This document shows, piece after piece, positions 1 to 34,854 of a DNA stretch of 34,854 nt. The stretch comes from an uncultured Neisseriales bacterium (GTDB lineage: Bacteria; Pseudomonadota; Gammaproteobacteria; Burkholderiales; Aquaspirillaceae), in NCBI GenBank assembly GCA_937871815.1, contig CALMOJ010000145.1:1-34854 (forward strand), in the 5' to 3' direction. Made by a program: the position numbers and the translations under genes. The notes beneath the pieces are model-generated. The model searched no databases. It saw nothing but the letters and a program-made list of their open reading frames with translations, and was not told the origin of the DNA. The first letter of the stretch is position 1, and the number at the start of each line of letters is the position of its first letter.

Positions 1-114
1 GCCCACGCGCCCCACCAAGCCGCCCGCCCCACGCCCCAAACCGCGTTAAGATAAGCCCTTCCCCACCCCCCGCTGACGCTTCGTGCCCAACGCCCCTGAC
101 CGACCGCCCTGACT
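1..114. other. Window edge, upstream of the ubiB-like gene
   Basis: This is a C-rich stretch with no open frame or clear ribosome binding site that I can support. It presumably holds the leader of the ubiB-like gene or the tail of an upstream gene cut off by the window edge. I see no convincing promoter in it. Confidence 0.3.
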
Positions 115-1797
115 ATGCTTAAAGAAACCCTGCTTGCAATGCGCGACCTGCCCCGTCTGCGCCAAATTTCGGCGGTGCTTATCCGTCATGGCTTGGGGGA
201 ATTTGCCCAGCGGCTCAGGCTGCCCAAGGCCGTAGAACGCGCCACCGAGTGGCTGAAAATGCCGCTACCCACCCCAGAGCAGCACATTCCGACACCGGTG
301 CGGGTGCGGCAGGCGTTTGAGGAACTCGGTCCCACGTTTATCAAGCTGGGGCAAATTCTAGCCACGCGGGTGGACGTGTTTACCCCCGAATGGATTACCG
401 AATTCGAAAAGCTGCAAAGCGACGTGCCGCCCCTCGCCGAGCGTGATTTGCTGCCGTGGTTGGCCAAAATACTGGGTGCGCCGCCCGAAGCCGTGTTTGC
501 TGAATTTGATTTCGTGCCGATTGGCAGTGCCTCGATTGCCCAAGTCCACCGCGCGGTGCTGACCGATGGCACGGTGGTGGCGGTCAAAGTGCGCCGCCCG
601 GGCATCGAAGACAAAATCGAGGCCGACTTACGGATTTTGTCGCACATCGCCTATTTGCTGGCCTTGGAGTTCCCCGACACCCGCCGCTATCAGCCCAGCG
701 ACATCATCGAACAATTTGCCCGCTCCCTGCGCCGCGAACTCGACCTCGCCGCCGAAGCCCGCAATATGGATCGCTTCGCCCAGCACTTCGCCAACGACCC
801 CCATGTCCGCGTCCCCAAAGTCCACTGGGACTACACCAACCCGCTGGTCAACGTGCAAGACTTTGTCGAGGGCATTCCCGCCAGCCGACTCGACCTTGCC
901 GATGCCGCAGGGCTAGACCGCAAACTGCTGGCGGCACGCGGGGCCGATGCGGTACTGAAAATGATTTTGCTGGATGGCTTTTTTCATGCCGACCCACACC
1001 CTGGCAATGTGTTTTTTGCCGCAGAAAACCGCATCGTGTTTGTCGATTTTGGCATGGTGGGACGGCTGTCCCCTGCGCGGCGGGATGAGCTGGTGGATTT
1101 ACTCGCCGCCTTGTCGCGCCGCAGCGAAAAAGGCCTGCTCGACGTGCTGATTGAATGGACCGGCAGTGCCCAAGTGGACGAAGACCGGCTGGCGGCAGAC
1201 ATCGGCGAATTTTTGTTTCAGTACGAACATGTGCAGGTCAAAGACCTGAATATGGCGCAACTGATTAACGACGTGATGGGCTTGATGCGCGACCACGCCA
1301 TTATGTTGCCGTCTGATTTAAGCATGTTGTTCAAAGCCCTGATTACGCTAGAAGGCTTTGCCCGCCAAATTGACCCGCATTTCCAGATGGTGGCGCACCT
1401 CACCCCGTTTGTGCGGCAAATCATCCTAGACCGCTACAAGCCCGCCAATCTGCTGCACAAAGGGCGGGTCAGCGTGCTGGAGCTGTTGGGGATGTTGGGC
1501 AATATGCCGCGTGGCATCGCCCGCTTTGCCAGCGAAGTGAAGCGCGGCAAGTTCCGCATCGACATCGACGTAAAGCGGCTTGACCACTTTGGCCAGCAAC
1601 TCGACAAGAGCGCGAACCGCCTGACGCTGGGCATTGTGACCGGCTGTTTGATTATCGGCTCGTCGATTGTGATGACGGTCAATGCCGGCCCCAAACTGTT
1701 TGGTTTACCGCTGTTTGGGTTTTTGGGCTTTATGCTGGCACTGTTCAATAGTCTGTGGATTGTGTTTTCAATTTGGCGGTCGGGTAAGGATTTTTGA
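115..1797 (+). CDS. ubiB: ABC1/UbiB-family atypical kinase-like protein
   Basis: The product is a 560-residue ABC1/ADCK/UbiB-family protein. Members are needed for ubiquinone biosynthesis or its regulation and act at the inner membrane as atypical ATPases. Visible signatures are the family KxGQ motif (KLGQ, about residues 77-80), the alanine-rich nucleotide loop GSASIAQVHRA (about 137-147), the lysine in VAVKVRRPG, HADPHPGN (about 290-297) and the metal-binding VDFG (about 309). The C-terminus has two hydrophobic helices (about 501-521 and 527-553), typical of membrane-anchored UbiB. The start at 115 lacks a clear Shine-Dalgarno; an in-frame ATG at 139 is an alternative. No other ubi genes are adjacent, so a second, non-UbiB ABC1 paralogue cannot be excluded. 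The family is certain; the gene symbol is likely but not proven. Confidence 0.85.
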   Translation: MLKETLLAMRDLPRLRQISAVLIRHGLGEFAQRLRLPKAVERATEWLKMPLPTPEQHIPTPVRVRQAFEELGPTFIKLGQILATRVDVFTPEWITEFEKLQSDVPPLAERDLLPWLAKILGAPPEAVFAEFDFVPIGSASIAQVHRAVLTDGTVVAVKVRRPGIEDKIEADLRILSHIAYLLALEFPDTRRYQPSDIIEQFARSLRRELDLAAEARNMDRFAQHFANDPHVRVPKVHWDYTNPLVNVQDFVEGIPASRLDLADAAGLDRKLLAARGADAVLKMILLDGFFHADPHPGNVFFAAENRIVFVDFGMVGRLSPARRDELVDLLAALSRRSEKGLLDVLIEWTGSAQVDEDRLAADIGEFLFQYEHVQVKDLNMAQLINDVMGLMRDHAIMLPSDLSMLFKALITLEGFARQIDPHFQMVAHLTPFVRQIILDRYKPANLLHKGRVSVLELLGMLGNMPRGIARFASEVKRGKFRIDIDVKRLDHFGQQLDKSANRLTLGIVTGCLIIGSSIVMTVNAGPKLFGLPLFGFLGFMLALFNSLWIVFSIWRSGKDF

Positions 1798-1803
1798 TTG
1801 CCG

Positions 1804-1832
1804 TTGACCCTCTCGGCGTGAAGCGGTAATGT
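1804..1832 (+). promoter_or_regulatory. Candidate sigma-70 promoter for prpE
   Basis: TTGACC at 1804-1809 matches the -35 consensus at five of six positions. It is separated by 17 bases from TAATGT at 1827-1832, a weak -10. The pair lies just after the ubiB-like stop and about 115 bases before the prpE start. Transcription from here would place the conserved 17-nt motif at 1845-1861 in the early transcribed region. This is inferred from hexamer matching only. Confidence 0.35.
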
Positions 1833-1844
1833 AATCGGTTATCA

Positions 1845-1861
1845 AGCAACTGCTTGGTTGA
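1845..1861 (+). promoter_or_regulatory. 17-nt motif shared with the prpB promoter region (candidate operator)
   Basis: AGCAACTGCTTGGTTGA contains a small palindrome (CAAGCA-AC-TGCTTG when one flanking base is included, 1843-1856). The same 17-mer with a single difference lies at 27683-27699, between prpB and rpoE. The copy here begins 102 bases before the prpE start codon. Two near-identical motifs upstream of the two halves of one pathway suggest a shared transcription-factor site. The regulator is not identified. Confidence 0.5.
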
Positions 1862-1946
1862 ACACGGGTCAGCCACCCCATAAAAACAACCCGATGTGGC
1901 GACCTTTTATCATTCCCCATTTTGTATGTGTGCCGGAGAGAGACAA

Positions 1947-3854
1947 ATGGCAGGTAATTACCTCGCATTCCATCAGCGTTCTATCGAACAACCTGAAGCC
2001 TTCTGGGCAGAGCAAGCCGAATATATCGACTGGCACAAGCCGTTTGAACAGGTGCTGCGCTTTGACAATCCCCCGTTCCGCGACTGGTTTGTGGGCGGCG
2101 AAACCAACCTGTGCCATAACGCGGTAGACCGCCATTTGGCCGAGCATGGCGACAAAAACGCCCTGATTTACATTTCCACCGAAACCAATACCGAAGTCAC
2201 CTACACCTTTGCAGAGCTCCACCGCGAGGTCAACCGCTTCGCTGCCGTGCTGCAAGCCCAAGGCGTAGGCAAAGGCGACCGCGTGCTGATTTACATGCCG
2301 ATGATTGCCGAAGCCATCTTCGCCATGTTGGCCACCGTGCGTTTGGGTGCGATTCACTCGGTCGTGTTTGGTGGCTTTGCCGCCCACAGCCTCGCCACCC
2401 GTATTGACGATGCCCAGCCCAAAGTGATGGTCACCGCCGATGCTGGGATGCGCGGCGGCAAAATCATCCCCTACAAACACTTGGTCGATGAAGCCCTCTC
2501 CTGCGCCGAACACCCCCCCGCCACCGTGCTGATTGTGAACCGCAACCTAGACCCCGATATGGTGCGGGTTGCTGGCCGTGATGTGGACTACGCCGAGCAA
2601 CGCGCCCAGCACCTTGATGCCAAAGTACCGTGCGAATGGGTCGAATCCAATCACCCGAGCTACATCCTCTATACCTCTGGCACCACCGGCAAGCCCAAGG
2701 GCGTGCAGCGTGATACCGGCGGCTACGCCGTTGCCCTCGCCGCCTCCATGAAGCACATCTACAGCGGCGTGCCCGGCGAAGCCTACTTCTCCACCTCCGA
2801 CATCGGCTGGGTGGTGGGGCACTCCTACATCGTCTATGGCCCGCTGATTGCCGGCATGGCAACCATTGTCTACGAAGGGCTACCGACCCGCCCTGACGCA
2901 GGCATCTGGTGGCAAATCGTCGAAAAATACAAAGTCAGCGTAATGTTTAGTGCGCCGACAGCCGTGCGCGTGCTGAAAAAGCAAGACCCCGCATGGATGA
3001 AGAAATACGACATTTCCTCCCTGCGCTACCTATTCTTGGCAGGCGAGCCGCTGGACGAACCGACCGCCAGCTGGATTTCCCGCGAACTCGGCGTGCCGAT
3101 TATCGACAACTACTGGCAAACCGAAACCGGCTGGCCGATGTTGTCTGCCATGCCAGGGATTGAAGACACCCCGGTTAAATTTGGCAGCCCGTCCTTCCCA
3201 ACCTACGGCTTTAACCTCAAGCTGCTGAACGAAAACACCGGCGAAGAAGTGGCGACCGGCGAAAAAGGCGTGCTGGCCGTTGTGCCGCCGCTGCCACCGG
3301 GCTGCTTGTCCACCATCTGGAAGCAAGACGAACGCTTTGTCAGCACCTACTTCACCGGCTTCAAGGGGCAGCAGGTTTATTCCTCGTTTGACTGGGGCGT
3401 AAAAGACGAAGACGGCTACTACTTTATCCTTGGGCGTACCGATGACGTGATTAACGTGGCCGGCCACCGCTTAGGCACGCGTGAAATCGAAGAAGCGGTC
3501 AACGTCCACGATGCCATCGCCGAATGCGCCGTGGTCGGGGTGGCCGATTCGCTGAAGGGTCAAGTGCCGATGGCGTTTGCCGTGGTCAAAGACCCCGCTA
3601 TTTTGTCTGCCTCGCCCGAAGCCAAAGAAAGACTGGCGCGTGAAGTGATTGCCATGGTGGGCAAAGAGCTGGGCGCGATTGCCAACCCTTCGCAAGTCCA
3701 TTTTGTGCTGCAACTGCCCAAAACCCGCTCAGGCAAGGTGCTGCGCCGCTCCATTCAAGCAATTGCCGAAGGCCGCGACCCTGGCGACCTGACCACACTG
3801 GACGACCCCTCTGGCCTGGAACAAGTCAAACAAGCTATCGCTGACCAAGCGTAA
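1947..3854 (+). CDS. prpE: Propionyl-CoA synthetase (propionate--CoA ligase)
   Basis: PrpE activates propionate with ATP and CoA to propionyl-CoA, the entry step of the 2-methylcitrate cycle. The 635-residue protein is a full-length ANL-superfamily acyl-CoA synthetase. It has the P-loop-like YTSGTTGKPKGV (about residues 241-252), the PrpE-type sequence after it (VQRDTGGYA), the adenylate-site NYWQTETGWP and the C-terminal SGKVLRRS, whose lysine (about 596) is the catalytic and acetylation site in the family. I chose ATG 1947 because GGAGAGAGA lies at the right distance upstream; the open frame extends 17 codons further to 1896 without a ribosome binding site. The partner genes prpB, prpC, acnD and prpF lie about 20 kb away on the other strand. 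Acetyl-CoA synthetase is the main alternative but fits less well. Confidence 0.92.
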   Translation: MAGNYLAFHQRSIEQPEAFWAEQAEYIDWHKPFEQVLRFDNPPFRDWFVGGETNLCHNAVDRHLAEHGDKNALIYISTETNTEVTYTFAELHREVNRFAAVLQAQGVGKGDRVLIYMPMIAEAIFAMLATVRLGAIHSVVFGGFAAHSLATRIDDAQPKVMVTADAGMRGGKIIPYKHLVDEALSCAEHPPATVLIVNRNLDPDMVRVAGRDVDYAEQRAQHLDAKVPCEWVESNHPSYILYTSGTTGKPKGVQRDTGGYAVALAASMKHIYSGVPGEAYFSTSDIGWVVGHSYIVYGPLIAGMATIVYEGLPTRPDAGIWWQIVEKYKVSVMFSAPTAVRVLKKQDPAWMKKYDISSLRYLFLAGEPLDEPTASWISRELGVPIIDNYWQTETGWPMLSAMPGIEDTPVKFGSPSFPTYGFNLKLLNENTGEEVATGEKGVLAVVPPLPPGCLSTIWKQDERFVSTYFTGFKGQQVYSSFDWGVKDEDGYYFILGRTDDVINVAGHRLGTREIEEAVNVHDAIAECAVVGVADSLKGQVPMAFAVVKDPAILSASPEAKERLAREVIAMVGKELGAIANPSQVHFVLQLPKTRSGKVLRRSIQAIAEGRDPGDLTTLDDPSGLEQVKQAIADQA

Positions 3855-3867
3855 GCTGCTGATTGCA

Positions 3868-3889
3868 TCAGGGGGCTACCCCCCCCTGA
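3868..3889 (+). terminator. Hairpin directly after prpE
   Basis: TCAGGGGG (3868-3875) and CCCCCTGA (3882-3889) form a perfect 8-bp stem with a 6-base loop, 13 bases after the prpE stop. No T tract follows. It may protect the 3' end or act together with the stronger terminator just downstream. Confidence 0.45.
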
Positions 3890-3897
3890 CGTGCCAC

Positions 3898-3942
3898 AAA
3901 AAAACCGCCGCCTGAGTTGACCCTCAGTGCGGCGGTTTTTTT
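3898..3942. terminator. Strong bidirectional rho-independent terminator
   Basis: A-tract plus CCGCCGC (3898-3911) pairs perfectly with GCGGCGG plus T-tract (3929-3942). The inner CTGAG/CTCAG pairs as well around a TTGACC loop, with one bulged base. The A and T runs on both sides make it work in both directions. It sits between convergent prpE (+) and the small membrane protein gene (-). Confidence 0.9.
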
Positions 3943-4017
3943 GTGCATGAATCAGGCGCGGCGAGGCAGCGGTGAACCGACTTTGAAAGGTGCAACATGC
4001 GCATTACCACACCCGCT

Positions 4018-4056
4018 GTAGGTCGGGTTTCAACCCGACATCGGGAGGGTAATTGA
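4018..4056. repeat. REP-like palindromic repeat
   Basis: GTCGGGTT (4022-4029) and AACCCGAC (4032-4039) form a perfect 8-bp stem with a 2-base loop, preceded by GTAG and followed at 4053-4056 by a second ATCGGGCTGAAG-like half (from about 4052). This style of GTAGGTCGGGTT...AACCCGACA sequence is familiar as a dispersed extragenic palindrome in many proteobacterial genomes, often mobilised by RAYT transposases. Only one copy is present here, so its dispersal cannot be shown from this window. Confidence 0.5.
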
Positions 4057-4075
4057 GACCCCATCGGGCTGAAGC

Positions 4076-4501
4076 TTAATGCGCTGTAAAAGGAATCTGC
4101 AGCCGCTTCCCGTCCACGATCAACACCATCAACCAGTCTTGGCGACCAGTGACACACACGGGCAACATGATTTTGGCTTCCCAGTGCGGGGGCGTGGTGG
4201 CGGTAAAAGTAAACCGTGCCATGCCCATTTCCATGTCCGCCATCGAAAACTCACCGACAGGAGGCAAAGACCCTGTACTGTCTACCCTTACCAAAAAAGG
4301 CTGGCCGTGGCGGGGAGGCTCGGCAAATTGGACGCGAAGCTGGGGGGAAAGTGTGCAGGGCTGGCTAAGGTCGCCGCAGTGGTGCATCACCGTGGGCGCG
4401 TCGTTTTTGTTAAGAAAATAGGAAATCGCAAAAAACTTAATGCCAGCAAAAACAAGGAGGGCAAAGGCAATCACCCCCCATTTGACTTGGGTCTTGGTCA
4501 T
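4076..4501 (-). CDS. Small membrane-anchored periplasmic protein of unknown function
   Basis: The product has 141 residues. An N-terminal hydrophobic helix (about residues 8-30) after a short basic start (MTKTQVK) suggests a single-pass protein whose C-terminal domain lies in the periplasm. That domain looks beta-rich, with a methionine-rich stretch (ADMEMGMARF) followed by LPVCVTGRQDW. The pattern recalls small FixH/YtkA-like immunoglobulin-fold proteins linked to metal or respiratory-complex assembly, but the resemblance is too weak for a call. AAGG lies six bases before the ATG. It starts 21 bases after the stop of the GGDEF-EAL gene and is probably co-transcribed with it. Two cysteines near residues 42 and 49 could form a disulfide. 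Real gene: likely. Function: unknown. Confidence 0.65.
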   Translation of the reverse strand: MTKTQVKWGVIAFALLVFAGIKFFAISYFLNKNDAPTVMHHCGDLSQPCTLSPQLRVQFAEPPRHGQPFLVRVDSTGSLPPVGEFSMADMEMGMARFTFTATTPPHWEAKIMLPVCVTGRQDWLMVLIVDGKRLQIPFTAH

Positions 4502-4522
4502 GAAAAACCTTGTGCTGAGAGG

Positions 4523-7500
4523 TTAAATTTCGCGTTGTACGGCAGCCTGCAAAGCCCCCACACCATCCGGCTGGCCAAACAAATAGCCTTGGAACGCGCG
4601 GCAACCTAAATCAGCAAGGAAAGCGTACTGCTCTTCGGTCTCAACCCCTTCTGCAATCACCTCTAGCCCCAAGTTTTGTCCCAAGGCAATCAACGTTCGG
4701 GCAACCGCCGCACCATTCGGCGAGGTCAAAATATCGGCAACAAAGCTTTCACCAATTTTGAGCTGGTCTAAAGGTAGGGTATTGAGGTCAGGCAGGACGG
4801 CATACCCCGTCCCAAAGTCATCCAGTGAAAAGCGCACGCCCTCGGCACGGAGAGCGGTCATTTTGGCAATAATATCGGGCAAATCACCTTGCAGAACGCT
4901 TTCGGTGACTTCGAGCTTCAGCTTGCTTGGGTCGGCACCCGTGTCTCGCAGAATGGCTTGCACTGCGCTAACAAAGTTCGGCTGCCTAAACTCGCGGGAG
5001 CTGATATTGACCGCCAAAGTCAGGTGTACCATCTCGGTTTGCGCTGCCCAGAGCACAAGCTGCGCACACGCAGCCTCTAACACCCACTGGTCAATTTTGA
5101 GAATCAGCCCTGTTTCTTTGGCTTGGGGGATAAATTCGTTAGGGTAAATTAAGCCGCGCAGGGGGTGCTGCCAGCGCACCAAAACCTCGGCACCGGTCAT
5201 CTTACCTTGCTCATCCACTTGCGGCTGATAATGTAGCCGCAGTTGTCCCTCTTCAAGGGCTTGGCGCAGTTCTTCTTCTAGTCGCGTGTCTGCTTGCTCG
5301 GTGATTTGCATCGCCGCGTCAAAAAAGCACAGCCCATTGCGTCCTGCCGCCTTGGCTTGATACATCGCAAAGTCGGATTGCTTCAGCAACTGCTCAACCG
5401 TTTGATCCGCGCCGCTAAACAGGGTAATGCCGATACTGGGCGTGCTATGGTGCTCCATCCCCACCAAGCGATAGGGCTGGTTTAGATACGCGAGGATTTT
5501 TTCGCCGATTTTCTTGGCTTGCTTGGCCGCCACCTCTCCAGCGTCGCCGAGGTCGTCTAGCATCACCACAAATTCATCGCCCCCCAGTCGTGCCACCGTA
5601 TCGGTTTCGCGCACACTGGCCAGCAGCCGTTCGCCGACCTGACGCAAGAGTACATCGCCAACATCATGCCCCATGCTGTCGTTCAGGGCTTTGAAGTTAT
5701 CAAGGTCAATAAAAAACAACGCCCCTTGCCTTGGCGACCGGCTGCCCGAGGCAATCCGCCGCCGTAGACGGTCCAGCAGTAAGCGGCGGTTAGGCAGGCG
5801 GGTCAGGGGGTCGTAATAGGCCAGTTGCTTGATTTGCTCTTCGGCGGCCTTACGCTGGGTGACATCGGTGAGCGTGCCCACATAGTGGCTGACGGTTTCA
5901 TCGTCACCGGTCACCGCCGTCATGGTGAGCCATTCGCGGTAGAGCTCGCCATTTTTACGTCGATTCCACAATTCCCCTTGCCACGAGCCGGTATCGTGGA
6001 TATGCGTCCACATTTCATCGTAAAAAGAGGCGTTATTGCGGTCGCTGCCAGGCAGATACATGGTTTGCCCAACGGCTTCTTCGGTGGTATAGCCGGTGAT
6101 GGTGGTAAAAGCTTGATTGACCCGCAAAATAATATAGCGGGCATCGGTGACAAAAATGCCCTCTTGGGTTTCAAAAGCCACAGCGGCAATCCGCAGATTT
6201 TTTTCGGCTTGGCGGCGTTCAATCGCCAGCTCGGCCAGCTTGGCATAGCTTTCAATTTGGGCGATATCGGTGTCTGATGGGCGTGCAGGGATGGCGTGGT
6301 AGAGCGCGAAAACCCCCAGCACCCGTCCTTCGCTATTCAGAATCGGTTGCGACCAGCAGGCGCGTAGCCCCACCCGATAGGCCAAAGCTCGAAAGGGCTC
6401 CCAGTAGGGGTGGATTTCGATGTCTTCGACAATCATCCGCTTGCCACGATAGGCCGCCGTGCCGCACGACCCTTCGCCCTCGCCCACGGTTAGCCCATTG
6501 ATGGCTTGGTTGTAGAAGTCCGGCAGACTAGGCCCTGCACCGTGGTTGAGGTGGGTACCGGCATCGTCTAGCAAGGAAATAGCACAGCGCACGTCGGTAT
6601 GCTGGCTTTCGACTTCCAGCACCAAGGTTTCTAGGATTTGGCGCAGGGGCAGCCCTTGGCTGACTTGCTGCAACACTTGGTTGTGCAAGGCTAGTTCTTG
6701 GGTGCGGCTTTGGAGGATAGCCTCGGTGCGTTTTCGCTCCGAGATATCCCGCGACAGCACAATAAATCGCGCAGGAATATCATGGTCGGTGGCTTTGCGC
6801 GATACCGATAGCTCAAACCACATCGCGCCCTGCGGCAGCGAAATGGCGTATTGCTTGCCATTAGACTGCCCCGTGGCTTGGGCTTCTTGTAGCGCGGCCA
6901 AGATGATTTCGGCAGATTCGGCCGGCAGCACGTCTTGCACCCGTTTGCCCACCAGATCTGCCGTGGACAATAGCGGCAAGTCATTATGCGGGGCATGAGC
7001 ATCGTGGTAATAGCCCATCACGTCCAGCTCAAACAGCAAATCGGGGATGGCATCGAACGTGGCTTGCAGCTTGCTTTGCGTCGCCAAAATTTGGGCTTCG
7101 GCCTCTTTGCGTAGGGTAATGTCCTGCAAAATCCCTGCTGCTTGGGTCAAGTTTCCATTGGGGGCGTAGGATAGCCGTGCTTGGTTGTGCAGCCAACGGG
7201 TTTGCTGGTTGATGACAATGCGGTATTCCACGTCATAGCGCGTGCCATTAAGTGCCGATTTCCATGCGGCGCGGACGATTTGGTGGTCGTCGGGGTGGAC
7301 ATAGCTGTAAAACGTGGCACTGCTGACCGGCGAATCTTGCACCAACCCAAAAATCCGATAGATTTCTGCGGAGCACCGCACCAAGCCTGTGGGCACGTCA
7401 AGTAGCCAGCTCCCCATATGGGCAGCGGCTTGGGCGCGAGCCAGCTCGGTTTGGTAGGTGTGTGCCTCGGCGTTGCGGCGGGCGAGCTCAGCCTGCCGTC

Positions 7501-8359
7501 TGCGTTGTGCCAGCAGCAGATACACCAATGAAGCCAAGGCCGTGCTGCAGATAAGGCAGGCCATAATTCTCAGTAATAAACCCAGTGGGGCCCCCCAGCC
7601 TTGGGTGGGGGCGACGCTCAGCACCCATGTGCCGTTGAGGACGTCAAAGTGCCGCTCAACGGGCTCTAGTAAGGGCTGTACGGATGAGGTGGTAATCATC
7701 TGTCGGCCTTTGCTACCGGGAATTTGCCGCCACAAGGTGTAGTCGAACCCACGCTCAACCAGTTTGGGAAGTTGCACGGGGGTCAGCATGTCAGGAAAAC
7801 GCATCACCACCATGGAGAAACCCCAAAAGACAGGTACGCCTTTGCGGTCATCCATAAAAATAGGCAACCGCCCCACCACTCCCAAATGCCCCTGCATAAG
7901 GGTGAGCGGCCCAGCCAAGGTGAGCTTGCCGCTTTCCCGCGATAACATAGCCTCACGGTTTTGAATCGGGTCTTTGAAGAGGTCTAGCCCCAGCGCCTTA
8001 GTATTGTCCTGATGTGGAAACACCTGCTGCACTACGCCTTTAGGGGCTAGTGATAGCGAGGAAACACCAGGGTAAAAGGGCAGCATTTGCCGTGCGATAT
8101 CGTCAAATTCGGGGGGGCTACCGTGGGCTTGACGCACCAAAGCCGCCAAGGCGTAAGTGGCGGACAATGAGCGGTCAATGTGGGTTTGCAGCGTAGCTGC
8201 GTGATTGTTTACTAAGTCTGCAACCCGTGCACGCTCGGCCGCGAGGCGGTCTTGCTCTGCCTGCCAGATAAAGATGCCACCCAGCACGCTAGACAGCAAA
8301 AAAACGCAGATAATAAATAGGAACGAGGAAACCGAGCGGTGTGTATCAACAGGGGGCAT
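4523..8359 (-). CDS. Membrane CHASE-PAS-PAS-GAF-PAS-GGDEF-EAL cyclic-di-GMP enzyme
   Basis: This 1278-residue sensor should make or break cyclic di-GMP. In order: transmembrane helix (about 11-33), CHASE-like periplasmic sensor (about 75-250), second transmembrane helix (about 262-288), PAS (about 310-420), PAS (430-545), GAF (565-725), PAS (735-855), GGDEF (865-1020) and EAL (1035-1275). The cyclase signature GGDEF is intact (about 926-930), and an RxxD inhibitory site (RETD) lies five residues before it. The EAL motif reads EVL (E1058), a common functional variant. NISSREF, VTESV, DDFGTGY and AEGVETE are present, but the usual LKID reads LKIG, and the serines after DDFGTGY are replaced by AV. 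The start has only a weak upstream AAAGG. It follows fapA by 87 bases on the same strand. Net activity cannot be predicted. Confidence 0.9.
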   Translation of the reverse strand: MPPVDTHRSVSSFLFIICVFLLSSVLGGIFIWQAEQDRLAAERARVADLVNNHAATLQTHIDRSLSATYALAALVRQAHGSPPEFDDIARQMLPFYPGVSSLSLAPKGVVQQVFPHQDNTKALGLDLFKDPIQNREAMLSRESGKLTLAGPLTLMQGHLGVVGRLPIFMDDRKGVPVFWGFSMVVMRFPDMLTPVQLPKLVERGFDYTLWRQIPGSKGRQMITTSSVQPLLEPVERHFDVLNGTWVLSVAPTQGWGAPLGLLLRIMACLICSTALASLVYLLLAQRRRQAELARRNAEAHTYQTELARAQAAAHMGSWLLDVPTGLVRCSAEIYRIFGLVQDSPVSSATFYSYVHPDDHQIVRAAWKSALNGTRYDVEYRIVINQQTRWLHNQARLSYAPNGNLTQAAGILQDITLRKEAEAQILATQSKLQATFDAIPDLLFELDVMGYYHDAHAPHNDLPLLSTADLVGKRVQDVLPAESAEIILAALQEAQATGQSNGKQYAISLPQGAMWFELSVSRKATDHDIPARFIVLSRDISERKRTEAILQSRTQELALHNQVLQQVSQGLPLRQILETLVLEVESQHTDVRCAISLLDDAGTHLNHGAGPSLPDFYNQAINGLTVGEGEGSCGTAAYRGKRMIVEDIEIHPYWEPFRALAYRVGLRACWSQPILNSEGRVLGVFALYHAIPARPSDTDIAQIESYAKLAELAIERRQAEKNLRIAAVAFETQEGIFVTDARYIILRVNQAFTTITGYTTEEAVGQTMYLPGSDRNNASFYDEMWTHIHDTGSWQGELWNRRKNGELYREWLTMTAVTGDDETVSHYVGTLTDVTQRKAAEEQIKQLAYYDPLTRLPNRRLLLDRLRRRIASGSRSPRQGALFFIDLDNFKALNDSMGHDVGDVLLRQVGERLLASVRETDTVARLGGDEFVVMLDDLGDAGEVAAKQAKKIGEKILAYLNQPYRLVGMEHHSTPSIGITLFSGADQTVEQLLKQSDFAMYQAKAAGRNGLCFFDAAMQITEQADTRLEEELRQALEEGQLRLHYQPQVDEQGKMTGAEVLVRWQHPLRGLIYPNEFIPQAKETGLILKIDQWVLEAACAQLVLWAAQTEMVHLTLAVNISSREFRQPNFVSAVQAILRDTGADPSKLKLEVTESVLQGDLPDIIAKMTALRAEGVRFSLDDFGTGYAVLPDLNTLPLDQLKIGESFVADILTSPNGAAVARTLIALGQNLGLEVIAEGVETEEQYAFLADLGCRAFQGYLFGQPDGVGALQAAVQREI

Positions 8360-8408
8360 TCGCTGTTTTTTGACCTTTAAAGAACGTTGGGTAAGTAAAG
8401 CAGGGGAG

Positions 8409-8438
8409 CCTGCCCCATGTCGCGTAACATGGGGCAGG
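8409..8438. terminator. Intercistronic hairpin between the fapA-like gene and the GGDEF-EAL gene
   Basis: CCTGCCCCATGT (8409-8420) and ACATGGGGCAGG (8427-8438) form a perfect 12-bp stem with a 6-base loop. No T tract follows on the minus strand, so it is a poor terminator. It may instead stabilise the upstream fapA transcript or lower read-through into the large gene. Confidence 0.5.
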
Positions 8439-8446
8439 AACAGGCT

Positions 8447-10090
8447 TTAGGCACGGCTAAATACCACTTGATTTTGGTCTAGGCGGAACACCCCAAAGCT
8501 GGTGTCTTCAGGGATAAACATGGACGCTTTACCTACATTCACTGTTGAGCCAGCATGAACGCGCACGCCAATTTCCACCTTGGCGTGCTCGGCCAATTCG
8601 GCATCGACGGTCAGGGCACGCTCTTCGACAAAGGTATCGGCGCGGCTGTCTTGGATACGGCGCAGGGTATTTTCTGCTTTTTGCATGGTATCTTGGCGGT
8701 CGGGCTTGTCAGCGAGGAATTGAATTAGCTTTTTCAAGTCCGCTTCTTCTTTTACGAGGGCAGCAATGCGCTGTTTCTTCTCTTCGATGCGCTGTTGCAG
8801 CAAGGGATTCACCCCGACCATCACCCGCGCTTGGCGGCTACCTGGTCCGCCCAAAAACTCGGCTTTGATGCCCAAGGTGGCGCGAACACGTCCCCCCATA
8901 ATGTAGCCTTTGCGCCGCCCTTTTGTGCCGATGGTGACGTACTCTAGGGCGGTAATATCGCACTCAATCACCGCCTCTTCGATAAATACCGATTTTTCGG
9001 CAATCAGGACGGCATTTTCGGCATATTTGGCACGGATGTCGGCTTTGGCGTGCAGGCTGGGGGTGGCCGCCGAGGGGGCACTGTCGCGCTGCTTACCGCC
9101 ACCCTGCCCGACAATGCCGCCTTTTACGATAATGCTGCCGCCTGCTTCGATGGTCGCGGCTTCTACCGTGCCATCGACGGTGACATCGCCATCCACTTTA
9201 ATGTGCATCCCTGCTTGCACATCACCGTTAATAATGACGCTGCCCACAAAGGTCACATTGCCGGAGCTGATATTGACCCCAGGCATTTTAATGATGGGCT
9301 CGACCTTGACTGAATCCCGCAGCAAAACAGGTTGCCCCACAATCGCGGCGCGTAACAAGGTGGCATCGTGCGGGTCACGCTCCACCCCTTCGAGTTTGTG
9401 TGGGTAATCGACAAATTTGCCATCGACGGTATGGACGGTGTTGCCGTAGATGTCGCGGCCAATCACGCCTTTTTCTGGCGGGTAGCGGCGCATCACAGGG
9501 TCGCCAGGGTTGACGATAGGGATGTCGCCCAAATCACGCCAATCGACCCGCCCATCTTCTTTTTCACGGGGGACGCGCTCGCGGTTGACATCAACCAGCG
9601 GTTCAAAGCGGGTGTCGCGCCCAATAATCGCCGCCACACCCTTGGCAATTTCAACGGGGCGGCCAAGCTCGCTATTCATGGCCAAGACCACTTTGGCTTT
9701 GTCTAAGCCAAACGAAATACGGGCATCGGCAACCGCCTTAAACGCATCGTCTAGGTTAAGTGCCTTGCCGCCAAAAGGCGGGTGGATTTTGATTTGTGCT
9801 ATCAGCCGATCGGAGGAAATTACAACGTGATACTCAGCATCTAGGCGGGTAGCAATCGAGCCAAAAAAAGGTTCATTTTTCTGCACAGAGCGGGCGGCGT
9901 TGAGCAGGGCTTTTTCGTCAAAGCACAGCATGCCATGCCCTTGTTCGGTCGCCATGCGCCGCAGGCCTTCGGGGTCGATTTTAAAGCGCAAGTCATTGGG
10001 CGCGAAGGTTAGAAGCAGTTTGCCATCTTCGTTTTCTTGCATCGACAAGCCAAACGCATTGGTTTCTGCTGCTTCATCGTAATCAGCCAT
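8447..10090 (-). CDS. fapA: FapA-like DUF342 protein (flagellar assembly protein A family)
   Basis: The 547-residue product belongs to the DUF342/FapA family. These proteins have an N-terminal FapA domain, a central right-handed beta-helix and a C-terminal coiled coil; some members help polar flagellar assembly. The central part (about 275-335) shows a short-period pattern with repeated GDV, GTV and GSI turns, as expected for a beta-helix. A helical, charged segment (about 430-500, LLQQRIEEKKQRIAALVKEE and on) fits the coiled coil. ATG 10090 has AAGGA about nine bases upstream. It is the first gene of a minus-strand group with the GGDEF-EAL gene. No flagellar structural gene is nearby, so the flagellar role rests on family knowledge only. 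Family confident, role moderate. Confidence 0.82.
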   Translation of the reverse strand: MADYDEAAETNAFGLSMQENEDGKLLLTFAPNDLRFKIDPEGLRRMATEQGHGMLCFDEKALLNAARSVQKNEPFFGSIATRLDAEYHVVISSDRLIAQIKIHPPFGGKALNLDDAFKAVADARISFGLDKAKVVLAMNSELGRPVEIAKGVAAIIGRDTRFEPLVDVNRERVPREKEDGRVDWRDLGDIPIVNPGDPVMRRYPPEKGVIGRDIYGNTVHTVDGKFVDYPHKLEGVERDPHDATLLRAAIVGQPVLLRDSVKVEPIIKMPGVNISSGNVTFVGSVIINGDVQAGMHIKVDGDVTVDGTVEAATIEAGGSIIVKGGIVGQGGGKQRDSAPSAATPSLHAKADIRAKYAENAVLIAEKSVFIEEAVIECDITALEYVTIGTKGRRKGYIMGGRVRATLGIKAEFLGGPGSRQARVMVGVNPLLQQRIEEKKQRIAALVKEEADLKKLIQFLADKPDRQDTMQKAENTLRRIQDSRADTFVEERALTVDAELAEHAKVEIGVRVHAGSTVNVGKASMFIPEDTSFGVFRLDQNQVVFSRA

Positions 10091-10460
10091 GATGGTCTAT
10101 CCTTGTGTTGAGCAGATCTCCCCGTTTTTGGAACTGGCAGTGCGGGGTTATTACTGGGGTCGTGTTACACCGACCTAATAAAAAATCGAGATGAAAACTA
10201 CCCACCATTATGCAATAACTTGACCCCTTCCCCCACTGCTGCGGGTCACTCTCCCTACAATTTTCGGCATGACATCCCCAAAACCGACCAAAAAACACGA
10301 CGCACACGGCATGGCTCGCATTGAAACGATTGTTTGCAATGCTTGCCGACCGGTAACCTCCCCGTTACATTTGTGGTTATCGCACACAGCTGCGCTGCTT
10401 GGTGAGGGTACAACCTTGCACCACCCTCGCCTTCCCCTTACCCGTTTTGGGAGACTTGTC
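10091..10460. other. Divergent intergenic region between the fapA-like gene and the acyl-CoA dehydrogenase gene
   Basis: These 370 bases separate two divergent genes and must hold both promoters. An open frame runs through the right part in phase with the dehydrogenase, but it has no ribosome binding site and its translation does not resemble the family. GTAAC-CTCCCC-GTTAC at about 10353-10368 is a short inverted repeat. I find no pair of promoter hexamers with good spacing; a TTGACC (about 10217) and a TACAAT (about 10255) are some 30 bases apart. Confidence 0.4.
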
Positions 10461-12266
10461 ATGCCCGCTTATACCGCCCCCCTCCGTGATTTTGATTTTG
10501 TGCTGAATGAAGTCATTCAGGTGCAAACCGTGCTATCAACCTTCTCCAGCTACGAGGAGGCCACCCAAGATGTCTTGGCGGCTTACCTGCAAGCGGCGGC
10601 AGATTTTTGCCAGTACGAAGTCGCCCCGCTGAACCGTGCCGCAGATGAAGCTGGCTGTACCTATCACCCTGCCGACCGCAGCGTGACCACCCCAGCGGGC
10701 TTTAAGGCCGCCTATCACGCCTATTGTGAATTGGGCTTTCCTGCGCTGGATTGCGACCCCGCATTTGGGGGGCAAGGGATGCCGAAAACACTGGTGTTTC
10801 CGGTGATGGAAATGCTGTGCAGCAGCAATGTGGCATGGTCGATGTATCCCGCCTTGGCGCATGGGGTGTATGCCGCCCTCCATGCCCACGGCTCTCCTGC
10901 CCAAAAAGCCACCTATTTGCCGCCACTGGTGGCGGGGCGCTGGATGGGGACGATGTGCCTGACCGAGCCCCATTGCGGCACCGACCTTGGGCTGATTAAA
11001 ACCCGCGCCCATCCCCAGCCCGATGGCAGCTACACCCTCACCGGCACCAAAATTTTCATCTCGGCGGGCGAGCACGACCTCAGCGACAACATCCTGCATT
11101 TGGTTTTGGCACGGCTGCCGGATGCCCCCGAGGGGGTCAAGGGTATCTCGCTGTTCCTTGTCCCCAAGTTTTTACCCAACGTGGACGGTAGCGTGGGGCG
11201 GCGCAATGCCGTGAGTTGCGGGGCGTTGGAGCACAAAATGGGCATCAAGGCCAACGCTACTGCCGTGCTCAACTTTGACCAAGCCCAAGGCTATCTGGTG
11301 GGCGAGGCCAATAAAGGCTTGGGCTGTATGTTTACCATGATGAATACCGCCCGCTTGGCTTGTGGGATGCAGGGCTTGGGGCTGGGCGAGGCGGCATTCC
11401 AAGGGGCGTTAAGCTATGCCAAAGAACGGCTGCAAATGCGGTCTTTAACCGGCAGCAAAGCCCCCGACCTTGCGGCTGACCCGATTATTGTCCACCCCGA
11501 TGTGCGCCGCATGTTGCTGACCCAAAAAGCCTATACCGAGGCAGGGCGGGCGTTTTCGGCGTGGCTGGCCTTGCAACTCGACATCGAAGCCAAATCCACC
11601 GATGCCCAAGCCCGCCAACAGGCGGCGGATTTTGTCGCCTTGCTGACACCGGTGGCCAAAGCCTTTATGACCGACAACGGCTACACCGCCACCCACCTTG
11701 GGATGCAGGTCTTCGGCGGACATGGCTTTATCCGCGAATGGGGCATGGAACAGCTGGTGCGCGACTGCCGCATCTCGCAAATCTACGAGGGCACCAATGG
11801 TATTCAGGCCTTGGATTTGTTGGGGCGCAAGGTGCTGCTCGACCAAGGGCAGAAGCTGCGGGCGTTTACCAAGCTGATACACAAATTCTGCCAAGCCAAC
11901 GCGGGCAATACGACGCTAAGGCCGATGGTTGACGCGCTGACCCAGCTTCTGACCGACGTGGGCGAAGTCACCCTGCACATCGGGATGCAGGCCATGGTGA
12001 ATAAGGACGAGGCAGGGGCAGCGGCCACTGATTATTTGCGGCTGCTGGGGCATCTCACCTACGGCTTTTTCTGGGCGTGGATGAGTAAAGTCGCGCTGGA
12101 AAAACGGGCAGCGGGCGGCGATACTGCCTTTTACGATGCCAAGCTGGCCACTGCGCAGTTTTACTTTGCGCGGCTTTTTCCCGAAGTACACAGCTTACTG
12201 GTGACGCTGCGGGCGGGGTCAGCTTCGTTGATGGCACTGGAAGCGGCGCATTTTGGATTTTATTAG
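10461..12266 (+). CDS. Acyl-CoA dehydrogenase, DmdC/FadE-like with extended C-terminal domain
   Basis: The 601-residue flavoprotein should oxidise an acyl-CoA to the enoyl-CoA. It belongs to the long proteobacterial acyl-CoA dehydrogenases that have an extra N-terminal region and a C-terminal helical domain of about 120 residues, often annotated as DmdC-like. Signatures are MPAYTAPLRDFDFVLNEV at the N-terminus, CLTEPHCGTDLG in the middle domain, the FGGHGFIREWGMEQLVRD region and IYEGTNGIQALDL, whose glutamate is the catalytic base in this family. ATG 10461 is preceded by GGGAG at seven bases, and the protein from there has the usual length and N-terminus; the open frame extends 64 codons upstream without support. 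No electron-transfer flavoprotein or thiolase gene adjoins, so the substrate is not defined. Confidence 0.9.
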   Translation: MPAYTAPLRDFDFVLNEVIQVQTVLSTFSSYEEATQDVLAAYLQAAADFCQYEVAPLNRAADEAGCTYHPADRSVTTPAGFKAAYHAYCELGFPALDCDPAFGGQGMPKTLVFPVMEMLCSSNVAWSMYPALAHGVYAALHAHGSPAQKATYLPPLVAGRWMGTMCLTEPHCGTDLGLIKTRAHPQPDGSYTLTGTKIFISAGEHDLSDNILHLVLARLPDAPEGVKGISLFLVPKFLPNVDGSVGRRNAVSCGALEHKMGIKANATAVLNFDQAQGYLVGEANKGLGCMFTMMNTARLACGMQGLGLGEAAFQGALSYAKERLQMRSLTGSKAPDLAADPIIVHPDVRRMLLTQKAYTEAGRAFSAWLALQLDIEAKSTDAQARQQAADFVALLTPVAKAFMTDNGYTATHLGMQVFGGHGFIREWGMEQLVRDCRISQIYEGTNGIQALDLLGRKVLLDQGQKLRAFTKLIHKFCQANAGNTTLRPMVDALTQLLTDVGEVTLHIGMQAMVNKDEAGAAATDYLRLLGHLTYGFFWAWMSKVALEKRAAGGDTAFYDAKLATAQFYFARLFPEVHSLLVTLRAGSASLMALEAAHFGFY

Positions 12267-12738
12267 CAGGGTAGAAAAGGGGGGGGCGACCGGCTTGCCG
12301 TACCCCCTCCAGAAGGCCGCAGAGTCTGCCTTGAGCTGGTACAGAAAATGCTCAAGTATATTCCTCGCCCATTTAGGGGGCGGTGGCTACCCAGCGTTTT
12401 ATTTTGAGGATATATCCATAAAAATCAACATGTTACGCTGAAATTTTACCACTCCCAAAAAAGCCAAAACGCATAGTAAATGAAAACACTATGCGTTTTT
12501 TGATTCGGACTAGACAAAATAAACTATACCATCAGGTAAAAAAAATAGGGTGTTAGCGCCCCCCCGTGGTCATGAACCCCCTGCTGTTGGCTGGGCAGCA
12601 ACAATGACGAAAATGACGAATGCTGCTATTCTTTTTCGCATGACAAATACCATTTTTAGCAAACTTAAAATGTCAAATTAAGTATATCGTAAACGCCTCA
12701 TGCCTATTTGGCTCCTTATCGAGACAACCGAGAGACGG
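12267..12738. other. AT-rich intergenic region before the signalling cluster
   Basis: No convincing gene lies in these 472 bases. A 62-codon frame at 12253-12441 overlaps the dehydrogenase end, has no ribosome binding site and looks accidental. Contents: an 8-G run at about 12279-12286, a 7-bp inverted repeat CTTGAGC (12330-12336)/GCTCAAG (12350-12356), and a terminator (separate entry). After about 12400 the sequence is much AT-richer than the genes to the left. I looked for a cyclic-di-GMP riboswitch and saw none. Confidence 0.5.
12466..12501 (+). terminator. Rho-independent terminator
   Basis: AAAACGCATAGT (12466-12477) and ACTATGCGTTTT (12488-12499) form a perfect 12-bp stem with a 10-base loop, followed by further T. 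It lies 200 bases after the dehydrogenase stop and separates it from the signalling cluster. Confidence 0.75.
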
Positions 12739-13338
12739 ATGAACCGCTGCCTTTCCCTACCAAAACAAGACTTTCTTTCCACTCGTGAGGCGGCTTCTCG
12801 TTTGGGGGTTGCGCTGTCTACCATCCAATCATGGGTAGAAACGGGCATCTTACCTGCGTGGAAAACCGCAGGAGGGCATCGACGCATCCCTATTGAGGTG
12901 ATTGACGCGATTCAAATGCGCCAGCAAGTGGTCTGTCGTACCGAGCCCGCCCCTGAGCCTTTTAAGGTCTTGGTGGTTGAAGATGACCCCGTGCAGCAAG
13001 CCCTGTATCGCCGGCAGTTTTCCGAATGGGGGTTCCCTGTTCAGCTGTTGATGGCAAATGATGGCTTTGAAGGGCTGCTACTCATTGGGCGGCATCGGCC
13101 AGACCTCATCATTGCCGACCTTGCCATGCCAGAAATGGATGGCTTCAAAATGATTCGCAGCTTAAAAAACCAAGTGGCGGCCATTCGGGGGCGGGTTATC
13201 GTGGTGACTGCCCTAACCATGGAAGCCATTCAAGCCCATGGCGGGTTGCCCCTCGGCGTGCCGGTGTATCCCAAGCCGATTCCCTTTCCTGTCTTACGCG
13301 CCGTCGTTGAGCATCTCACCAGAAAAATAGCGGCATGA
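12739..13338 (+). CDS. HTH-receiver protein: excisionase/MerR-like DNA-binding domain fused to a response-regulator receiver
   Basis: The product (199 residues from ATG 12739) has a MerR/excisionase-type winged helix at the N-terminus: STREAASRLGVALSTIQSW, then TAGGHRRIP. A receiver domain follows (KVLVVEDDP, phospho-acceptor D127 in IIADLAMPEMDG, a switch threonine in VVTALT, and the lysine in YPKP). Most response regulators have the receiver first and the output domain last, so this order is reversed. All residues needed for phosphorylation are present. I prefer 12739 because a purine-rich GAGAGACGG precedes it; 12700 is an in-frame alternative without one. The gene starts a run of same-strand signalling genes, 13 bases before the next. 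It is likely the transcriptional output of that cluster; its targets are unknown. Confidence 0.85.
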   Translation: MNRCLSLPKQDFLSTREAASRLGVALSTIQSWVETGILPAWKTAGGHRRIPIEVIDAIQMRQQVVCRTEPAPEPFKVLVVEDDPVQQALYRRQFSEWGFPVQLLMANDGFEGLLLIGRHRPDLIIADLAMPEMDGFKMIRSLKNQVAAIRGRVIVVTALTMEAIQAHGGLPLGVPVYPKPIPFPVLRAVVEHLTRKIAA

Positions 13339-13351
13339 AAGCGAATCTATC

Positions 13352-16300
13352 ATGACGGAAAAACGACAAGTACTGGCACGCCAACTGGGCGATGCCATCG
13401 ATAAAATAGAAGCAAGCGGCTGGAACCGTGTGCACGGCGCACAGCTTATCTATGTGGTAAAGCAATGCGCTGATGAGGCCAAGCGGCTGGCCCACCTTGA
13501 GGCCGTGGGGCGGGCGGATACGCTGGTCAAAATTTTAGGCGAATTTTTGCGGGATACCCCGCCTCAAGAGCGGCTAGAGCCCGTCCTGGCCGCCGTTCAC
13601 GAGCTGGCCGAGCTGTTTCTTGAAGCGCACCTCATTGAACCCCTCAACCAAGACATTCTCCCGCCTAGCCCCAGTAGCTGGACTTTTGCCGTGGTGGGTG
13701 AGCACTTTGCGGGTAGCGTAAAGCTGCTGCGGACACTACATCTGCTGGGATTTGCAACGAACCACGTAGCAAATTGGACGGAGACCCGACACCTCCCCGA
13801 CCCCATCCACACCGTCTTGCTGGCCAGTGCGACAGGTCTTGCTGCTCAACCGCCGCTGGCTTTGGCGGGAGCGACGCTGGTCGCCGTGGTGGATACCGAT
13901 GATTTTGAAGTTCAAGTCGCCGCAAGACGGGTCGGTGCAAGCCTGCTGCTGGACACGCCTTTGGATGTGCCTCGGCTGATTACCGCGCTAGCAGGATTAG
14001 CATGGATACCCCGCACCCCCTACCGTGTTTTGCTGGTAGAAACCGCTGAGGAACAGCCCTCAGCCGCCTTGGCGGCATTACAAGCTGCAGGTTTTTCGGT
14101 ACAGGTGGTCGAAACCCAAGCCGCCGCACGGGCATGCTTGGCGCACTTTTCTCCCGAGGTCTGCGTACTTGAGGCCGCACAGCTCGGTGGCCTCGGCATT
14201 GATATCGCCACCTCGCTGCGCCGAGATAAGCGTTTTGCGCGTCTACCAGTGGTTTATCTGTCCGCAACCGATACGATCGAGATGCAATTGGCCGCACGTC
14301 ATGCCGGTGGCGAAGCATTTTTGCTTAAGCCGGTTGATGCACGCTTACTGGTTGCAGCCACGATGGCGCAAGCCAAGCAATTTCGCTTGTTTGATGCGGC
14401 CTATAGCCAGCGGCGGCTAGCATGGAATCAGCTTAAAAGCTTGAGAAGTGCGCTGGATGCCCACGCTATTGTGTCTGTGACCACACCAGACGGCAGCATC
14501 ATTGATGTAAACGAAAAGTTTTGCCTGACCAGTGGCTATTGCCGAGAAGAACTGATTGGCCACAATCACCGTCTTATCAAGTCGGGTCGCCATCCGCAGT
14601 CGATGTTCGAAGAGATGTGGCAAAAGCTGTCTAGCGGACAAAGCTGGCATGGTGAAGTGCAAAACCGGCACAAAGATGGCAGTGCTTATTGGGTGCAAAG
14701 CTCCATTTTGCCTATTGTGGATGAATATGGTTTGCCCGAGCTTTATGTATCTATTCGCACCGACATTACTGAGCAAAAGCGAATACAAGAAGCTCAAGAA
14801 CGTCAAGCACGCTTGCTAGATGCGCTCAGCCGCGCACTACAGCATTTTATGCTGACACATAACCTCGCCTCGACCTCTGCTTTGCTACTTGATGCCATGC
14901 TATTGCTGACAGAGAGTGCTTATGGCTTTATTGCTGAAGTCCTTTACGAGCCAGATGGCACAGCCTACCTCAAAACACATGCCCTCTCTAATGTAGAAGG
15001 GGATGCCCACACCCGCCAGCTTCATGAAGACACCCAAAAAAAAGGCATGGCGTTTCGCAATCTCGACACACTGTTTGGTGCCGTATTACGGACAGGTGAG
15101 GTGGTCATTGCCAACGACCCTACCCATGATCCCCGCAGCGGTAAGCTGCCGAAGGGACATCCTCCCCTTAATGCCTTTATAGGTCTCCCCGTTCTTCATG
15201 CCAATGTAACAGTCGGTGTCGTGGCGTTAGCGAACCGTGCGGGGGGCTACGATGCCAGCACAGAGTCTTTTCTCTCTCCTCTTACAGCAACCTACGCCAC
15301 GATTTTGGAAGCCGCACGGGTACGACACCTTCAGCAGCAAGTGATTGATAGCCTGCTACGGGCAAAAGATGCCGCCGAGCAAGCCAATCGGCGCAAAACT
15401 GAGCGACTAGCCAACTGGGTCGGCCAGCTCCGCACTCCGCTGAATGCAATTCTTGGCCACGCCCAAATTTTGCAGATGAATCCACTGCTGGATGCCGATA
15501 TCGCTGAGCAAATCCAAGAGATACGTCATGGGGGCGAAGTCCTCAGCGACCAAATGAACGCGCTGGTCAAGCATATCGACACCGACGAATTTATTGCTAC
15601 CCCCACCATATTGCCCAAGTCCCTGACGGTTGCCGCCGGTCAAGAAGGGACGCGGCGGCGTATTTTGGTGGCCGAAGACAACCCCGCAAACCGTGCAGTA
15701 TTGCGGATGCAGCTAGATGTATTGGGCTTTGATGCCGATTTGGCAACTGATGGCACACAAGCCTTGGCGCAGTGGCAAGCCGGTGGGCATGACCTGATTT
15801 TGGCCGACCGGCACATGCCCAATATGGATGGATTGGCACTGACCCGCGCCATTAGAGCTGCCGAGCGGGACAGTGGGGGCTATGTCCCGATTATTGCTGT
15901 CAGTGCGTTAAACCACCCCGAAGACTTGGCCGCTTGCCGTGCAGCGGGCATGGATGACGCACTGCCCAAACCCATTGAGCTCGACGACTTACGCCGCCTG
16001 CTGGCGCGATGGTTGCCAAGGTCATCGCCAGTCACGCCCTTTACCGACGCGCCCCAGCCCTCTAGCAACAACCTTGGCGCGACGCTAGACACTAACTATC
16101 TTGCCCGCATTATTGGCCAAGTGCCGGTGGCGCAAACGCGTGAACTGGTGGACCTGTTTACCGTCACCGCTCACGCTGATTTGCAAACGTGCCAGCGGCT
16201 GTTGACGCACCGCGATGGCCATGGTTTATCGTTGATGATGCACAGGCTCAAATCCTCTGCCCGTATGGTCGGGGCGATGCGCTTTGCCCATTTGGCTGAG

Positions 16301-17638
16301 AGCCTAGAAAGCGCGGCGCAGAGCGGGCGGCTCAATACCGCCACCATGCTGCTGACCGACCTGAACTATGCCGTGCGTGACATTGAAGCGGTTATCCACC
16401 ATCTTACCCCTCCGCTGCAGCCTGCTTTGGTCGTTGCGTCGCACGTCTCTGAGCTCCCGAAACGGGTGTTGATGGTGGATGACGACCCCATAGCCCGCCG
16501 ACAAGGTAGTATGTTGTTAGCCGCGCTGGGTATTCAGGACGTGCTAGCAGTAGGCAGCGGCGAAGTTGCCTTGGCAGAGCTAAATGCCTCAGACAGCACA
16601 TTTGACTTGATTATTAGCGACCTCGATATGCCGAGCATGGATGGCATTGAGTTTTTAAGACAGCTGGCCAAGATGGGCTACCAAGGTGGGATTATTCTTG
16701 CCAGCGGGGTGGATGACCGGCTACTGCAAACCGCCGCCGAGCTGACCCGCGCAAAAGGACTGGCGTTGTACGGGTCGCTTAAAAAGCCCATGACGCAAGC
16801 CTCACTACTGGCCTTGCTTATCCAGCCTTGCCCGTCTCCCCGCATAGAAGAAGCGACGCTTAACACCATTACCCTCTACGACATCCAAGAAGGGATTCGA
16901 CTAGACGAATTCAGTGTTCACTTTCAGCCAAAAGTGGATGCCATTACGCTCAATGTGGTGGGTGCAGAAGCCTTGGCGCGGTGGAATCATAATGGCCATA
17001 TAATTCCACCTAGCGTATTTATCGACATTGCAGAGCGGCATGGCCTGATTGCCACGCTTTCTGAAGTGCTGATTACAAAAGCTTTAATTGGTGGGGCGCA
17101 GATGAGCGCGGCAGGCTTCTCGATAATGTTGGCGGTGAATATCTCGGCCAATTGGTTATCAGATATTCGCTTGCCCGAATTTATTTTGGCCAGTATTCAA
17201 TCCACCAATTTTGTCGCAGAAAATCTAATTTTAGAAATTACAGAAACTGGCATTATGGCTGATATTGCTACTTCGTTAGATGTGATGACGCGGCTAAGAT
17301 TAAAGGGCTTTAAGCTTTCTATTGATGATTTTGGCACGGGCTATTCGTCTATCGAACAATTACAGCGCATCCCATTTGGTGAGCTAAAACTAGATCGCAG
17401 CTTTGTGCAGGGTGCAGCCGAGAACACCGACAGACGTGCCATTTTGGCTTCGACCATTGATATGGCTCGCAAACTTAAGCTTTCTACCGTGGCAGAGGGG
17501 GTCGAAACCCAAGCGGATCTTGACTTAATCAGAGGGCTGGGGTGCGACCAAATACAGGGCTATTTTATTGCCAAACCCATGCCGCTAGAAGCTTTGCTGG
17601 TTTGGCTAAAAAAACATGATATTAGGAAAATTCTATAA
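13352..17638 (+). CDS. Giant scaffold protein: pseudo-receivers-PAS-GAF-degenerate HisKA-REC-Hpt-REC-EAL
   Basis: This 1428-residue soluble protein combines: a helical N-terminus (1-105); a receiver-like domain without an acceptor (about 110-215); a second receiver (222-345) with E274 at the phospho-site; PAS (365-480); GAF (495-655); a HisKA-like segment (677-740); an intact receiver (768-885, D819); an Hpt domain (910-1020, H964 in MHRLKSSA); another intact receiver (1037-1155, D1090); and an EAL phosphodiesterase domain (1184-1428). In the HisKA segment the usual SHELRTP reads VGQLRTP, so the phospho-histidine is replaced by G691, and no HATPase domain follows. The EAL domain keeps E1206 (EAL), NIS, ITETG, DDFGTGYSS, LKLD and AEGVET, so cyclic-di-GMP hydrolysis is expected. 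It looks like a phosphorelay-controlled phosphodiesterase that depends on another kinase. The start has a weak ribosome binding site. Confidence 0.88.
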   Translation: MTEKRQVLARQLGDAIDKIEASGWNRVHGAQLIYVVKQCADEAKRLAHLEAVGRADTLVKILGEFLRDTPPQERLEPVLAAVHELAELFLEAHLIEPLNQDILPPSPSSWTFAVVGEHFAGSVKLLRTLHLLGFATNHVANWTETRHLPDPIHTVLLASATGLAAQPPLALAGATLVAVVDTDDFEVQVAARRVGASLLLDTPLDVPRLITALAGLAWIPRTPYRVLLVETAEEQPSAALAALQAAGFSVQVVETQAAARACLAHFSPEVCVLEAAQLGGLGIDIATSLRRDKRFARLPVVYLSATDTIEMQLAARHAGGEAFLLKPVDARLLVAATMAQAKQFRLFDAAYSQRRLAWNQLKSLRSALDAHAIVSVTTPDGSIIDVNEKFCLTSGYCREELIGHNHRLIKSGRHPQSMFEEMWQKLSSGQSWHGEVQNRHKDGSAYWVQSSILPIVDEYGLPELYVSIRTDITEQKRIQEAQERQARLLDALSRALQHFMLTHNLASTSALLLDAMLLLTESAYGFIAEVLYEPDGTAYLKTHALSNVEGDAHTRQLHEDTQKKGMAFRNLDTLFGAVLRTGEVVIANDPTHDPRSGKLPKGHPPLNAFIGLPVLHANVTVGVVALANRAGGYDASTESFLSPLTATYATILEAARVRHLQQQVIDSLLRAKDAAEQANRRKTERLANWVGQLRTPLNAILGHAQILQMNPLLDADIAEQIQEIRHGGEVLSDQMNALVKHIDTDEFIATPTILPKSLTVAAGQEGTRRRILVAEDNPANRAVLRMQLDVLGFDADLATDGTQALAQWQAGGHDLILADRHMPNMDGLALTRAIRAAERDSGGYVPIIAVSALNHPEDLAACRAAGMDDALPKPIELDDLRRLLARWLPRSSPVTPFTDAPQPSSNNLGATLDTNYLARIIGQVPVAQTRELVDLFTVTAHADLQTCQRLLTHRDGHGLSLMMHRLKSSARMVGAMRFAHLAESLESAAQSGRLNTATMLLTDLNYAVRDIEAVIHHLTPPLQPALVVASHVSELPKRVLMVDDDPIARRQGSMLLAALGIQDVLAVGSGEVALAELNASDSTFDLIISDLDMPSMDGIEFLRQLAKMGYQGGIILASGVDDRLLQTAAELTRAKGLALYGSLKKPMTQASLLALLIQPCPSPRIEEATLNTITLYDIQEGIRLDEFSVHFQPKVDAITLNVVGAEALARWNHNGHIIPPSVFIDIAERHGLIATLSEVLITKALIGGAQMSAAGFSIMLAVNISANWLSDIRLPEFILASIQSTNFVAENLILEITETGIMADIATSLDVMTRLRLKGFKLSIDDFGTGYSSIEQLQRIPFGELKLDRSFVQGAAENTDRRAILASTIDMARKLKLSTVAEGVETQADLDLIRGLGCDQIQGYFIAKPMPLEALLVWLKKHDIRKIL

Positions 17639-17639
17639 C

Positions 17640-17681
17640 AAAAAAACGCACCCCAATTTTTGTTTTTGAATCGCGTTTTTT
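17640..17681 (+). terminator. Possible AT-rich terminator after the EAL scaffold gene
   Basis: An A run with CGC (17641-17649) can pair with GCG and a T run (17673-17681): nine base pairs around a 23-base loop. A second small hairpin, TTTGCCC (17679-17685)/GGGCAAA (17692-17698), overlaps it, so the two could exclude each other. This is weak and may only attenuate transcription into the kinase gene. Confidence 0.35.
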
Positions 17682-17750
17682 GCCCTCCTTTGGGCAAACT
17701 ATTCCTCAATAAAAAAGCAGAAATCCAGAAGAAGAAATGAACCAAAAAAC

Positions 17751-19676
17751 ATGCCATACTCCGTATTTGAATCTATATCAGATGCTGTTGTTATCTCTGA
17801 TAAAGAAGGCGTAATTCGCTGGATTAACCACCAAACAGTCACCCTTTTTGGCTATCCGTACGATGAACTGGTAGGTGCTTCTATTGAAAAGCTCCTACCT
17901 TATTCTGTCCGTGCGGCACACCTCCAGTACCGTACTAAATATTTGGAAGCACCTACTATTCGGAAAATGTCTAACAGAGTGGCATTAAGTGGCATGACTA
18001 AAAGCGGGCAAGCTATTTCGATTGATGTGGGGCTAGGGCTGATTGAAATGCCCGAGGGGCAACGTGTTATTGCGACGGTTCGAAGTATTGATAGCCGTTT
18101 GGTAGCAGAGGCGGAGCAGTGGACTGCAGAAGAACGCTTTAACCTTGCGATAGAAGGCGCGGGCGATGGGATTTGGGATTGGAATCTCCAGACCCAACAG
18201 ATACAGTTTTCGCCGCTTTACAGAGAAATATTGGGTTATGCAGACAATAATAACCTTTTTCTCGATTTTGATATGTGGCTAAAAAGCCTCCATCCCGACG
18301 ATATTAATATGGCTCGTAGAATGCTGGACGATTATATTTCGGGAAAAAAAACCCGTTACACCGTGCAAATTCGACAGCGTTGCAAAAATGGTGACTATAA
18401 GTGGATATTATGCCGTGGCACCATTATAGCCAAAGATAGCGATGGAAAACCCACCCGTATGGTCGGTGTAAACACCGACATTACAGCACAAAAACAAACA
18501 GAAATTGCCTTGGTCTCTGCCTGCAAAGCAGCAGAAGAAGCTAATAAAAATAAATCGCTTTTCTTGGCCAAAATGAGCCACGAATTACGCACGCCGCTGA
18601 ATGCTATTATTGGGTTTGCCCAAATGCTAGAAATGGGGTCTTTATCCCCGCTGCAAGAGATTCAAAAAGAGCCGGTTGGGCATATCTTAAGCAGCGGCCG
18701 ACATTTGCTCAGCCTAATTAATGATTCCCTCGATTTAAGCAATATCGAACTAGGACAGCTGGACTTAAAAGAAGAAACCTTTCCGCTGACCCCGCTGGTG
18801 AATGAGATAGAAGGCACACTGAGGGACTTGGCTGCCAGCCACGGCATGGTCATTCAACATGAGCGTGACGAAACCATAAATATCACTGCCGACAAAACGA
18901 GAACGCGGCAAATTTTGTTTAACTTGGTTTCCAATGCTGTGAAATACGCCAGCTCGGGGGGGTATGTTGCTTTGAGCTATCAGCAGCTTGGTAGCATGGT
19001 TCGAATCATTGTCAGTGACAGTGGCGCAGGCATTTCCCAGTCGCATCAACTATATGTTTTTCAGCCTTTTCAACGGCTTGGCGCAGAAAACACCACCACA
19101 GAAGGCTCGGGTATCGGCTTAGCTATTTGCAAACAGCTTGCCGAGGCGATGAATGGACATATTGGCTTTGAAAGTAAAGAGGGGGTGGGCAGCCATTTTT
19201 GGGTAGAGCTTCCCGCTGCGGCAGTAGCCCTTTCGGCAGAAAGTCGCTGCATTGCAGAAAACCTACCTCTCCCCCCCAAAAACATCCTTGGCAAAGTGAT
19301 TTACATTGAAGATAACCCCGTTAACTTAAATGTAATGCGCCATTTATTTAAATCCATCCCCAACGTGGAGCTTCTTACTGCACACAATGCAGAAAAAGGG
19401 CTGGTTATGATTCGGGGTAATCTACCAGACATGATTTTGATGGATATTGGCTTGCCAGGCATCAGCGGGTTGGATGCGCTGAAAATTCTAAAATCAGACT
19501 TACGCACAGCTGAAATTCCGGTCATTGCCATCAGTGGACTGGCCATGCCTAGCCATATCAAAGAGGGTATCGCGGCAGGTTTTTCGGCCTACCACACTAA
19601 ACCTTTTGATGTCTCTGTTCTGTTAGCTCAAATCAAATTATTTTTAACGCTAAACAAAAAAACAGCATTGCCTTAA
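17751..19676 (+). CDS. PAS-PAS hybrid histidine kinase with C-terminal receiver
   Basis: The 641-residue hybrid sensor kinase has no transmembrane segment and should be cytoplasmic. Domains: PAS (about 1-115), PAS with PAC (125-245), HisKA (268-335) with phospho-acceptor H277 in MSHELRTPLNAI, HATPase (385-495) with N-box LFNLVSNAVKYA and G-boxes DSGAGIS and GSGIGLAI, and a receiver (515-632) with D565 in ILMDIGLPGISG. All catalytic residues are present. The start falls right at the first PAS fold, and the ribosome binding site is poor (a GAAGAAGAA run 14 bases upstream). It follows the scaffold gene after 112 bases on the same strand. It supplies the active histidine and ATPase domain that the scaffold lacks, so it is the best local candidate to feed that protein's Hpt domain. 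The coding sequence is clearly AT-richer than the chromosome around it. Confidence 0.9.
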   Translation: MPYSVFESISDAVVISDKEGVIRWINHQTVTLFGYPYDELVGASIEKLLPYSVRAAHLQYRTKYLEAPTIRKMSNRVALSGMTKSGQAISIDVGLGLIEMPEGQRVIATVRSIDSRLVAEAEQWTAEERFNLAIEGAGDGIWDWNLQTQQIQFSPLYREILGYADNNNLFLDFDMWLKSLHPDDINMARRMLDDYISGKKTRYTVQIRQRCKNGDYKWILCRGTIIAKDSDGKPTRMVGVNTDITAQKQTEIALVSACKAAEEANKNKSLFLAKMSHELRTPLNAIIGFAQMLEMGSLSPLQEIQKEPVGHILSSGRHLLSLINDSLDLSNIELGQLDLKEETFPLTPLVNEIEGTLRDLAASHGMVIQHERDETINITADKTRTRQILFNLVSNAVKYASSGGYVALSYQQLGSMVRIIVSDSGAGISQSHQLYVFQPFQRLGAENTTTEGSGIGLAICKQLAEAMNGHIGFESKEGVGSHFWVELPAAAVALSAESRCIAENLPLPPKNILGKVIYIEDNPVNLNVMRHLFKSIPNVELLTAHNAEKGLVMIRGNLPDMILMDIGLPGISGLDALKILKSDLRTAEIPVIAISGLAMPSHIKEGIAAGFSAYHTKPFDVSVLLAQIKLFLTLNKKTALP

Positions 19677-19723
19677 TCTTAATAAAGCCATTAATTTACA
19701 ACTCAACTTAGCAGAGAATTTTT

Positions 19724-21380
19724 ATGCCTAACCTTAAAATACGCACCAAGCTACTTCTTTTTTCTTTAGCTATTTCCACACTATTGATTGTTTTTGGCTT
19801 CGTGGGCACGTATGGCATGAACGCCATGCTGGGGAACACAGTAGAAATTATTGATGATGCCAAAGCTGCCAGCACTAATCTAATCACAATCGAAAGCGCG
19901 CGGATTCATTTTAAAGAGCAAGTACAGGCGTGGAAAAATATTTTGGTACGGGGCAATAACCCCCCTGACTTTGAAAAATACGTAGCAGAATTTTATCTGC
20001 ACGAAAGAGAAGTCCAGCACATGCTGGATGTGACTGGTAAGTCTATGCGGAAAGAAGGTATTTCTACTGAGCAGCTGGAGGTGCTCCGAAGTAAGCACAC
20101 CGAGCTGGGAATAAAATATCGCATAGCACTGACATCCTTTGATCAGAGTAACCCCAATGCCGGAAAAATTGCAGATACACAGGTCAGAGGGGTTGACCGT
20201 AACGTTGCTGATGGACTCACCAGTGTGGTGCTGCAGATTGAAAAACGTGCCATTGAGAATACTGCACAGGATCTCAAGGATGCCGAAACCGTTTCTGATA
20301 TGGCCAAAAATACCTTTATCGGCTTGGTGTTGGCGGGCACAGCGGTGGCCATCGTAATTACCCTTGCCATTTCGCGCAGCATTATTGGTGAGCTGGGCGG
20401 CGAACCCTCCTATGCGGCAGAAGTTACCCGCCGTATTGCAGCGGGCGACCTATCAGTTGATATTGCGATTAAGCCCAGTGACGACAGCAGCTTGTTGGTT
20501 GGCATAAAGCAGATGCAAACCGCGCTGCATGAGGCGATAGAGCACATCAGTACCGCCTCTAACCAGCTGCTACAAGAAGCCTCGCGCATGAGCACAACCT
20601 CACACCAAGTGCTGGCAGGCTCTACCCAGCAAAGCGAAGCCACGGCTTCGATGGCAACGGCCATGGATGAAATGACCCTGAGTATTGAGCACGTCGCAAC
20701 CAGTGCCACCGATGCCCGTGATATGGCGGTTGAGGCGGGCGAGCTCTCGACCCATGGCGAAAATGCAGTCAACGGCGCGGTGGTTGAAATCAATAAAATT
20801 GCGGAATCGTTTAACCATTCCAGCGCATTGATTTGTAGCCTGAGCGAGCAATCCAACCAAATTTCTGCCATCGTCAACGTAATTAAAGAGATTGCCTGCC
20901 GATCAGACCAACCTGTTGGCACTGAATGCGGCAATTGAAGCTGCCCGCGCCGGTGAACAAGGCCGTGGATTTGCCGTAGTGGCGGATGAGGTGCGACAGC
21001 TTGCCGAGCGTACCGCCAAATCGACCCAAGAAATCGCCGGCATGATTCAGGCCATCCAAGGAGGCACACAAACCACAATGGAAGGCATGTCAGAAGGCCG
21101 TAGCAAGGTCGAAGAGGGCGTGCGGATGGCGGCCAAAGCGGGGGATTCGATGACCCAAATTAAGGGGAGCAGCCGCAAGTTGCTGAGTACCGTGGCAGAA
21201 ATCTCGGCAGAGCTGCGCACCCAAAGCGCGACCAGCAGCCTGATTTCTCGCAATGTGGAGCAAATTGCCCAAATGACCGAAGAGAATAACCAAGCGGTTC
21301 GTGAGGTCAGCGACGCAGCGGGCAATCTGAAAGAACTGGCGGCTTCGCTGGACGAGTTGGTGAAAAAATTTAAGGTTTAA
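19724..21380 (+). pseudogene. Methyl-accepting chemotaxis protein gene broken by a 4-bp duplication
   Basis: The gene would encode a chemoreceptor of about 550 residues: transmembrane helix (about 8-30), helical periplasmic ligand domain (32-190) with FKEQVQAWKNILVRG, second transmembrane helix (about 191-213), HAMP (SRSIIGELGGEPSYAAEV onward) and a cytoplasmic signalling domain. In the conserved hairpin tip the expected [21 protein letters not shown] is interrupted: TGCC is present twice (20893-20896 and 20897-20900), which shifts the frame. Upstream translation ends at 20938 after 404 residues, while the rest ([15 protein letters not shown] to the final KKFKV) stays open to 21380 in the new frame. 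Removing one TGCC restores the exact consensus. No other lesion is visible. Either the receptor is inactive, or the duplication is recent, reversible or an assembly error. The ATG 19724 has AGCAGAGAA upstream. Confidence 0.88.
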
Positions 21381-21421
21381 CGTGGCTTTAAAACGGGTGG
21401 GAGGTGCCTTGCCCGCCACCC

Positions 21422-21468
21422 AAACCAAGACCCCCACTGCAGTGATGCATGTGGGGGTCTTGGTTTTT
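21422..21468. terminator. Strong bidirectional rho-independent terminator
   Basis: AAACCAAGACCCCCAC (21422-21437) and GTGGGGGTCTTGGTTT (21451-21466) form a perfect 16-bp stem, and the loop can pair further through TGCA. A and T tracts flank it on both sides. It separates the convergent chemoreceptor gene (+) and prpF (-). Confidence 0.92.
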
Positions 21469-21499
21469 ACGCGGCGAGCGGATTAGTGGTCTTGCCTAC

Positions 21500-22693
21500 T
21501 CAAAACGTATCGCCCGGCACCCGTACCCAGCCTTCCATCAGCACCCGCGCACTGCGGCTCATAATGGCTTTGGTCACGGTCCAATCACCCTCGGTTTGGG
21601 TGGCTTCTGCCCCAACACGCAAGGTGCCAGAGGGGTGGCCAAAGCGCACGGCGGTGCGTTCGCCGCCACCAGCGGCCAAGTTGACCAGCGTCCCTGGAAT
21701 GGCCGCAGCCGTGCCAATCGCCACCGCTGCGGTGCCCATCATGGCGTGGTGCAGTTTGCCCATCGACAAGGCGCGTACCGACAAGTCAATGTCACTGCCT
21801 GCCACCGCTTTGCCGCTGGACGAAACGTAATCCGCTGGTGGCGCGACAAAAGCAACTTTAGGGGTATGTTGGCGTTTGGCCGCTTCTGCTACGTCCTGAA
21901 TCAGCCCCATCCGCAACGCGCCATAGGCACGGATGGTTTCAAACATCGCCAGTGCCTTGGTATCGCCATTGATGGCATCTTGCAGCTCGGTGCCGGTGTA
22001 GCCAATGTCTGCGGCGTTCACAAACACGGTTGGAATCCCCGCGTTAATCATGGTGGCCTTGAACGTGCCCACGCCAGGGACGTCCAAATCATCGACCAGA
22101 TTGCCGGTGGGGAACATTGACCCGCCGCCCTCGCCATCGCCTTCGTCGGCAGGGTTCAAAAACTCAACCGCCACTTCAGCTGCAGGGAAGGTCACACCAT
22201 CCAGCTCAAAATCGCCGGTTTCTTGCACTTCACCGTTGGTGATAGGCACATGGGCAATGATGGTCTTGCTGATATTGGCCTGCCAGATACGGACGGTGCA
22301 ATGCCCGTTTTGCGGAATGCGGCTGGCTTCTACCAGACCCGCGCTAATGGCAAACGAGCCGACAGCGGCGGTCAAGTTGCCGCAATTGCCGCTCCAATCC
22401 ACAAACGCCTTGTCGATGGAAACTTGGCCGAACAGGTAGTCCACATCGTGCTCGGGCTGGCTGCTTTTGGACAGAATGGCGGTTTTGCTGGTGCTGGAAG
22501 TCGCGCCGCCCATGCCGTCAATTTGCTTGCCGTAGGGGTCGGGGCTGCCAATCACCCGCAACAACAAGGCATCTCGCGCCGCGCCAGGGACTTGGCAAGG
22601 GGCGGGCAAGTCTTGCAGGTTAAAAAACACACCTTTGCTGGTGCCGCCGCGCATATAGGTAGCAGGGACTTTAATTTGGGGAACATGAGCCAT
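21500..22693 (-). CDS. prpF: 2-methylaconitate cis-trans isomerase PrpF
   Basis: PrpF has a diaminopimelate-epimerase-like fold and isomerises the 2-methylaconitate made by AcnD so that an aconitase can hydrate it in the methylcitrate cycle. The protein has 397 residues from ATG 22693, which has AGGAAA at seven bases; an in-frame start at 22744 lies inside the intercistronic hairpin and is not credible. The family signature MRGGTSKGVFF is at the N-terminus. MGGATSSTSKTAIL, DWSGNCGNLTAAVG and the C-terminal GHPSGTLRVGAEA also match PrpF. It is the last gene of prpB-prpC-acnD-prpF, in the usual pairing with acnD. Confidence 0.94.
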   Translation of the reverse strand: MAHVPQIKVPATYMRGGTSKGVFFNLQDLPAPCQVPGAARDALLLRVIGSPDPYGKQIDGMGGATSSTSKTAILSKSSQPEHDVDYLFGQVSIDKAFVDWSGNCGNLTAAVGSFAISAGLVEASRIPQNGHCTVRIWQANISKTIIAHVPITNGEVQETGDFELDGVTFPAAEVAVEFLNPADEGDGEGGGSMFPTGNLVDDLDVPGVGTFKATMINAGIPTVFVNAADIGYTGTELQDAINGDTKALAMFETIRAYGALRMGLIQDVAEAAKRQHTPKVAFVAPPADYVSSSGKAVAGSDIDLSVRALSMGKLHHAMMGTAAVAIGTAAAIPGTLVNLAAGGGERTAVRFGHPSGTLRVGAEATQTEGDWTVTKAIMSRSARVLMEGWVRVPGDTF

Positions 22694-22717
22694 AGTGATT
22701 TTTCCTAGATAGCAGTA

Positions 22718-22742
22718 GGGCGGCACGTTGACCGTGCCGCCC
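22718..22742. other. Intercistronic hairpin between acnD and prpF
   Basis: GGGCGGCACG (22718-22727) and CGTGCCGCCC (22733-22742) form a perfect 10-bp stem with a 5-base loop. On the transcribed minus strand a T run precedes it rather than follows it, so it is probably an mRNA-stabilising or processing structure and not a terminator. Confidence 0.65.
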
Positions 22743-22782
22743 AAAAAACACGCAGGGTAAGTGCGCGTTCAACGTCAGACGA

Positions 22783-25401
22783 TTAAACCGCCTTGTTCGA
22801 TTCTAGGAAGTCTTGGGCAAAGCGTTGCAACACGCCACCCGCTTCGTAAATCGACACTTCTTCGGCGGTATCCAGACGGCAGGTCATCGGCACGTCAACG
22901 CGCTCCCCGTTTTTACGGAGGATGACCAAAGTCAGCGTGGCGCGGGGGGTGCGGTCGCCTTCTACGTCGTAGGTTTCAGTGCCATCCAGCCCCAAGGTCA
23001 GGCGGGTGGTGCCGGGTTTGAATTCCAGCGGCAACACGCCCATCCCAATCAAGTTGGTGCGGTGGATGCGCTCAAAGCCTTCTGCGGCAATGGCTTCTAC
23101 CCCTGCCAAACGCACGCCCTTGGCGGCCCAGTCCCGCGACGAACCCTGACCATAATCCGCACCAGCCACGATAATCAGCGGCTGTTTGCGGTTCATATAG
23201 GTTTCGATGGCTTCCCACATCCGCACCACGTTGCCTTCTGGCTCAACACGGGTCAGCGAACCCTTCTTCACTTGGCCATCGACCACGGCCATTTCGTTCA
23301 CCAGCTGCGGGTTGGCAAAGGTGGCGCGCATGGCGGTCAGGTGGTCGCCACGGTGGGTGGCGTAAGAGTTGAAGTCTTCTTCTGGCAAGCCCATCTTGGC
23401 CAGATATTCGCCAGCCGCGCTGTTCAGCATGATGGCGTTGGAAGGCGACAGGTGGTCGGTGGTGATGTTGTCTGGCAACACGGCCAGCGGACGCATCCCC
23501 TTCAGTGTGCGTGGATTCGCCGCCAACGCGCCCATGCCTTCGGTGTCCCAGTACGGCGGACGGCGAATGTAGGTGCTGGTTGGCCGCCAGTCGTACAGCG
23601 GGCTTTCGGCTTCTTCTACGGTGCCAAGGTCAAACATCGGCACATAGATTTGCTTGAACTGCTCGGGCTTGACGCTGGCTGCAACGATGGCATCAATTTC
23701 TTCGTCCGAAGGCCAGATGTCGGCGAGGCGAATTTCTTTGCCATCCACCACGCCCAGTACGTCTTTTTCGATGTCGAAGCGAATCGTCCCAGCAATGGCG
23801 TAGGCCACAACCAGCGGCGGCGAAGCCAAGAAGGCTTGCTTGGCATAGGGATGGATACGCCCGTCAAAGTTACGGTTACCGGACAGCACCGCAGTGGTGT
23901 AGAGGTCGCGGTCGATGATTTCTTTTTGAATCACAGGGTCGAGTGCGCCAGACATGCCGTTACAGGTGGTGCAGGCAAAGGCGACAATCCCGAAGCCGAG
24001 CTTTTCCAGCTCAGGCAACAGACCCGAATCTTCCAGATAGAGCTGGGCGACTTTAGACCCTGGGGCAAAAGACGACTTGACCCAAGGCTTACGCACCAAG
24101 CCCAATTGGTTGGCTTTGCGTGCCAGCAAGGCAGCGGCCACCACGTTACGGGGGTTGGAGGTGTTGGTGCAGCTGGTAATGGCGGCAATAATCACGGCCC
24201 CATCGGGCATCAGGCCTTGGGCTTCTTCGGCTTGGGCTTTGTCGAGGTCAACCGCAATGCCGCGTGCGGCGAGGTCGGAGGTCGGCAGGCGTTTGTGCGG
24301 GTTAGACGGGCCGGCCATGTTGCGCACCACGGTGGACAAGTCAAAGGTCAGTACGCGTTCGTATTCGGCGTTGACAAGGCTATCTGCCCACAGACCGGTG
24401 GCCTTGGCGTAGTTTTCGACCAAGGCGACTTGCTCTGGCTCACGGCCCGTTAGCTTCAGATAGGCGATGGTTTGTTCGTCGATGTAGAACATACCCGCTG
24501 TTGCGCCGAACTCTGGGGTCATGTTGGAGATAGTGGCACGGTCGCCAATAGACAGGCTGGCAGCACCATCGCCAAAGAATTCGACATACGCCCCAACCAC
24601 GCGCTCTTTCCGCAGGAATTCGGTCAGTGCCAACACGATGTCGGTGGCGGTAATGCCGGATTGACGCTTGCCGGTCAGCTTCACGCCAACGATGTCAGGC
24701 AGACGCATCATGGAGGCACGACCCAGCATGACGGTTTCGGCTTCTAGGCCACCCACGCCAATGGCAATCACGCCCAAAGCATCAACGTGTGGGGTGTGGC
24801 TATCGGTGCCGACGCAGGTATCTGGGAAGGCCACGCCGTCACGCACTTGAATCACGGGCGACATTTTTTCCAGATTGATTTGGTGCATGATGCCGTTGCC
24901 AGCAGGAATCACGTCCACGTTCTTAAACGCGGTTTTGGTCCACTCGATAAAGTGGAAGCGGTCTTCGTTGCGACGGTCTTCGATGGCGCGGTTTTTAGCG
25001 AAGGCATCGGGGTCAAAGCCACCGCATTCGACAGCCAAGGAGTGGTCCACAATCAGTTGGGTCGGCACGACAGGGTTGACCTGTGCGGGGTCGCCGCCTT
25101 GGTCGGCGATGGCATCGCGCAGACCGGCAAGGTCAACCAGCGCGGTTTGACCCAAGATGTCATGGCACACCACGCGAGCAGGGAACCATGGGAAGTCGAG
25201 GTCGCGCTTGCGTTCAATCAGCTGCTTGAGGGAGTCGGTCAGGGTGGCGGGGTCGCAGCGGCGCACCAAGTTTTCGGCCAGCACGCGGGAGGTGTAAGGC
25301 AGGGTGGCGTAGGCACCGGGCTGGATGGCATCGACAGCGGCTGGGGTATCAAAATAGTCCAGCGTGGTACCGGCGAGCGGTTTGCGGTTTGCAGTGTTCA
25401 T
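22783..25401 (-). CDS. acnD: Fe/S-dependent 2-methylcitrate dehydratase AcnD
   Basis: AcnD is the aconitase-like enzyme that, together with PrpF, replaces PrpD in the methylcitrate cycle; it dehydrates 2-methylcitrate to 2-methylaconitate. The 872-residue length fits the family. The three [4Fe-4S] cysteines are seen at C411 (ITSCTNTSNPRN), C477 and C480 (FACTTCNGMSG). Aconitase signatures GTDSHTPHVDALGVIAIGVGG and GADYGQGSSRDWAAKG are also present. The genome context, with prpF just downstream and prpC and prpB upstream, argues for AcnD over housekeeping AcnA. ATG 25401 has only a weak GGGA upstream. Confidence 0.94.
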   Translation of the reverse strand: MNTANRKPLAGTTLDYFDTPAAVDAIQPGAYATLPYTSRVLAENLVRRCDPATLTDSLKQLIERKRDLDFPWFPARVVCHDILGQTALVDLAGLRDAIADQGGDPAQVNPVVPTQLIVDHSLAVECGGFDPDAFAKNRAIEDRRNEDRFHFIEWTKTAFKNVDVIPAGNGIMHQINLEKMSPVIQVRDGVAFPDTCVGTDSHTPHVDALGVIAIGVGGLEAETVMLGRASMMRLPDIVGVKLTGKRQSGITATDIVLALTEFLRKERVVGAYVEFFGDGAASLSIGDRATISNMTPEFGATAGMFYIDEQTIAYLKLTGREPEQVALVENYAKATGLWADSLVNAEYERVLTFDLSTVVRNMAGPSNPHKRLPTSDLAARGIAVDLDKAQAEEAQGLMPDGAVIIAAITSCTNTSNPRNVVAAALLARKANQLGLVRKPWVKSSFAPGSKVAQLYLEDSGLLPELEKLGFGIVAFACTTCNGMSGALDPVIQKEIIDRDLYTTAVLSGNRNFDGRIHPYAKQAFLASPPLVVAYAIAGTIRFDIEKDVLGVVDGKEIRLADIWPSDEEIDAIVAASVKPEQFKQIYVPMFDLGTVEEAESPLYDWRPTSTYIRRPPYWDTEGMGALAANPRTLKGMRPLAVLPDNITTDHLSPSNAIMLNSAAGEYLAKMGLPEEDFNSYATHRGDHLTAMRATFANPQLVNEMAVVDGQVKKGSLTRVEPEGNVVRMWEAIETYMNRKQPLIIVAGADYGQGSSRDWAAKGVRLAGVEAIAAEGFERIHRTNLIGMGVLPLEFKPGTTRLTLGLDGTETYDVEGDRTPRATLTLVILRKNGERVDVPMTCRLDTAEEVSIYEAGGVLQRFAQDFLESNKAV

Positions 25402-25448
25402 AGTATCCCGAAGAGAGCAGGTGATTTATCTGGTCGATAAAAGGCAGA

Positions 25449-25479
25449 AGGGGCGTTGAGCTTGTTGCCCAACGCCCCT
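25449..25479. other. Intercistronic hairpin between prpC and acnD
   Basis: AGGGGCGTTG (25449-25458) and CAACGCCCCT (25470-25479) form a perfect 10-bp stem with an 11-base loop. On the minus strand it is followed by TCTGCCTTTTA, a poor T tract, so partial termination or transcript processing between prpC and acnD is possible. Confidence 0.6.
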
Positions 25480-25490
25480 CTTAAGTCCAA

Positions 25491-26645
25491 TTAGCGTTGT
25501 GCGATTGGCACGAAGGTCAAATCTTCTGGACCCATGTAATTGGCGGAAGGACGAATAATCTTGCCGTCTTCACGTTGTTCGATAACGTGTGCTGCCCAGC
25601 CGGTGGTGCGAGCAATCACAAACAGCGGGGTGAACATGGCAGTTGGTACGCCCATCATGTGGTAGGACACGGCGCTGAACCAGTCGAGGTTCGGGAACAT
25701 TTTCTTGATGTCCCACATCACGGATTCGAGACGCTCGGCGATGTCATACATCTTGGTGTCGCCGGCTTCAACCGACAGGTTTTTCGCCACTTCTTTGATG
25801 ACCTTGTTACGGGGGTCAGAGATGGTGTAAACGGGGTGGCCAAAGCCAATAACCACTTCTTTGCGGTCAACGCGTGCCTTGATGTCGGCTTCAGCAGCAT
25901 CGGGGGTGTCGTAGCGTTTTTGCACTTCGAACGCGACTTCGTTTGCACCGCCGTGCTTAGGACCACGCAACGCACCAATCGCGCCGGTGATGGCGGAGTA
26001 CATATCCGACCCTGTGCCAGCAATCACGCGGCCGGTAAAGGTCGAGGCGTTGAACTCGTGCTCTGCGTACAGAATCAGCGAGGTGTGCATGGCGTTAACC
26101 CACGATTCAGAAGGTGTTTCACCGTGCAGCAGGTGCAAGAAGTGGCCGCCAACGGAGTCATCATCGGTTTCAACTTCGATGCGCTTGCCGTTGGTGCTGA
26201 AGTGGTACCAGTACAGCAAAGCCGAACCCAAAGAAGCAATCAGGCGGTCGGCGATGTCACGCGCACCTGGGCTGTTGTGGTCGTCTTTTTCTGGCAGGGC
26301 GCAACCCAGTACCGAGACGGCTGTCCGCATCACGTCCATCGGATGGCTGGCGGCTGGCAGGGCTTCCAGTGCCACTTTCAGGCTAGCTGGCAAGCCGCGC
26401 AGGGCTTTGAGTTTTTTCTTGTAGCCAACCAGTTCGGCTTTGTTTGGCAGCTTGCCATGCACCAACAGGTAGGCGATTTCTTCGAATTCGCAGGTGGTGG
26501 CCACATCCAAGATGTCGTAACCGCGATAGTGCAGGTCATTACCGGTACGGCCCACGGTGCAGAGGGCGGTATTGCCAGCGGTCACGCCAGACAGGGCAAC
26601 AGATTTTTTGGCTTTAGGGGCTTGGGGCTGAACAGCTTCGGACAT
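25491..26645 (-). CDS. prpC: 2-methylcitrate synthase
   Basis: PrpC condenses propionyl-CoA with oxaloacetate to 2-methylcitrate. The 384-residue protein is a type II-like citrate synthase family member of PrpC length. Active-site regions are [14 protein letters not shown], with the family histidine, and [15 protein letters not shown], with the second histidine. An N-terminal lysine- and proline-rich extension (about residues 5-20) precedes the fold. AGGAGA lies nine bases before ATG 26645. The position between prpB and acnD distinguishes it from gltA. Confidence 0.94.
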
Positions 26646-26691
26646 CGCGTGTCTCCTGAAATAAAGTAGGGGGTGTTGAGGGCAAAAAGAG

Positions 26692-26719
26692 CCCCAGCCG
26701 GCGCATTGTCCTGCTGGGG
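26692..26719. other. Intercistronic hairpin between prpB and prpC
   Basis: CCCCAGC (26692-26698) and GCTGGGG (26713-26719) form a perfect 7-bp stem with a 14-base loop. There is no T tract on the minus strand. It is the third hairpin of this kind in the prp operon, so that each gap between prp genes has one. Confidence 0.5.
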
Positions 26720-26730
26720 GCAGTCACGAT

Positions 26731-27612
26731 TTACTTGTTTTTGCCTTGAGCAAACAGGGAGTCCAGTTTTTGCTCATAAGCGTGGTAGTTGATCGTTTCG
26801 TACAAATCCATACGGGTTTGCATGGTATCGACCACGTTCTTTTGTGTGCCTTCTTTGCGCAGGGTTTGGTAGACGTTCAGCGCGGCCTTGCTCATGGCAC
26901 GGAAGGCAGACAAGGGATACAGCACCAAAGAGACATCGGCTTCGGCCAGCTCTTGGGTAGTGAACAGCGGGGTGGAGCCAAATTCGGTGATATTGGCCAG
27001 CACAGGCACTTTGACCGCTTCGGCAAACTGCTTATACATGGCGAGGTCGGTAATGGCTTCTGGGAAAATCATGTCGGCACCGGCTTCAACGCAGGCGCAC
27101 GCACGGTCGATGGCGGATTGCAGGCCTTCGACAGCCAAGGCATCGGTACGCGCCATAATCACAAAGCTGTCATCGCGGCGGGCATCTACGGCGGCTTTGA
27201 TGCGGTCAACCATTTCTTCTTGGGTGACGATGGCCTTGTTAGGACGATGGCCGCAGCGTTTTTGCTGCACTTGGTCTTCGATGTGCACAGCGGCCACACC
27301 TGCGCGTTCCAAGCCACGAATGGCGCGAGCAATGTTAAACGCCCCGCCCCAGCCGGTGTCGATGTCCACCAGCAAAGGCAGGTCGGTCACGTCGGTGATA
27401 CGGCGTGCATCAATCAGCACGTCTTCTAGTGTGGTGATGCCGAGGTCAGGAATACCGCAAGAGCACGCAGCAACGCCGCCGCCAGAAAGATACAGGGCTT
27501 TAAAGCCAGACTGCTCGGCCAGCAAGGCGGCGTTGGCGGTGACTGCACCCACCACTTGCAAAGGTTTTTCGGCTGCTACGGCTGCTCTGAAACGTTGTCC
27601 GGCTGTCATCAT
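26731..27612 (-). CDS. prpB: 2-methylisocitrate lyase
   Basis: PrpB cleaves 2-methylisocitrate to pyruvate and succinate, the last step of the cycle. The 293-residue protein belongs to the isocitrate lyase/PEP mutase superfamily. KRCGH (118-122, catalytic C120) is followed by RPNK, as in PrpB. The metal-binding aspartates in [11 protein letters not shown] and the EDQ motif (VHIEDQVQQ) are in place. GGAGA lies about nine bases before ATG 27612. It is the first gene of prpB-prpC-acnD-prpF and is divergent from rpoE. Confidence 0.95.
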
Positions 27613-27665
27613 TGTTGCGTCTCCATGTGTCGGGGTTATGCGCTTGTTTATACGCTGACATCTTC

Positions 27666-27680
27666 AATCAAAGATTGATT
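27666..27680. promoter_or_regulatory. Inverted repeat upstream of prpB (candidate operator)
   Basis: AATCAA (27666-27671) and TTGATT (27675-27680) form a perfect 6-bp inverted repeat around AGA. It lies right next to the proposed prpB -10 box, on the downstream side, which is a typical place for a repressor site. No equivalent was seen upstream of prpE. Confidence 0.35.
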
Positions 27681-27706
27681 CTAGCAAGTGCTTGGTTGAG
27701 CCGCAA
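27678..27706 (-). promoter_or_regulatory. Candidate sigma-70 promoter for the prpBC-acnD-prpF operon
   Basis: Read on the minus strand, TTGCGG (27706-27701) and TAGAAT (27683-27678) are separated by exactly 17 bases. The -10 matches consensus at five of six positions and the -35 at three of six. The spacer is largely occupied by the 17-nt motif shared with prpE, so a protein bound there would cover the promoter. Confidence 0.4.
27683..27699 (+). promoter_or_regulatory. 17-nt motif shared with the prpE leader (candidate operator)
   Basis: AGCAAGTGCTTGGTTGA differs at a single position from 1845-1861 upstream of prpE. It starts 71 bases from the prpB start codon and lies inside the proposed prpB promoter spacer. 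It is also 116 bases before rpoE, so a role for that gene is not excluded. Confidence 0.5.
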
Positions 27707-27731
27707 ATACAATTTTTGCGCCATCCCGCGC

Positions 27732-27737
27732 TATAAT
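27732..27737 (+). promoter_or_regulatory. Perfect -10 hexamer upstream of rpoE
   Basis: TATAAT is a perfect sigma-70 -10 sequence, 77 bases before the rpoE start. No -35 hexamer with 15-19 bp spacing can be recognised, and I saw no GGAACTT-type sigma-E -35 element in the divergent region. Confidence 0.35.
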
Positions 27738-27814
27738 CGGCGGCATATTACCTGCCCATCAAGGGCTATTTTTCACGATGTAATCCACTACACAGGCAGA
27801 GGCCTCCACAGCGC

Positions 27815-28414
27815 ATGAGCGAGAGGGAAATCGACCAAGAATGGGTGCGGCGTGTCCAGCATGGCGACAAGCACGCTTTCGATTTTTTGGTCAAAAAATA
27901 CCAACGCCGTCTAGCACGTCTGCTGTCTCGCTTTGTGCGGGACCCCGCCGAAGTGGAAGATGTCACCCAAGAAGCCTTTGTTAAAGCCTACCGCGCCTTG
28001 CCTAGCTTTAGGGGGGAGAGCGCGTTTTACACTTGGCTATACCGTATTGGCATCAATACAGCCAAAAACTACTTGGTCGCAGCCAAGCAACGCCCGATTC
28101 TTTCTGCGGACTTTGAAGACGAGGACGGTGACAAAACCAGTGCGGGCGAGCAAATCCCCGACCTCAACACCCCCGAAACCGAATATATGAACCGGCAAAT
28201 TGTAGAAACCGTGAACCAAGCGGTGGCTACCTTGCCTGAAGACTTAAGAACCGCAATTACCCTGCGCGAAATGGAGGGTTTGAGCTACGAGGATATCGCG
28301 ATTGCGATGGATTGCCCCATTGGCACGGTGCGTTCGCGCATTTTCCGTGCACGGGATGCCATCTCTGCCCAGCTCAAGCCTTTGTTAACCCCTGCCCAGA
28401 ACAAACGATGGTGA
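27815..28414 (+). CDS. rpoE: Extracytoplasmic-stress sigma factor RpoE (AlgU-type)
   Basis: The 199-residue ECF sigma factor directs RNA polymerase to envelope-stress genes. Region 2 is seen in FVRDPAEVEDVTQEAFVKAY and FRGESAFYTWLYRIGINTAKN; region 4 in LPEDLRTAITLREMEGLSYEDIA and CPIGTVRSRIFRARDAI, the -35-binding helix-turn-helix. Length and sequence fit RpoE/AlgU of beta- and gammaproteobacteria. The rseA, rseB, rseC and mucD genes follow directly. The ribosome binding site is weak (AGAGG at a long spacing), but no better start exists. Confidence 0.95.
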   Translation: MSEREIDQEWVRRVQHGDKHAFDFLVKKYQRRLARLLSRFVRDPAEVEDVTQEAFVKAYRALPSFRGESAFYTWLYRIGINTAKNYLVAAKQRPILSADFEDEDGDKTSAGEQIPDLNTPETEYMNRQIVETVNQAVATLPEDLRTAITLREMEGLSYEDIAIAMDCPIGTVRSRIFRARDAISAQLKPLLTPAQNKRW

Positions 28415-28421
28415 GTGCCTG

Positions 28422-28907
28422 ATGAAAGAACAACTCTCTGCATGGATAGACGGCGAACTAGACCCCGCTGCAGTTCAACACCTTTCTGGGCAGCTTAAAA
28501 CCGACCCCGAACTCTCCGACGCGTGGCACAGCTACCACCTGATTGGTGATGCACTGCGCCAGCCCAACCATCTTGCGGTGTCCGTTGCTGACCGCGTGGC
28601 CGCCCAGCTGGCTCACGAGCCAACCCTGTTTGCCCCCGCCGCTGTGCCGCCACGCGCCGCCCCTGCTGCGGGGCGGCTCAAGCTGTTCGCCCTAGCCGCC
28701 AGCACCGCCTTCGTTGCGGCCTTGGGGGGGTATCAGTGGCTGCATGGCGCGTCGCAGCCCGCTGAGGCCGTACAGGTCAGCACCGCACCCGAAGCCGCCA
28801 CGCCGGTACTGGCTGCCCTAGAAGACAATGCCTATTTGCTGGCGCACCACGACGAAACCAATCCCGCTTTGGTCAAAGCTACCCATACCAGCGAGGGCGT
28901 GCGTTGA
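28422..28907 (+). CDS. rseA: Anti-sigma-E factor RseA
   Basis: RseA holds RpoE at the inner membrane until it is proteolysed under stress. The 161-residue protein begins with the RseA cytoplasmic domain (KEQLSAWIDGELD, then SDAWHSYHLIGDALR), has one transmembrane segment (about residues 86-104) and a short periplasmic tail. GGTGAG overlaps the rpoE stop and serves as its ribosome binding site. Its TGA overlaps the TTG start of rseB, so the two are translationally coupled. Confidence 0.92.
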   Translation: MKEQLSAWIDGELDPAAVQHLSGQLKTDPELSDAWHSYHLIGDALRQPNHLAVSVADRVAAQLAHEPTLFAPAAVPPRAAPAAGRLKLFALAASTAFVAALGGYQWLHGASQPAEAVQVSTAPEAATPVLAALEDNAYLLAHHDETNPALVKATHTSEGVR

Positions 28908-29878
28908 ACCCTTATCTTGCTCCTTGTCTAGCTGCCCTGACGGCAGCGAGCAGCATGGCTTTGGCCGTGCCCCTGTCCGATGCCGAAGCCAGCCAACAGC
29001 TCAAACGGATGGCACAAGCGGCACGCCAGTTGGCTTATAGCGGCGTGTATTCGCAGCAACTGGGCAACCAGCTAGCTTCCTTTCGCCTGACCCGCCAAGC
29101 CGATAACAGCAGCGTGCACGAAAAGCGCGAGTCCCTAGACGGGGCAAGCTGGGAAGTCATCAGCACCGGCAATGACAGCACTGCCTATGCCCCCGACCCT
29201 CGCACTTTGCTGATTGCCAAGCTCAGTGCCAAAAAAGCTTTTCCGCGCTTGCTGCCAGAGAACCCCGCTGACCTACTGCCGTTTTATACCGTCCGCACCT
29301 TAGAGGACGACCGTGCCGCTGGCTTCCGCTGTACTTGGCTGGCACTCGAACCCCGCGACACCCTGCGCTACACCTACCAATTTTGCCTTGAAGCCAAAAC
29401 AGGGCTGCTGCTTAAAGCCACCGTCCTGACCCCGCAAAAAGTCGTAGTTGAGCAATTTGCCTTTACCCAGCTTCAGCTTGGGGCGAGCAAGGACAAGCTC
29501 CCGTTTCGCGCCAGCTTCCCCATGAGCCTCTCGCTCAATCCCCCCAGCACCAGCCCCGTCGAAGACCGCCCTGCCACTGACCGCCCCGACCCGCGCGACC
29601 TCCCCACGGGGTTTAAGCTGTTGCGCGACACCAAACGCAAGCTGCCAGGCCATCCCTTGCCGGTGCGACACTTGGTTTACAGCGATGGCTTGGCGACCTT
29701 TTCTATTTTTGTTGAGCCGGCGGCTCCAGAAGCCAAGCCCCACCTTAGCACCAAATACAGCCAAGGCATGATGCACACTGCCATCCATCAACAGGGTGAC
29801 AGCATGGTCACGGTGCTGGGCGATTTGCCCGAGGCTACCTTACAGCACATCGCCAACACCCTCCGCATTAAGCCCTAA
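28904..29878 (+). CDS. rseB: Sigma-E regulatory protein RseB (MucB)
   Basis: RseB is a periplasmic protein that binds RseA and shields it from the DegS protease, and it senses mislocalised lipoproteins or lipopolysaccharide. The 324-residue product starts at a TTG that overlaps the rseA stop as TTGA, with GAGGG upstream. The first about 21 residues (MNPYLAPCLAALTAASSMALA) are a signal peptide. The MucB/RseB N-domain (RQLAYSGVYSQQLGNQLASFRL) and C-domain (LPTGFKLL, HLVYSDGLATFSIFVEP) are recognisable. Confidence 0.92.
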   Translation: MNPYLAPCLAALTAASSMALAVPLSDAEASQQLKRMAQAARQLAYSGVYSQQLGNQLASFRLTRQADNSSVHEKRESLDGASWEVISTGNDSTAYAPDPRTLLIAKLSAKKAFPRLLPENPADLLPFYTVRTLEDDRAAGFRCTWLALEPRDTLRYTYQFCLEAKTGLLLKATVLTPQKVVVEQFAFTQLQLGASKDKLPFRASFPMSLSLNPPSTSPVEDRPATDRPDPRDLPTGFKLLRDTKRKLPGHPLPVRHLVYSDGLATFSIFVEPAAPEAKPHLSTKYSQGMMHTAIHQQGDSMVTVLGDLPEATLQHIANTLRIKP

Positions 29879-29880
29879 CC

Positions 29881-30381
29881 GTGACCGCTGCCCCCCTTGT
29901 TGTTGACGCACGCGTGGTTGCGATAGAGGCTGACCATGCATGGGTAGCGTTGCAGCCGCATTCACCCTGTGGTCACTGCGACCCCGTTCATGGCTGCCGA
30001 TCCTTGTCGATGGCGCGGCTATTTCGTCCCCAAGCCGCCCCTCACCGTGTAGACAATCCCCTTGCCGCCCAAGTCGGCCAGCGCGTCGAAGTCGCCCTCT
30101 CCGCCCAAGGGGTGCTGACCAGTGCCGTGTGGGTCTATTTGCTGCCGCTGAGTGCCTTGTTGGGCGGGGCTTTGCTAGGCACGCGCTGGGGAGATGGCAT
30201 CGCCTTGGTCTGTGCCTTGCTGGGCTGGGGGCTGGCTTTAGGGGTGACCCGCTGGTGGGCGACGCACCATGCCCAATCTGCTGCTTTTCAACCGTGCATT
30301 ACCCGTATTTTTTCTGACGATGACGTGACCTTGAGGGACTCTTCTCCATGCCAACCTACATCCCCTTGTTCAAAAAACTAA
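29881..30381 (+). CDS. rseC: Sigma-E regulator RseC (MucC)
   Basis: RseC is a small inner-membrane protein that modulates sigma-E activity; family members are also linked to iron-sulfur or electron-transfer proteins. The 166-residue protein has the N-terminal cysteine cluster C30, C33 and C39 (CGHCDPVHGC) and two transmembrane helices (about 78-98 and 101-121). It starts with GTG two bases after the rseB stop. Its last 34 bases overlap the start of mucD, including the cysteine-containing tail SPCQPTSPCSKN, so the C-terminus is unusual in composition. Confidence 0.88.
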   Translation: MTAAPLVVDARVVAIEADHAWVALQPHSPCGHCDPVHGCRSLSMARLFRPQAAPHRVDNPLAAQVGQRVEVALSAQGVLTSAVWVYLLPLSALLGGALLGTRWGDGIALVCALLGWGLALGVTRWWATHHAQSAAFQPCITRIFSDDDVTLRDSSPCQPTSPCSKN

Positions 30382-31805
30382 TCCCCAGTGCCATGCTGGC
30401 AGCGGGTTTGTTACTCACCCCTGTGGTGAGCCATGCCGCACTCAGCAATCTGCCTGACTTTACCCGTCTGGTCGAAACCCAAGGGCGGGCAGTGGTCAAT
30501 ATCAGTGCCCGCCAAACGGCCCGCACCCCCGCGCCAAGAACCGGTAATGGCATGGTGCCGGATGAGCTGCTGAACGACCCTTTGTTCTCCGAATTTTTCC
30601 GCCGCTTCGCCCCGCAGCAGCAAGCCCCCCAACAGCAAACGCCGCCCCAACGCTCGCTGGGCTCTGGCTTTGTACTGTCGTCGGACGGCTACATCATGAC
30701 CAACGCCCATGTGGTCGGCAAAGCGGACGATATTACGGTCAGCACCCCCGATAAGCGGGAGTTCAAAGCCAAGCTGGTCGGCGCAGACACTCGTACCGAT
30801 GTCGCGCTGCTCAAAATCGAAGGGGCGAATCTGCCTGCAGTCACCGTTGGCAACCCTGCCCTGCTCAAGGCGGGGGAATGGGTGGTGGCGATTGGTGCGC
30901 CCTTTGGCTTTGATAACTCGGTAACCGCAGGGATTGTGTCGGCCAAGGGTCGGCAGTTGCCGGGGGATGCCTACGTGCCCTTTATTCAAACCGACGTGGC
31001 GGTGAATCCTGGCAATTCCGGCGGGCCGCTGTTTAACTTAGACGGGCAAGTGGTCGGGATTAACTCGCAGATTTACAGCCGGTCAGGTGGATTTATGGGC
31101 ATCTCGTTTGCCATTCCGATTGATGTGGCGATGCAAGTGGCTGAGCAGCTCAAAACCAAAGGCCGGGTGTCTCGCGCCATGATTGGGGTGTCGGTGCAAG
31201 AAGTCAGCCGCGACTTGGCCACTTCCTTTGGCTTGCCCCGCCCCGCCGGTGCGCTGGTTTCTGCAGTTGAACCCAACGGTGCCGCTGACCGTGCAGGGCT
31301 GAAGGCCGGCGATATTATTTTGAAAGTCGGCGGCCATGCAGTGGAAACCGCAGGGGATTTGGCGCGGCTAATTGGCGGGGCACGGGTTGGTGAGCCGCTG
31401 CCGCTTGACATCTGGCGCAACAAAGCCCCTCGCACCCTGACCGCCCACCCCACCGAAGTGAAAGACCCTGGGCAAGCGGCGGCACGCACTCCCAATGCGG
31501 GTGCCCCTGCTACGCCGCTGGTGCTGAAACGCCTCGGCTTGCTGCTGGCTCCGATTAACCCCGCTCAATTGCAGCGGGCAGGCTTGCGCTTTGGTTTGGC
31601 GGTGCAACGGGTAGAGGGCAATGCCGCACGGGCTGGGGTGCAGCCTGGGGATGTGTTGATTGGGTTGGGGAATGAGACGCTGGCCAGTGCCGAGGTGCTG
31701 GTGGAGCGGGTGAGTACGGCGCGTACCGGTGAAACGCTGGCGTTAAAGATGCTGCGCGGTAATGTGGTGCTGTTTGTGCCCGTGCTGGTGGGGGAGGGGA
31801 ATTGA
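30348..31805 (+). CDS. mucD: Periplasmic serine protease MucD (DegP/HtrA family)
   Basis: MucD degrades misfolded envelope proteins and dampens sigma-E signalling. The 485-residue protein has a signal peptide (first 30 residues, cleavage near SHA-AL), a trypsin-like domain with catalytic H121 (NAHVV), D151 (TDVALL) and S224 (GNSGGPL), and two PDZ domains (about 265-355 and 390-480). A glutamine- and proline-rich linker (QQQAPQQQTPPQ, about 90-101) precedes the protease domain, as in DegP-type loops. It is the last gene of the rpoE operon. Its stop codon lies inside a short IS605-type hairpin motif. Confidence 0.95.
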   Translation: MPTYIPLFKKLIPSAMLAAGLLLTPVVSHAALSNLPDFTRLVETQGRAVVNISARQTARTPAPRTGNGMVPDELLNDPLFSEFFRRFAPQQQAPQQQTPPQRSLGSGFVLSSDGYIMTNAHVVGKADDITVSTPDKREFKAKLVGADTRTDVALLKIEGANLPAVTVGNPALLKAGEWVVAIGAPFGFDNSVTAGIVSAKGRQLPGDAYVPFIQTDVAVNPGNSGGPLFNLDGQVVGINSQIYSRSGGFMGISFAIPIDVAMQVAEQLKTKGRVSRAMIGVSVQEVSRDLATSFGLPRPAGALVSAVEPNGAADRAGLKAGDIILKVGGHAVETAGDLARLIGGARVGEPLPLDIWRNKAPRTLTAHPTEVKDPGQAAARTPNAGAPATPLVLKRLGLLLAPINPAQLQRAGLRFGLAVQRVEGNAARAGVQPGDVLIGLGNETLASAEVLVERVSTARTGETLALKMLRGNVVLFVPVLVGEGN

Positions 31806-31839
31806 CATCCTCCCCTGCTTAAAAGCAGGGGATTCCTAC
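31802..31839. repeat. IS200/IS605-type end hairpin, solo
   Basis: TTGACATCCTCCCC...GGGGATTCCTAC encloses a perfect 10-bp stem, TCCCCTGCTT (31811-31820)/AAGCAGGGGA (31823-31832), with a 2-base loop. From memory this layout is characteristic of ends of IS200/IS605-family elements, where a subterminal hairpin is the recognition site of the transposase. No transposase is adjacent. The mucD stop (31803-31805) falls in the TTGAC at its edge. It also sits between convergent genes and may help end transcription. Confidence 0.55.
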
Positions 31840-31855
31840 TGCGGTAAACAGGTGC

Positions 31856-32074
31856 TTAATCCGCCTCCGCACTAGGCGATTTCCGCTTGGGGCGGGGCTC
31901 AATCACCCCCTCCGCTTTCAGCTGCTGGCGGCGACGGGCGGCAAAAAATAGCAGCCAACTGGGAAACACCCCCAGCACCAACAGCAAAAAGCCCGCCATC
32001 GGCAGGTTGTCTGTGCCGATCACCACAACCAGCATCAACACCACATACAACCAGCCTATCCATAAGATATACAT
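31856..32074 (-). CDS. Small two-helix membrane protein of unknown function
   Basis: The 72-residue product has two hydrophobic helices (about residues 3-19 and 25-45) and a basic, hydrophilic C-terminal tail (RRRQQLKAEGVIEPRPKRKS). Start ATG 32074 has AGGAGGGG at five bases, and this site lies in the end of recJ, whose stop is one base before the ATG. A longer reading frame upstream to 32227 overlaps recJ and is not supported. It is probably co-transcribed with recJ. I do not recognise a function. Confidence 0.7.
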   Translation of the reverse strand: MYILWIGWLYVVLMLVVVIGTDNLPMAGFLLLVLGVFPSWLLFFAARRRQQLKAEGVIEPRPKRKSPSAEAD

Positions 32075-32075
32075 C

Positions 32076-33764
32076 TCACCCCTCCTGCCAGTAGTCCACA
32101 AAAAGCTGCACCAAACGCGCGCCCCGCCACTCGTTGACATTGAGCTGATAGACCGCCTCAATCTCCTGAGGCAGTGGCGCGTTTTGGTTAAAGAGCATGG
32201 CCTCAAACACCGCGCCTTCACGGGCAAGCTGAAGTTTTAAGTGCTTTTCCCCCACCACACGCTGCGACACCACGCTAAAACGGTCAACAAAAGCAGGTGC
32301 AGGAAACCCCTGTCCCCATACGCTTTCGCCCAGCAGCTCGGCGGTCGCCAAGTGCAGGTCAGCGGTGGGCAGGCTGCCATCGGTTTCGAGGGTACGGGTG
32401 AGCTGGGCAGCCGTTAGCCATGCTTGCCCCACGGCTTCAAATGCAGCGGTAAACGTCGCTACACCGGCTTCGGTCAAGGTCAAGCCTGCCGCCATTGCGT
32501 GACCACCAAACTTCAGAATCAAGCCGGGGTGGTGCTTATCAACCCAGTCCACCGCATCCCGCAGATGAAACCCCGGAATCGACCGCCCCGAGCCTTTGAC
32601 CTCGCCGGCATCGCTCGGGGCAAACACCATGACGGGCCGGTGATACCGCTCCTTGAGCCGCGAGGCGACAATGCCCACCACGCCCTGATGCCAGTCGTCA
32701 CGGTAGAGGGTCAGCGTGGCACGGTCTTCGGGGGTAAAGTCAGCCAGATGGGCGAGGGCTTCGGTCTGCATACCGGCTTCAATGTGGCGGCGTTCGCGGT
32801 TAAGGGCATCGAGCTGCGCGGCATAGGCTTGGGCTTGGCGGGGGTCGGTAGCCAGTAAACAGTGGATGCCGACGCTCATATCATCCAGCCGCCCCGCTGC
32901 ATTCAGACGCGGCCCAATCATAAAACCAAGGTCAAAGGCCGTGGCGCGGGCGGCGGTACGGCCAGCAGCGGTAAACAGAGCGGCCACACCGGCACAGGCC
33001 TTGCCTTGCCGGATGCGCTGCAAACCTTGCTCGACCAAAATACGGTTGTTGTCGTCCAGCTTGACCACGTCCGCCACCGTCCCCAGCGCGACGATGTCTA
33101 AATACGCCGCCAAATTGGGGGCAGGCTGCTGGGCAAACGCCCCTCGGCGGCGCAGCTCGGTACGCAGGGCAATCAACACATAAAACATCACCCCGACCCC
33201 TGCCAGCGACTTGCTGGGGAAGGTGCAGCCCGCTTGGTTGGGATTCACAATCAGGGCGGCGGGCAGGGTGTCGGCGGGCAAGTGGTGGTCGGTAATCAGC
33301 ACCTCTATCCCCCGTTCCCGTGCGGCTTCGACCCCTGGGGCACTGGACATGCCGTTATCCACGGTCAAAATCAGCTTGGGGGCACGCTGGGCGGCCAAGG
33401 CAACAATTTCGGGGGTGAGGCCATAGCCGTACTCAAACCGGTTCGGCACCAAAAAATCGACCCGCGCCCCCAAGGCCGTCAAGCCCTTGACCGCCAAAGC
33501 ACAGGCGGTCGCGCCGTCGGCATCGTAGTCTGCCACCACTAAAATCGGGGCGCGGCTGGCAATCGCATCGGCCAAACGCACGGCCATCGCCTCGGCGTTT
33601 TTGAGCTGGCTGGGGGGCAGTAATCGGCTGAAATCGTAATCAAGTTGCGCCCGCGCCGCCACGCCGCGTGCGGCAAACAGTCGCGCCAACAAGGGCGGCA
33701 AACCTTGGCGGCTCAGGGTGTCAAAAGCAGCAGCGGGAACAGGGCGGGTCAGCAAGGCAGGCAT
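32076..33764 (-). CDS. recJ: Single-stranded-DNA-specific exonuclease RecJ
   Basis: RecJ is a 5'-3' single-strand exonuclease in recombination, mismatch repair and replication-fork repair. The 562-residue protein has the DHH-family motifs: VVADYDADGATA, TVDNGMSS, ITDHHLPAD, IGPRLNAAGRLDD and HQGVVGIVASRLKE, followed by GSGRSIPGFHLRDA in the DHHA1 part. All metal-binding aspartates and histidines of these motifs are visible. I chose ATG 33764 because the protein then starts as other RecJ proteins do; the upstream extension to 33890 overlaps the RpfE-like gene. The ribosome binding site is poor, so translation may depend on coupling with that gene, 25 bases away. Confidence 0.95.
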   Translation of the reverse strand: MPALLTRPVPAAAFDTLSRQGLPPLLARLFAARGVAARAQLDYDFSRLLPPSQLKNAEAMAVRLADAIASRAPILVVADYDADGATACALAVKGLTALGARVDFLVPNRFEYGYGLTPEIVALAAQRAPKLILTVDNGMSSAPGVEAARERGIEVLITDHHLPADTLPAALIVNPNQAGCTFPSKSLAGVGVMFYVLIALRTELRRRGAFAQQPAPNLAAYLDIVALGTVADVVKLDDNNRILVEQGLQRIRQGKACAGVAALFTAAGRTAARATAFDLGFMIGPRLNAAGRLDDMSVGIHCLLATDPRQAQAYAAQLDALNRERRHIEAGMQTEALAHLADFTPEDRATLTLYRDDWHQGVVGIVASRLKERYHRPVMVFAPSDAGEVKGSGRSIPGFHLRDAVDWVDKHHPGLILKFGGHAMAAGLTLTEAGVATFTAAFEAVGQAWLTAAQLTRTLETDGSLPTADLHLATAELLGESVWGQGFPAPAFVDRFSVVSQRVVGEKHLKLQLAREGAVFEAMLFNQNAPLPQEIEAVYQLNVNEWRGARLVQLFVDYWQEG

Positions 33765-33789
33765 GGTCGGTCTTTGGTCAGCACAGCAA

Positions 33790-34815
33790 TCAGCAGAAGG
33801 ACAACGAGGACAAGGCGCGGGGCTGTCGCCAAAACCGCCAGCAGTGGGTGCGGCTGATATGGCAGTGCATCCCTGTTTTCCCCGGCACAATCAGGTCAAT
33901 CGACTGCAGCTGGCCTTGGGTCAGGGCTTGGCGGAGGGGGGCAAACCACTGGGTTTCGAGCTGTGCCAGCCGCTGCTGCCAGACCCAGCCATCGTGGTAA
34001 GTCGCGGGGCTGTCCAGCGCGTCTAGCCACACCCATGCGGTTTTGCTCTGCTCGGCCAACCAAGCAGGGGTGACGGCCTCGGGCAGGGCATCGGCAGGCA
34101 CCCCCGCCGCGCAGGCCAAAGCCATCACCAGCGCGTCGTCCGCCCAGATGGTTTCGGCAGGGGCGACGGGTTTGGCGGTTTTTTCTGCGCCGCCCCACCA
34201 CCATAGGCTGTTGAGCGTCGGCAAGCCAGCCGCTTCGCGGGCATCGTTGACCGGATGCGAAAACAGCAGCATTTGGATTTCGTTCAGCCGCTGCCGCCAT
34301 AGGGTCGCGTGCTCGCCCTGCGGCAGAAAATCATCAATATTGTGCTGCACCACCGCCGACAGGGCGGCAAATTCAGCGGCGACAGGGGCGGCACTGCACA
34401 CATACCAACGTTCGGGCGCGGGGGCGTAAAACACTAGGCCATCGGCTGCAAAGTGGGCATTTAGCGTGGCAATCAGCGCGTCGGCTTCGGCTTGGGTGAT
34501 GTCCAGTACCCGATGGTCGGCCAGCAGCAAGCCATCCCCCTCGATTTGCAGGTGCACAGGGTCGGCGCGGAGCCAGTGCCCTTGCTGCGGCATCAGCCCA
34601 TCGTATTTGGCCGAGAGCAGCGCGAAAGGGGCAGGCTGCGGCAAGGCAAAACCGTGGGTCAGCACGCTGGCTGTCTCGGTGGTAAAGGGCACACACCGCC
34701 CCCGCCCCAGCAGCCAAGACAGTGCGGGCAAGGCGAGGCTCTGGCTGGCAGCAGCACGTTCATCGGGGTTGGGCCAAATCAGCGAAGGCACCAGCAGGGT
34801 CAGTGCAGTGGCCAT
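33790..34815 (-). CDS. RpfE-like / COG4255 conserved protein upstream of recJ
   Basis: The 341-residue protein belongs to a family found upstream of recJ in beta- and gammaproteobacteria, annotated as RpfE-like regulatory protein (the Xanthomonas rpf cluster has rpfE beside recJ) or, on remote similarity, as phosphoglycerate-mutase-like. Conserved stretches are ALSWLLGRG, HWLRADPVHLQ, YAPAPERWYV and LNEIQMLLFSHPVNDARE followed by LNSLWWWGGA. No catalytic residues of phosphoglycerate mutase are evident. ATG 34815 has GGAG seven bases upstream; a TTG at 34827 is in frame but less likely. Its molecular function is not known. Confidence 0.85.
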   Translation of the reverse strand: MATALTLLVPSLIWPNPDERAAASQSLALPALSWLLGRGRCVPFTTETASVLTHGFALPQPAPFALLSAKYDGLMPQQGHWLRADPVHLQIEGDGLLLADHRVLDITQAEADALIATLNAHFAADGLVFYAPAPERWYVCSAAPVAAEFAALSAVVQHNIDDFLPQGEHATLWRQRLNEIQMLLFSHPVNDAREAAGLPTLNSLWWWGGAEKTAKPVAPAETIWADDALVMALACAAGVPADALPEAVTPAWLAEQSKTAWVWLDALDSPATYHDGWVWQQRLAQLETQWFAPLRQALTQGQLQSIDLIVPGKTGMHCHISRTHCWRFWRQPRALSSLSFC

Positions 34816-34854
34816 AACATGCTCCAAAATAAGGGGAAGAGTCGGGCTTAGAAC

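Follow-up and report, generated by a model that had tools for sequence, protein, structure and literature searches.

Related repressors and propionate regulators

AtuR and RdmA are TetR repressors of the Pseudomonas atu and dmg clusters (PMC9973270). In Pseudomonas aeruginosa, AtuR binds AGCAAGCGCTTGG and CCAAGCGCTTGCT, of which AGCAAGCGCTTGG is a confirmed binding site (PMC9973270). KstR2, also a TetR repressor, acts on genes of mycobacterial cholesterol catabolism and has the 14-bp palindrome AnCAAGnnCTTGnT as its motif; three Mycobacterium tuberculosis sites of this motif are marked positive, and the Mycobacterium smegmatis MSMEG_6009/6010 site, TACCAACCAAGCACTTGCTAGGTC, is a predicted one that is marked not determined (PMC3068626). 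The known propionate regulators, i.e. the sigma-54 PrpR, the GntR-type PrpR and the ScfR-type PrpR/RamB, have a role equal to that of the TetR candidate described below, the control of prp genes, but differ from it in protein family.

The prp genes of the window

The window, i.e. the whole stretch of 34,854 nucleotides that was analysed, carries two prp loci. The gene prpE, for propionate-CoA ligase, is on the plus strand (1947..3854; NF007815 and TIGR02316, above cut-off). On the minus strand are prpB, methylisocitrate lyase (26731..27612, TIGR02317), prpC, 2-methylcitrate synthase (25491..26645, NF009006), acnD, Fe/S-dependent 2-methylisocitrate dehydratase (22783..25401, TIGR02333) and prpF, 2-methylaconitate isomerase (21500..22744, TIGR02334). 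These four presumably form one operon, headed by prpB and ending with prpF. Between the two prp loci are large GGDEF/EAL and hybrid histidine kinase genes (4523-8359, minus strand; 13352-17638 and 17751-19676, plus strand), which make up a c-di-GMP and two-component signalling cluster.

What regulates propionate use here? The first-pass annotation of this DNA had remarked that the window has no prpR-like gene, which is right: neither a sigma-54-dependent nor a GntR-type PrpR is seen within the window, and the best candidate regulator, a TetR gene, lies on a different contig. It had also pointed to a short motif upstream of both prpE and prpB as the mark of one regulator for both loci, a proposal that is now well supported by conservation of the site.

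Two copies of one site

The prpE-side 17-mer, AGCAACTGCTTGGTTGA, lies at 1845-1861 and the prpB-side 17-mer, AGCAAGTGCTTGGTTGA, at 27683-27699; they agree at 16 of 17 positions, and re-reading the window sequence confirmed both the positions and the identity first reported. The motif had been described as containing an AGCA-NN-TGCT palindrome. It is palindromic, but that unit is too short; the true one is CAAGCA-NN-TGCTTG, which is perfect in the prpE operator (CAAGCA-AC-TGCTTG, 1843..1856, without assigned strand), 90 bp before the prpE ATG. The prpB operator (27680..27695, also without assigned strand) reads CCAAGCACTTGCTAGA on the minus strand and includes AGCAAGTGCTTGG at 27683-27695. As the site is palindromic, the difference in orientation between the copies that had been noted has no meaning.

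Could two short intergenic words be alike by coincidence? The match had been held to be unlikely by chance, a judgement for which likeness is insufficient. The window contains 41 pairs of 17-mers that agree at 16 or more of 17 positions, representing about 24 independent places. Within its intergenic DNA the prp pair is the sole one, and at least one such pair was found in 6 of 100 Markov-resampled intergenic sets (a chance of ~6%). Because matches of this quality are common in the window and appear in the resampled sets, the sequence likeness of the two copies, taken alone, is suggestive of a shared site, not decisive; it is cross-species conservation that decides. The site is conserved at both loci in two families while its flanks are not (see below), and this already refutes a chance likeness, the probability of which is negligible.

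Nor do copies swarm inside unrelated genes, as a genome-wide scan for the motif, proposed in the earlier annotation, has shown. Pattern searches of the whole 2.34 Mb assembly found no match to the 17-mer with fewer than two mismatches other than the window pair. Those other palindrome matches in this genome (two mismatches or fewer) that were examined lie inside predicted open frames.

The site falls in a described class. Compared with the 13-bp AtuR inverted repeat AGCAAGCGCTTGG, the prpB copy (AGCAAGTGCTTGG) matches at 12 of 13 positions and the prpE copy, more weakly, at 11 of 13. The KstR2 palindrome AnCAAGnnCTTGnT is present exactly in the prpB copy (ACCAAGCACTTGCT) and with one mismatch in the prpE copy (ACCAAGCAGTTGCT). 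A stretch of the M. smegmatis site TACCAACCAAGCACTTGCTAGGTC, namely CAACCAAGCACTTGCTAG, recurs at prpB in the window with 18 of 18 letters identical. The binding evidence for KstR2 comes from mycobacterial sites only (PMC3068626).

Conservation in relatives

Footprinting in relatives had been suggested as a check, and it shows the site to be kept where the flanks are not. All 11 genomes tested for prpE have the operator 50-122 bp upstream of that gene, and all 14 tested for prpB have it 49-86 bp upstream; in both cases the genomes come from the window's family and the Chromobacteriaceae. The site-bearing set consists of the window's family (G001-G005), Vogesella indigofera (G032) and named Chromobacteriaceae. 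In anchored alignments, mean information is ~1.7 bits per column inside the site vs. 0.35-0.46 in the flanks. Within the 250 bp preceding prpB, the best mismatch to AGCAAGCGCTTGG has a mean of 1.0 in this clade vs. 4.3 at 94 other prpB loci; upstream of prpE the clade mean is 2.0, compared with 4.45 elsewhere. The prpB gene of Crenobacter oryzisoli is preceded by the exact AtuR 13-mer, AGCAAGCGCTTGG. The operator was not found upstream of prpE or prpB in the remaining relatives examined, among them, for prpB, Neisseria wadsworthii, Pseudomonas and Undibacterium. From its conservation, the motif is predicted to be a genuine operator common to prpE and prpB.

The prpB promoter and its neighbour rpoE

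The prpB operator sits inside a putative promoter. A putative -10 box, TAGAAT, preceded by TGC (an extended -10), is at 27678..27683 on the minus strand and overlaps the right arm of the operator; a putative -35 box, TTGCGG, assigned by eye and alignment, is at 27701..27706 on the same strand. The boxes are 17 bp apart, and the operator fills the spacer. These assignments were made by eye and conservation because a strict sigma-70 scan listed none: no promoter passed its thresholds, the prpB -10 included. Of the 14 prpB promoters in the anchored alignment, 13 have TAGAAT and that of Chromobacterium has TTGAAT. This is the classical placement of an operator for a repressor. Because the right arm of its palindrome doubles as the -10 box, the prpB copy has less symmetry than the one at prpE.

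Might the prpB block then be kept mainly as a core promoter, with its extended -10 TGCTAGAAT, and resemble the prpE site by coincidence? The constancy of TAGAAT/TTGAAT in the 14 promoters is what one would expect in that case. But CCAAGC, upstream of the -10, is just as well conserved and, being spacer, plays no part in a core promoter; at prpE the full palindrome, free of an internal -10 box, is present in 11 of 11 genomes; and the site sequence also precedes a tetR gene in two relatives (G002 and G005). A core-promoter origin of the conservation is thus quite improbable, and an operator remains the favoured interpretation of the prpB block.

The divergent neighbour of prpB is the sigma-factor gene rpoE (27815..28414, plus strand), and the earlier annotation had linked the motif to it as well. 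That the site serves rpoE and not prpB would fit its location in the prpB-rpoE intergenic region and the adjacency of rpoE in G004, Vogesella and other Chromobacteriaceae. Gene order, however, leads to rejection of rpoE as the target. Three genomes of the window's family (G001, G002 and G003) retain the prpB site and lack rpoE within the 20 kb around it, so the link is unnecessary, and the distance from site to prpB start stays at 49-86 bp in all genomes. The operator is therefore probably not directed at rpoE, and a site serving that gene in place of prpB is highly improbable.

A candidate TetR regulator

Which protein reads the site? When the relatives were scanned for the palindrome, G002 and G005 proved to have the 17-mer TCAACCAAGCAATTGCT directly ahead of a TetR start codon. 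Read in reverse complement, it is the 17-mer first reported, the difference being confined to the variable centre base. The G002 protein (P0002) has PF00440 (TetR_N) and TetR_C_24 domains. In the window genome a single match to it reaches E<=1e-10; this match is 73% identical, lies on another contig (G000:C177:1861-2406), directly behind a heptosyltransferase-like gene, and adjoins no prp gene.

The distribution of this gene parallels that of the site. Orthologues with at least 68% identity are present in 7 of 7 site-bearing genomes in one search and in 8 of 8 site-bearing Chromobacteriaceae in a second, while in the remaining genomes of both searches identity is below 60% throughout. No tested genome that was shown to be free of the site carries an orthologue at the 68% level, and among 399 genomes of the order such orthologues occur in two families only (f1 and f28). 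Site and orthologue belong to the same clade, so that their joint presence may amount to a single evolutionary event and not to many independent ones. More distant homologues provide independent support. The upstream regions of 30 such genes (37-58% identity) have a mean best mismatch to the AtuR-like palindrome of 2.77, compared with 4.62 for shuffled controls, 4.58 for upstreams of XRE genes and 4.5 for other TetRs; AtuR-like palindromes are thus much more frequent before these genes than in shuffled DNA or before control genes. Upstream of the tetR gene in the window genome itself there is no operator, and autoregulation, a prediction from site position, is clear in G002 and G005 only.

Among solved structures, the best homologue of the candidate is PfiT (E 7.8e-50), whose helix-turn-helix is closely similar. 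PA2885 is AtuR. The PfiT paper describes PfiT as a close homologue of PA2885 and does not use the name AtuR; the resemblance of the candidate to AtuR as a TetR homologue with a closely similar helix-turn-helix is accordingly judged through PfiT and not from AtuR itself. Other points of likeness are an operator close to the -10 and targets in acyl-CoA-type catabolism. There are also clear differences. The target here is the methylcitrate cycle, whereas AtuR and RdmA act in terpene or DSF degradation; the candidate gene is unlinked to its targets, whereas the AtuR gene is divergent from the atu cluster; and AtuR promoters have two inverted repeats ~40 bp apart, whereas the window promoters have one site each. 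Because it differs in its targets, in where its gene lies and in how many operator repeats there are, the candidate is AtuR-like, but it is not AtuR. Protein similarity of P0002 to the KstR2 structure 4w97 is significant (E 7.7e-16) but low overall, and KstR2 differs in phylum and in pathway, its regulon comprising steroid catabolism where the targets here are prpE and prpBC-acnD-prpF.

The operators could also be real and be read by another regulator, such as a different TetR or a small RsaL-like XRE protein. The class of site is common to several TetRs (KstR2, AtuR), and some relatives have an XRE gene close to a prp gene (to prpE in G002 and G003, to prpF in G004). Yet the window genome has a single AtuR-like TetR at E<=1e-10, and the XRE gene is widespread, being present in 35 of 60 relatives, most of them without the site; its upstreams lack the motif, as the mean of 4.58 mismatches given above indicates. 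The XRE protein (P0001) was rejected on these grounds. ScfR-type regulators (PF09856) were likewise discarded, as they occur in 1 of 60 genomes and in none that bears the site. Another reader is unlikely on this evidence, although less so than the alternatives considered for the prpB block, and the C177 TetR is retained as the candidate. The RsaL-like XRE regulator (MKLFEKIPNPREIRRKLGLNQQEFW...) is small and strongly conserved, at L098:4979-5320 (minus strand), L099:13140-13454 (plus strand) and L101:16828-17163 (minus strand).

Proposed regulation and its significance

The two motifs are best explained as operators of one AtuR/KstR2-type TetR repressor, the C177 protein, that coordinates prpE with prpBC-acnD-prpF and is probably released by an acyl-CoA; we put the probability of this at roughly three in four. 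Binding of both sites by this protein is inferred from the comparisons above, and repression and an acyl-CoA inducer by analogy with its TetR family. A TetR dimer would occupy CAAGCA-NN-TGCTTG before prpE, and another would cover the spacer and -10 of the prpBC-acnD-prpF promoter, where bound repressor would block RNA polymerase. Propionyl-CoA (most likely) or another short acyl-CoA, as a pathway intermediate, might then release the protein, whereupon propionate activation and the methylcitrate cycle would be switched on together.

Operators of this type are already known, but none of the literature searched appears to report one that serves the methylcitrate cycle; an earlier computational prediction is possible. 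We lean slightly towards an undescribed regulon, in which an AtuR/KstR2-like TetR was recruited, in the ancestor of the Chromobacteriaceae and the window's family, to serve as dedicated repressor for the methylcitrate cycle. If so, the operator word is still letter-identical to a site of the mycobacterial cholesterol regulon, and the tetR gene has been relocated behind a cell-envelope gene and has for the most part lost the operator that preceded it. This would be a clear instance of a single TetR operator word being kept across phyla while the pathway under its control changed. The proposal names a candidate regulator, a class of inducer and operators for propionate use in a bacterial group in which no PrpR was seen beside the prp genes. 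In practice it would be of moderate use, as a source of promoter and sensor parts for propionyl-CoA and by giving an uncharacterised TetR a function.

Further occurrences of the motif

Tandem operators are found upstream of prpB in G002 (L097, positions 11150 and 11179, 29 bp apart) and in G004 (L101, positions 9726 and 9745, 19 bp apart). In f33 genomes (L319 and L321), AGCAAGCGATTGCTAGAAT is upstream of tetR homologues and represents a fusion of the operator with a prpB-type TTGCTAGAAT box. In G003 (C6:108915, L247), TCAAGCGGTTGCTTGGTTGA is located in the gap ahead of an open reading frame that resembles an RnfB/ferredoxin-type protein and adjoins a pyruvate:ferredoxin-oxidoreductase-like gene; this frame is a possible extra member of the regulon. 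In G004, GCAAGAATTTGCTTGG is repeated on contigs C13, C18, C37, C51, C55 and C92, mostly close to contig ends, and palindrome counts for that genome are inflated by it. These repeats are probably part of a repeated mobile element.
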